A stretch of DNA of 64,000 nucleotides, from assembly GCA_951640195.1 (NCBI GenBank), contig OX621175.1, positions 310,001 to 374,000 on the forward strand, in the 5' to 3' direction. This document shows positions 1 to 64,000 of the stretch, piece after piece. The stretch is from Porpolomopsis calyptriformis (Eukaryota > Basidiomycota > Agaricomycetes > Agaricales > Hygrophoraceae). A program made the position numbers and the translations under genes. Positions within the stretch are counted from its first letter, which is position 1. The number at the start of each line of letters is the position of its first letter. A model generated the notes under the pieces. That model worked only from the letters and a program-made list of their open reading frames with translations, made no database searches and was not told the DNA's origin.

Positions 1-1709
1 GATTCAAATGCGAATTTGCACTGAGTATCGAAATTCCATGGAACATTCTTCCAGGTCAGTCGCGTAAGCAGAGATACCAATCCCAAGTAGTTATTGATAA
101 AATGCCTATAGAAATTTCCAAAACCTAAGAATAATTGGACATCCTTGATTTTCCATGGTTCTGGCCAATCCAGGATAATTTGAACTTTGGCAGGGTCCAT
201 GGTAATTCCACCAGGGGAAAGGATAAATCCAAGGTATTCAATCATATCTTGATGAAAGAAACATTTTTCCAGTTTTCCGAAAAGGCTGTTGAGTTGGAGT
301 CTTTGGAGTACCTTGCAGACATGTCTCCGGTGATCCGCAACGTTATCCGAGTAGATAAGGATATTGTCCAGATATACTACAACGGAGATATCAGAGAGGT
401 CAGAGAAAATCTCATTCATGAAACATTGAAATGTTGATGGGGCATTGCATAGACCTAGGGGCATAACCAAGAATTCGAAAGCACCATACCTGGTATGGAA
501 AGTGGTTTTCCATTCATCCCCTCCCGTGATTCATACATTGAAGTATCCAATTCATAGATCGATTTTGGTGTAAATATGACCTTTGCTGGCACGGTCCAGG
601 AGATCGGAGATGAGTGGAAGTGGGTAACAATCTTTCTTGGTGATTTTATTGATGCCTCGATAGTCCATGCATAATCGTAATGAGCCATCTTTCTTGCGGA
701 TGAAAACAATCGGAGCACTGCCCGGAGATCCGGAGGAATGTATCCAACCTTTTCTAAGGTGCTCATCCAAGAATATATGAAGGGCTTCTTGTTCCGCAAC
801 AGAAAGAGAATAGATGCATCCTAGTGGAGGTGTCATACCTTCCTCTAGATCAATATGGTGATTGCTATAATGATGAGGAGGAAGACGCTTAGATTTTCCT
901 TCACTCAAAACATCAGCATAGTCATGATATTCTGGAGGAACTTTCGCATAAAACGTAGGGTCCAGAGGAACATTGGAGATGTTGACAGAACATGCTTTCG
1001 CAATATCAGCAGTTTGAAGAATGAATGACTGAGATCCTTCTTGCTTGCTAGCATGTACAAATGCGGCTGCCGAAATAATGGACACAGGAGGAAGTGAAGT
1101 CAGAGCTGGAGTCAGAGCTGGAGGGTCAAGCGGAGTTGCCTCGGAGGGCTTAAGTGTTGACGACGAAGACGAATACATCGGTTTTGGTGTCCCAAATGAA
1201 ATACTGCTTGTAACCCAGTCAATCAATGGATTGTAGCGGGTAAGCCAGTTGAATCCAAGAACAGCAGAACAAGATGCATCCAATGGAGTGACCAAAAACT
1301 CAATATCTAGAGTTTCTCCAGATGGAAATTGGACAGGGAGGATAACTCCCAAATCAATGGTTCTCCCTTGAGATCCATCAAATAATTGGAGTTGCTTTGG
1401 AGGAAGCGGAGATGTTTTGAGCTTGTTTCGATGGACAAAGTCAAAGTCCAAGAAACAATGCGTGGATCCTGAATCGATAAGAGTCAGAATAGATAACGAA
1501 TCGATAAATAAAGTGATTAAAAAGGAATCAGAGCAAGGAACGGAAGCATTGAGCTTTACAATAGAAGACGCAGGAATGGTTTCAATGCAGTCCACATTCT
1601 GCGTCTCATGCAGACTGCCTCCTATTTTTCCGGAGTGGCCGGAGGGGCGCTCGGAATAGCAGTAGGGGATTCCTGAGTGGGTGGTTCGGCGACAGTAGTA
1701 GCACATCCA
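1..1709 (-). pseudogene. pol: Ty3-A pol (protease, start of reverse transcriptase)
   Basis: Open in the -1 frame relative to gag from about 1706 down to a TGA at 552, then continuing in frame through more stops to base 1. The aspartic protease motif LIDSGSTHCFLD lies near residue 80 of the open part. Reverse transcriptase follows: a connection segment, IVFIRKKDGSLRLCMDYRG, and CYPLPLISDLLDR. After the stop, GDEWKTTFHTRYG and NAPSTF are readable. At about 362-376 the catalytic box reads YLDN where the family has YLDD, consistent with a G-to-A change. Stops after KIDL and in the next repeat of that region are TGA at positions where Arg (CGA) is usual. RNase H and integrase are outside the window. 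Confidence 0.82.
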
Positions 1710-2851
1710 GAAGCCTTCTTTGAAGCAGAGGAACTAGACTTTGGACATTCCTTTACCATATGACCTGGGGATCCACAAAACATATACAAGTTGTTATCCA
1801 AACAATGTTTTCATTCAGCTGGAGTAAGCTTCCCATCTTTTCCAAGCTTATCGGAGAGGTCAGGATGCTTCGGAGTTGAGGTAGTCGGAGTGGATTTCAT
1901 AGGAGTTTTCTTGAAAGTAGAAGGTGTCGCTGGAGTTGAAGGTGGTTTAGGAGCATTCGTCGGAGGTGCCGGAGCATGTCCGGAGTCCTGCTTAAGCTCT
2001 CCTTTACGTTCCCAATACCTAGCATCAATCGTTTGAGCTAACTCCTTCATAGCTACCAACGTGGCTGGTTTTCTGACTTGAGACATTTGATCCTTGATTT
2101 GATCTGGAAGACCACGGTAAAAGATATGCCACAGTGCTCCAATGTCCCATTGGACTTGAACCGCTAGCCTATTGAAGTGCACAATACATTTGGCGATCCA
2201 TTGATTATCGAACATCTTCAAGGATTCCAATTCCGCTTTGGCAGTTCCTATTGGATCCAAAGGTCCGAATTGGTCCTGTAACTCGGAGCAGAACTCCAAG
2301 AAGTCCGAGAGGAACAACAGAGGGTTAGGAATAGTCTCCAAAAGGTAAGGTTCGAATAAAGATAACGCTATTCCCTTCAGAAAAGACATAGCATAATTGA
2401 CCTTAGCTTCATTGGAAGTAAACGCAGAAGGCCTATCCTTGAAATTCAATTGAAGTTGAACCAGGAAAGGCCGGAGTTTCATCGGATCAGAGCCGTCGAA
2501 AGGATCAGGCTCTCGGACTTTGGATTTTGCGGGTTTGGCTCCAGAAGAAGCTTGAGCGATAGTGGCAATATTTTGAAAAGCCATGATCAATCTCTCTTCA
2601 GCTGTCTCCTGTTCCGGAGCTTCTTGAGTTGGCTGGACTTGAGGTGTTTCTTCAACCGAAGTTGATGCTTGACCTTGAGTAGTCCGCGGAGTTATGGGTC
2701 GTAACGGATTTTCTCGATCATGAAAAGCAGTAGGAAGCCTTTCAGATATATGCGTAGTCAGAGACACAGGACTTGTTTCGGAGTTGGTTAGAGATAATCG
2801 ACTTCTAGTTGAAAATCCTGTGAAACGTTCAAGAGTACGTTGTGTCATCAT
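1622..2851 (-). pseudogene. gag: Ty3-A gag with one premature stop
   Basis: Retrotransposon nucleocapsid/capsid precursor. The frame opens at ATG 2851 and is open to a TGA at 1811-1813, then continues in the same frame to a TAG at 1622-1624, about 409 codons in all. The middle contains the capsid-like segment (around residues 105-260, with FDGSDPMKLRPFLVQLQLNF); a Pro/Thr/Ser-rich linker follows. Beyond the premature stop lies a zinc knuckle of the CX2CX4HX4C type (CGSPGHMVKEC) whose first Cys is Tyr. The premature TGA is what a C-to-T change of a CGA codon gives. The C-terminus overlaps the pol frame, which is in the -1 register, as expected for frameshift expression. Confidence 0.8.
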
Positions 2852-2877
2852 GAATAAAAACCCAAGCTAGAGATAGA

Positions 2878-3140
2878 ATATACTGTTAGGTCCAAAGTTT
2901 TGGAGTTGAATTTGGAGATCGGAGATGGATAAATGACGGGACTTAGTCGATATTCTGTCTACAGATACAGGGGAAAAAATGCAGTACTTATATATCTGCT
3001 AGATAATTATATCTGAGACATAGTGATGACAGAGGACATCATAAGAAGGAAACATGTGAAAAGTACGGAGTGTTTGGAGTTGTCGGAGTAATTGGAGTTC
3101 ATCAGAATTCATCAAAGTTCATTGGAACTGGGATGTAACA
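2878..3140 (-). repeat. Ty3-A 5' LTR (inner edge approximate)
   Basis: Outer edge at 3140 is firm: TGTTACATCC on the minus strand abuts the interrupted coding sequence of Ty3-B. The LTR has a TATA-like stretch near 2985-2997. The inner edge is placed near 2878 (reading ...CCTAACA on the minus strand) only because it precedes the gag ATG and ends in CA; there is no second copy in the window to compare. No primer-binding site could be assigned with confidence. Confidence 0.55.
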
Positions 3141-6100
3141 ATGTCCTATGGCAAAGGTGCTCTTGAATTTTATCTTTGGATTACAAGTGCCAACAATCTT
3201 TGACAAGTGGCTATTATAGTACTCATTGATTCTGGCACCTTAGGAAGTTTTATTGATGAAGCTTTCATTTGTCAAATAGAGATATTGACCTATCTGTTGG
3301 ATGAGGTTATACCAGTACGAAACGCTGATGGTTCCAAGAACTGAGAAGGTCCCATCACACATGACACAGACCTGTTTACCGAGGCACTAGATTTATCTTT
3401 TCGAGAATGAATACAGTTGGAGGTTACTAACTTAGGAAGAAAACAGCAGGTCATCCTCGGCTTCCCATAGCACTTGTAACACAACCCCACTATCAATTGG
3501 ATAAAAGGCACCTTAACCTTCGCATCTGGTGACACGCTGTTCAGTAGTATGTGAGTTGGAGTGTTGCCCCCATAGGAAGAACTCTACATCTTTGATTCAA
3601 GTCTGAAACATAACTCCTTTATCCAATTGGTCAGAGTTGACCACTCCCAACCAGTTTCCATTGAGGAGGATATCAAATCCTTTATTCCCAGTCATTATCA
3701 CAATTTCTGGCATGTTTTTCATACTGCAGAATTCAACAAACTCCCTCCTCGATGTCCCTTTGATCATGCAATCAACCTCTACCTGAACACCAAATTCCAA
3801 GTCAGAAAACTCTACCCTCTTTCACCCTATAAACAGGTGCAACTCAACAAGTTTATTGACAAAAATCTCCAAACTGGTCAAATACATCCATTGAAATCCC
3901 CTCAAGCTGCCCCTTTCTTCTTTGTGAAAAAGGCTGAAGAGATTAATGCCAAAGGTCTCAGTGCTGGTCCACGTCCCATCCAGGACTATCACTATATCAA
4001 CTCAAGAACCATTCCTGATTGCTACTCCCTTCCCCTTTTGTCGGAAATCCTCCAAGTACCAAAGCTTGCTACTGCTTCCCTCTTCACTGTTATCGATATT
4101 TGATGGGGATTTAACAACATATGACTCAAGGAAGGCAATGAATGGAAAGCAGCTTTCATCACCAATTGAGGACTCTTTGAACCGACCATTATGTTCTTTG
4201 AACTACGAAATTCCCCAGCATCCTTTCAATGAATGATAGACATTCTTTTTAAATCTATTTTAGACTCTAGCTGTGTTCACATTTATATTAATGACATCCT
4301 TATTATGGGCAACACCCCTGAGGAAATTTGCCACTGGACTAATGAAACCCTCAACCTTATAGAGAAGAATCAATTATCTGCCAAACCTGTCAAATGTCAA
4401 ATGGAGAAGACCTCTGTTACCTATCTTAGTATGATTATCAGCAAAGGTCAACTTGCTATCAACCCAAAGAAAGTGGATGCCATCATCAATTAGCTAACAC
4501 CCCAAAAACTGCAAGATCTCCAATCTTTTCTTGGCACTACCAACTTTTGGCGCCATTATATCAAAAGTTTCTCCTCAGTTGTTCATCCTCTTTGTGGTCT
4601 CTTGCGGAAGGACCAACCTTGGGATTGGTCCCCCTTGTGTCAAAAGGCCTTTGAGCAGCTCAAACACCTTGTCACCACAGCCCCTATCCTTCTCACCCCC
4701 CAGCCAGACCTACCTTATCTCCTAGAGACTGATACCTCAGATTTTGGTATTGGTATGGTCTTATCTCAAAAACACGACAATGGTTGGCACCCTGTCAGCT
4801 TTTTCTTGAAATCCCTGCTCCCTGCTGAGTACAACTATCCTACCCACAATCTGGAAATGCTTGCAATCATCACTTCCCTCAAGTATTGGTGCTATCTTTT
4901 AGAAGGTGCAAGGGATACTGTATTGATAAAAACAGACAATTTAGCGCTCAAGTACTTTATGCAAAACAGGTCCCTCTCCAGACAACAAGTATGATAGATG
5001 GAATTCTTAGGCAGATTTGACTTCAAAATTGAGTACTCTCCCAGAGTCAAAAACAAAGCTGATGGACTCTCTCACCAACCTGATCATCGTCGTACAGAAA
5101 AAGAAGAATTAGAAGGTCAAACCCTCCTCCCTCCTGAATGTTTCATTAATGCTATCATTTCTATGTCCGAACCCTCCTTCATGTCAAGACTTCACTTCCC
5201 CAACTTTAATCAAATCCCAGAGGACATTCGCATCAAATTATCTGATCCCTCTTCCAGCTACTCCTTCACTGATGGAATTGTGAGAGATGCAGGAGAGTAT
5301 ATTGTCATACCAGTAGATGTTGATATGACCCCTTGGTCCCCTGAGCTCTGGAGGACATGTTCCATATATCTACGTGATCCCCCAGACATCTACTACACTG
5401 CTACGATGTCCCTGACTATGCGATTTGGCTTCCTGTCCAGCAATTTATCCCCGAATTCTTCGATCCTTCTATTCGCAATTGCAGCTTATATCAAAGGATG
5501 CATCTGATAGCCAGACATCCATTGTGTATATTTTAATCGTTTCCATCAACCCTTTCACTGGTGGCTTCATTCAGAAGTCTCATCCCTTTACTATATAGTA
5601 TATAAAGGGATCTTTGTTTTCACAGATATATTTACTTGTAGATATGTTTGTATTATAGAGAAGGAAGATAGATTCCATCATCCCACATCTAGTCCTCGAT
5701 GTTTGAGCCTCTTTGACTGCCTCTAGCACTCTAGACAGTGCTCTGATTTTCCAATTTCTTCTATTTCTTCGATTTTCACAATTTCTTTGATAGCTCCTTT
5801 CTATTGTGCCTCCCACCATCTCTTGGGGCAGATTCCAGAGCTCAGACAGCTCCTCATCACATCAATGTATTGCTATGCACAGAGATAATTTGATTGACCC
5901 ACTCCCTACCCTATGGAGGCCATCCCAGAATCGAGAAGACATGTGAGCTTGTGTTGCAGAACTACACCTGGAGTAGTGCTGCCCTTGACATCTGTGTATT
6001 TGTATCATCTTGTCTGACCTACCAACAAGTCAAGCTTTACCCCTCAAAGCCTGCAGGTCTCCTAGAACCTATTCCCCCTTCATCTCGACCTTGGGAAGAA

Positions 6101-7120
6101 ATTACCGCTGATCTAATCATGGAACTCCCCCAATCATCTGGCTATGATGCTGTTTTAGTTATTGTCAATTGCTTTACCAAATGCGCTCACTTCATTCCAA
6201 CGACTTCAAACATCTCAGCAGAAGGAGTCGCAAAACTTTTTAGGGACAACATATGGAAACACCACAGTTGGCCAAAGAAGATCATAACTGATCAAGGAAC
6301 TTAATTCACTTCCAAATTCATGAAAGCTCTTAATACTCACTTGGGAATCATTTCTGGTTTATCCACCGCTTATCACCCCCAAACTGATGGTCAAACGGAA
6401 TGCACCAATCAAGAACTCAAATAATACCTTCATTTATATACCAACTTTATGCAAGATGATTGGTCCAATTGGCTATCCCTAGCTGAATTCGTGTACAACA
6501 ACTGACAACACTCCTCGATGAAACACACTCCCTTCTATCTCGATACTGGTCAACATCCTTTCATCCCATCCATCCCTGCGACTTCTACTTCCAATCCTGC
6601 AGCAGACGCCTTCCACAATCATCTCACAGAAGCCCATGAAGAAGCCTCAAAAGCTCTAGAAGCAATGGCTGAAACTATGAAACACTTTGCAGATTACAAA
6701 TGGAAAGATACCCAACTCCAAATAGGTCAATTCATTTATCTTGATACCTGTAACTTAAAAACAGGTCATCCAACCCTCAAACTCAATGTCCAATGCACTG
6801 GACCTTTCAAAATTCTAGAAAGAATCAGAAAAGTCTCTTATCACCTGGCCCTTCCCATTTCTTGGAAAATCCACAATGTCTTTCACGTATCACTCCTGAG
6901 ACCTGCTAACATTAACTCCAATCTCCATCCAGAAGAAGTGAACAATAACCTCTGCCCACCTCCAGATATCATTCAAGAGAAAGAAGAATACAAGGTTGAA
7001 CAGATTCTTCAGCATCACGGGTCTACTCAACGTCGCATGTATTTAGTCAAATGGGTCAGCTATCCCATTGAAGAAGCAACCTGGGAGCCAAAGAAGAACC
7101 TCCTTCACGCAAAAGAATGA
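3141..7120 (+). pseudogene. pol: Ty3-B pol: PR-RT-RNaseH-INT-chromodomain, decayed
   Basis: Protease motif IDSG at 3226-3237 begins the readable part. RT spans about 3627-4494 and includes RPIQDYHYINSRTIPDCYSLP and the catalytic box YINDIL (4281-4301), where YIDD is usual, so one catalytic Asp is lost. RNase H (about 4602-5010) has ETDTSDFGIG and KTDNLAL. After the LTR interruption, integrase resumes at about 5880: the HH-CC zinc region (GGHPRIEKTCELV ... CVFVSSC), DLIMELP, ITDQGT and YHPQTDGQTE give the DDE residues. A chromodomain of about 45 residues ends the protein at 7120 (YLVKWVSYPIEEATWEP), typical of chromoviruses, which target chromatin. Stops occur at about 4101, 4494, 4996, 6302, 6421 and 6503; most fit C-to-T or G-to-A decay. 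Confidence 0.87.
5321..5864 (+). repeat. Family-W solo LTR inside Ty3-B
   Basis: A 544-bp insert that starts TGATATGACCCC and ends CACATCA, splitting the Ty3-B tether/integrase reading frame, which joins again cleanly if it is removed. ATGT flanks both sides (a 4-bp duplication, or 5 bp with one mismatch). A TATA box (TATATAAAGG) lies near 5600. The start matches the LTRs at 14356 and 17960 and the reverse complement of 21826-21954. There is no internal coding region, so it is best read as a solo LTR left by recombination. Confidence 0.75.
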
Positions 7121-7486
7121 ATTCTAGAATACAAACGATCAATTCAAATGGCAACTTAATCACTCTTTCATAGTATCAACTCCCCTCTTTTGAATTCTTC
7201 ACTTTTATCACCCTTTACAAACTCCGACTGGTCTTTATAAATCCCTCTCATCTCCATCCATTCCCCTCAGAATCAACATTGCCATGCCTGCTGAATGCAC
7301 TCATCACCAAACTGCTCACAAGTCCACTAGTGGTCGCCCACCTCGTGCCCCTCATATGTCCACTAGAGGACAACCCCCTCATTGCGCTCCCCCTTCACTC
7401 ACTTCCACCTCATCCACCTATGGTGAAGCTAAGCTTGCAGACAACTCTGGTAACACAACTGTCACGCGCGGAATCAAGCCCTCTCC

Positions 7487-7864
7487 ATGTGGCCAGAAGA
7501 GATTGTTGCACCACCCATCCCACCCAAGCAAATTATTGAGTCATTGAAGAAGGATGTCAATTATTACAAGAGCAAGATTGCAAGACTGAATGAGGAACTG
7601 TATAACCAGTGGTTGGATTTGGATCAGGAGAAGAGAATGAGCAAGCACTGGAGAGAATAGGCAAAGTACTGGGAGGTGAAACACAAGGAAGTCGCAAAGG
7701 TACTTCCCCATCTTGATTCCCCCACTCCCCCTGTTTTCCCAGGTCCACTCATCGTTCCCCCTGGTTCATTGTCGAACCCCATCACCATCCCTGATGACGA
7801 TGATACTTCTGTGGCCAACATTATTTCCCTGTCGACTACTGTTCCTGACAAGGACTTATCCTAG
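7487..7864 (+). pseudogene. Ty3-B extra 3' ORF, coiled-coil-like, function unknown
   Basis: A reading frame between the chromodomain and the 3' LTR. From ATG 7487 it runs to a TAG at 7658-7660 and then on in frame to 7862-7864. The first part is Lys/Glu/Leu-rich and looks like a short coiled coil (IIESLKKDVNYYKSKIARLN), the second Pro- and Asp-rich. Beyond the last stop the frame stays readable almost to the LTR. It has no resemblance I recognise to envelope or other known third ORFs. The complete Ty3-F element carries a different, longer ORF at the same place, which suggests an accessory 3' gene is a feature of this clade. Confidence 0.5.
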
Positions 7865-7945
7865 TCCTTCCCCTCCTCCGCACCCATCAACACTCTCGAA
7901 TGTCACCTCGAATTTCAGGATGAAATTCCATTTAGTGTGGGTGTA

Positions 7946-8314
7946 TGTCATAGATGTACTTTTTCTTTTTTTCTTTAGTCATACTTGATTAGTCGCTTAG
8001 CTGTTCATCCTTCCGCTTTACTAATTTATATATAGAGACTAGTCACATGTACTTCCATTCTGACTCTTCACAAGTTACATTCCATTTCCCTTATTCTTTT
8101 TGTGACCCTTTACCAGTCACATTCTGGATTCTGCTTTGTAATTATCCTTATGACTGACTCATGGTAACTCAGGTAGTCAGTATATAAAGCCTGACCTCTA
8201 GTCAGTAGATTAAGTTCGATTCCTAGTTAGCTCCCCCACTCTTTAGTTGAATTCATATTCCTTATCAGCCCCTCCAATGCAAGAAGTAAAACATTTGACT
8301 ACCGAATCATAACA
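7946..8314 (+). repeat. Ty3-B 3' LTR
   Basis: A 369-bp LTR starting TGTCATAGATG and ending ATCATAACA, the same termini as the Ty3-C LTR at 12640-13029 (which starts TGTCATAG and ends TTTATAACA on its own strand). A TATA box is at 8181-8188 and a TGACTCA motif at 8155-8161. The segment about 25 bases after the TATA box (AAGTTCGATTCC) is where related elements carry the match to their primer-binding site; the Ty3-B primer site itself is outside the window. Confidence 0.82.
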
Positions 8315-11062
8315 GAGAGACCAGAGATAATTCCTAAGGACTTAATGAGAGCTTCTGTGAATTTCGACACAAATTGCACTCCACAATCGGATATAACCTT
8401 TTGAGGCTATCCATGATGTTTCCAGATGTGATTCTAAAAGAGTTTCACAGCACCTTCTGATGAAAGATTGGAAGTTGTCAGAATGAAATGGGCTCATTTA
8501 GTGAAATGATCAACAATGACCATTACAGCATCATAGCCTTGTGACTTGGGGAGTTCGACAATAAGATTGATGGTGATCTCTTTCCATAGTTCCATGGAAG
8601 GGGGTATGGGTTGGAGTAATCCTAATGGCTTCGAAGGGAAGTTCTTGTTTTGTTGACAAGCTGGACAGGATTGAACATAATTGGTAATGTCTTGTGGGGC
8701 ACCATCCCAAGTAAAGTTACAAAGGATGAGTTCCTTCATCTTCTCAATGCCAGGATGACTAGTATGGGGGTAGGCATGGGACAGTCATACAATGTCTATG
8801 TGCAAAGATACTTCCTCTAGCACCACTATTCGACCTTCAACATTGTGTACAAGCCCATCTGCCCAGGTCCAAGTAAGAGAGGCATCCTCGAGTTTATCTT
8901 GGATCTTCTGTGGGAGTGGGATTTTGAAGTGTAACCTAGAAAGAAAATCCAGATTCGACAACTTGATAATCAAATTAATCCATCAGTTGCGCACTATCAG
9001 AACTTTATTCTCCACTTCAGCTTCGATGCCGGGCAAGTAATCTGGGCATCTGGACAGGCCATCGGCTTTGTTCCTCCTCCCTGGAATATATTTGATTTTG
9101 AACCTAACTCTAGACAGACACTCAGACCAATGAGTTTGGCAATTTGATAAACGAAGATTCTTGGAGAAATATCTCAAAGTCAAACTGTCTGTTCTGATAA
9201 GAATATTGTGTTTCACTCCTTCAAGAAGGTGGCACCATTGTTTAAAGGAGTCAATGATCACTAGGAGCTCTAGATCGTGGGTTAGGTAGTTCTTTTCAGT
9301 GGGAGAGGTGGATCTTGAGTGATAGCCAATAGGTTTCCAGTGTCCATTGTGAAGCTGGGAGAGTATACCTGCAATCCCTACAATGGAGGCGTCAGTCTCT
9401 AGGCAATAAGGGAGATCTCAATCAGGGATGTGGAGGACGGGTGCATTTGTCAAGAGGGATTTGATGTTGTTAAAAGCTTCTTGTCTTCTGGGGGTCCAAT
9501 CCCACACAGTTTCATTATGCAAGAGTTCGTAGAGAGGGGTAGCGACCTTGGAAAAACCCTTGATGTATCTTCACTAGAAATTCACACTGCCTAAGAAGGA
9601 TTGGAGTTGTTTCACTGTTTCAAGAATAGGCTAAGACATGATGGCATCAACCTTCTTCAGGTTGGTGGTGATTCGTCCTTTAGATAGGACTACTCTGAGA
9701 TAGATGACTTCTTCCTTCTCAAACTGGCATTTGACAGGTTTGCATGAGAGTCTATATCTCTTCATGATATCCAGAGTTTTGAAAGTCCAGTATCGCAGTT
9801 CCTGTAAATCATCTCCACAGACAAGCATGTCGTCAATATAGATAAAAATGTTTCCAGAATTCAGAACTTCTTTGAACCTTGTGTTGATCATCCATTGAAA
9901 GGTGGCTAGGGAGTTTCACAAGCCAAAGAACATTACAGTGGGTTCAAAGGCGCCTGCTTCAGTAATGAACGTGGCTTTCCATTCATCACATTCCTTAATC
10001 CTGATGGTATTAAATCCCTATCAGATGTCCATAACTGTAAACAGGGATGCTGTTAAGAGTTTTGGTTATTGGAGTATTTGGTAAAGAAGGGGAAGGGGAT
10101 AGTGGTTGGGAACCATATGTTCATTGAGGTAGTGATAGTCCTTGATAGGGCATAGGCCAGCACTCTTACCTTTAGCATACACTTCTTCAGGTTTCTTCCT
10201 AAAGAAGAATGGAGAGACTTGTTTTGACTTGGAAGTTCATATTCATTCAGTGGATAGGTTTTTATCTATGAACTTGTATAGGTGATCCATTTTGAGGGGA
10301 GACATTGTGTATTTCATGCCTCTAGTTGGTTTGAAGGTTTTATCCAGTTCTATAGTGTGGTTGAATTCTGAATGCAGTGGAAGGCGATCAAAGGATTCTT
10401 TGGCAAAGACACTAGAATAGTCTTTCCAGTATACCTCCAGTACAAACTTTCACATATCTTCTTCCACTGTGCTAGCTCAGGATTCATCCAACTTCGATAC
10501 GCGTCAATTCATGGCCAGTGTAACCAATTCCATTCCTAGTGACTCTGCATCGCTATCTATCTATTGATGGAGGATCTCTTTGCTATCTAGAGCCAGTGTT
10601 ACCTCTTTCCAATTGATGTTGGGGTTGTGCTTTTTGAGCCACAGGAAGCTGAGGATAATATCCATCTTAGATCTGAGATCAGTTACTTCCAATCAGATCT
10701 ATTCATTGTGTCCTCTAGGAGCCTCTAACCAAATATCAATATTGTTCTTGATGGGTTCTCCTTCGTTTTCAGATCTATCAGCATTCCATATGGGTATTAG
10801 GGTTTCCAATTGCATTAAAGTAAAATTGTGGTGAGTAGTGAAAGATTCATCCACAAAATTTCTAGAGGCTCCACTATCACCTAGAGTAGTGGCTGGAACA
10901 TGTCAACCAGTGTCGGTAGCTTCAATCCAAATATCCAAAATGAGTCTAAGATTACCTTCTTCAAGAGTACCAAGAATTTGAAATAGATTGCATGGTGGTG
11001 ATACATTCTTGAGTAGATATATCCATAATGGCAGGCAAAATGTTCAGACTCTTCAAAAACCC
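8315..11062 (-). pseudogene. pol: Ty3-C pol (PR-RT-RNaseH-partial INT)
   Basis: Read on the minus strand, pol begins in the -1 frame at the gag stop (11053-11062, slippery heptamer). A DSGAS protease motif lies near 10870. RT includes the intact catalytic box YIDDML at about 9827-9841 and KPVKCQFEKEEVIYL. RNase H has ETDAS, RTDSLTLRYF and GRRNKADGLSRCPD. Integrase starts near 8760 with the HP-GIEKMKEL zinc region and CPACQQNKN; its first catalytic Asp reads Asn (ITINLIVELP). The reading ends at ISGLS at base 8315. Stops are spread through RT and the region between PR and RT. It belongs with Ty3-E and Ty3-B. Confidence 0.83.
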
Positions 11063-12627
11063 TGTTCTTTCAGTTCCTTGATGAGCTGAGCTTTTCTCTC
11101 CTTTGGCCAGTGATTTATCCCACAGTTGTCCACCACTCGGATAGTTTGCTCCATAGTAGTTGTGGAAACCACCTCATCAATTTGTTCTATCTCAATATTT
11201 CATATGTTTCATCCTCATCCTCATCCTCATCCTCATCCTGCATATGGTCTTCCTCATTTTCTAGTAGAGGTACTACTCAATAGGCGCATCAGCGAAGAAG
11301 AGGCAAGAGGGGAATTGGGATACTTGTTTGCCCAATGGCCTGGTTCTCCACAACAATAGCAGTTGCCTCATGGAACTCACGATATTGATGATAAGGAAGC
11401 TGTCTCCTGTTTGATAGAAGTAGAGGAGGGAGTTTAAGTCACTGGTTGAGCCATAGTCTCCCTGGGAGTGTAGTAGTTACTCTAGGGAGCAGCACGATGC
11501 TCAAGTGTGAGTTCAAGACATTGTCAGTTGAAGATGGAAGCTTTTCTCTTCTATGTATTGAGGGTAGTGGGGATGGGATCAAGGGCAAAGATTTTTTCAA
11601 GGATCCCTTAGTTAAGGCCATTTCAGTAGAAAACTTTGAGTGCATTATTATTGAATCCAGTTTTGTCTATGATAGCTCCAAATCATACATTATAATTATC
11701 CATAGTGGAAGATCCTTGGGTTACCTTTTGAATTTTGACTTGCACTGTCACCTTACCATCAACATCTCCAAAGACATCCTCAAGTTCCTCCATGAAATCT
11801 TCATAATCAGCTCCAACCCACTGAGTTCGATTAAATTCTTGGGTCTGCTGTCAGGCCCATGATTGGGTGACACTAATCTTCATGAATGACAGGACATAGG
11901 TGATCTTTTGTCTGTCAGACCATTGGCTGTCATCAAGGACTAGATGACAAGCTTGGATGAAGTTTAAGCATTTGGCTGTGGACCCATCATATTTATCGGG
12001 TTTTGCAATCTTGATAGGGGGAGGAGCAGGTTGTTGAGGCAGGGGAGGTTGTTGAGGAGGCTGAGGGGGTTGAGGAGGTTGAGGCTACTGTTGTTGTTGT
12101 TGAAGCTGAGTGATCAGCTGGGTTTGTTGAGCAATGGTCTGCTCGAGTTGGTGGACAGTAGCCATTAAGGTCATGATATCCATAGTAGGGTTGGCGGGGG
12201 CATTGGTGGACATTCCTGACATGTTGGCAGATGTGAAGGGTAATGGAGCTGTTTAAGATGTTGCAGAAGAAAGTTGGGAGTAGAGGGAACTGTATCATCC
12301 TGGTGGAGTTGCAGCTCATTGATGGATTGGTTGTGTTGCTGAAGATGAAGATGAAGAAAAGAGTCCTCTTGTTCTTGATTGAGTTTGTGGTCTTAGGGGA
12401 GTAGGGGTACAAGCAGTTGGTGTTTCTTCAAGATCAGAAGAAAAGGAAGGTTCTTGATCTCAAATGGCAGCTGAGGAGATTGATCTTGAAAGAGGGTCAT
12501 TATATTGTTCAGCGTCTGAGTTGTCTATGGAAGCCAGGATGGGAGTGGGTGGGGGTAGGAAGAGTAATGTCAATGATCACAGTGATGGAGTGGAGTTTGG
12601 ATATGCAAGTGGGAGAGAACCAGAAGG
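11053..12627 (-). pseudogene. gag: Ty3-C gag, decayed
   Basis: Minus-strand capsid precursor with a Gln-rich leader followed by Pro-Gln repeats (about 12000-12160), then the capsid region (DKYDGSTAKCLNFIQACHLV near 11950; TLEHRAAP; YYTPRETMAQP near 11450). An acidic (Asp-Glu)n run at 11215-11240 comes from a CATCCT microsatellite on the plus strand. A zinc knuckle, CYCCGEPGHWANKY, lies near 11320-11365 with its last Cys changed to Tyr. Gag ends KELKEQGF then TGA at 11053-11055, preceded by GGGTTTT. Several internal stops. The start codon could not be fixed. Confidence 0.75.
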
Positions 12628-12639
12628 AAGTCTGATTCT
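12628..12639 (-). promoter_or_regulatory. Ty3-C primer-binding site, self-priming type
   Basis: Directly inside the 5' LTR the minus strand reads AGAATCAGACTT. This pairs at 11 of 12 positions with AAGTCTGATTCC inside the LTR (12738-12749), about 28 bases after the TATA box, where the transcript should begin. That is the arrangement of Tf1/sushi elements, which prime reverse transcription from their own mRNA 5' end. No tRNA 3' end match was recognised. Confidence 0.7.
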
Positions 12640-13029
12640 TGTTATAAACCGATTATTTGGAATGCATTTTACTTTGGGTGTTCTGTCCTAAGGGATAAAG
12701 GTATGGTTCCAAGTCCTTGTTATTGGGTAGCTAATAAGGAATCAGACTTAAAGTCTGATACGTACAAAAGGTCCCCTTTATATACTGACTACTTATCAAT
12801 GTGAGTCAGTGTAACATAACATGAGGTAGAGATAAGGGTGAGTCATCACAATTGATGACAAATCATAGGGAGGTGAAACATAGACAGAAATGAAGTGAGT
12901 CTATATATGGGTAAAGTCTTGGGATAAGGTAATGGGGAATCCCAAGGAAAGGTTATGGGGAATCTGAAGATAAGATAAGGGTTTACATGAGATAAGGAGA
13001 GAGAAAGATGAAAAATTATGACTATGACA
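12640..13029 (-). repeat. Ty3-C 5' LTR
   Basis: A 390-bp LTR, minus strand, from TGTCATAGTC (13029) to TTTATAACA (12640). TATA box at 12777-12784; TGAGTCA motifs at 12802-12808 and 12839-12845, upstream of the TATA box in the direction of transcription. Downstream of the TATA box is the palindrome ATCAGACTT-AAGTCTGAT (about 12740-12759), which contains the self-priming match. It closely resembles the Ty3-E LTR and, more distantly, the Ty3-B LTR. Confidence 0.85.
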
Positions 13030-14260
13030 TTCCCCAATTGCATTTTCCCCTTCCAGTAATATCTGCACTTATCTGTGATGCACTTGATGCACAACAGATT
13101 AGCAGGGTCAATCTTGCAGTTGGTGCCAACTTGCTTACAAAAATCACACTGCAAATAAAAATAAAATCAATTAGAAAGAAAATCAAGAATAAAAGAAAAA
13201 GAATTACCTTGCCCTCAACTGGGTGCAAGGTTTCCTCCATCACCTTCCTCTTCCGAAACTCCCATGTTGTGATCGCAGGGAGCAACTGCCCCTTCACTGC
13301 CATTCTCTCCTAATAAGCTGCCTTTGACTTCTCCACCTCATCTTCAGCAGTCAGCAATTACACTGCTGCCGCCAATTTCCCTTCATCAATCAGGGGCTTG
13401 TACCCTTCCTCCATTATCTCTGTTATCACCCCCATTGTGTCTGGCATGTCTGCCGACACCTCCGCTGCCTTTGTTCTGCCTTTGCCCACAGCCTTTTCTA
13501 TCTCTCAATGGAACTCCTCCTTATCAATCTTTCTATCCAGAAGCAGCTGGAGGAGCCTCTTTTAGGCTTCCTCCACCTACTTCCAGTCCTCTGCATCCTG
13601 CACCTCCCATTCCTCCTGTTCCTCTCGCTCCTGCTTCTCTCACACCTCTCATTCCACCCTCTCGACCTTTCGCACTCCTCTCGTCTCTCCCATTCTTTGT
13701 GCTCTGCTTGCTCTCATTCTTCTTGCTCCTCATGCTCGACCCTCTCTCATTCCTCTTGTGAAGACACCTCCACCCTCTCCCTCACCTCACATTCCTCTTC
13801 CTCCCTTCACTCTTGCTTGACCCTCTCTGCCTCCGCTTTCTCCTCAACCTCTCAATGCACCACCTCTGCCAGTCTTGGCATTAGTAGCTCCCCAGCCCAC
13901 TCTAACCACCCTCATTCTTTGAAAGTGTTAAAGGTCTCATGGGCCTCCTTTTGCTATGTGACAACCTCATCATCTGTCAATGTTTCTTTAAGGGCCTTTA
14001 CAACCTAATTATACATGATCTAAGAGATAGATTAGTGAAGAAAAATGATTAGAAAAACAAAACTTACTAGCTATTTACAAAATCGTTGCCCCCAGACTTT
14101 ATAGTCTTTGGGTTCAGCAACACCATCCAGAAGCAACTTTCATTTGGTTGCTTATGTTCTGCTTCACAACGGTGATAATATTCTTTGTTATTTTTGAATG
14201 GCTTGATATAGTTTTCTTGATATCATGGTGTGTGGTTTGAAGATGGTTGTGTCTAAAGAG
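13030..14260 (-). pseudogene. Decayed spliced gene: coiled coil plus Cys-rich domain, unknown function
   Basis: Minus strand. Readable exons: about 14070-14260 (NESCFWMVLLNPKTIKSGG), an intron starting GTAAGTTTTG, a long Glu/Arg/Lys-rich coiled-coil exon (about 14010-13208; e.g. WEFRKRKVMEETLHPVEGK), a clear intron of about 60 bp with donor GTAATTC and acceptor TTTGCAG (about 13207-13149), then a Cys-rich exon, CDFCKQVGTNCKIDPANLLC ... CITDKC. Stops inside exons (TAA, TAG, TGA) sit where Gln or Arg codons would be. The last exon is cut at 13030 by the Ty3-C LTR. The Cys spacing suggests a small zinc-binding module, possibly DNA binding; I do not recognise the family. Multi-copy status is inferred from context only. 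Confidence 0.55.
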
Positions 14261-14355
14261 GAATGTGACATACTAGTCACACTTATAAATGTGCCTTAGA
14301 AATTACCAGAAAATCACATGATTGACTGAGGACAGTCAATATCTCAGTGAGGAGG

Positions 14356-14966
14356 AGATAATATGACCCCTCCATCCTCTGAGCCCTGTATATTCAACTA
14401 TACGAATACTAGATGCCTATCAAGTCCTTCGAACATGAACATGAACCCTTCAAATGCCCCCAATAGCTCCCAAATGTCCCAAACAAGTTTGAGAATCATT
14501 GAACTCTCCAAACACAATCGAAGCTTTCTGAATGCAAATGAAAGTTTGTATATCAAAGGGAAGACACTATACAAAGGCTTTATTTCTCTTCTATTTCTCC
14601 CTTTTCATTCAATTTCTTCATTACCATTCACTATATTCCCCTTAGATTATTAGAGAGGCTCCCTTTTATCATATACACTTAAAGGGATCCTTGTTTTAGA
14701 AGATATATATACTGTATATTGTAGCTAGTGATCTAAAAAGTTAGATATTCATTTCCCTCTCACTCTCGAGTCTAGATCTTCTCTAAGACTTCCTCTCAAC
14801 TTCCTCTTTCAATTCTCTGACTTTTCTGATCCTCAATCGATTATGTTCACAAATGATCAAAGACTTCCTTTTCACAATCATTGATTATAGGCTGTGTTGA
14901 GATTCTTTATAGTCATCCTCACACCTTGTTCTGTGTTTGGTTCTCACACATGAAGCAGACACATCA
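14356..14966 (+). repeat. Family-W LTR, copy 2
   Basis: About 611 bp with the family-W start (GATAATATGACCCCTCC; first base changed from T) and end (CAGACACATCA). It contains the same AAAGGGATCC...TATATATACTGTAT core as the copy at 17960-18678 and shares the TTGAACTCTCCAAACAC segment. No target duplication was found, so the ends or flanks may be altered. It sits just downstream of the decayed gene at 14967-16560. Confidence 0.7.
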
Positions 14967-16560
14967 CCAGTCAGCCCTTGGCTCAGCTTAACTAAGCCTA
15001 TCCCTGAGCTTCTCCACAGTGCCTTGGGCATTGTGGAGCTGGGTAGTGAGCACAAGGATTTGTGTGGACTGGATTGATTGCATAAAATACTCATCTGTCT
15101 ATGCAGACTGAGTGGCAGGATCAAGGGCTGTCATAATTGTTTGGAGGATGTGGTTGCCCACATTGGATATGCCCCAGTGTGGCTTGAGTTGAGGAGTCAA
15201 GGCCTCAACCTTGACTTGCTTTGGGGCTAGACAGTTGTCTTCTGAACTCTTGATGATAATGATGGCATCATTGTTGTCAATCTTGTCATTGTTAAGGGGC
15301 AGGAGCTCTGCCTTTGTACACATTGCATCCTCAATGGCATGGGCGCAATCAATGTGAGGGGGGCATTCCCCCTCACTAGTAGGCTTCTCCATTCGAATGA
15401 GCTTGAGAAGTAAAAGGAAGTAGTTAGTATATTTATTTAATTAACTAATGAAGATGTACCTACTTAAACTTTTGTCTGAGGGACTTGACTATGCAGGGGG
15501 GGCATTCATTGGCATTTGCCCAGACTATGAAACCCTTCTTGACTTCTAAACAACCTTGGGTTCCAGTCAGGAGGAGCTCCGCAACAATATTGTTATCAGA
15601 ATAGTTGACAGTCCTAGTCACATGTCCATGTTGGCGCTTTCCGGTAATAGCTCTGAGGTCAGCGATGGCACCCTCCTTCTTGAGGGCTTGGGAGTGGGTA
15701 GCCTTGGCCTTAGGTGCTGCATGATGTGAACTACTGACCCTATGCACAGGTTGAGTGACATCTCCAAGCTCACGATGAGCCAGAGGTATGTTCTCAGGTC
15801 CAAAAGAGGATGGACCTGCGGTGGGCATAAATCCACTCAATGAGTAATTTGGAGTGGGATTGAAGGGGCTGGATCTGTGGGGGGCAAGTGAATCCTGAAT
15901 GGGTAGAAGAAAGGGCTGGGAAGTAAATAAAAAAAGAATTAGCACTATATATAAATATTAGAGTAGACTTACTATTGTGTCAAATGAGTGGGTGAAGTCA
16001 GGGTTGCTAGTGGGCTGAATAGGACCCAGGGTGGTTGGGAAAGGAGTCGCATTGGTGCCAACACAAGTGTTACAATGAGTCTCTTTTTTGGTTATTATTT
16101 CCTTTCTGTGTACCAATTCTCTTCACTATCATTTTCGATACTGCGATTGTCACGCTGTCACTCCTTCTTATCTTTCTTATCTTATCTTTTACACTTAATC
16201 ATTGCTTACACAATCATTCCATGGATTGATTACATAATCACATATTCAGACTCAGCTAGGGTAAATATAGGCAGCTTGGAATTGCTTGTACTTCTCTAGG
16301 TTAATCCACAACTTGGACTTGCCAACTTCCTAGTTTGCATTGGCTAAGACCCACATTGGACCTCCCAGAGTGAAGACCTGAGTCCTGCTTCGCACCTAAC
16401 AACAAGTCCATTGCACATTTGAGCTGAAATGCATGGAATGGACACTGGAGGGAATGTTCTGGAAGGATTGGTGAGACATCTAGACATGGGGAGGAAATGG
16501 GATAGACTTACATGGGAAATTCACCTGCCTTTATGTTGCAAATAGCAACAAAAGAATGGC
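14967..16560 (-). pseudogene. Decayed multi-exon gene of unknown function
   Basis: Minus strand, at least three exons. The first readable exon (about 16560-15976) carries QNIPSSVHSMHFSSNVQW and RTQVFTLGGPMWVLANAN with three TAG stops at likely Trp or Gln positions. An intron (donor GTAAGTCTAC, acceptor TTCCCAG, about 15975-15917) leads to an exon with HAAPKAKATHSQALKKEGAI and ITGKRQHGHVTRTVNYSDNN. A second intron (GTAGGTACATC to TTCTCAAG, about 15459-15398) leads to the exon MEKPTSEGECPPHIDC through WGISNVGNHILQTIMTALD, then a coiled-coil-like tail stopping near 14980. The two introns and continuous reading across them are good evidence for a real former gene. I do not recognise a domain; it resembles the uncharacterised gene families that ride with transposons in basidiomycetes. 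Confidence 0.55.
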
Positions 16561-16949
16561 CTGCACTGCTGGATTTAGCACATTATTTGAGACAATATAA
16601 GTTAGTGGGACTCACTAATGGTGCCTATACATATGGGCATAAACCCCAAGAGAGTTAGCCAGGGGATGAGGCCAATGATGAGGGAGGGAGTTGAGTGCAC
16701 ATATGCACACTCATATTAGAAGTAGACATATATGCTTATATAACAACCCATTTATGGGTTGCAATCTCACTTTCTGATCTTGCAGAGATTGAAAATCAGT
16801 TTACAGCTTGCATTTTGAACTAGCAAGGGTACCCCCCTTCTTAGATTTAAGATTTGAAAACTACACTTTTGACAGGTGGGTGCTGTTTTTGACAGCAGCA
16901 TTTTGGCTTGACTGCTTAATCATCAAATCTGTATTTAGAGACGTGTATT
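16561..16949. other. Interval with no gene seen
   Basis: AT-rich, no frame longer than about 40 codons on either strand and no repeat matching other parts of the window. It may hold upstream sequence of the decayed minus-strand gene to its left. Confidence 0.5.
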
Positions 16950-17959
16950 AAACATGACAGATAGGCAGCCAATTATAACATATGATTCAGAGCACTTGCA
17001 GATGAAATGGGATTCAATGATGACACACTCAAAGTATTCTACCAGAACAGTCTTAGCCTATGGATTATCAACAAAATCTTTGCCCTCAATCCTATACCCC
17101 CCACCCTCAATGAATGGAAAAGAAAAGCTTCCATTTTTGATCAACAACATCTTGAACTTGCACTTGAGTATTATGCTACTCCCAGGAGTAACTACTACAC
17201 TTCCAGGGAGACCATGGCTCAACTAACAACCTAAACGCCCTCCTCTGCTCCTATCAAACAGGAGACAACTCCCTCTTCATCAATATTGCAAGTTCCACAA
17301 GGCAACTGCTATTGATGCAGAGAATCAGGTTATTGGGTGAACAAGTGTCCCAATCCCCCTCTTGCCTCTTCTTTGATAATATGCCCATTGAGTAGTACCC
17401 CTGCCAGAAAACAAGGAAGACTATACCCAGGATGAGGATAAGGATGAAGTGTACAAACCATTGAGATAGAATGAGTCAGTGAAGTAGTTTCCCTAGCTAC
17501 TACAGAGGAAACTATTTGAATGGTGAATAACTGTGGGATCAATTGTTGACTGAAAGAGAGAAAGGTTTAGCTCATCAAGGAACTGAAATAACAGGGTTTT
17601 TGAAGAGTCTGAATATTTTGCCTGCCATTACAGATGTATCTACTCAAGAATGTACTACCACTCTATGCAATCTATTTCAAATTCTTAGTACTCTTGAAGA
17701 AGGCAATCTTGGACTTATCTTGGATGTTTGGATTGAAGCTACTAACACTAGTCAATGTGTTCCAGCTACTGCTCTAGTTAATAGTGGAGCCTCTGGAAAT
17801 TTCATTGACAAATCTTTTTCAACTTGCTACAACTTTACTCTAACACAATTAGAAACCCCAATCCCTGTACAGAATGCTGATGGATCTGAAAACTGAGGAG
17901 GATCCATTGAGAATGATATTGATATTTGGTTAGAGGCTTCTAGAGGACACAATAAACAG
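16950..17959 (+). pseudogene. Gag-protease fragment of a Ty3-C-like element
   Basis: Plus-strand scrap collinear with Ty3-C gag and protease. NDDTLKVFYQNSLSL and YATPRSNYYTSRETMAQ match the Ty3-C capsid. A zinc knuckle near 17305-17346 has a stop in place of its second residue and Tyr in place of His. The gag end with GGGTTTT TGA is intact at 17594-17603. Protease follows with NSGASGNFID at 17780, where the catalytic Asp is Asn. It is cut at 17959 by the next family-W LTR, and RT onwards is absent. Confidence 0.78.
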
Positions 17960-18678
17960 TGATACAACCCCTCCATCCCCTGAGCCCTGTATATTTAACT
18001 ATACAACTACTAGATGCCTATCAAGTCCTTTGAACATAAATATAAACCCTTCAAATACCCCTGATAGCCTCTGAATGTCCTGAATGAGTTCACATAATCA
18101 AGGTGGCTACCCTTAAGTGTCATGCGGTGGTTTCTATCTGGTATGAATTCTACTACCTTCCTGCAACGCTGTTCCTGCAATTTAACTATTCTGCAGCAAG
18201 ACAATAATAACAATTGGACCATGCAAATGATGTGTATATATTAAACTCTCCAAACACAATTGAAGCTTTCTAAATGCAAATAAAAGCTTGCATATCAAAG
18301 GGAAAGACTATATACAAAGGCTTCTATTCTCTTCTATTTCCCCCTTTTCATTTGATTTCTTCATTTCCATTCACTATATTTCCCTTAGATCATTAGAGAG
18401 GCTCCCTTTTATCATATACATTTAAAGGGGATCCTTGTCTTAGAATATATATATACTGTATGTTGTAGCTGATGATCTAACAAGTTAGATATTCATTTCC
18501 CCTTTGCTTACAAGTCCAGATCTTCTCTGAGACTTCTTCTCAACTTCTTCTATTACTATTTGACTTCTCTAATCATTAATTGATTATATTTGCTAATTAT
18601 AGGCTATGTCAAGAGTCTTTATAGTCATCCTTGCACCTTGTTCTGTGTGTGGTTCTTATACATGAAGCAGACATATCA
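17960..18678 (+). repeat. Family-W LTR, copy 3, with an internal insert
   Basis: Starts TGATACAACCCC, ends GACATATCA, giving the terminal inverted TGATA...TATCA. It is about 108 bp longer than the copy at 14356 because roughly 150 bp at 18092-18242 replaces about 25 bp there. It interrupts the protease fragment at its left edge. The insert is not recognised; part of it (GGTATGAATTC) is faintly like a B-box but no tRNA can be folded with confidence. Confidence 0.72.
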
Positions 18679-21600
18679 TTTTGGAGCCTACTATAAGGGC
18701 CTACTAAAAAATCTTAAAAGATTCCCTCAACTCAGCCCTTTGAACCACCATTCCTGACACACAATTGAGTTACTCAAAGCACAACCCTACCAGATAGATT
18801 AACTCAAAATATCAATCCAACCTAGCTAACACTTCCCAACTCTTCAATAAATTGAAATCCAACTTTGATCAACCAACCTAATTCACCCAACAAACCCTCC
18901 TCTACTATATCTCTTTCCTCTTTATACTCTATTTCTATGACAACTATAATGACTCCACCAACTCTAGTCATGCCTGCTCACAGTCACTCGACCACCCCAA
19001 AATTCAATCCCAAACAACCTAGAGAACTTCAAAGATACTTCTAAGACCTTAAAGGCCTCTTTGCTAACTGTAGTATCAATGATGATGATGCTAAAAAGAC
19101 CTACACTTGTAAATATGTTGACATTGATACTTCCAAACTATAGGAATACCAAACAGAGTTCCAAGTAGGACACACATTCAATGAATTTACTACCACTATA
19201 TATAAACTCTATCTAGGATTAGAAGATGATCAAAAGTAGTCTATCACTAATATGGACAAGATAGTCAGAGAACAGCTCTGACTAGGAATTCTAAACACAA
19301 ACAAATTAGGAGTACATTACTAATCATTTCTTGTAATCAAAAAATAGAATCTCCAAAGTGGAACAAAGTTACACTTTTGTTAGAGGGTTTCAACCCAATC
19401 TCTAGTCCAGAATCATTCAATAACTGGAAATCAAGTTTCCTAACCACTTTCCCAACAATCCTTATAGAGTAAACAATATCAATTAAGCAGCCCATTTCAT
19501 CCTCTATGGAACATCTCTAAATACTTTCCTACTATGCAAAACTGCAACTTCTACTTTCCCCACCACTAAACAAGAAGACCTTAGTATCTTTATGGAGCTA
19601 CTTATAACAATGCTGGTCAAAACCCTCAATAATAGAGGTCCCCCAAAATGAAACTCACCCCCTTGAATGCCACAGTCTTCAGAGTGATAACCTAATACTC
19701 CCAATCTATTTGAGCCAAAGACTCGTGTCTTCTGTGGAAACCCTGATCACTTTATTAGAAGTTGCCCAACCTGCTGTGAATATATCTAAAACAGTTGATG
19801 CAAGAAAAACTTTGAAGGAAGGATCATACTCCTGAACAATAGGTTTTTTCCCCAGCAAATGCCTGGAAAAACATTGAAAGAACAAATGGATGAATAGTAT
19901 AAACAAAACCTGACCTGACTGCTGGAATAATGTATGGGATTTCAGCTGGTATTAATTGCAACCTAGCAACCCAAACATACCAATTATCTACCCATAAATG
20001 GATTGCCACTCTTGAAAAAGAAACTTTTATACTGAGAAGTAAAAAGACATTTGATGGAGTAGAGATTGTTCAGCCTTGACACCAGGAATTGAACAAAGAG
20101 AAAACAGCAGACAAACTACTAACTCCTCTGATCAAAACTACTCCAACTCAATTATCCACACTAGAGTATCCATTCTCAAAACCAAAAGAATCAAGCTATA
20201 AAACTACCCTACATCTGAAACTTTGGCTCTCCAATAGCAAAGAGAGACAAAGACCCCTCATACCATACCCAAGCACTGATCCAAGACTCAAAAATTGCCT
20301 TCAACATCTATACCCATTTGATGAAAACTCTGTGCATTACACTCTCCCTTAAAGAATTGTTATCCCTCTCATCTAAAGTATGGTTAAAGGTTAGAGAGGC
20401 AGTAACCCCTAAATGAACATAGCTAACTAGTTGACTAATTGCAGTCAAAACCATAGAAGTAGAAATAATTCTGAACAACACTCTTCCCTATTGCAATAAT
20501 AATGACTGTTCTATTACAGTCCCTGACCCCTATGAAGCTTATCTGAATACTCTCTCATCTGATGAAACTCCTCACACTGTTACCATTACAAAAGAATCAT
20601 ACATACTCTGATTGGTTGTAATACTGATTGATTACAAAGAAATAATCAAATGCATTGTAGATCCCAGATCTCAGATTATTGCTATTTCCAAAGCCATTTG
20701 CTATGATCTAGGACTGATCTATGACCTGACTATTCAACTTAATATGCAATCAGCCAATGGTGAAATAGATTAATCTTTAGGTCTCACAAGGAATGTCCCT
20801 AGTCAAATTGGCAATATAACCCTTTACCTCTAGATCCATGTTATTCATACTCCTGCCTATAATATCTTGCTTAGAAGACTATTCAATGTTTTAGTACAGA
20901 GCATTGTCAAGAATTTTGCTGATGAGAATCAGACAATTATGATTTGTAATCCAAATAGCAATAAGACTATCACAATTCTGACAATTCTATGAAGCCTACT
21001 GAAACACTTTTCAGATTTGCACTTATTGACAATTTGATTCCTGATCAAGGAGAGATTGTAATAATTCTAGATTATGACCATGCTATATCTATGCTATTTA
21101 TTAACTCTTGTGTGCTACTACACACTTCAAATAAAATTTCAACAGTTTCCTAAGCTTATTTATCCACTTGTAACCTCTCTGACATTATCTATAAATCTTG
21201 ATCACCCTCCAATCAACTTTCTAATTCTGACTATTTTAATTGATTAATGGAAATAGCAACCTTCCTCACATTAAAAAAGAAATATAAACCTATTTCAAAG
21301 AAAGTTCACTCTATAGTAGCAGAACTCCCTAACAAGTTCTGAATAATCCAAAAAATCCTTGGCAATCCACTCACAGACATGCTAAAACTTGACCCAAATC
21401 CCCTAATATTTACTCTGACCAAACACTATATGATTGAATAAAAAGAGCTTTTTGATAAAGCTCACCCTGGAGATTTCCTTTAGCCTTAGGAAAGGGCCCT
21501 TCTTTATGATTTCATAAGAAAACAAGATCTCACCTTTACCTAGAATAACTCTAAATGAGGATGTTTCCAATCCAACTTTTTCCCTCCCATTGATCTTCCA

Positions 21601-21825
21601 GTTCAGTTGTACCACATATGCCTTGGGTACAGAAGAATATCCCTATTCCCCCAGGTATCTATCACAAAGTCTGTAAAGTTATCTAGCGAAAAATTGACAC
21701 TGGCATATACAAGCCTTCAAACTCCTCTTATTGATTGCGATAGTTCACTGTTCTAAAGAAAGGAGGAAAAGAACTTAGAATTGTCTATAGTCTTGAACCA
21801 CTTAATCAAGTCACAATTCAGAGAT
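18679..21825 (+). mobile_element. Ty3-D: heavily decayed Ty3/gypsy element (gag, PR, RT start)
   Basis: Plus strand, very AT-rich and stop-ridden, but collinear with a gypsy lineage like Ty3-G. Gag near 18940-20090 ends with a knuckle (FCGNPDHFIRSC, first Cys lost, about 19727-19770) followed by a segment reading MPGKTLKEQMDE. Protease near 20620-20990 reads IVDPRSQIIAISKA where this lineage has D-P-G-S. Linker text resembling that before RT in Ty3-G lies at 21280-21560 (NPLTDMLKLDPNPLIFTL). RT begins near 21610 (PWVQKNIPIPPGIY, GIYKPSNSSY, LEPLNQVTIQR) and is cut at 21825 by a family-W LTR fragment. No LTRs of its own were found. Confidence 0.7.
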
Positions 21826-21954
21826 AAATTGCTGGACAGGAAGCCAAATCGTGTAGTTAGGGACATTGTAGCAGTGTAGTGGACATCTGGGGGATTACAT
21901 AGATATATGGATCATGTCCTCCAGAGCTCAGGGGACCAAGGGGTTATATTATCA
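21826..21954 (-). repeat. Family-W LTR fragment
   Basis: About 129 bp that is the reverse complement of the first part of the LTR at 5321 (TGATAATATAACCCCTTGG on the minus strand, then the GAGCTCTGGAGGACATG segment). It truncates Ty3-D RT on its left and the first bases of the Ty3-E LTR on its right, so it marks a rearranged junction. Confidence 0.72.
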
Positions 21955-22309
21955 GACTTAGCTTATCTTACTTGGGATTCCCCATAATTGTGTTATAGGA
22001 TTCCCCATTAACTTATCTTTTCATTTACCCTAAGTAGGATATCTTTCATTTCTGACTGCATATGTTTCATCCTTTCACATGCTCTGAGTCTTTATCATGC
22101 TTATCTCTTACTTGTCACATGTATTCCTCCTATACTACTGACTTATCTGCAGTAGTGTAGTTAGTATATAAACTCATAGTTAGCTGTACTTAGACTTTAA
22201 GTCTGATTCCTTGTTAGCTACCCCAATAACTAGGACCAGAGAACTCTCATCATCATCTAGGATAGAGCACCCAAAGTAAAACTATCTCAACATTGACCAG
22301 TTTATAACA
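21955..22309 (+). repeat. Ty3-E 5' LTR, 5' end truncated
   Basis: Matches the Ty3-C LTR from its CTTATCTTA...GGATTCCCCAT segment onward and ends GTTTATAACA at 22309. TATA box at 22165-22172. The transcript-start segment AAGTCTGATTCC is at 22199-22210. The expected first TGTCATAG bases are missing where the family-W fragment abuts. Confidence 0.78.
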
Positions 22310-22321
22310 AGAATCAGACTT
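22310..22321 (+). promoter_or_regulatory. Ty3-E primer-binding site, self-priming type
   Basis: AGAATCAGACTT immediately follows the LTR and pairs at 11 of 12 positions with AAGTCTGATTCC at 22199-22210, about 27 bases beyond the TATA box. Same arrangement as Ty3-C and Ty3-F. Confidence 0.7.
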
Positions 22322-22699
22322 TCTTCTTACTCTCTCCTACCTACTTAATCTACCCCTTGTCTTCACACTGGATGACAAAGAGGATTTCTACAATACCTCT
22401 GAGCAGAATCCTCTTTCCTTATTGCTTTACTCACAAACCCAAAACTTCCTAGACTAAAGTGAGGAAGCTAGCCAAGCTCCTCCTTTACCTACCCCTTTGT
22501 AGACTCTAGAAAGAACTTGAAGTAAAACAGCTTGATTACTTGCTACTACCCAGTCACAATGTCCTATCCCTCCCTTGTCAATCAGATACTAACCTTTCCC
22601 ATTTCAATAACTGACTCAACCTTCTTCACCTTTAACCTCACCTTCACCCTCACTGTCACCAATGGGTTCCTGTGCACCTGTTAACACTACTCCCTAACT

Positions 22700-23450
22700 T
22701 GGAGATCTTTTGATAGCCTTGAACAACTTGTGAAGAGACTTTCATACTCTTTAGGCTATGAATGCACAACAAGCTATGGAGATTCAGAATCTTCAGCAGC
22801 AACTTGCCACTCAAGCTTAAGCTCAGCCCCCACCACAAGCCCCTCCTGCTCCTACCACTCCTACTATAAAGATAAAGATAGTGAAACCTGACAAATTCAC
22901 TGGTCGAGTGCAGGACATCAACAAATTTATCAACAGCTGTCAATTGTATTTTATGGGAAAACCCTATTGTGATGAATACAAGATTCCCTTTGCCCTTTCT
23001 TTTATGAAGGGCCACTTGGCCCAAATGTGGGCTGAAAAGGAGACTACTGACATGATTGCAGTTGGATGAGCTGGCCCTACTACTACTTGGGCCACATTCA
23101 CCACTCAATTCTAATATGCATTTGAAGGAGTTGATAGGCAAAGTTGTGCTTGTAATAACATTAAGAATCTCTTCTAGGGAAAGAAGAAAATTGAAGAATA
23201 TAACTTGCACTTTAGCACTTTAGAATACAGGTTGATACAGGTTTCAACAATGCCACCCTCATTGATCTTTTTACCAAGCTGGACTTGACAGCAAGTTTAT
23301 CAAATATACTTACTAACTCCCCACTGTCCCCACCATCCTTCAAGAATGGAAGGATGCGATGACATGATACCAACACCAAAAGGATATTTTAGCCTTATAG
23401 AAACAGTCCTCCACATCCCAACCCCAATACTCCAACCCCTTTCCTGCCTG
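22700..23450 (+). pseudogene. gag: Ty3-E gag, truncated
   Basis: Leader rich in Gln and Pro, then capsid sequence: KPDKFTGRVQDINKFINSCQ, FALSFMKGHLAQMWAEK, and downstream LFTKLDLTA-like text in shifted frames. Stops and at least one frame change. The zinc knuckle, the gag end and the whole protease are absent: the text changes near 23450-23500 straight to the segment before RT (SFNYLPPYSKFNYVIDLNDD). Confidence 0.68.
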
Positions 23451-23499
23451 AGGATTAACTGTAGCTGCAACAGTGACCAGAAGTCTATTGGAAAGACTA

Positions 23500-26319
23500 T
23501 GCTAGTATCTTTGCCAAGGAGTCTTTCAACTATCTTCCACCATATTCCAAGTTTAACTATGTTATAGACCTGAATGATGACTTTGTTCCTTAAAAAGGTA
23601 TAGTTTATCTGATGTCCTCTTAAGAGAAAGATTTCCTGATCAAGTTTCTGGAGGAGAATGAGGCTACTGGAAGAATCTACACAGGATTGTCACCTTAATC
23701 TGCTCCATTCTTCTTAGGAAAGAAAGCTGAAGAAATCAACGCGAAAGGATAAGATGCTGGATTCTGACACCTATAGAAGATTATCATTACCTAAATCACT
23801 TTACAGTTCCTGACCATTATCCTTTGCTACTCTTACATCAAATTATCCAATAACCAAAGCTATGAACTGCCTTATTATTCACTGTCATCAATATACAATG
23901 GGGATTCAACAACATAAGGATCAAACAAGATGACAAGTGGAAAGCTGCATTCAATACAGTCAAAGGCCTTTATATTCTGAGAATAATATTCTTTGGTTTA
24001 CAGAATTCTCCAGCTACATTCCAATGAATGATTGATACATGATTTGCCGAAGTGCTAAAATCAGGTTGTGGTTTTATCTATATTGATGACATCCTTATCT
24101 GCAGAGATAATCTAGAAGAACTGCATCACTGGACATTCAAAACCCTTGATATTATGAAGAAATGTAAACTCTCCTGCAAACCTATCAAATGCCAATTCAA
24201 GAAAGAAGAGGTAACCTATCTAGGAATAATCTTGTCTAAAGGTTATATCAGAACCAATCCTAAGAAGATAAAAGCTATAGCCAAGTAGCCTGTCCCTCAA
24301 ACAGTTAAATAACTCCAATCTTTCCTCAGAAGCACTAACTTTTGGAGAAAATACATCAAGGGTTTCTCAGAAATCACCCAACTGCTTAACCAATTACTCT
24401 ACAAAGATACAATATGGAAGTGGATGTCTAAACAACAACACACCTTTGACCAACTAAAGTATTGCCTCATGAATGCCCCTGTCCTTAAAGTCCTGGATCA
24501 AGATTTGCCATACTGCTTAGAGACTGATGCCTCTGGATTCACTTTGGGAGGTATACTCTCACAGTTACATGGAGATAACTAGAAACCTGTAAGCTTTCAT
24601 TCAAGATTGTTGACTCCTGCTGAAAAGAAGTATCTAACTCATAACGCTGAGCTTTTGGTTATTATGGACTATCTCAAGACATGGCAACATCTCTTGGAAG
24701 ATTCCAAACATAACCTTCTAATCTGTACTGACAGTCTTGCTCTTAAATATTTCAGTGTTACTTGCATTTTGGTTAGACAACATACTCGCTGGTCTGAAAT
24801 TTTATCAAGATTTGGATACCAGATTGAGTATGTCCCAGGGAGAAAGAACAAAGCCAATGGTTTGTCTAGATGTCCAATGAGGGTAAAGGTGAGGTGGAAA
24901 ATGAAGTTTTAATCAAACAAGCTCACTGGATCAATTCCATTGTCAAACTTTTGAAACTAGACTTTTTTACAAGATTATGCTTCAAGCTACCAATACACTG
25001 GATAAGATCTCAAGGAAAATCAAGGATGCCTCATTGTTTTGGGACCAAGCCGATATGTTGGTTTGCAATGTTGAAGGTTAAATTGTGGTACCAGAGGAAG
25101 TATCTTTATGCATAGACATAATATAACTATCCCACACCTGCCTCCATGCTGGACACCCTGGCATTGAGAAGATGAAGGAGCTGGTGCTCCAAAACTTTGT
25201 TTGGGATAGTGTCTCTCAAGACATCATCAACTAAGTTCGATCCTATCCTGCTTGTTAACAAAACAAGAATTACCCCTGAAAGTTGATAAGACTCTTACAA
25301 CTAATACCCCCTACTACTGAACCATGGACTGAGATAACCATTGATCTTATCATTCAATTGCCTAACTCACTTGGATACAACACTGTAATAGTAGTTGTCA
25401 ATCGACTCACAAAACATACCCACTTTAATCTAATGACTTCCAATCTCTCATTAGAAGGCACTGCCCAACTCTTCTGTGATCACATTTGGAAACACCATAG
25501 ATAGCTGAAAAAGATTATTTCTGATCATGGAGTTCAATTTGCATCAAAATTCACTGAAGCCCTCAATAAACTTCTAGGAACTATTTCTAGACTCTCTACT
25601 ACCTATTATCCTAAAACCAATGGTCAGACTGAATGAACTAACCAAGAGCTTGAGGTCTACCTACAATTCTATACCAACTTCATGCAGGATGACTAGTCTG
25701 AATAGCTAGCTTCCACCAAATTTGCTTACAATAACCAACAACACTCTGCCACTTCATAATTACCTTTCTATTTAGAATATGGCTATCACCCCCATTTGCC
25801 AATCACAAATGCTTCCCCAAGTAATGTCCCCACAGCAGACACCTTCAATGAATGTCTCACACATGCTCAGAAGAGTGCTAGCAAATTGTTATCACACACC
25901 ATGGAATTAATAAAAAAGTATACCAATTGAAAACAGAAACTCTCTCCCTCCTTCAAAGTTGGAGACCTGGTTTGGTTAGATACCAAGAATATTAAGATGA
26001 CTCAACCACTAAGAAGCTAGTTAACTGAAGAACTGGACTATTCAAGATCCTGAAACAAGTGTCAGATCTTGCTTATCTTATTGATATCCCCAGAACTTGG
26101 AAGCTCCATCCAGTTTTTCACATATCACTCCTAAGATCTAATGTCAAAGATAAGTTGCTCCACCCTGATGTCACTAATACATCACAACCTCCCCCAGATT
26201 TCATAAATACCAATAAAAATATTTGGTCAAATAGAAAGGCTATCCAATCAAAAAGCCACTTGGGAGGAATGATTGAACATCTTATGACACGCTAAGGAAA
26301 TTGTGAAGACTTATGAAGA
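23500..26319 (+). pseudogene. pol: Ty3-E pol (RT-RNaseH-INT-chromodomain remnant)
   Basis: RT begins near 23510. The catalytic box is intact, YIDDILIC at about 24079-24102, with KPIKCQFKKEEVTYLG. RNase H: ETDASGFTLGG (24518), CTDSLALKYF, and GRKNKANGLSRCP where the family has ADGLSR, again G-to-A. Integrase starts near 25145 (HPGIEKMKELVLQN, then DLIIQLP, ISDHGVQF, TNGQTE). The chromodomain is readable only at its end (KATWEE ... HAKEIVKTYEDSIQT) by 26319. Over twenty in-frame stops, mostly TAG and TGA. Confidence 0.8.
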
Positions 26320-29300
26320 CTCAATTCAAACAGGGATGGAAAAGTCGAGGGAAGTTTAATAGGTTAAATATAGTAGAAGAGGATGTTAGAACAATGGAGA
26401 ATATCAAGAGGAGGTATATGATAGAATTGGAGAATATTGTACTTGAGAGGAGGAAGAAGAGGGAGAAGTGGGATGCCAGAGATCAAGAGGCTTATCTTGG
26501 AAATGATTATTTATTTCCAGATCTGATTTGGGGATGGGATAGCTCTGAAGGGAAGGGGAGCTTTCAAAAGAAACCAAAATTCAGTTACTGCAATAGCAGC
26601 TATTGCAGACACAGTAGCAGATGGCTACAGCATTAGCTGCTAAGGATTTAGAGATTAGTCAACTAAGGGTGGCTGGGAGCTAGGGATGTGGTTTCCTTCT
26701 ATAGGTACATATAGTGTGTTAGCAGTTGGCAGCTCACTTAGGGTTAATGGCACAGGTTACAGGTTATATAGGGTTAAGTGTTTAGGGTTAGGTGGGTTAT
26801 TATTTCTAATAGTTTTTCAGTTTATAACTTTCAATAGATTTGATCACAACATTAGACTACTCAGTTGTATTCTACCCAAGAGGTCTCTAGATAAGTTGAA
26901 CAAAGTGTAAGCTAAGACATATTGTAACCTAGTGTGACATGTGGTCGCCTACACAATAATGTCTGAAAAATGCTATATTAATCCAGCTCTTTACCAAGTA
27001 ATCTAATTCAGAGCCATGCTCCCTAATATGTCCACTTGAACATGTTACTCCTATTCAGGCTTTCTGTATCTTTGCCAGTTCATCCACACAAATTGTTGAA
27101 AAGGTTAGGGATTATCTATAGCAGCCATTGATATCATCATTGATAGTGTGCGCAGTATAATGACTAACTGATTCTCTAACTAACATTCCTACTCTCAAAT
27201 CACAAACAAGGTTTATGCTGAAAGCAGTAGGCCCTCATTAAGCTTCCTCCAAATTGAGGTGTTCACATCTAGAAGAGCTTGGTTACATTGAAGGTTAACA
27301 GTTTTTTCCTCAGCTAGTTTTAGTAAGTTTTCTGGATGTCTTGGTGCATGCTTGTCATTATACTGATTCAATCTACCAGCAACTTTCACTTTCTATTCCA
27401 CATTGTTTTGCAGGCCCACAGAGCTCTGGATATGCCAACACCCAAGAGTTACAGATTGAACTGTTGAAAGATGTGTGGTGGTGGTAGTGGTCATAGTGAG
27501 TGTTGCATCACATGCTTATGTTTGTTTGTTTGTTTTGAACTATTGCACATGTAATACATCTCTCATATCAAGCCACCATTGATCAAGTTGTACCTCACAG
27601 AAACTGGCTATTTTGGACAGTTTAGAAGGGTACCCAGAATCAAACCCTCTGACAGAATTCAAATGGGTGGTATACTAGCTTGATAATCAAAGTTTCAAGT
27701 TGGACCAACTTGCTTGAGTTGATAATATGCTTGTTCAAATCTTGTTTGAAAAGAAAGGGAGGCCAATATACTACAACATACTACATTGTGCATGTATTGG
27801 AGAAGGAGTTCCCCTCTTGCAAGAAACTGCCTACAGGATAGCCAACTTGTACTATCAGGTAATAGACTAGGATAAGCCCTCATTGGAACAGTGTAAATCT
27901 GTTGTAGGTGTGCTATGCTTGGATTATGGATTTGATAGTTAGGATGAGGGGCTGATTACCTAGTAAGTGATTTTGAATAGTATTCTTGCATGTGCACACA
28001 TGTGGGGGGTTTACTATTGATAACAGCTACTAGCCTTTTACTATGATATTTCCTTCTTTACTCCAAACACAGTCTAATAGGAATTAATAATATTTTGTTT
28101 GATGGGAAAACAGTGACTGTGGGTCTGAAAGTCAGATAGAAGATTCTAGCATTGACCTGCCTGCTTTCTGCATTAAGTTCAATGTCATCTGATATTATAG
28201 AAGGTAGTAGACATTCTGTGATTGTGTTATCCTTGAGATAGAAGGGAGAACATAGACAGTGAGTTATACTTGGGCCATTCCAGTTTGCGAATCATGATTG
28301 CAAACTGAATTCTCAGGTAATGTATTTTTAATACAAAATGAATCTAGGCTAAGTGAATATTCTAGATATACCCTATTAAGGATTTACATGCAATGACAAT
28401 ACTAATGCTACAGGAAATTGAAGTTAGAGAGCTAATAACAGTGGCATATACTGCCCAAGGCTATTATGATGAAAGAGAATCCTGCAGGTATTCCTCTTAC
28501 AGACCAGAGGCACCTCCTGGACAAATCTGACCAGATTTGAGGTAAAGAATCTACATCTTTGATAAACTTAGACTAACTACACCCTTTGTAGTGCAAACAT
28601 TTATAGTCTCCACTCCCACCCAGAGGTATACTATAGAGGACTGTATTGGATATCCACTTTCATTTGGGTTTGGCCTCTAATTGATAAAATCATCTCAGCC
28701 TCATTCAAGTTTGACATCATTTGCAACTTAGACTTGATTGCCTAAGATAAAACTAAAACCTATTGGCCAATAACTCAAATACTACAGGAATGTGGAGAGG
28801 TCAATGTGAACACTATCTTGAAATGTGAAGGTAGCAACTGTTGCAATCATCATATTTTCAGAAACACTGTAAAAAGCTTGGAGATCACCTAATGTCTCCA
28901 AGAGAATGGAGGCAATAACTAGTTCCAATAGATAGTTCAAACTTTAGTTCCCAAACTCAAAAGGTTTGGTGAACTCAGAACATTCCTGGTTGGTAGCCAG
29001 TTTATCCACATGCTTTCAACCACATTCATTGAAGACACCCAATAGGATGTGGTCCTATTGGAGGCCCACAACTCATTGGCTGAAATCAAGCAAGTCTCCC
29101 AAATAATCACAAAGAATTGTATACTAAACAAAATTTAGAGAACAAATAGATACTTTTGAGGAAGACCCTGGTGACATGCATAAGGTTTGGCATTAGGAGG
29201 GTAGAACCCTCTTAGAATAGGAAGCTTCAAAGTGGGAATTTAAACAATTTGTCTAGATAACTCTAGATGAACTAATCAAGATCAAGAAATCCCACACTAG

Positions 29301-29560
29301 AGTAAAATGTTTAAGGTTAGAGGAGTCTGTACATGTCAACGTGTCAGTTATTAGATGGGAGGATGGTTCCAGATTGGATTACTTTGTGAATGAGGTGGAG
29401 AGGGGAATTGACATCCTACTTTTCTTATTAGGTAGCTTTTCTGACAGTTGCAATATTGTGGATGAGTTTTCAAAAGTGTTAGTAGATTGGCTGGATGAAT
29501 ATCATCAAGGTGATGGAATAGGATACTGTAATTAATCTATACACCCTACATTTTCCCCCA
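26320..29560 (+). pseudogene. R1: copy of an unrecognised large spliced gene, 5' truncated
   Basis: Plus strand, one of three copies (R2 and R3 are on the minus strand). Recognisable blocks: a Lys/Glu/Arg-rich coiled coil at 26370-26480 (RRYMIELENIVLERRKKREK), a coiled-coil end KDLEISQLRVAGS near 26650, a block at 27600-27930 (LAILDSLEGYPESNPLTEF; PSLEQCKSVVGVLCLDYGFD), a spliced block with a GTAATG...GCTACAG intron at 28318-28410, a block at 28580-28860 (GLYWISTFIWVWPLID; CEGSNCCNHHIFRNTVKSLE), one at 28935-29090 (LVPKLKRFGELRTFLVGSQF) and a final open stretch 29341-29535 (VIRWEDGSRLDYFVNEVERG) ending in TAA. Stops interrupt all of it. Total would be near 1,000 residues. No known domain recognised. 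The N-terminus is lost at the Ty3-E junction. Confidence 0.5.
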
Positions 29561-29589
29561 ATAATAGTCTGGTGTATAGATATTGTGTT

Positions 29590-31179
29590 TAGCTAAACCT
29601 AAGACTTGAATTGATTAAGTGTGACAGTCACATTGTTACAGGACATTACAAATTATTATACTAGGTTACATTTTGTTACTCTTATCAAGACACCATAAGC
29701 TAAGGCAGTTTGAGTATAGATTACAGTTAGATCAACTGCAATTGAGTTAGAGAGATGTTATGGGAATTGTATAGTATGGGGGTTGTTTCACTGCCTCATT
29801 GATGCAGTGAAATTTTAGGGTTGTTTGCTTGTAGGGTGTGGAATAAATATAGCCAGAATGTCTAATCATAACCTTAAACAGAACAGATTATAAAATTTCA
29901 ACACAAATGGAAGCTCTGCCTGAACCCAATGGAAGCTGTAGTGTAGTTGTAGATTAGTGGTACCAATCTAACTATACTCAGCCCTAATACAAGATGTCTT
30001 GGTTCAATACCTAACCTGCTAACCTATAACCCTAATCCACTAACTACTAACCTGTAACTCTGATCCACTAACCATTAACCCTAACTGTTAACTGCTAACT
30101 GCTAACCAGCTAATAGAACTTGTGTAATATACCTAAAGAAACCTACTGAATTCCCCAACCCAATCCCTGGGTCCCAGCTTCTTTCAGTTGACAAATCTCT
30201 TCATCTTTGGTAGCTAACTACTATTTGAGAGTCTCAATTTCTAGTTGTTTGGAAAGTTCCCCTTCCCAGCAGAGCTATTGCATCCCTAATTTAAATCTCA
30301 CCAATAGTAAGTTAATTTTTGACTTATCTCCAAGTCCCTTGCATCCTACTCCTCCTTCTTCTTCCTTGCCTGTTCTGCAACATTCTCCAATTCTATTATA
30401 TACTAACTCCTGATCTTCTTCACCAATTCACCACCATCTTCTACCACACTCACCCTACTAAACTTTCCTTATCCCTCCCATCCCTTTTTGAATTCAAAGG
30501 CTAGCTCAAACTCTTCATTTGCCATAATCTGCTAGATGGTGCTAGCAAACCAGTAGTATTGAGTTTGGGTTAAGTTATATTCTGGTACTTGTAAGCTAAC
30601 AACATTGATTAGCATTGCAAATTGGATCAGTAGCAGAGGATGGCCAAAGGTTATCACCCCGATAGTTGAATAGGGATGTTATATATCCTTTTATTCCATT
30701 GTGCGAGATTCTGATACAGTCTTGTGCCAGGACACCACAGGCTATTATTTTTAATAAATATCTAGAGTGATCAGACTCCTGTGGTTTCAGGTAGTAATTA
30801 ACTAGTAAATAGGTATTATACACCTAGCCTCCAGACACATGCTGCACCTGAATCACTAAAAACTTATACCTTTTACTATCTATGTATTTGCAGTAGATGA
30901 TCTCTTCAATAGTTAATATAGATACACATTCCTCCAATGCCTTGATACAAGCTGCCAAGTTATATAATAGGCTGATGGATTGAGCTTTGGGGAAGAGGTC
31001 TGGTAGCTCTGGTCTTTTGTCTGACATGAAGAAATAGGGAAAAGACAGTTGAGAGGTAAGATATAAATATATACTAGATATCATATTCTGTAGATGTATG
31101 GATTTGATAAGAAAGCTATTATATCTCTAATTAAACCTGTTTCTCAGAATAGTAATCCAGAAACAGACAAAAGGTTAAC
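29590..31179 (-). pseudogene. R2: N-terminal half of the same gene family
   Basis: Minus strand, head of the family: ATG at 31027 starts MSDKRPELPDLFPKAQS, followed by CIKALEECVSILTIEEIIYC, then after a stop at 30824 the block LLKIIACGVLAQDCIRISHN and NLWPSSATDPICNANQ, then the coiled coil (about 30450-30330) and the TAACC-rich stretch (30020-30120). It ends near 29590 by comparison with R3. This copy shows the N-terminus that R1 and R3 lack. Ty3-F sits about 150 bp upstream of the ATG. Function unknown; a structural role is only a guess from the coiled coil. Confidence 0.5.
31175..31179. repeat. Ty3-F target-site duplication (with 38139-38143)
   Basis: TTAAC immediately outside both LTRs: 31175-31179 and 38139-38143. 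Five bp is the normal Ty3/gypsy duplication length. Confidence 0.93.
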
Positions 31180-31538
31180 TGTTAGACAACAGTCTAGGGT
31201 TGATTGCAAGGTTTTACTTCAGGCTCTGGGTGTAGGGTTTTAAAGGGTTGGAAGACTACTGATTGGGGTGTTAACGAAAGAAACAGACTTATCCTAAGTC
31301 TATCTACTACTAGCTTTATATACTAGCTAAGTATGAGTTATACTGACTACATGTGAGTCATAACGACTATGGATGAGTCATGTAGATAAGGAGAGTAATG
31401 GTGGACTAAATATAGATATGGCTTGGTCACCTTGTATTACTAAGTGGAGCTTGGGTGGCTAAGTAGTTATTGATGTAAACTGTCTGATGTAAATGGGAAT
31501 AGACGAGCAAAGGAAAAAGAAAAAATATATCTCTGACA
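31180..31538 (-). repeat. Ty3-F 3' LTR
   Basis: TGTTAG...CTGACA on the plus strand (TGTCAG...CTAACA in element direction). 359 bp, 15 transitions from the partner at 37780-38138. TATA box on the minus strand at about 31315-31322. Three 20-bp tandem units with TGAGTCA-type cores at 31334, 31354 and 31374. TTAAC duplication outside. Confidence 0.95.
31334..31380. promoter_or_regulatory. Phased TGAGTCA array upstream of the Ty3-F TATA box
   Basis: Three copies of a 20-bp unit with cores TGAGTTA, TGAGTCA and TGAGTCA starting at 31334, 31354 and 31374. The 5' LTR has the same at 37934, 37954 and 37974 with cores TGAGTCA, TGAGTCG and TGAGTCA, so all three were probably TGAGTCA. On the minus strand they lie just upstream of the TATA box. 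TGA(C/G)TCA is the Gcn4/CPC1-type bZIP site of fungi; binding here is inferred. Confidence 0.65.
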
Positions 31539-31817
31539 TTCACCTCCACAAAAAGGAAATTTGTCCCAAATTTTGAGAAGACCCTTCGAAGCGAAGGAAG
31601 GATGTCAAGGGGAGGTGTAAAGGGATAGTAGAGGTGGGTAGAGGGGTGATGAGATGGGTGAGTGATGAAGAGGAGGGATGAGTGGATAGTTGTCGGATCA
31701 AAGACTATCCACTGGGTATACTTTTCCTCAACTCTCCAGTAGATATCACCTTCTCTAACCACACATCCAGAAGGGAGGCGTAAGGAATACTATTCGTTTG
31801 GGAACAACATCCGGTCC

Positions 31818-32510
31818 CTAGGTCGCGCCATCATAAACTGGGGGTTGAAGCAGGTGTCCATCTGGGTCAAACCAGTGGTAACGGCTGTCCAACTCCCGGG
31901 CACGTCGCAACCAAGTTTCAGCCAGCTCCCTACACATCATAGCATTCTCCTCCAGGTCAAGGATCCTTTCGTACTTGGCATCCATCATCGAGCGGTACCC
32001 GTTCCAGGTAGTATAGAGTTAGTTGGCAATGCGATGGATGCGGTGCGAGATGGGGTCTTCGGGGATAGTGGGGGTGGTGACGTCGGATTCGTCCTGGTCC
32101 GGTATAACTATCAAAAGTTGGTGCCCAACTTGGTATGCCTCCAGCCAATCTTCAAGTTGATTCTTCTTGTCATCAAAGTCGCTGTCCTTGTTGAACGTGT
32201 ACCAGTGATAGTCGTAGTTGAGCTCGCATCGACGTGCTCCAGAGATAAAAGGGATGTAGGTTTTGGGGCACCCAGATAGGTGCTCAACCTTAGCAAAGGG
32301 GAGCCCTCGGTAGTTATGATTTCATCCCAGCTTGTCAATGGTATTGGTACGTCGTCTTGGCTTCTTGAACTGTCGGGTCACAAAGACGCTGTCAGACAAG
32401 GAAGAGGAGGAAGAGGAATCAGGGGGAAGGTTGGAGGTAGAAGCAGTGGGGTTCCCTTGGGGTGGACGCCTCCCAGTCGACTTGCAGGTGTAACGAACCT
32501 CGCGGGGCAT
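31818..32510 (-). pseudogene. Ty3-F third ORF downstream of pol, unknown function
   Basis: ATG 32510 to TAG 31818-31820, 231 codons including stop, interrupted only by TGA 32322-32324 (Arg position) and TAA 32019-32021 (Gln position). N-terminal third is Ser/Pro- and Arg-rich (SSSSSSLSDSVF; KKPRRRTN), suggesting nuclear localisation. The rest has YHWYTFNKDSDFDDKKNQLE and a Met/Glu/Leu-rich likely helix (MMDAKYERILDLEENAMMCR). It starts 114 bases after the pol stop and ends about 280 bases before the LTR. The long frame, broken only by transition-type stops, argues it was a real protein. No family recognised; no membrane segment or signal peptide as an envelope would have. Confidence 0.65.
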
Positions 32511-32624
32511 TTCATGCTTCTTTTGATGATTGTTGGAAAGGGGAAGTCCTTATAATTGTTGGAGATTGAAAAGGAGAAAAGGAGATTCAACGATCGTGAT
32601 GTCGGTAGTATTCGTAAAGGAGGG

Positions 32625-35600
32625 TTAAGTCGCCGCTTGAATAGACTTTTCATAATTCATCAAGACGTCTTTTGCGTGCTTGAGGTTCCATCATGGTTCC
32701 CAGGTGGCTGCCTCTATCAGGTAGCCTTTCCACTTGATTAGGTATTGTCGGTTCCGTTTTCCTGGGGTGTGATTCAGAATACATTCCACTTCATACTCAG
32801 GCTCTCCTTCGATCACATCCAGAGGTGGTTGGAGATTGTCATCTTCTCCGATCGGGGGGTGGAGATCAAGATTCTCTTCTAGAGCCTTGAGTAACGAAAC
32901 GTGAAACACGGGGTGAATCCTCCATAACAGTGGTAGCTTTAGTCGGTAAGCCACAGGTGATACTTGTTTTAGGATTATAAAAGGTCCAAACTGGCGGACA
33001 TCCAGTTTCTTCATGGGCTGGCCAGTTTTCAAATTCTTGGCATCAAGCCAGACCCTTTGTCCTTCATAAAATGTGGGTTCCTTTTGATGTTTTCGATTGG
33101 CATAGAGCTTCATTGAGTTAGCGGTCTTTTGAAGAGACTCTTCAGCGTTCTCTCTAGCTCTAGTAAGCTGCACGTAAAACTCATTGGCATTGGGATTTGA
33201 GGTTTGGGTTGGAACTGATAAGGGGGTGTGAGGGTGTCGGCCATATTCAAGCCAGAAGGGGGATTGGTGAGTGGAGGAATGTTCTCGGTTGTTATAAGCG
33301 AATTCCGCTGGAGCTAACCAATCTTTCCAATTGTCTTGCATGAAGTTAGTGTAGAGCCGTACGTACTGCTCTAACTCTTGATTGGTTCATTCAGTTTGTC
33401 CATCTGTTTGGGGGTGATAGGCGGTAGAAAGCCCAGAAGTGGTTCCTAGGAGTTCATTTAATGACGTAGCGAATTTCAATGAGAATTGGGTTCCTCGATC
33501 AGTAATGATCTTCTCTGGCCATCCATGGTGCTTCCAGATATGTTCTTGAAACAGCGCAGCAGTTCCTTTAGCAGATAGGTTTCCAGTTGTTGGGATGAAG
33601 TGAGCCTGTTTGGTGAATCTGTCTACCACAACTAGAATGGCATCAAATCCTTTTGAGTTAGGGAGTTCCATGATAAGATCAGCAGTGATCTGTTGCCACG
33701 GTTTAGTAGGAGGGGGTAACGGTTGGAGAAGTCCAGTGGGTTTCTGTGGATAAACCTTGGTCTGTTAACAAGCAAGGCAGAACTTCACATAATTGGTGAT
33801 ATCTTGTGGGGTACCTTCCCATGTGTAATTACGGAGGAGCAGTTCCTTCGTCTTCTCAATGCCAGGATGGCTACCAGTGGGTGTGTCGTGGGTCAATCGA
33901 ATAATTTCTGTGCGCAAAGATACGTCCTTTAGCACAACTATACGATCTCCAGCATTGCGCACAATGCCATCTACGTAGGTGTATCCGGAAGAGGGATCTT
34001 CAATTTTGGCCATGATCTTGAGGGGTAGGGGGGAATGAAAGCAAAGCTTGGATAAAAAGTTGGGGGATGATAAACTGATAATCGCATTGATGAAAAGTGC
34101 ATTGACAAAAAGTTCTTTTGGCAGAAGGACCTTCTCCTCCACCTCCTCATAAGACTCTGGGTAATGATCTGGACATTTGGAGAGTCCATCAGCCTTATTC
34201 TTGATCCTAGGCTGGTAGCTGATTCTGAACCAAAAGCGAGCTAAAAACTCAGACCATCTAGCCTGGCATCTGGAGAGTTGATGACTGGTCATGAAGTATT
34301 GGAGGGACTGGTTATCAGTCTTGATCATAATGGGCTGTCGTGTCCCTTGTAGGAGGTATCTTCATTCAAGGCAGATAGGATAGCCAAAAGCTCTTGGTCA
34401 TGGGTGGGGTAATTTCGTTCAGCTGGGAGGAGGGTCTTGGAGTAGAAGCTAATAGGGTGCCAATCTTCTTCGTCATTCTCCTTCTAGGTCAAGACTGCAC
34501 CTAGTGCAACACCAGAGGCATCCGTCTCCAGAAGGTAAGGAAGATCTGGTTTCGGGGTCCTCAAAACAGGAGTAGAGGTAAGCGCATTCTTGAGGGTATC
34601 AAAGGCACGTTGTTGCCTAGGGGTCCAAATCCATTCTTGATCCTTTCATAGGAGCTCATTGAGAGGACAAGCAATCAGGGAGTAATCCTTGATAAACCTT
34701 CGCCAAAAGTTAGCAGTGCCAAGGAAGGATTGGAGATCTCGTTTCTTCTGGGGGATAGGCCAGGTTCTGATTGCCTCAACCTTCTTGGGGTTAATAGCAA
34801 TGTGGCCTTTAGAGATCATCATCCCCAGATAAATCACTTCCTTTTTCTCGAACTGGCACTTGACGGGTTTGCAGGACAGTTGATTCTTCTCCATGATCTC
34901 TAGAGTTCATTCCGTCCAATAGGTGAGTTCGTTGAGGTCCTTTCCCATGATCAAGATATTGTCAATATAGATGTGGACCTGTTTGGAATCGATAACCTCT
35001 TTGAAGAGAACATCGATCATTTGTTGGAAGGAGGCAGGTGAGTTTTGCATTCCAAAGAACATAACGGTGGGCTTGAACAGCCCTCATCGAGTGTTGAAGG
35101 CTCCTTTCCATTCATCTCCTTCTTTGATGCGAATATTGTTAAAGCCCCATCGGATATCCATGACTGTGAACAGTTCCGCTTCTGATAACTTGGTCTGTTG
35201 AATGATCTCAGAGATGAGAGGTAAGGGATAGGCGTCTGGGATTGTGTGAGCATTCAGATAGCGATAGTCTTGGATTGGACGTAGTCCAGCATCTTGTCCT
35301 TGGGCATTAACTTCTTCACCTTTGGCAGCAAAGAAGAATGAGGCAGCTTGTTTGGAGTTTGATCATTGTATTCATCCACTTGCAAGTTGTTCCTCCAGGA
35401 ATTCATTCAGCTTTCCTTGTTCGTACTCAGTGAGTTTGTACACCTTTCCGATCTTAGGTCTAAAGGTAGGTTCGAGATCAATTGCATGGTCAAATTCTGG
35501 TCGTCATGGGGGAAGTTCATCGAAGGTAGTCTTCATAAACACCTTCCAGTGCCTCCAGTATTTCTTCGGCACATACTTCTTCATATCTTCCTCCACAGTA

Positions 35601-36208
35601 GTGGGTCTTGCATGGTCTCCCAGTGAGACCAATCTAATAATCTTGGCATAGGAGTCGCCATTCAACGTAGAGCCTACTCGTGATACTATCACTCCAGCCT
35701 GAGAAGTCTTGGTTGGGGCCACAGTCTGACGTGAAGTCAGTGTTCCAGCCTTCCAGTCAACCAGGGGATCATTATGTTTGAGCCACAGGTAGCCGAGGAT
35801 AACCTGTATCATATCTCCTAAATTTGTCACTTCCAAATGGGTTCGTTCCCTAGGAAAATCCGGCGTCTCCATCCACAGGTCTACAGCATATTCAATGGGA
35901 CCTCCTCGGTTGTCTGTCCCATCTGCGTTCTACATGGGGATTGGTCCTTCCAATCGATAAAAAGGGATATTGCGTTCCTGCATGAAGTTCCAGTTTATAA
36001 AGCATCTAGAGGCGCCAGAGTCTATCAATGCACTGGCAGCAATTCATCTACCAGTGTCTGTGGTTTCCAACCAAAGGGGGATGGTTAAAGCTTCTTCGCT
36101 CGAATCAAGTGCACCAAGAATTTGGGAAATAGATTGCATAGGGATAGTGGTACACATAGAAAAGGAGTCCGCAATGCCCAAGCTATTGTCCAGACTGTTC
36201 AAAAACCC
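32625..36208 (-). pseudogene. pol: Ty3-F pol polyprotein, near-complete
   Basis: Protease IDSGAS near 36020; RT with RPIQDYRYLNAHTIPDAYPLP and the catalytic box YIDNIL (34953-34970, second Asp changed to Asn); RNase H with ETDASGVALG; a small indel near 34365 shifts the frame inside RNase H; then KTDNQSLQYF and NKADGLSKCPD. Integrase: HPGIEKTKEL zinc region, DLIMELPNSKGFDAIL, ITDRGTQF, QTDGQTE. Linker and chromodomain (EYEVECILNH ... YLIKWKGYLIEAATWEP) finish at TAA 32625. In-frame stops include a TAA after the integrase CLAC motif, TGA after QTDGQTE, and TGA 32691 in the chromodomain, all C-to-T type. Order and chromodomain make it a chromovirus. Confidence 0.9.
36199..36208 (-). promoter_or_regulatory. 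Ty3-F -1 ribosomal frameshift site
   Basis: Minus strand reads CAG GGT TTT TGA at the gag end: the heptamer G GGT TTT fits X XXY YYZ exactly and sits directly before the gag stop. Slipping back one base gives GGG TTT TTG AAC and enters pol, which is open in that frame. The same sequence occurs at 11053-11062 (Ty3-C) and 17594-17603 (fragment). Function is inferred from the fit and the conservation. Confidence 0.75.
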
Positions 36209-37599
36209 TGTTTCTCCAAAGCTCTCTTCAGCTCTTCTTTCCTCTTAGGCTCCCAGTTGACGATACCACACTTCTCGAAATCTTGACGAGAATCTTCATT
36301 GGAGTTGACCTCCTCAATTGAGGCTGAGGTCTCCAGAACTTGAATGTTTCTCCCTCGACTAGGTTTCTTTCCTCCATGACCTCTAGCTGCTGGGGTGAAG
36401 GAGCGGCTTCCAGAACCAGAAGTACTCATCCTAGGAGTATTGGGACAAGAACTGGCAAAGTGGCCAAATCGTCTACAGTTGAAACATGCTCCTTTGGGAA
36501 TTCCTCCTAGTGAAGCAGGCTTTTCTTCTTGTTTGATTCTAGGGGCAGCAGGGTTGGAATAGGTGGAGGGACCAGCAGGTGGTCCTTGTCGGTAGGGGGT
36601 GTTAGTGATGCGAGTGTTGCGAGTCTGGGGCTTAGAAGACGTTCTAGCCAAAAATTCTTGATGTCGCCTGTCAAGTTCAGCAGCACGAGACTGCCATTCA
36701 AAGAGGGTGGTGGGTTGATGATCTGAGAGGTAGATCTGTCGCAAAAGGGAGGGGTTGAGTCCGTCTTTATATAAAGTCATTGAAGCTTCTTGTCCGTATC
36801 CAGTATCATGGGCCCATCGATTGAAATTGATGTTGTACTCCTCTGCACTCTTGTTGAACTGCTTGACGTCCTTGATCTTCAGTTGAGCAGTTGACTTGGG
36901 GTCCAAGTCTCCAAAGTCTTGGGCAAGGGCTTGTTCAAAGACAGCCCAATCGGCACCAACCCAGTTCAACATTGTGTAAGCATCTACTTGACGCTCAGCC
37001 CATAGTTCTGCATTTCCTCTGATTATAAACGACAAGGCATAGATAATCTTGTCGGCCTCTGAGATTCCTGGTTGTCCCAAATGGTTCAGCTTCACTTGAC
37101 GCAGGAAATTGCGAAGCTTGGTGGGGTCACCAGAGAATTCATCAGGAGGGTTCATCTTGATCTTGGCGGGGGCAGGGGCAGGGGCAGGGACAGGGGCAGG
37201 GGCAGGGACAGGTTGGGGGAATACTGGGGGTGCTTGGAAGGGTTGGGGAAATAGCCCAAGAGGGGCAGGGACAGGCTGGGGGCCTATGAGGTTAGCCATC
37301 AATACTTGAAGTTGTTGTTCGATTCTATAACTCACTTGCGCTTGGTCTTGTTGGACCTGCAGCAATTGTTGATAATCCTGCTTCATGATCTCGAAGGCTA
37401 CATGTGGATCTTCTTCTTCATCCTCATCATTATCCTCAGCTTGACCTTTCCCTTTTATGTGAGAGGGACCTGCTTGTTCTTCTTCTTCTTCTTCTTCTTA
37501 GGCAGGATCAACCGTCTCATCATAGAAGGGAGCTGGGGCAGGAGGGAGAGAGCCTTCCTGGGAGAGAGGGATAGTGGATGATGAACAAGTCAGAACCAT
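36199..37599 (-). pseudogene. gag: Ty3-F gag, one premature stop
   Basis: From ATG 37599 to TGA 36199-36201, with a single in-frame TAA at 37498-37500 (a CAA-to-TAA change). A shorter open frame starts at ATG 37386 (395 codons). Features in order: acidic N-terminus with poly-Glu; Gln-rich stretch; a Pro-Ala-Val repeat from a GGGGCA microsatellite (37165-37215); capsid domain (MNPPDEFSGDPTKLRNFLRQ through HDTGYGQEASMTLYKDGLN); a perfect zinc knuckle CFNCRRFGHFASSC near residue 290 of the shorter frame; basic Arg/Gly tail. It packages the element RNA into virus-like particles. It ends EKQGF at the slippery site. Confidence 0.88.
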
Positions 37600-37767
37600 T
37601 GGTAGAACAGTGGCAGTTGGATATTGGGGGGCTTGACGGGAATACAAGGGGAGAGAGCAAGCCTAATCGATGTTGATGTCTGGGTGGTGAAATTGATCTG
37701 GTGGGTGAAGACCTTCAGTGCTGGCCAGACAGAGTAGAGGTTGTATAGTGTGGAGTGAGCAAGAAGG

Positions 37768-37779
37768 AAGTCTGTTTCT
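37768..37779 (-). promoter_or_regulatory. Ty3-F primer-binding site, self-priming type
   Basis: Minus strand AGAAACAGACTT directly after the 5' LTR. It is a perfect 12-base complement of AAGTCTGTTTCT in the LTR at 37879-37890, about 25 bases past the TATA box. This is the Tf1/sushi arrangement, in which the folded mRNA 5' end is cut and used as primer. Confidence 0.8.
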
Positions 37780-38138
37780 TGTTAGACGGCAGTCTAGGGT
37801 TGATCGCAAGGTTTTACTTCAGGCTCTGGGTGTAGGGTTTTAAAGGGTTGGAAGACTACTGATTGGGGTGTTAATGAAAGAAACAGACTTATCCTAAGTC
37901 TATCTACTACTAGCTTTATATACTAGCTAAGTATGAGTCATACTGACTACGTGTGAGTCGTAATGACTATAGATGAGTCATGTAGATAAGGAGAGTGATG
38001 GTGGACTAAATATAGATATGGCTTGGTCACCTTGTATTACTAAGCGGAGCTTGGGTGGCTAAGCGGTTATTGATGTAAACTGTCTGATGTAAATGGGAAT
38101 AGATGAGTAAAGGAAAAAGAAAAAATATATCTCTGACA
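37780..38138 (-). repeat. Ty3-F 5' LTR
   Basis: Partner of 31180-31538, same termini. TATA box TATATAAA on the minus strand at 37915-37922; transcript-start segment AAGTCTGTTTCT at 37879-37890, complementary to the adjacent primer site. More CpG sites survive in this copy than in the 3' LTR. Confidence 0.95.
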
Positions 38139-38143
38139 TTAAC

Positions 38144-39681
38144 TATAATTTCTTCTACCTGGAACTTTCACTAACATGAGTTCCTTCAACTAACCTTTTG
38201 CCTTGGTACCTCTAACTACCCTGTTTCTGCTTTTTTGGTATCAGCGGTACTAATAATGAACCTAGTGTAGACCTACCTTAGTTAGATTTATCCAGGAGGT
38301 GCCTCTAGTCTGCAAGAGGAATACCTGCAGGATTCTCTTTCATTGTAATAGCCTTGGGCAGTATATGCTACTATTATTAGCTCCCCAACTTGAATTTCCT
38401 GTAGCATTAGTATTGTTATCGCATGTGAATCCTTGATAGGGTATATCTAGAACATTCACTTAGCCTAGATTCATTTTGTATTAAAAATATATTATATAAG
38501 AATTCAGTTTACAATCATGATTCACAAACTGGAATAGCCCAAGTATAACTTGCTGTCCATGTTCTCCCTTCTATCTCAAGGATGATACAATCACAGAATG
38601 TCTACTACCTTCTACAATATTAGATGACATCAAACTTAATGTAGAAAGCAGGCAGGTTAATGCTGGAATCTTCCATCTTGCTTTCAGACCTGCATTTCCC
38701 ATTTTCCCATTGAACAAAATCTTATCAATTCCTATTAGACTGTGGTTGGAGTATAGAAGGAAATATCATAGTAAAAGGCTAGTAGCTGTTATCAATAGTA
38801 AACCCCCCATGTGCATGCACATGCAAGAATACTATTCAAAATCACTTACTGGGTAATCAGCCCCTCATCCTAACCATCAAATCTGTAATCTGAGTATAGC
38901 ACACCTACAACAGATTTACACTGTTCCAATAAGGGCTTATCCTAGTCTATTACCTGATAGCACAAGTTGGCTATCCTACAGGTAGTTTCTTGTAAGAGGG
39001 GAACTTCTCTAATACATGTACAATGTAGTGTGTTGTAGTACATTGGCCTCCCTTTCTTATCAAACAAGATTTGAACAAGCATATCATCAACTTGAGCTAG
39101 TTAGTCCAACTTGAAACATTGATTGTCAAGCTGGTGTACCACCCATTCAAATTCCATCAGAGGGTTTAATCCTGGGTACCCTTCTAAACTGTCCAAAATA
39201 GCCAGTTTCTATGAGGTACAACTTGATCAATAGTGGCTTGACATGAGAGATGTGTTATGTATATAATAGTTCAAAACAAACAAACAAACACAAGCATGTG
39301 ACACAACAATCACCATGACCACTACCACTACCACCATATGTCTTTCAACGGTTCAATGTGTAGCTTTTGGGTGTTGGTGCATCTGGAGCTCTATAGGCCT
39401 ATGAAACAATGTGGAATGGAAAGTGAAAGTTGCTAGTAGATTGAATCAGTATAACAACAAGCATGCACTAAGATATCTGGAAAACTTACTAAAACTGGCT
39501 AAGGAAAAAACTGTTGACCTTCAATGTGACCAAGCTCTACCGGATGTTCACACCTCAATTTGGAGGAAGCTTGATAAGGGCCTACTACCTTCAGCATAAA
39601 CCTTGTTTGTGATTTGAGACAGTAGGAATGTTAGTCAGAGAATTGGTTAGTCATTATACCGCACACACTATCAATGATGAT
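38144..39681 (-). pseudogene. R3, downstream half of the R gene family
   Basis: Reverse-complement match to R1 about 27125-28560 (for example the GAGGTGCCTCT segment near 38300 and the run through GTAGGCCC near 39570). On the minus strand it is the C-terminal half of the unknown gene. It is separated from its upstream half (45219-46589) by the RQ element, and from R2 by Ty3-F. Confidence 0.55.
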
Positions 39682-39690
39682 ATCAGTGGC
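39682..39690. repeat. RQ target-site duplication (with 45210-45218)
   Basis: ATCAGTGGC on both sides, exact. R3 sequence reads continuously across the site if the element and one copy are removed, matching R1. Confidence 0.9.
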
Positions 39691-39816
39691 TAGTCTCGTT
39701 CCCAGATCTCTGTTCATACGGACCATTCCGGTCGGACTGTGAAAATAAATTTCAGCCTACGATGACAGAGAGTCTGGTGAGTTTTAATAGAGCAGGTGTA
39801 GGTAAATAGCACGTGA
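39691..39816 (+). repeat. RQ left terminal inverted repeat
   Basis: Pairs with 45082-45209. Best-conserved blocks: the tip TAGTCTC.TTCCCA, a core CATACGGACC.TTCCGGTCGG at 39716-39735 followed by TGTGAAAA, and an inner block TCTGGTGAGTTTT ... CACGTGA. The core contains an ACCGTTCCGGT-type inverted motif that could be a protein-binding site. Confidence 0.85.
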
Positions 39817-39916
39817 GGTAATACTCCCTGTTATCTATGGCTTGATCGAGTCTTGCTGAGTGAAAGAACAACCTATCCTGAGTGCTACGCCTGCTGGACA
39901 TACCCTGCGGCACTCC

Positions 39917-42328
39917 ATGGATACTCTAGAGGCTTTCTGCGCTGCTGCTCAAGTGTCCTGAGGCTATGATTACTTGTCTGTGTGTAAGGATATCGAGGAA
40001 ATGTTCAAGGGCGCGTTTGCTGGGAAGCCGCCATATTCATAGCAAGTGGACGTTACAGAGGCACTCCTTCTTGGCCTAGACTGTCTGGTAATCGCTGGAA
40101 CTGGTGCTGGAAAGACTATGCCGTTCATCATGCCGCTCCTTGTTGACAAATCAAAATCAAAACTTGTTATCATTATTTCACCTCTGAATGAGCTGGAACT
40201 TGAACAGGTATGTATCTAAATGACTCCAATAGATCAAGGTCGAAAACCTGACCCATCAAGGCCGCAAAATTCCAATCGATGGGGCTTACTGCGACTGCAG
40301 TTAATGGAGACATATACATGCCGCAACTTCACAAGGTAAGGTCTTTATTTCCCTCTGAATCATATTTCTACTTATTCAACAACAGGATATTGAAAATGGC
40401 AAGTACCAGGTCCTTATAACATCACCTGAGATGTGCCTCGATCACCCCCGTTTCTCCAAACTCATACGGCTTCCGGATTTCATGAAGAATGTCTTAGCAA
40501 TTATTGTTGACAAAGCGCATTGTATATCTCACTGGGGCGACAAGTTTCGACCTAAATACAGTGATCTCGGAAGGCTTCAATCTTTTGTTTCTTGCTGGGT
40601 CCCTCTCCTGGTGACGTCTGCAACATTGCCGCCCCACATTCTTGACGATGTCAAGCTGCAACTACATTTCTCACCATCTCGGACTTTTCTAGTGAATCTT
40701 GGCAACGATCGGCTTAATATTACACCAATTCTCTGTCGAATGCGAGCCGCTGCTAAGGACTTAGCGGCATTGAATTTTCTTGTGGATGAAGCCTTTTCTG
40801 GATGGCCTTTGATCAAGACAATCGTTTTCTTCAACACTTGTGAGCTTGCCCAAGATGCATGCGAGCACCTCCGGAATCTCGTACCAGAAGATGTCAAGGA
40901 GAAGATTGACTTCTTGCATGCCTTTCGGGTCGCTCGCACAAAGTCTAAGATTATGAAAAACTTTAAAAGCAGCACCGTCAACATCTTATGTGCAACTGAA
41001 GCTGCAGGAATGGTGAGTATTTCAATATTCTAATGCGATATATTCATTGCTACCCAATTTACAGGGGATGGACATCACTGATGTGTGCCGGGTTGTGGGA
41101 TACATGGTCCCCTTCTCACTCTCTGTCTGGACCCAGCGGCTTGGTCGCGCAGGACGATCTGGCGCACCCGCAGTTGTCATCCTACTGGTCGAGCCATCAG
41201 TCTACAAGCTAAAAAAGTCGAAAACAAGCACACCTACGAATAAGACCAAAGAAGTAAAAGACTTCAAGCCCACCCTCGACGCAAACGGTGACATCATAAG
41301 CGAAGATGATGAAGGTGATGAAGACGAGCAAGACCTGAATGGGCAGCTCACTGAGGTGGACTTGCAATACTAGAAAAAAGTGGAGGGGGGTATGCGGAGG
41401 TGGATTGAAGCACCCCGGTGTAGACAAGAGGTTGCAAATGAATATTTTCATAACCCCATCTCAACAATCGGTAAGTCTTTTGATTCATTTAATCACTATA
41501 TTAAGGTTCTGTAACTAACAATTTGCAGAACTTACCGTCCCTTGTTGTGACCTTTGTGTCCATCGCAAGGTCAATGAAAACGTCTTTCTTACGCCTGCTG
41601 AGACGCAGATCCTAGCCCTACAAAAACGGATCGATACGCGTGAGAGTCGAATATCGATTCCAACAGCTGTGATTGTGGTCAACGACGATGATGAAAGGAT
41701 GAACAACCCCATTGGGGAGGGGATCGTTGCAGTGGAGAATCCAAACAAACGCCGTGAACCAGGACCTCGTTGCGGAGAATAGAGGGACACCTGTCGAACC
41801 ACACTCCTGCAATGGAGATCCCGAAAGTTCTCAGCCGACTTCAAGCAATGTGTTTTCGCACCCACTATCATTTTACCTGACGCGATAGTAACAAAACTAG
41901 CTACCCTTGCCAAAATCAAAACTATTGACGATATCAAGATGTTGATTCTAGAGTGGGAATAGGCTGACGAATATGGCGACGAGGTCTTGAAGATTCTGCA
42001 ACCAGTTGAGGTAGAATGGCATGAGGAGAATGAATGAAAGAAGGATGAAGCAAAATCAAAGCGAGCGAAGATTAGCGCTCAAACTAAATTAATGCGGGAC
42101 GAAAACCAACTTGCAGAAGCACGCCTGGCGACGCTCCAATGGAAGATGGCATCGTACCCACCAATCCTGCAGCCTGCATACCCGTTCGCTTTCCACAATT
42201 CACAACCGATTACTCCCCAGTACCCTATATATCACCAGCCCTATTCATATCCATATCCTGTCTATAGTTACCCCCCTCACACATACCCTGAGCATACACA
42301 GCACATGTTTCCCATACCATTCACATAG
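39917..42328 (+). pseudogene. RQ gene 1: RecQ-like ATP-dependent DNA helicase, lightly decayed
   Basis: Superfamily 2 helicase; 3'-5' unwinding is known for RecQ. Motif I AGTGAGKT near 40095-40120; motif Ia VIIISPLNELELEQ; motif II DKAH at 40509-40520 (DEAH expected, Glu to Lys by G-to-A); motif III VTSATLP; motif IV KTIVFFNTCELAQ; motif V ILCATEAAGM; motif VI QRLGRAGRSG near 41134. Cys pairs after it (MRRWIEAPRC, VPCCDLC) fit a RecQ zinc-binding region. The C-terminus is Tyr/Pro/His-rich. Introns: 40336-40385, 41013-41064, 41471-41528, plus one starting 40208 with unclear acceptor. Stops lie at an expected Trp near 40038, at 41371, and three further sites. Start ATG 39917 is the first in frame. 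In RQ it probably assists excision or repair of the element. Confidence 0.82.
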
Positions 42329-42390
42329 CATCATCAACAATAGAATAAATTATTTCATACCATTATCAGAGAGTGATTACATTAAAATAT

Positions 42391-45038
42391 TCACCAGTTC
42401 TCCCCTTTTGACCAGCTAGACATATGAGATGATGCCCATTTCACCATCACCTTCCTCAATTTCACCCATTCTGAGCCAATAGCCATCACATCTTGTAGTT
42501 TGTCTTTTGCGTTGAGTTTTCGATTGGGATTATGAATGTGTATCTTTGAATGGCTGTAGGCAGACTGCAATCGTCAGATGTCATTCTCTTTGTCTGGGGA
42601 TGTGTGAGATTTCCCGCAGTTGAAGTGGTTGACAGTGCACTCAACGTGATCTTTGACTTTGCGCTGACAAGGTATCATCTCTGAGATTTTACCGATGTGT
42701 TCCCATTCCGCAAACGGCCCTATGACCGAGAATGTGTGCTACAAACAGACACAGTTAGTTTCCAGTTCATAGGTAGAGTAGTCACATACCTTGATATCTC
42801 ACACATTATGTTCTTGTATGAGATCGATTGGCTGAAATCCATCTTGTTGTCCAGTCATATTTGCAAGCCAACAATATCTTTTGATGAACATCCTAGGGAA
42901 GAGAAGTAAGCTGAGGGATTAAAGATATTGAAATTTACCTGAGATCATCAGGCCATTCACGGTGCAACCCTTGCAAAAGCTCTAATATTTCGGTCATGTA
43001 GTTCTTGTTTCCACCTCCGATAAACCGAAACAGGAGCCTCGGGAGATGATCTTCCATGGAACCGATGTCGCCTGTCTTCATGCTATTATCGAGATCCAAG
43101 TAGTCTAGCAAATCCCGTGCCATTTGTATTGATTGGTAGAGTAGGTCGTCCTTTGGGTCCTTGGATTTGTTCTTCAAATCGTGTGCTGCGAGTGTTCGAA
43201 GCCTGTCACTTGAAGCATATTCGCTGACAATGCAATTAGCCAGCTTGGAGAGTTCCTGAGGCGTCAGGTCCCTCAGGTCTTCAAGCTTGTCCACATTGCC
43301 AACAACACACCAAAGGTCACGAATACGGGCCTCGGCAATGTGGGACAAAGCTTCTTTTAGGTGGTGATGGAAGGTTCCTTGGATACTTGGTGAATTTAGG
43401 CCCTTCCGCTTGAGTAGATTGAACGCATGGACAAGGCCAAAGCCAGCTTGTGTCCCATAGTATTGAGCATGTAGCGAGTGCTCAAAAGCCATTTGCGCAT
43501 GAAACCAACTGAAGACGGGCTTTAAGAAAGCCATCCAATCGAAGGAATTGAGTTCCTTTGACCGAAACTTTTGGAGGCCGCGCAGCCGGCAAACCGTTAG
43601 CTGGTTGCCTACCCAGGGAATGACTGACGATTCACCCAGTCGTTTTTGCTTGGCCAGTGATTCAAGCCCAAGTTGCCGCCACCATTCTCAAAGAACTCGG
43701 TCATTTCCTTCATATGAAGCTTCCTCAATGTGGACGGTATCGAGCATATACGTGCAGGTAGTGTATTGGGGGCCGATGGGAAGTAGTTGAGGAGAGTTAG
43801 GATGGGTGAAGACTTTGTCGTCCTTATGAGTGTACATGGGGAAGTCGAATGCCGGAGAAGACGTTAGAATCTGTAGAACAATATGTATTATACGGGCCTC
43901 AATTCGTTTTGATGCTTGTATTTCTAGCTTGATGACATCTTTCAGACCTATCGGATTTTTTGCACCAAGTGCAGTTTGATCCTGTAAGCGAAGACAGTCT
44001 GGACAGGCAGCAGTGGGATCCTTAACGATGAAGATGGTTGCAGCGGTTCCACTATCAAAGTGGCTTTGATTCTGAATCCGCTGCTCGTAGACCCTGAAAG
44101 GGAGGTTGATATTGTCGTGAGTACTGAACCAGGGAAAACGTTGGATATCTTGAATGAGTGATGAATGCATCATATTTGAAAGCGCCTTGATCCCGTCGTA
44201 GGCCCACTTTTGACTCATCGTGATCCCAAGGGCATGGAGGGTATCGAATGCCTTCGTTGCGAGCCCACAGCTCTTGAAATAGACTGTAAGGAGTTTGGCG
44301 AGTTTGCAGTAACAGTTTGAGCGAGACAGGGATGCAATGGAGATCATCATCATCACAGGCTGTGTGCTACAGTCAGCAAAATCGAGTAGAGGTGATAAAA
44401 TACTAACATACCACTTCGGAACTCTGCTGAGCATCTGAACAATTGCCCGCCGCAAACTGAAATAGATTCCATATTGTCGGGACAATGGTCTTCATCTGAG
44501 AGATCATCTCCTTCAGATTAATAGCAAGGAGCGTTTCTTGTGAGAGGTTTTCCTGTCGCAGGTATAGCGCAGTCTTGATTTGTTTCATTTCATTGTTGAT
44601 CACACTGCAAATGGTATCCAAAGCCCAGGAGTTGAGGACATCGTAGGCTGCTTTTGTCCGCATTCCACAGCCATGCTTGCGAGGTGGGTGGTGCCAATTT
44701 GCAAGGATCTGGGGGAGTTCCTCACTGACCATGAGAGTAGTTCGCGCGTATCTGACTTTGCTGTTAGACACGAGATCATCGACATTCCAGCTGATCACCC
44801 AGAGAAATAGTGGGAGATTGATTTGGAGGGAGTCCATATAGTCTAGTATCTTGATGACTCTTTCAGAAATATCGCCAGTTCTCTCAAGAAACGACCTGTA
44901 GTTCTCCGTCTGCTTTGTATACGTGCTAGCGTTGTGATTTTGCTGGTATTTGTCATTCTGAGCGGGAATATCATCAAGTCCTGAGTCCATCGATGAGCTT
45001 GTATTGGTGCGTGAGGGTCTCATGGCTACAGTAAACAC
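42391..45038 (-). pseudogene. RQ gene 2: DUF6589-like protein, candidate transposase, lightly decayed
   Basis: Minus strand, ATG 45038 to TGA 42391-42393, introns 44367-44411, 42893-42938 and 42739-42789, all GT-AG. Family-like blocks, from memory of DUF6589 proteins: TQPVMMMISIASLSRSN and FKSCGLATKAFDTLHALG, THDNINLPFRVYEQR with HFDSGTAATIF, VGNQLTVCRLRGLQKF (where the family has GDQLT), a Phe/Trp/His-rich block FLKPVFSWFHAQMAFEHSLH, HHHLKEALSHIAEARIRDLW, and a C-terminal Cys/His block (CQRKVKDHVECTVNHFNCG). One in-frame TGA near 43688 at an Arg codon, and a few in the last exons. The acidic residues in the DN-IN and GDQ blocks could form an RNase H-like active site, but this is inference. 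About 820 residues in total. No other enzyme in RQ could move it. Confidence 0.72.
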
Positions 45039-45081
45039 TCAAACAAGGGGGGATATGAGGAGGGAGATTATGGATATTGGA

Positions 45082-45209
45082 TCACGTGTGGTTTATCTAC
45101 ACCCGCCTCTACAAAACTCACCAGACCCTCCAGCAGCGTATGATGAAAATTCTTTTCACACTCCGACCGGAACGGTCCGTATGCGGCCAAGGGTATGGGA
45201 ATGAGACTA
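45082..45209 (-). repeat. RQ right terminal inverted repeat
   Basis: Reverse complement of the left repeat, roughly 75-80% identical by eye over 128 bp, ending GAGACTA at 45209. Confidence 0.85.
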
Positions 45210-45218
45210 ATCAGTGGC

Positions 45219-46589
45219 TGCTATGGATGATCCCTAACCTTTTCAACAATTTGTACAGATGAACTAGCAAAGATATAGAAAGCCTGAATGGGAGTAACAT
45301 GTTCAAGTGGACATGTCAGGGAGCATAGCTCTGGATTAGATTACTTGGTGAAGAGCTAGATTAACATAGCATTTTTCAGACATTATTGTGTAAGCAACTA
45401 CATGTTACACTGGGTTACAATATGTCTTAGGTTACACTTTGTTCAACTTATCCAGAGACCTCTTGGGTAGAATACAACTAAGTGGTCTAATGTTGTGATC
45501 AAATCTGTTGAAAGTTATAAACTGAAAATTTGTTAGGAATAATAACCTACCCAACTCTAAATACTTAACCCTACATAACCTGTAACCTGTAACCCGTACT
45601 TATACCTATACTATTAACCCTACCTAACCTAACCTGTAAATCTAACCTATGAATCTAACTAACCTATACTTATTACCTAATGGCTAACCTGGAGGATAAC
45701 CTGTAACCTGTAACCCTAAGTGAGCTGCCACCTGCTAACACAATATATGTACCTATAGGAGAAAACCACATCCCTACCTCCTAGCCACCCTCAGTTAACT
45801 AATCTCTAAATCCTTGGCAGCTAATGCTATAGCTATCTGCTGCTATTGCAGTAACTGAATTTCAGTTTCTTTTGAAAGCTCCCCTTCCCTTCAGAGCTAT
45901 CCTATCCCTAAATCAGATCTGGAAATAAATAAAAATTTCCAAGATGAACCTCTTGATCTCTGGTATCCTACTCCTCCCTCTTCTTCCTCCTCTCAAGTAC
46001 AATATTCTCCAATTCCATCATATACCTCCTCTTGATATTCTCTATCATTCCAACATCCTCTTCTACTATATTTAACCTATTAACCTTCCCTTGACTTTTC
46101 TATCCCTGTTTTAATTCTAATATGGGCCTAAACTCTTTGCTTGCCATGATATCCCAGATCATGCTTGCAAACCAGTAGAGCATTGTATTTCTATGATGGT
46201 TATATTGCCACTCTTCAGAGCTCACCACATCTGATAGTATCGCAAACTTGATGATTTGTGGGGGCTATTCAAACATTATCAACTATAATGGTGGAATACT
46301 TGAAGAGTAATGTTATATATCTCTTTGTTCCATTGTGCAATATTCTGATACAATCTTGAGCCTTGACACTACAAGCCATTATTTTGGATGAATATCTAGA
46401 GTTTTCTGACTAGTGGGGTTTTAGGGCCACAATCCACTAGTAGATACATCTCGTGGGCCTAGTCTCTAGACACATGTTTGACCCTAGCTACTAAAAACTC
46501 ATAAAGTTTGCTGTTGGTGCATTTGCAATACATCAATTCTTTGATGGTCAATGTAGAGACACATTCATCTAACATCTTGATTCAAGTAG
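45219..46589 (-). pseudogene. R3, upstream half of the R gene family
   Basis: Continues R3 right of the RQ element: matches R1 26320-27120 as a reverse complement and R2 29590-30970 in the same orientation. The minus strand has the CIKMLDECVSTLTIKELMYC block, the coiled coil (about 46060-45950) and the TAACC-rich stretch (45550-45720). At 46589 it is cut by a family-X LTR before the family start codon. Confidence 0.55.
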
Positions 46590-47339
46590 TGTCATGATCC
46601 CAAACTAATTTGGTGGTATCAAATCTAACCAAAGATTATGCATTCAGCAAGTAGCATCCAATAGCTCAAATAACCTTTATCTTATCTTATCTAAGATAAG
46701 ATAAGATACACCACTATCTTTACCTATGCTATCTTATTATGGACAATAGCATTCTACCCCATTGTTCTCTGAATTAGAATGACTCATATCCCATTTCTCT
46801 CTATCACTCTATTGTTCTCTGAGTCACTATGACTCATATTGATCTCCTCCATTGTTCTCCCCATTATCTAACTCATAGTGAGTTACAATTCAAACTCCTC
46901 ATTATTCTTTTATCTATTGTTCTTATTTCCTATTGTTCTTATTGCCCATTGTTCTGAAACATATATAAAGGGCCCCCTTTTGACCAGTGAGGAGTTTAGT
47001 TCACTTTCAACCCACTTTTACCCTACTCCCCCCCCCCTAGTCTACTCTCTCCATTTTCCCTTGGACTTAGCACCTAGTACTTAGTACCTAGTACTATCCC
47101 TTATTGATACTACTTGTCTATAGTCAATACATCCAATCTAGTCTAGTCTATTAAGCTTATACCCTGTGTGATTTCACCTAAGCCCTCTTATATGAAGAAC
47201 CAACTTAGGAATTACCCCTTGATGTATTCTGTAAGTTGAAGATAATAGCCATTGTGGACTATCTTATCTTACCTCAGTCCCTGCTTATTCATCACATACT
47301 CACAGTCTCAGTCCTAATTGGAGAGACCTTACTGTAATA
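46590..47339 (+). repeat. Family-X LTR, plus copy
   Basis: Starts TGTCATGATCC at 46590 and matches the reverse complement of 55939-56738 to its end near ACTGTAATA. About 750 bp. It interrupts R3 on its left; a Copia LTR starts two bases after its right end. It holds a GATA hairpin, TGACTCA motifs, an ATTGTTCT array and a TATA box (46962-46969). No family-X coding region is attached on the right. Confidence 0.75.
46678..46969 (+). promoter_or_regulatory. Family-X LTR promoter region with three motif arrays
   Basis: In order: a near-perfect hairpin of GATA repeats (46678-46708, TTATC units facing GATAA units); TGACTCA/TGAGTCA sites at 46780, 46820 and 46830; six ATTGTTCT copies at 46761, 46811, 46851, 46915, 46932 and 46948; and TATATAAA at 46962. 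The inverted copy at 55939-56738 has the same motifs. GATA, bZIP and HMG-box recognition are suggestions from consensus only. Confidence 0.55.
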
Positions 47340-47340
47340 C

Positions 47341-47602
47341 TGTTAGGATGTGATGATCTCCTCTGTATAGAGTAGTACTGGTTTGTACCAGTCCAAAGTT
47401 GTGGCTGATTTGTTTGTTCTTATATGGTCAAAAATGCATCCAAAGTCTCTGGTGTCAAGCTCACTACTCCTTAGTATTGACAGTGAAGCTTGACACCAAG
47501 TTAGTCACTCCCTGTATTTGTATCACTATATATTATTAGTATTGACAGTGAAGCTTGACACCAGGTGTGGTTCTTAAGGCAGTTAGCTTCCAGCCTTGAT
47601 AG
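47341..47602 (+). repeat. Copia-1 5' LTR
   Basis: 262 bp, TGTTAGGATG to CAGCCTTGATA. Nearly identical to 54232-54492 (minus) and 57635-57892 (plus). Contains a duplicated segment GTATTGACAGTGAAGCTTGA (at about 47476 and 47537) and an inverted relative, GGTGTCAAGCTCAC, which can form a hairpin. It ends in TA rather than the usual CA. Confidence 0.88.
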
Positions 47603-47620
47603 GTTATGAGCCCTGCTGCA
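47603..47620 (+). promoter_or_regulatory. Copia-1 primer-binding site, half-tRNA(iMet) type
   Basis: GGTTATGAGCCCTGCTGC directly follows the LTR. Its complement ends AGGGCTCATAACC, which is the anticodon stem-loop sequence of fungal initiator tRNA-Met as I recall it, not the tRNA 3' end. Priming from a cleaved initiator-tRNA half is known for Drosophila copia and some fungal Copia elements. Confidence 0.78.
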
Positions 47621-48740
47621 AATTTCACCTAAAATCACCCCCTATTGTGTCTAACAGCTCCTGCATACTCCTGGACCATTACAAACCACTCTCCAGACCT
47701 CTCACCAGCACCAGCAACATAAATCACCCTGGTCCTCACCCAATTGTCACTCCCTGACTTCGAAACTTTTGGGGCCATTTGCGGACGCTCCCTTCTGCGC
47801 CTCCACCCAATTACATGTTGCTGGCTTGATTTCCCTTGCCAGGACATCCCATTCAATTATCCACATCACCATTCACCATCTGTAATAGGCCTACCCATCC
47901 CAATCCATCCCAGTGACTGCCAGCTCATTAGTGGGCACTTGTGGACACTTGTGGGTGCTTGTTATCAACTCCATTCATTGTGGCCATTTGTAACAGCCCC
48001 ACCACTCCAAACCACCATTCTGTGATCTGACACATCATTCCTGTGCCCACCAACTCAAATCGCTCCGAATTGCTCCGAAATTGCTTGTGGACGTTAAAGG
48101 CCACGTCCGAATCGGGTCCCCTTGCTTATACGGTTACTGCCTTTGCGGATTATCTGGGAGGGCTCCATCATTATTCACCACTCCTATCTACCTGCTAATC
48201 ATTCCCATTTGTGTTCTATCGCTTCCATTGCTCCCAGGACATTGTAATTGCTTCAAGATACTCTAGGACGTGCCCTCTGTGCTCTGGCAAACATTTGGAC
48301 TCTTGGGACCTCTCTGGACTCTAGGACTTGATCATTCATCAGTCTGTGCTGTGGCTGTCACTGTGCACATTGGTTTATGGAAAGGAGATTAGAACAAAGT
48401 GAAGTGCAGTGAAGTGCTACCTCCCTGGGCTCTCTTATCAGAGTGTTACCCCAGTTGCTATTTGGCTTGGTTTACACCAGTCAGCACCTCTCTCTGCACG
48501 CAGTGTTGTAGGGAGATTGGGTTGGCGGGCTTACAGTTGCCTCCCCTTCCAATTTATTGGAAGTAGCTCCATTATCAACTACCACTGCTAGCACTGATTT
48601 CATCGACTTGAGAATAAGCTGGTAGTATGTGTGAGACCCACAGAAGACTGATTTACCAACCTCACCCTATCCCTGCCATCCACTACGCCTTTATACTCCA
48701 TAATCTATTTTTCACCTACCTACACACCACCATCATCATC

Positions 48741-49673
48741 ATGTCAGCCTCCACCAATGAATCAAAGAGGACATTCCCCTGCCTCACTCCCACTAATTGG
48801 TGGCAGTGGGCTGACAACATGGAGGCTTACCTTCACACCAAAGAGCTCTGGGAGTATGTGGATGGATCTCTGCCTAGGCCTACTGCTGCTGACCCTGTCA
48901 AACCTACCCCTGCTGAAATCACTGAGCTTTAGGGATTGGAACCGGAAGTCTGGAAGAGCTAGTGGAGAGATATGGCTTGCCATTGAGGACAGCCAGAAGG
49001 TGCATGTGAAGGATGCCAAAACTGACCCTGCAGCAATGTGGGCTAAGTTAGAGGCTGTCCATCTGCAGAAGAGACCAGGAACCCACTTCAATGCCTATGA
49101 TGCGCTGTTCAGTATTAGGAAGGATGATGCTGAAACCCTGCCTGCCTTAATGGCTAGAGCTGATAAAGCTCTGCAGGATATCAAAGCTCTCCATCCATCT
49201 AACTTCACACTGGACAACCACCTGGATAAAAGAACTTCTCTGTATGACTCTCATTTGTGCCCTTCCTGCTGAATACAACAACTTTGCATCCTCCCTCCTA
49301 CTCATCAACTCCCTTGATATCGATAAACTCCAATCTGCCTTCCAGAATGAAGAGAGCCAGCAGCTTGCTAGAAATATCTCCTCCTCATCTCCCAGCCTTG
49401 CCTATCAATCATCATCATCTGCTTTGCTTTGCTCCTTCTGTGGTAAAGCCAACCACACAGAGGACAAGTGCTTCAAGAAGCAGAAGGCCTCTGCTGATGC
49501 TAAACAGCAGACAGCCCAATGGCAAGGATGTGGTTGAGGTGCTAGGGGTAGAGGCAACAAGCCTGCTGCAAAAGAAGCATCTGAAGATACCACCAATGCC
49601 AATACTGCCACCATTGAATTTGCTGGTCATGCAAGTACTCTCTCTTCATCCTATTGCTCCCTATGGCTCAAGT
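48741..49673 (+). pseudogene. gag: Copia-1 gag, frameshifted and truncated
   Basis: ATG 48741 (MSASTNESKRTFPCLTP) starts a Copia-type gag. A one-base insertion near 48930 moves the frame, which continues (WNRKSGRASGEIWLAIEDSQ; HFNAYDALFSIRKDD), and a second indel near 49230 moves it again (PAEYNNFASSLLLINSLDID). The zinc knuckle CSFCGKANHTEDKC lies at 49435-49476. At 49673, just before the protease, the sequence is broken by the LTR end of Copia-2. The untranslated leader (47621-48740) is over 1 kb long. Confidence 0.83.
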
Positions 49674-49825
49674 TATCAAGGCTGGAAGCTATTGCCTTAA
49701 GAACCACACCTGGTGTCAAGCTTCACACTGTTATTAATACTAATAATATGGTAATATAAATACAGGGAGTGACTAACCTGGTGTCAAGCTTCACTGTCAA
49801 TACTAAGGAACAGTGAGCTTGACAC
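49674..49825 (-). repeat. Copia-2 truncated 3' LTR
   Basis: 152 bp matching the last part of the Copia LTR, with the CTTGATA end at 49674 and the homology starting at about 49825. The outer edge abuts Copia-1 gag. Confidence 0.82.
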
Positions 49826-52800
49826 ATATAGACCTCTTCTTCAAGTTCACCATTGAGGTAAGCTGAAGAGATATCAAGACTTTCTAATTCAAGGTCTTCA
49901 AGTGCAGCCAATGCCAGGATAAGCTCGAAGTGAAGCCCACTTTGGAGTAGGAGCAAAGGTCTCAGTATAGTCAAATCCAGGTCTTTGGGCAAATCCTTGG
50001 GCCACCACTCTGCCTCTATAGCACTCAATGGATCCATCAGCTTTCCTTTTGACCTTGAACACCCATCGGCTGCCAATAGCTTTGCGGCCAGGTGGGAGTT
50101 GTACAAGTTCAAAGGTGCCATTTTCAATAAGTTTTTGGATCTCATATAAAGCAGCCTTGTGCCATTCTTCCTTCTCTTCAGGGGAGCGCTGCATTGCCTC
50201 ATGGTATGTGTTAGGTTCACCATCATGAGTAGCTGTCTTGAATGCATGCTGAGAAGAGTTGAAGGCATACTCCACTGCTTGGTCCAGAGTAAGGTAATCA
50301 GTCTCTTGACCACTGCACAGATATTCAAATCCAGATTGGATAGCATCTGCATACTCAAGTTCACCATCACTAGGGTCCTTGAGCAGGAGTTCATCATCAC
50401 TGCTAGACTCATTGACTGGAGATAATGGAGGTGAATGCATTTGGTGAGAAGCAGGAGGTGACATTGCAAGTGGGTCAGGAGTAGAAGCAGGTGGAGAAGC
50501 ACTCTTTGGAGTTGGAGAGGGAGTGGATTGGGGAGGCACAGAGGATTGACGACCAAGTAGAGTCTCATTAAGGGAGCCTTGGGGACGACTAGCACGAGGA
50601 GGGTTTTGACGTCTTGAAGGTCCAGGTGGATCAGAGGCAGGTGCCTTATGTGCAGAAGGAACTGGGACAGCAGGAGGTAGATTGGGTCCAGGTATAGGTG
50701 CAATTTGTGGCAAAGGTAGTACTGGATGTGGTGCTGTATCATCACTATGGTCATCCTCTCCCCCTTGATCCAGCACCACTACAGATGGTTCAGAGGGTGC
50801 AGAGCAACCAGGTAACATAGAAGGGGAAGAGACCAGATTTATAGCCACAGTAGAGTTGCCAGGAAAGCACCTTTCATCAAACACAGCATGACTGCTGATA
50901 ATGATCTTCTTAGCCACTGGGTCCCAGAATTTCCATGCTTTCACACCATCAGGGTAACCAACAAAGATGCACTTCCTAGAATGAGGTTGGAGTGCTTTCC
51001 TCTTCTCTTGGCGCACTAGCACATAGGCAAGGCAGCCAAAGATACGGAAGTAAGAGATGTCTGGTTTCTTCCCTTTCCAGTGGAAATATGGAGTGTCTCC
51101 ATTCAAAGCAGAAGTAGGTGTCCTGTTCCTGGTATGCACATAGGTAGAGACAGCAAGTGCCCAAAAGGAGGGAGGGAGTTTAGCCTGAACCAGGAGTGCA
51201 GTGGCAGCAGCAGCAATATCTTCATTTGCGCGCTCAGCTACTCCATTTTGATGAGGTTCATTTGGCTCAGTGTGCTGACGCATGATACTGTGGTCTGCAC
51301 AGAACTGATTGAACTCCCTACTGATGAATTCACCTCCTTTATCATCCCTAGACATCTGAAGGCGTCTTCCAAGTTTGGTCTCAGCATAAGCCTTGAATTA
51401 CTTGAATGCAACAAGAGCTTCTGTTTTACGTCTCAGGAAAGCAATCACCATGAACCTTGACTTGTCATCAATGAAGGGTTGCCAATAATGGTATCCCTCT
51501 GGTGTCTGAACAGGGAGAGGGCCCTTTAAGTCTGTGTGGACAAGTGCAAGAAGAGAGGTTCAACGAGAGGCAGTCTTAGGGATATTATGACGGTGCTGCT
51601 TTCCAAAGATGCATGGCTCACAGATAGGGTCTGGAGATGAGTTGGACTGGATGACCATGCCTGAGACAAGTTTATGGAGGTGCATATGCTTCAAATCACC
51701 AAAGTTAAGGTGAGAGCAACGCTGATGCCACAGAGTAAGATCCAAGGGAAGGGTTGACTGAGCTGACTGAGCTGACTGAGGAACAATGATCTTGCCATCA
51801 AGATAGCTAATATTGCGCTCATTGATGGAGGCAGTGAAATGGAGTTCATTGTGATAATAGAACTCAACTCGAGATTGTTGGATTGAAATGGAATATTGTT
51901 TAACACGAGTAAGGTGGAAGAGTGAAAGTAGATTACTGCCAAGATCAGGGACATGGAGCACATCATGAAATACAACTGGTCGCTTGGGTATACCATCTAT
52001 GACTGGTTGGAACTCAACTGAACCAATACCAGCAGAGTAGATTGTTGAATGGTCAGCTAGTTGAATAGCAGTGACATGGGGAGAATATGAGTGAAACCAG
52101 TGTTTGTGAGGGGTCATATGTGATGTAGCACCTGTATCAGTGTTCCAGTCAGCACAGGATTGAGACTTGAGCCATAGGGAGCGATGGGATGAAGAGAGAG
52201 CACTTGCATGACCAGCAAATTCAATGGTAGCAGTGTTGGCATTGGTGGTATCTTCAGATGCTTCTTTTGCAGCAGGCTTGTTGCCTCTACCCCTGGCACC
52301 TCGACCACGTCCTTGCCATTGGGCAGTCTGCTGTTTGGCATCAGCAGAGGCCTTCTGCTTCTTGAAGCACTTGTCCTCTGTGTGGTTGGTTTTGCCACAG
52401 AAGGAGCAAAGCAGAGCAGATGATGATGATTGGTAGGCAAGGCTGGGAGATGAGGAGGAGACATTTCTGGCAAGCCGCTGGCTCTCTTCATTCTGGAAGG
52501 CAGATTGGAGTTTATCAATATCAAGGGAGTCAATGAGTAGGAGGGAGGATGCAAAGTTGTTGTATTCAGCAGGAAGGGCACGGATGAGGGTCATGCAGAG
52601 AAGTTCTTTATCCAGGTTGTCCAGTGTGAAGTTAGATGGACAGAGAGCTTTGATATCCTGCAGAGCTTTTATCAGCTCTAGCCATTAAGGCAGGCAGGGT
52701 TTCAGCATCATCCTTCCTAATACTGAACAGTGCATCATAGGCATTGAAGCATGTTCCTGGTCTCTTCTGCAGATGGACAGCCTCTAACTTAGCCCACATT

Positions 52801-53093
52801 GCTGCAGGGTCAGTTTTGGCATCCTTCACATGCACCTTCTGGCTGTCCTCAATGGCAAGCCATATCTCTCCACTAGCTCTTCCAGATTTCCGGTTCCAAT
52901 CCCTAAGCTCACTGATTTCAGCAGGGGTAGGTTTGACAGGGTCAGCAGCAGTAGGCCTAGGCAGAGATCCATCTACATACTCCCAGAGTTCTTTGGTGTG
53001 AAGGTAAGCCTCCATGTTGTCAGCCCACTGCCCCCAATTAGTGGGAGTGAGGCAGGGGAATGTCCTCTTTGATTCATTGGTGGAGGCTGACAT
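49826..53093 (-). pseudogene. Copia-2 gag-pol (gag, PR, INT, start of RT)
   Basis: ATG 53093. Gag shifts frame near 52685 (one-base insertion), then is open from 52594 through the knuckle CSFCGKTNHTEDKC, protease NTDTGATSHMT (about 52130), the pre-integrase segment (LWHQRCSHLNFGDLKHMHLH; CEPCIFGKQHRH), to a TGA at 51560. Integrase continues after it and after a TAA near 51398: HTDLKGPLP, SRDDKGGEFISREF and NGVAERANEDI give the DDE triad. A Pro/Ser-rich linker (50830-50430) leads to RT text (GSRWVFKVKRKADGSIECYR; ETFAPT), a frame change near 49925, then DISSAYLNGELEEEVY, after which it stops at the deletion join. The single gag-pol frame is typical of Copia. Confidence 0.87.
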
Positions 53094-54213
53094 GATGATG
53101 ATGATGGTGTGTAGGTAGGTGATAAATGGATTATGGAGTATAAAGGGGTAGTGGATGGCAAGGATAGGGTGAGGTTGGTAAATCAGTCTTCTGTGGGTCT
53201 CACACACACTACCAGCTGATTCTCAAGTCGATGAAATCAGTGCTAGCAGTGGTAGTTGATAATGGAGCTACTTCCAATAAATTGGAAGGGGAGGCAACTG
53301 TAAGCCCACCAACCCAATCTCCCTACAACACTGCGTGCAGAGAGAGGTGCTGACTGGTGTGAACCAAGCCAAATAGCAACTGGGGTAACACTCTGATAAG
53401 AGAGCCCAGGGAGGTAGCACTTCACTGCACTTCACTTTGTTCTAATCTCCTTTCAATAAACCAATGTGCACAGTGACAGCCACAGCACAGACTGATGAAT
53501 GATCAAGTCCTAGAGTCCAGAGAGGTCCCAAGAGTCCAAATTTTGGCCAGAGCACAGGGGGCACGTCCTAGAGTGTCTTGAAGCGATTACAACGTCCTGG
53601 GAGCGATGGAAGCGATGGAACACGAATGGGAATGATTGGGAGGTAGATAGGAGTGGTGAATAATGATGGAGCGCTCCTGGATGATCCGTGAATGCAGTAA
53701 GCGTATAAGCAAGGGGACCCGATTCGGACGCGGCCTTTAACGTCCACAAGCAATTTCGGAGCAATTCGGAGCGATTTGAGTTGGTGGGCACAGGAATGAT
53801 GTATCAGATCACAGAATGGTGGTTTGGAGTGGTGGGGCTGTTACAAATGGCCACAATGAATGGAGTTGATAACAAGCACCCACAAGTGTCCACAAGTGCC
53901 CACTGATGAGCTGGCAGTCACTGGGATGGATTGGGATGGGTAGGCCTATCACAGATGATGAATAGTGATGTGGACAATTGATTGGGATGTCCTGGCAAGG
54001 GAAATGAAGCCAGCAACGTGTAAATCGATGGAGGCGCAGAAGGGAGCGTCCGAAAACGGTTGCAAAAGTTTCGAAGTCAGGGAGTGAAAATTGAGTGAGG
54101 ACCAGGGTGATTTATATCAGTGGTACTGGTAAGAGGTCTGGAGAGTGGTTGTAATGGTCCAGGAGTATGCAGGAGCTGTTAGACACAATAGGGGGTGATT
54201 TTAGGCGAAATTT

Positions 54214-54231
54214 GCAGCAGGGCTCATAACC
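54214..54231 (-). promoter_or_regulatory. Copia-2 primer-binding site, half-tRNA(iMet) type
   Basis: Same 18 bases as Copia-1 on the minus strand, directly inside the LTR. Confidence 0.78.
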
Positions 54232-54492
54232 TATCAAGGCTGGAAGCTACTGCCTTAATAACCACACCTGGTGTCAAGCTTCACTGTCAATACTAATAAT
54301 ATGGTGATATAAATACAGGGGGTGACTAACCTGGTGTCAAGCTTCACTGTTAATACTAAGGAACAGTGAGCTTGACACCAGAGACTTTGGACGCATTTTT
54401 GACCAAATAATAAGAACAAACAAATCAGCCACAACTTCGCACTGGTACAAACCAGTACTGCTCTATGCAGAGGAGATCATCACATCCTAACA
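54232..54492 (-). repeat. Copia-2 5' LTR
   Basis: 261 bp, reverse complement of the Copia-1 LTR, TGTTAGGATG start at 54492 and CTTGATA end at 54232. Confidence 0.88.
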
Positions 54493-55938
54493 GCTTCATG
54501 GCTTTGATGTGGACAGTGGATACCTATACAGAATGGTAGTAAACAGTTAATATAGAGATACTGGTATCAACTTACCATGCTTTTTCTGCTGTAGACGTCA
54601 TCCCATGGCTTAGCCTAGGATGGTGTACAATTGATAGCAAGAAAATATGCGCAAGATAATGTAGCAAGTACTATACCTTTGGTGTATCAGTACACCGACA
54701 TTTTTCTTTGTCTTGTCCATCTCTCATTTCTTGATTACACAATGAATATTATTGTCGAGAATATCTTGTAGCTTGTCATCATTATTATCAGCAGGGTGTA
54801 GGTTAATACCTGCATCACTGCTATCCACCATCTCCTGGTAAGTGGTTTCTTCATTGCATCAGAGATCTTTGCCAATCAAATGATATGTGATGTAAGGGAC
54901 AAGGAAAACTTCAGTGAATTGTGCAAGGCTGAGGGGTGAATTGGGATAAGTGTTTGGTGGGAATAAGTGTAGCAGGGTGCTTTGGATTATTGCACTCCCT
55001 TTTAGTCCATAACTGTAAATGTAAGTCTATAGTGTGAAATTTCAAAGACAGATATGAGAACATAGTATCCTGGTCTTACTGTTTTGAAAAGATCCATAGG
55101 AAGATGATCCATCTTAGACAGCTTGCTGAAGTCGATCTTGCTAACCTGAAGGCTTTCATGAAGATGGCTACCAACCACAGTCTGCTTGATAGTGTTAATA
55201 TTTGTTATAAACCTATCAAGTATGTCGTGCAAGGCTATAATATCTTCTAGTATTTGGTTGAAGTTGGGTGGTGTTGGCCAGCCCCTAGAGTTAGCTGTGG
55301 TATAATAATGGGCTTTATTATGATTAGCCTGGACTTCAAGACAGATGGTTGCCTCAACATAGCCAAGACCTTAAGCATATTGTCCACCAGTATGGTATAA
55401 CTTGGTACATGTGTCTAGTAGTATTTGAAGGCTTTAGGTTTAACATGAGCGGCAGAGGCCCACATTCATCATATGGGCAATTGGTCAGTGGTGGATCATT
55501 TGTTACTGGTTTCACTATCTTGGATGGGAGCTTGTCATCATTGCTGGATTCCTATAATTGATAGAAGTAAGTTAGTGTAACATATTCTGAATTGTGTTTA
55601 CCAATACAATATATCTGCATTTTGGCTCTCTTGGTTTTAGGCTTCTCTGATGCAAGTGCCTTGGTCTTTTTCAACTTTTTTGTAAGTTTTGTGGTTGGGA
55701 CATTATCAGGTGAAATATAAATACTTCACTTCTAGAACTACTGGAGTTATATGTCAATCAAGTAAGTCCTAGTTGTTCAGGGGAGATGTGAATTGATTGA
55801 GTAATGGACACTTCCTCCTTTGATGGGGCTTGAGTAATCCTTGGCTAGGATGTACAGATGAGTAGGCTATCCAAACTCAATGGATAGTATTAACTGGGAG
55901 AGCAAGAATTAAGTTCACAGCTAACTTAGAAGAATACA
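54493..55938 (-). pseudogene. Remnant of a spliced gene between Copia-2 and the family-X LTR
   Basis: Minus-strand coding traces: a Lys-rich segment (KKLKKTKALASEKPKTKRAK, about 55700-55620), an intron with donor GTATTGG and acceptor AATTATAG (about 55617-55558), an exon with ESSNDDKLPSKIVKPV and CPYDECGPLPLMLNLKPSN (55557-55380), and a downstream open part, 55232-55002 (MHDILDRFITNINTIKQTVV; MDLFKTVRPGYYVLISVFEI) ending in TAA. Stops break the middle. The family is unknown. It could be internal sequence belonging to the adjacent family-X LTR element, which is in the same orientation. 54493-54990 shows nothing clear. Confidence 0.4.
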
Positions 55939-56738
55939 TATCACAGTGAGGTCTCTCCAATAAGGACTGAGACTTAGAGTGTGTGATGAATAAAGCAGGG
56001 GCTGAAGCAAGATAAGATAGTCTACAATGGCTATCTTCAACTTATAGAAAATGTCAAGGGGTGATTCCTAAGTTGGTTCCTCACGTAAAGAGGGCTTAGG
56101 TGAAATCACACAGGGTATAAGCTTAATAGACTAGACTAGATTGGATGTATTGACTACAGACAAGTAGTATCAATAAAGGGGTAGTACTAGGTACTGAGTA
56201 CTAGGGGTGAGTTCAAGGGAAAAGGGGGAGAGTAGACTAGGGGGGGAGGGGAGGGGTAAAAGTGGGTTGAAAGTGAACTGAACTCCTCACTGGTCAAAAG
56301 GGGGCCCTTTATATATGTTTGAGAACAATGGGGCAATGAGAACAATAGGAAATAAGAACAATAGATAAAAGAACAATAAGGAGTTTGAATTATAACTCAC
56401 TATGAGTTAGACAATGGGGAGAATAATGGAGGAGATCAATATGAGTCATAGTGACTCAGAGAATAATGGAGTGATAGCAGAATAATGGAGAAATGGGATA
56501 TGAGTCATTCTGACTCAGAGAACAATAGGAAAGAATGCTATTGTCTATAATAAGATAGCATAGGTAGAGATAGTAGTGTATCTTACCTGAGATAAAATAA
56601 TATGTGAGGAACAGTGATATCTTATCTAAGATAAGATAAGATAAGATAAAATAAAGGGTATCAGAGCTATTAGGTGCTACTTGCTGAATGCATGATTTTT
56701 GGTTAAGTTTGATACCAAATCAGTTTCGGATCATGACA
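55939..56738 (-). repeat. Family-X LTR, minus copy
   Basis: About 800 bp, TGTCATGATCC start at 56738 on the minus strand, inverted partner of 46590-47339. Same GATA hairpin, TGAGTCA and AGAACAAT (reverse of ATTGTTCT) arrays and TATA box (about 56312-56319). No target duplication shared with the plus copy. Confidence 0.75.
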
Positions 56739-57634
56739 TCTGCAGGGGACAAAGAAATTACAACTGTCCTCAGTTGATTCTTGTTTATACAATGTCTATC
56801 AACCTAGTAATCCTCTACATAGACAAGGTCTCATATTCGACACAGCAAGGGAAAAACTTTCCTAACTATCCATTCCAAGGTTCCTTTCTTTCTATCCTAG
56901 CATCTTTTCAGTCTACCACAAGTAAAATATCCACATCTTCCTGCTCTAAATGTGCCTCCAATACCCAATATGATTTTATGATGATCCAGATGCTAGTGAT
57001 TATCACTCATCCTTGTCATTAGACCTGACTGCTTGGATAGCAGAACTGAACGAGGGATTCCAATTGGATAGGACCACCTTGGATGTGGCTGAGACAGAAA
57101 ATGAATCCCTCCCAGTTGAGGGATTGAAAACTGCTTTGAAGTCATTGAGCAGTGGCAAGTATAGTGGGGGTAGAGGTATTTTGAGGCAGGGGATATGAGT
57201 GGTCTGGGAGGATTAGACCAGTTCTTAGCCCAGGGATATATATGGGGGGTGGCCGTTTGATTTCAACCAAGGTGTGAAAAAGACGAGATTTGCAAAGGAG
57301 GGTGTGTATGGATAAGTTGGTGGTATCCTCATAGTTAGACTTGGGGATGGAAGTAAGAGAAGCAGAGGGTTGCATCATGTTAGAGGGATAGTAGGGGTAA
57401 GGTGATTTGAAGATAGGTATTGGTGGGGAATAAGCACACTTGTCGTCGTCTTCTTAGCTAAGCCTGGTTAAGGCATGTGACTTGCCTAGGTTAGCCCTTC
57501 CATGATTGTATGTAGTCTATAACAAAATTACTCCTTCAAACATTCATCAAGTATATCAATATATATATATATATTGTATCTAGTAAGAAAATTGTATCTT
57601 GAGTTTGTTGTAAAAAGAATTAAAAAATTCAACA
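56739..57634. other. Interval with one weak plus-strand reading
   Basis: The plus strand 57013-57198 reads coherently (LTAWIAELNEGFQLDRTTLD; LPVEGLKTALKSLSSGKYSG) and may be a gene scrap of unknown family; text continues in shifted frames to about 57460. An AT repeat, (TA)n, is at 57560-57575. Nothing else seen. Confidence 0.35.
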
Positions 57635-57892
57635 TGTTAGGATGTGATGATCTCCTCTGCATAGAGCAATACTGGTTTGTACCAGTCTGAAGTTGTGGCT
57701 GATTTGTTTGTTCTTATTTGGTCAAAAATGCATCCAAAGTCTCTGGTGTCAAGCTCACTGCTCCTTAGTATTGACAGTGAAGCTTGACACCAGGTTAGTC
57801 ACTCCCTGTATTTATATCACCATATTATTAGTATTGACAGTGAAGCTTGACACCAGGTGTGGTTCTTAAGGCAGTAGCTTCCAGCCTTGATA
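57635..57892 (+). repeat. Copia solo LTR
   Basis: 258 bp, full-length match to the Copia LTRs with TGTTAGGATG start and CCTTGATA end. No internal sequence on either side. It abuts the truncated 3' end of Ty3-G pol. No clear target duplication. Confidence 0.85.
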
Positions 57893-60871
57893 ATATCTTC
57901 TGATGAGATACTTTCTGAGATGGTGTTCAAACTGCTGCTTAGACTTGAAACAGGCTTTCTTCAAAGTTTCAGCAGCTTTGTCAATATCTTCTTGATATCG
58001 TTCTAGCTATCTAATCCTCAGGGCAAGGAGATCAGAGGTTGACAATCCTAATTAGAAACCCTTAACCATGAAGGTAGCTTCTGCAAGATCAAAGGGTAAC
58101 AAGGGATGCATTCCATGAAGGAGATAATATGGGGAATATCCTGTGACACTACTGACTGTAATTCAGTCAGCAAAGGCTGCTATCTCCACCTGTTTGTGCC
58201 AGTTTCTAATCCTTCCAAATTTATCTTTGTCACTTGACTTGATGATAGCCTCTTGTAACGTAAAGTAACCATGTTCCACAACTCCATTGGCATGCTTGTT
58301 ATATGGAGAGATCCGAACTTGGGCTATATTCAGTCTCTGTAGCAGTATTTCAAATGCTCCTCTGACTTCACTTCCATTATCTGTCACAATATAACCAATT
58401 GCTCTATATCGGTAATAAAGTTGTTCCCAGAAGAACTTAGCTAGGCTCTGGGAATTATTCCTACGTAAGGCCTTAGCTTCAACTATTCCAGTAAGGTCAT
58501 CACGAGCTATAACAATGAAGTGGAATCCAGCAGATGGGGGTATGAACATAATATCAATATACACTTTTTCAAAAAGAGTAGTAGGCATGGAATTTGTAGG
58601 AGGTAACTCCATTCATTTGAGGCTTCAGATTTGGCACTCATAGCATGAGGAGATATGATAGTGGACATCTGTTCTAAGATGTAGCCAGAAGAATTATATA
58701 TGGATAATTTCAAAGACTGCTTGTTCTCCTTTATAGCCTAGGTTTTCATAGCCTTGAGTGAGGATAGCAAGCCTCTTCTTTGGCTTTAGAATTACTAGTA
58801 ATAGTGACTTGTTGCTTCTTTTAAACATTGTTTCTTCTTTCACAAAGAACTGTGTAGCTTTCTTGATAAATCTTTTTCACTCTTGTAAACTTGAGAAATG
58901 GGGTAGTTGAAAAGTAGAAAGGAATTTATAAATTTCTAATAACAAAAGGTCTTGGCGTGATCTTGTGGATGATGAAGGGACAGCATATGAAGAGTAACGG
59001 AGGGATGTAGCAGTTACAAATGAAAAATCTTTAATTAATTGAAGTAAAGGAATATGGATAAGTAAATGCGAGGTCATCTAACCATGCATTACTATGAATA
59101 GGGAATTCTTCATCCTCTGCTAACTCTCTTCTAGAAAGGGCATCTGGTTCTCTGAATTAAGTAGCAGGTATATGAATAAGTTTGAAATCAAATAAAAGAA
59201 TCCCTTGGATCCATCTGTTAATAGCAGCATTGGGTTGGAGATCTGGTTTATTAAGCATGCCTTTGATATACTTGGCATCAACTTCAACATGGAGATTCTT
59301 AACTCTATAGTCTCCAATGGCGTAATGTACAATATAGTCCATATAATTCAAGTTTAGGCTGGGAATACCTGGCCTCTCTTTTATTCATGGGTAGTGAGCC
59401 ATATCTAGCTGGATGACATTTTCCTTCATCATTAATTTGGGACAGGATAAATCCTGCAGTAATAAAGCTGCTTATCTACAGACAATATAACTGGATTGTC
59501 TAATTGATAGTCAATTGGACATAAGGCTGGAGCTGAGGTGATTTTCTGTTTTAGTGTATCAAAGGCTTCTTGTCTTCTATCATCCCAAATGAACTCTGCA
59601 TCTTTATAAACTAATTCTGTGAGAGGTCTGGCCAGATGAGAGTAGTCTTGAATCCAAATATGTACTGTTCCACATAATCCTAAGAAGCCTCGTACTTCTT
59701 TAGGAGTCTTGAGAGGGGGCTATTTGAGGATCTTGGATACTTTGTCATCCTCTGGACAATGTCCTTCAGGGGTACACTTCTATCCAACTATAAGCACATT
59801 AGGTCTACATATCTGGGATTTCTTAGCAGCAAAGGTTCCACCTGCACATTTTACTTAGTGCATAACATGGTGTACATCTAAGGTATGTTCCCAAATAAAT
59901 CTTCTGATTCCAGGGTTATCAGGAAGTACCTCTGGCTTTCCATCTTTATCTAGAAATCTTGAGGGAGGCCCTTTAATTGGCAAGTTATTAATAAAGATGT
60001 TTGCAACTACAGGGATTTCATCTTGAAGAATGAATGTCATACATTTCTGGAATTCAGCTGGTGAGTTAGTGAATCCCATGGGCAATGAAGTGATACAAAG
60101 AAGTCCAAGTGGTGTATAAAAGGCAGTAAGATCTCGTGAGGCTGGATGGACCTTTCTAGCATCAAATCCCTAGAAAAGGTCAAAGACTGTGTAATATTGG
60201 TGTCCTGCAAATGGTTCTACAAAATCATCCACAATGGGAGGGAGACTAGCATCTCTAATGGTGACTTTATTTAGGGGCTGAAGGTCATGAACAATTCTTA
60301 GGGTTCCATTCTTTTTCAAGACACAGAACTATTGTGATTGATAGGATGATTGACTTGGCTCATAGACTCCTGTATCAATCTTGGTTTTCAAGAGTTCTAT
60401 GACTTTCTCATGAATCCCTGGAGGGATAGGGATATTCTTGTACACCCAAGGGGTGTGTGGGATAGTTGGAATAATATATGGCAAAAAATATGACTCTTTA
60501 AGTGTTCCTCATTCTGGATCTTCAAAGGCAATAGCTTCCTGGTTAAGCCACATAATATGATTGAATAGTTTCTCTTCTTCAGGGAGAAGGAACCCTTCTT
60601 CATTTACCTTTAGAAATTCTAGTCGAGCTTCAGTGAGTCTTGGAGTTGGAGAGAAATCAGAGGGCTGTCTTGGCAAGGAAGGGAGGCTGGATAAAGGGTT
60701 ATGAGGGAACTTTCTGATTACTCTAGCAGCTTCAGGGAATGTCCCAGACACTGGGTAAGTCCTTTGACTAACTTTCTTGTAGGCTGTGAACACTTTGGGG
60801 AAACCTTTACTATCTAGGTTATCAGATAGAATCATAACAGTGTCGTCAATGTTGAGGTATTCTCTTGCCAT
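57893..60871 (-). pseudogene. pol: Ty3-G pol: Ty3/gypsy of a second lineage (RT-RNaseH-INT)
   Basis: Minus strand. An N-terminal segment (open 60871-60509; NIDDTVMILSDN, RTYPVSGTFPEAARVIRKFP, LTEARLEFLKVNEEGFLLPE) leads into RT: TPWVYKNIPIPPGIHEKVIE, LKKNGTLRIVHDLQPLNKVT, then ITSLPMGFTNSPAEFQKCM. The catalytic box reads FINN (59984-59998) where FIDD is usual, both Asp lost by G-to-A. RNase H is fragmentary near 59120-59650. Integrase, open 58612-58163, keeps VYIDIMFIPP, IVTDNGSEVRGAFE and NGVVEHGYF, so the DDE triad is present. Text resumes to the end of integrase (YYLLHGMHPLLPFDLAEATF) and is cut at 57892 by the Copia LTR. No chromodomain seen. Ty3-D belongs to the same lineage. Confidence 0.83.
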
Positions 60872-62020
60872 CTTGTTTTCATCTGTAAAGTAGTAGTAAT
60901 CAGCTTCTGAATTGGAAGGTGTAGTTTCATTATCGTCTTCAGGGTAGGCTAGCTCTGGTTCATAAGAGGGGGTATACTCAGTATCTTCTTTTATAGTTAT
61001 TGAATAGCATTTAATGTGATAACTCTAAGGATTGTTGATTTGAGGTGTGTATAATGCATGTAGTTTCTTATTACTAGGATTGGGTAATATGAGGTTGGTA
61101 TGGAGAGTAGCTAAACTAGGTGGGATTGCCTTGGTATGAATCATATTTAAGGAGAACAGTGGGCAAAATGATTGGTCTGAGTATAGAGGAGGGTATTTTG
61201 GTGCAGGGGACAAAGTAAGTGAATTTTGCATATAGGGGAGGGAGTTGGCTGTAGGTTTAATCCTGAGGATAAACCTGAAGGTCTCTAGTGTTAAAGTAGG
61301 GACCAAAGTACCCTTTATTAAACAGATCTGAGATAAGGGAGGGATTACAAAATTCTATATTAAGAACTGCATTGATTGCATCAGCAAGAAGTAGTCTGTT
61401 TGCTGCTTGAAATACAGCAGCTGAATACAGAAAAACTCTGCTTCTTCTTCTGAGAGCAATAGGTTACACCCAGCTCTCTCCTGCTCAATAGGAAAAACAA
61501 ATGGACTAGGATAAGGGCACCAAGGCATCTGGTATGGGGTGTATGAGTCTTCTTTCCTCCAATGAGGAAACAGTTAGCTGTGGTATAGAAAGTAATAGTG
61601 GGCTGGGTTACTGACTGGCATGGTATGGACATAAGTCTTCCAGGCAGGGGTGTTGAGGATAGTAGCAGTATGCCCAATGCATGTATGAAGGGCCTTGTAG
61701 ATTCCAGCCAAGAAGGCTAGGTGGACCTTAGCACTGTTAATGAAATGGTCAGGCCTAATGAGGGACTGCATAGTGGGGCATGTGGGTGAAGGCAAGCCTT
61801 CCCCCTTGGCTGTAATATTCAGGATGTAAATGGGCTCTAGTGAGCTGAGTACAGGTTCAGCTTGTAGCTGATTGAGCAGGGTCTGCTCTAGATAGTGAAT
61901 TGACTGAAGGGAAGTAAGGGTATTGGGGGTGTCTCTGAAGACCATGGGTTTTATAGGGGAGGGAGGACAGATATCAATCTCTTGATTGTTACTTAGATCA
62001 GGCATGTAGAGGGAAGACAA
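60872..62020 (-). pseudogene. Minus-strand coding traces upstream of Ty3-G pol, unassigned
   Basis: Open stretches at 61306-61025 and 62020-61574 (MSSLYMPDLSNNQEIDICPP; FINSAKVHLAFLAGIYKALH) and readable text between them (AAVFQAANRLLLADAINAVL). Directly upstream of the pol ATG the minus strand reads KCYSITIKEDTEYTPSYEPE. By position this should be gag/protease of Ty3-G, but I recognise neither a DSG motif nor a zinc knuckle, so it may instead be a separate gene captured or overrun by the element. Confidence 0.4.
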
Positions 62021-62139
62021 TATATTGGAAGGGTATACAAAGGATACATCATCTTAAGAGGAAGCATCTGATTCTATGCAGATATCCCAATAGTGCCTGG
62101 CACCATTTACATATATGTGATAACAGTCATACAAGGTAT

Positions 62140-62580
62140 TTAAAAAAGGGTCCCCACACTTGCGCAGGGACACACTACTGTCCTACAATACATCAGTGGG
62201 AGAGTACAGGGTATACAGGGGGGAATCGAGGGGGGGGCACGATGGGTAGTAGATACTATTGTCATTGTCAGATACGGAGGTGGGTGGTGATGGGAGAAAC
62301 AGAGGGGTGCAATGAGTGGTTGGGTGCTCATTGCATGCATCAATGGGGGGGAGTGGGGAGTAGCAGAGTGCGGGGGCTGGTAGGCACTCGTATGCACTGT
62401 AGTCCTACTCCAGGAAGGACTGAGTGCAGGGGCACACATACATGCGCCTATATGAGTTGACCAGTGATGTCAGGGTGTCGCTAGTGGGGTATCAGGTTGG
62501 GACATGGATAGCTGTAGTTGTGGCGCTAGGCTGACTGCATTGAATGGGGAGCCTACAGTTACATAATCTTAGTGTGAATT
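62140..62580. other. G-rich low-complexity stretch, no gene
   Basis: Long G runs on the plus strand (e.g. 62220-62240, 62340-62370). Open frames here on both strands are compositional. No coding signal accepted. Confidence 0.4.
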
Positions 62581-62606
62581 CTGTGGAAGATTGAATAACC
62601 TACTGC

Positions 62607-63074
62607 TTAGATAACCTTTGCAACACATAGTTGATCTTGATATCGAATTGTAATACTATCTTCAAGGTATTTGTGTGCAAGGTCTCTTGTAGTATTCTGT
62701 GAAGCCAAATGATATATTAAGAAACTAATTATTGATAGAAAAGCGCACCACATATTGGTTATATCTCCATCTGTTCTCATCCAGTCCCATCACTGTTTGT
62801 AGGTTATAGCTGCGTTCAGAGCCTGAGCTCTGCCCTGCTTGTCCTAATAGCTTTGGGATATGATTTTTGAATTTCTGGTACTGACGAACACATTCCTTGG
62901 CTGCTTTTTCTTGCCTTTGCATGCAATCTGATGGGATCAGTGATAAGAGAAATATGAGAGTTACTCACATTCCAAAGCATGTAATTGTTGTTGAACTTGA
63001 GTAAGACTGACTCCAACCCTATCAAGCCTAGTAGGCTTTTTTAATTTTGTAGATTTTGCAGATTTAGGTGCCAT
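62607..63074 (-). CDS. Small spliced gene divergent from the CACTA transposase, unknown function
   Basis: ATG 63074 starts a very basic N-terminus (MAPKSAKSTKLKKPTRLDRV). Exon 1 is 62969-63074; a 41-bp intron (GTGAGT to CAG) spans 62928-62968; exon 2 continues in frame (QRQEKAAKECVRQYQKFKNH; IPKLLGQAGQSSGSERS). It can stop at 62725 (102 residues), or, with a further intron ending CAG near 62640-62700, reach TAA 62607-62609. The frame is intact across the intron, unlike most genes in this window. The helical Gln/Lys-rich middle suggests a short coiled coil. Start codons of this gene and the transposase are 87 bp apart, so they probably share a bidirectional promoter and may belong to one element. 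Confidence 0.55.
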
Positions 63075-63161
63075 AGTAGTGGCAGAGGTATTGTACAGAG
63101 ACAATAATTTGACACATGATGTATACTTATCTCATCACTTAACAAAGTTTACATCTCTATA

Positions 63162-64000
63162 ATGCCCCCACCTTGTATTCAATATAAGTACTATCAATGC
63201 TATCCAAATTGTTACAAATGGCTATCTCAGGCTTCATGAAACTAACACTATCAGACTGCAGATGCCAAAACCATGCTAGACTCTAACCTCAGCAGTGATA
63301 TAGATGACAACCTTGACCCTCACGATCTGTCTGATAATACCTCAGGTTCAGACCAAGAACCACTAGTCTTGGATAATCTCAAGGGTAATGGGACTGATGG
63401 GGGTGATGGAACTGCTTCTGAGGGTGTAGACAGTCATTTTGACTTTGATACAGGTGTGAGATCAAGTAAAATTTGATCCCTAAATGAACTCTGATGATTG
63501 TTACAAGATGATATTGAACAGAAGGATGATCTCACCCTTGAGCAAGTGCTTGAGGATTTGCAAGACCTACTTGGGCCTAGGAATGAGGAAAGCTTGTACA
63601 ATCTTCATATGCATTGTTCACATATGTTATATACATCCCAAGATAATATTATACTAGGAAACTACATCCTTACAGAGGAGGATTGTGATAATATACATGC
63701 ATTCAAGCTAAAGATAATAAGCAATATGACTTGAAGCATCTTCAATGAGATGTGGAATACATTTCACCACAAAATGAGTATCAATTCTGAATGGGTAATC
63801 GTTTACTGACTTATAATACTTGCTAATATCAAACCAGTCAGCTATAACTGCTGTATCAACAGCTGTGTTGCATACACAGATAAGTACTAGTTTTATGAAG
63901 CTTGTCCATTTTGTAATGAGTCTTGCTACACAGCTACCTATAAACCATGCCGGATTTTCTCATATATTCCATTAATCCCTTGCCTTCAAGGATTCTATTA
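63162..64000 (+). pseudogene. N-terminal part of a CACTA/Plavaka-type transposase, decayed
   Basis: One frame from ATG 63162 to the window end. It opens with Cys residues in a finger-like segment (MPPPCIQYKYYQCYPNCYKW), then an acidic region (SSDIDDNLDPHDLSDNTSG), then the conserved block LTEEDCDNIHAFKLKIISNM, CCINSCVAYTDKY, CPFCNESCYTATYKPCRIFS and YIPLIPCLQGFY. That Cys pattern followed by FSYIPLIP is what I know from Plavaka-type CACTA transposases of basidiomycetes; the catalytic domain should follow beyond the window. Stops at about 63231, 63237, 63474, 63492, 63495, 63732, 63819 and 63891 make it a pseudogene. The terminal inverted repeat is not visible. Confidence 0.68.

What the first reader, a model, noticed from the sequence alone, without database searches (positions are those of the whole stretch)
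39691..45209. Candidate new DNA transposon pairing a RecQ-like helicase with a DUF6589-like protein
Seen: ~127-bp imperfect terminal inverted repeats starting TAGTCTC, a perfect 9-bp duplication ATCAGTGGC, and exactly two convergent spliced genes filling the interior. Known: RecQ helicase motifs I-VI; DUF6589 is, as far as I recall, an uncharacterised family in Agaricomycetes. Inference: the DUF6589-like protein is the transposase and the helicase a mobile-element partner. Helicase-bearing TIR elements of this make-up are not a named superfamily to my knowledge.
Basis: partly seen in the sequence, partly recalled or inferred. Interest (0 to 1): 0.95.

Follow-up and report, generated by a model that had tools for sequence, protein, structure and literature searches.

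The report
Decayed AcademH-type transposon with RecQ helicase
This is a worn-out "jumping gene" in what looks like a mushroom-type fungus; it carries a transposase (labelled only DUF6589 in databases) and a RecQ-type helicase, and it fits a transposon lineage, AcademH, that was named in 2020, so it is real but mostly not new.

The parts
39682..39690 (.). 9-bp target-site duplication, left copy (ATCAGTGGC)
   Evidence: a single copy of this 9-mer (8 of 9 bases) in the empty site
39691..39828 (+). left terminal inverted repeat
   Evidence: score 145 vs at most 43 in controls
39917..42328 (+). broken RecQ-family helicase gene; approximate exons 39917-40207, 40261-40335, 40386-41012, 41065-41470, 41522 or later to 42328; six premature in-frame stops in the frame of homology; motif II reads DKAH where 20 of 20 aligned relatives have DEAH
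   Evidence: (53% identity over 98% of the query to P0121); exon borders by eye from homology and GT-AG sites
42391..45023 (-). broken DUF6589 transposase gene; approximate exons 45023-44412, 44359-42939, 42894-42790, 42738-42391; three premature in-frame stops; GNQLT where the D is kept in 62 of 63 aligned relatives
   Evidence: (PF20231, E 1.1e-67 and 1.5e-11)
45072..45209 (-). right terminal inverted repeat
45210..45218 (.). 9-bp target-site duplication, right copy
26874..27371 (-). unoccupied paralogous copy of the insertion site (inverted relative to the occupied one)

Best explanation
A dead, low-copy DNA transposon of the AcademH type in an agaricomycete-like genome (host inferred from its relatives). 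How it worked, shown and inferred: the DUF6589 protein is an RNase H-fold DDE transposase (shown as a predicted fold; catalysis inferred). It would bind the inverted repeats, cut at TAGTCTC/GAGACTA and join the ends to target DNA at cuts staggered by 9 bp, giving the 9-bp duplication (the duplication and the empty site are shown). The RecQ helicase (family shown) is an element-encoded helper that probably unwinds the element ends or the strand-transfer intermediate for processing or gap repair (inferred). The most likely acidic triad, numbered in P0030, is D302, D472 and E714 (inferred; E670 or E673 remain possible for the third). The window copy is now inactive: its genes carry premature stops and both active sites are changed.
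Against: No Academ transposase sequence was available, so homology of DUF6589 to Academ is not shown. Kojima 2020 is not held. No other complete copy was found in this genome, so the ends rest on one element plus the empty site. Foldseek itself gives no match at E 0.001 or better; its best is E 9.6e-3. Inverted repeats and duplications could not be checked in other species. 17 of the 38 DUF6589 rows with a same-species helicase in the typed list lay on another contig.
Confidence: 0.86

Rival explanations
1. The element belongs to a separate, unnamed superfamily: the DUF6589 transposase is not homologous to the Academ transposase and has acquired a RecQ helicase independently.
For: DUF6589/PF20231 is tied to no transposon in the held library (no relevant paper); no protein joining PF20231 with an XPG nuclease appeared, but only 10 of the 120 listed rows of 158 hits carried PF20231, so this is weak; no PDB sequence relative.
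Against: Duplication length, helicase type, host group, low copy number and domain content match what is stated for AcademH.
Confidence: 0.1
2. KolobokH: the fungal Kolobok lineage that also encodes a RecQ helicase.
For: RecQ helicase with a transposase, described only from fungi (PMC9587614 passage); next to telomeres in Cladobotryum (PMC10989895 passage).
Against: 9-bp duplication instead of TTAA (TTAA recalled). [quoted passage not shown] Genes lie on opposite strands. The element is about 350 kb from the nearer end of a 1.67-Mb contig.
Confidence: 0.02
3. Mutator-like element (8-10-bp duplication, long inverted repeats) that captured a helicase gene.
For: Duplication length and long inverted repeats fit (recalled traits of MULEs).
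Against: No MULE domain: the transposase pieces score only PF20231 above cut-off and lack the shared C/DxxH signature. The helicase is a co-diverging partner, not a one-off capture.
Confidence: 0.01
4. Chance inverted repeats around two unrelated genes, or a telomere-linked RecQ helicase locus.
For: No second complete copy found in the genome.
Against: Empty site with a single 9-mer; repeat score 145 against at most 43; pairing of the same two genes in other fungi and as a deleted convergent pair on contig C9; about 350 kb from the nearer contig end.
Confidence: 0.01

Closest known systems
AcademH lineage of the Academ superfamily (Kojima 2020, Mob DNA 11:15; not held, known here from passages of citing papers PMC10045372 and PMC10799480)
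   Same: Helicase-encoding DNA transposon, 9- or 10-bp duplications, low copy, Basidiomycota
   Different: No difference found; homology of the transposase itself could not be tested
Fungal Academ copies of PMC6416283 (2019; one passage seen)
   Same: DEAD-box/recQ_fam helicase domains named as examples of the domains found in most (1,568 of 1,938) Academ copies
   Different: The passage does not mention DUF6589 or the element's ends
KolobokH (PMC9587614, passages seen)
   Same: Fungal DNA transposon with a RecQ helicase
   Different: Different transposase signature and duplication; helicase there lies downstream of the transposase domain, here on the opposite strand
hAT (Hermes) and P-element transposases
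   Same: Predicted RNase H-like fold with a large helical insertion before the last acidic residue (insertion in hAT/P recalled); best structural matches
   Different: Conserved C/DxxH absent; 7-10% identity in the aligned parts of the Hermes rows and 10-11% in the P-element rows; no RecQ partner known to me (recalled)

Membership tests
AcademH (Academ superfamily) | Encodes a helicase (RecQ/DEAD type in fungi) | tested here: met
   definition from passages in PMC10045372, PMC10799480 and PMC6416283
AcademH (Academ superfamily) | 9- or 10-bp target-site duplication | tested here: met
   definition in PMC10045372
AcademH (Academ superfamily) | Terminal inverted repeats | tested here: met
   (that Academ elements have them is recalled)
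AcademH (Academ superfamily) | DDD/E transposase | tested here: met
   by predicted fold and conserved acids of homologues; catalysis not shown. That Academ encodes one: PMC9587614 passage
AcademH (Academ superfamily) | Transposase homologous in sequence to known Academ transposases | not testable with these tools
   no Academ reference sequence or profile held; Kojima 2020 not held
KolobokH | RecQ helicase with the transposase, fungi | tested here: met
   definition PMC9587614
KolobokH | TTAA duplication (recalled) | tested here: not met
   9-bp ATCAGTGGC
KolobokH | C/DxxH between second D and last E (shared by hAT, P, MuDR, Kolobok, Dada) | tested here: not met
   at most 4 of 63 at any column; rests on the inferred triad D472/E714
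MuDR/MULE | MULE transposase domain | tested here: not met
   only PF20231 scores above cut-off; no conserved C/DxxH

The most novel reading that the evidence does not exclude
DUF6589-RecQ elements are a DNA-transposon superfamily of their own, in which a hAT/P/RAG-like DDE transposase, unrelated in sequence to Academ, transposes only with an obligate, co-evolving RecQ helicase.
Probability: 0.1. Interest if true: 0.7.

Novelty: new member of a known kind. Interest (0 to 1): 0.36.

Why it matters
Pfam lists DUF6589 as a family of unknown function, and the named relatives found here are filed as hypothetical or uncharacterized proteins, their partners mostly as P-loop, hypothetical or 'Bloom syndrome' proteins. 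Reading DUF6589 as a DDE transposase would re-label hundreds of such fungal genes as mobile-element genes. It also gives a clean comparative system for asking what a RecQ helicase does in cut-and-paste transposition.

Tried and rejected
Search for relatives in viral contigs (one peptide pattern) and in bacterial/archaeal genomes (two patterns): none confirmed; the viral fold library gave no match at E 0.001 or better. Sequence search of the DUF6589 profile in the PDB: none. Fused proteins: a joined DUF6589+helicase query found no protein with both domains and no DUF6589-XPG fusion among 120 listed of 158, but only 10 of those rows carry PF20231; it found one DUF6589+PF07690 gene model (P0242), probably a mis-joined prediction. 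Reading E670/E673 as the third catalytic residue was my first idea; end-of-alignment arithmetic against Hermes, P element and RAG1 (catalytic residue numbers recalled) favours E714. Distances in the model could not be measured because no coordinates were available.

Full report
OBSERVATION. The unit at 39691-45209 (5,519 bp) is as described. Its two ends are inverted copies of each other over about 138 nt (109 nt ungapped at 77%), starting TAGTCTC. The alignment score is 145, while 500 shuffled pairs and 200 random pairs of window segments at the same spacing reached at most 43. It is flanked by ATCAGTGGC on both sides; the direct repeat is exact at 9 and at no other length from 4 to 15.

EMPTY SITE. 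The strongest new evidence is in the same window. The two flanks, joined with one copy of the 9-mer, match 26874-27371 (minus strand) end to end over 500 nt at 90% identity, with a single 9-mer (ATCAATGGC, 8 of 9 bases) at the junction. The duplicated flanking sequence is longer: over 1,775 columns there are 1,590 matches, 155 transitions, 18 transversions and 12 gap columns. So the element inserted into one arm of an older inverted duplication and made the 9-bp repeat.

AGE. The observed/expected CpG ratio is 0.73 in the element, 0.28 in the whole window and 0.08 in the left flanking repeat. I infer that the flank had largely lost its CpG sites before the element arrived, so the insertion is young relative to its surroundings.

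GENES. Pfam finds DUF6589 (PF20231) on the minus strand in two abutting pieces (E 1.1e-67 and 1.5e-11) and DEAD plus Helicase_C on the plus strand. The layout is convergent. Both genes are broken: in the frames that match relatives there are six premature stops in the helicase and three in the transposase (exon borders set by eye, and the first helicase stop lies in a weakly conserved stretch). The window copy also has GNQLT where 62 of 63 aligned relatives keep the D, and DKAH where the aligned helicase relatives are invariant DEAH (20 of 20). This copy is dead.

COPIES IN THE GENOME. In the 33.5-Mb, 17-contig genome no second complete copy was found (the tool's counts of repeats are lower bounds). 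Found were: a 52-base repeat-end fragment on C12 that matches the outer 59 nt of the left end (83%); and on C9 a transposase N-terminal fragment (36% identity, plus strand) about 50 bp from a helicase fragment (60%, minus strand), that is, the same convergent pair with the middle deleted and two stops in the transposase piece. The PF20231 model itself hits only the window element.

THE PARTNERSHIP. Gene numbers are consecutive in three other species: PHLCEN_2v3675/3676, NM688_g3332/g3333 and BN946_scf185016.g48/.g49. One more pair, in Mycena metata, came by eye. Many of these contigs are large, so sharing alone is weak; the consecutive tags and the 10-kb and 16-kb contigs are strong. For 18 unambiguous pairs (two Daedaleopsis and two Crassisporium rows left out as ambiguous), protein distances of the two genes correlate at r 0.88, with 0 of 9,999 permutations as high. 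Within 8 Mycena and Favolaschia pairs alone r is 0.94 (28 of 40,320 permutations as high). There the two Favolaschia pairs fall into different subfamilies for both genes, which host ancestry does not explain. No single protein with both domains was seen (0 of 120 listed of 158).

COMPARISON WITH WHAT IS KNOWN. PMC10045372 (passages) states that AcademH makes 9- or 10-bp duplications and AcademX 3 or 4, linked to their helicase and nuclease. PMC10799480 (passages) lists DEAD and Helicase_C among the domains of AcademH, KolobokH or Helitron elements and says AcademH is low-copy in Basidiomycota, Ascomycota and Mucoromycota. PMC6416283 (one passage) says that 1,568 of 1,938 fungal Academ copies contain recognisable domains, naming PF00270 and recQ_fam as examples. 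PMC8290104 (passages) reports putative nonautonomous Academ elements in a mushroom genome. Kojima 2020 itself was not held; I saw it only in reference lists. KolobokH, the other fungal RecQ transposon (PMC9587614, passages), is disfavoured by the duplication and by the absence of a conserved C/DxxH signature (at most 4 of 63 sequences at any column; 18 of 63 hold one somewhere in the span). DUF6589 occurs in no held paper, and PF20231 only in an unrelated optics paper, so the link of the Pfam family to a transposase is not in print in this library by those two searches; the wider literature is unknown to me.

VERDICT. A real, dead transposon, best filed as AcademH with one defining feature (sequence homology of the transposase to Academ) untested. 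The useful residue is the functional reading of DUF6589 and the co-evolving RecQ partner.

Noticed in passing
L007 (G000 C9:824986-828120), 956-1450 (+) and 1504-1644 (-): Second, internally deleted relic: transposase N-terminal fragment convergent with a helicase fragment; no inverted-repeat end found in the 3.1 kb.
   Followed up: partly
L003 (G000 C12), 1501-1552: Lone repeat-end fragment (83% to the left end) terminating in GAGACTA, with no partner end found in the 3.1-kb locus.
   Followed up: partly
26323-28531 and 38281-39690 plus 45219-46116: Old inverted duplication, 88-90% identical, with a CpG-poor left arm (0.08 observed/expected) and differences dominated by transitions (155 to 18), with the transposon in one arm.
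   Followed up: partly
31180-38140: LTR retrotransposon between that duplication's arms: direct repeats 31180-31540 and 37780-38140 (96%), gag-like ORF 36199-37497 (-) and pol/integrase-like ORFs at 32691-33386 and 33765-34361 (-) (labels by eye).
   Followed up: no
47340-49673 and 52165-54493: 2.3-kb inverted repeat at 95% identity; reading frames near 48618-49537 look like a retrotransposon gag by eye.
   Followed up: no
P0242 (Phlebia brevispora NM688_g1349): Gene model joining DUF6589 with PF07690 (major facilitator, name recalled), probably a mis-joined prediction.
   Followed up: no
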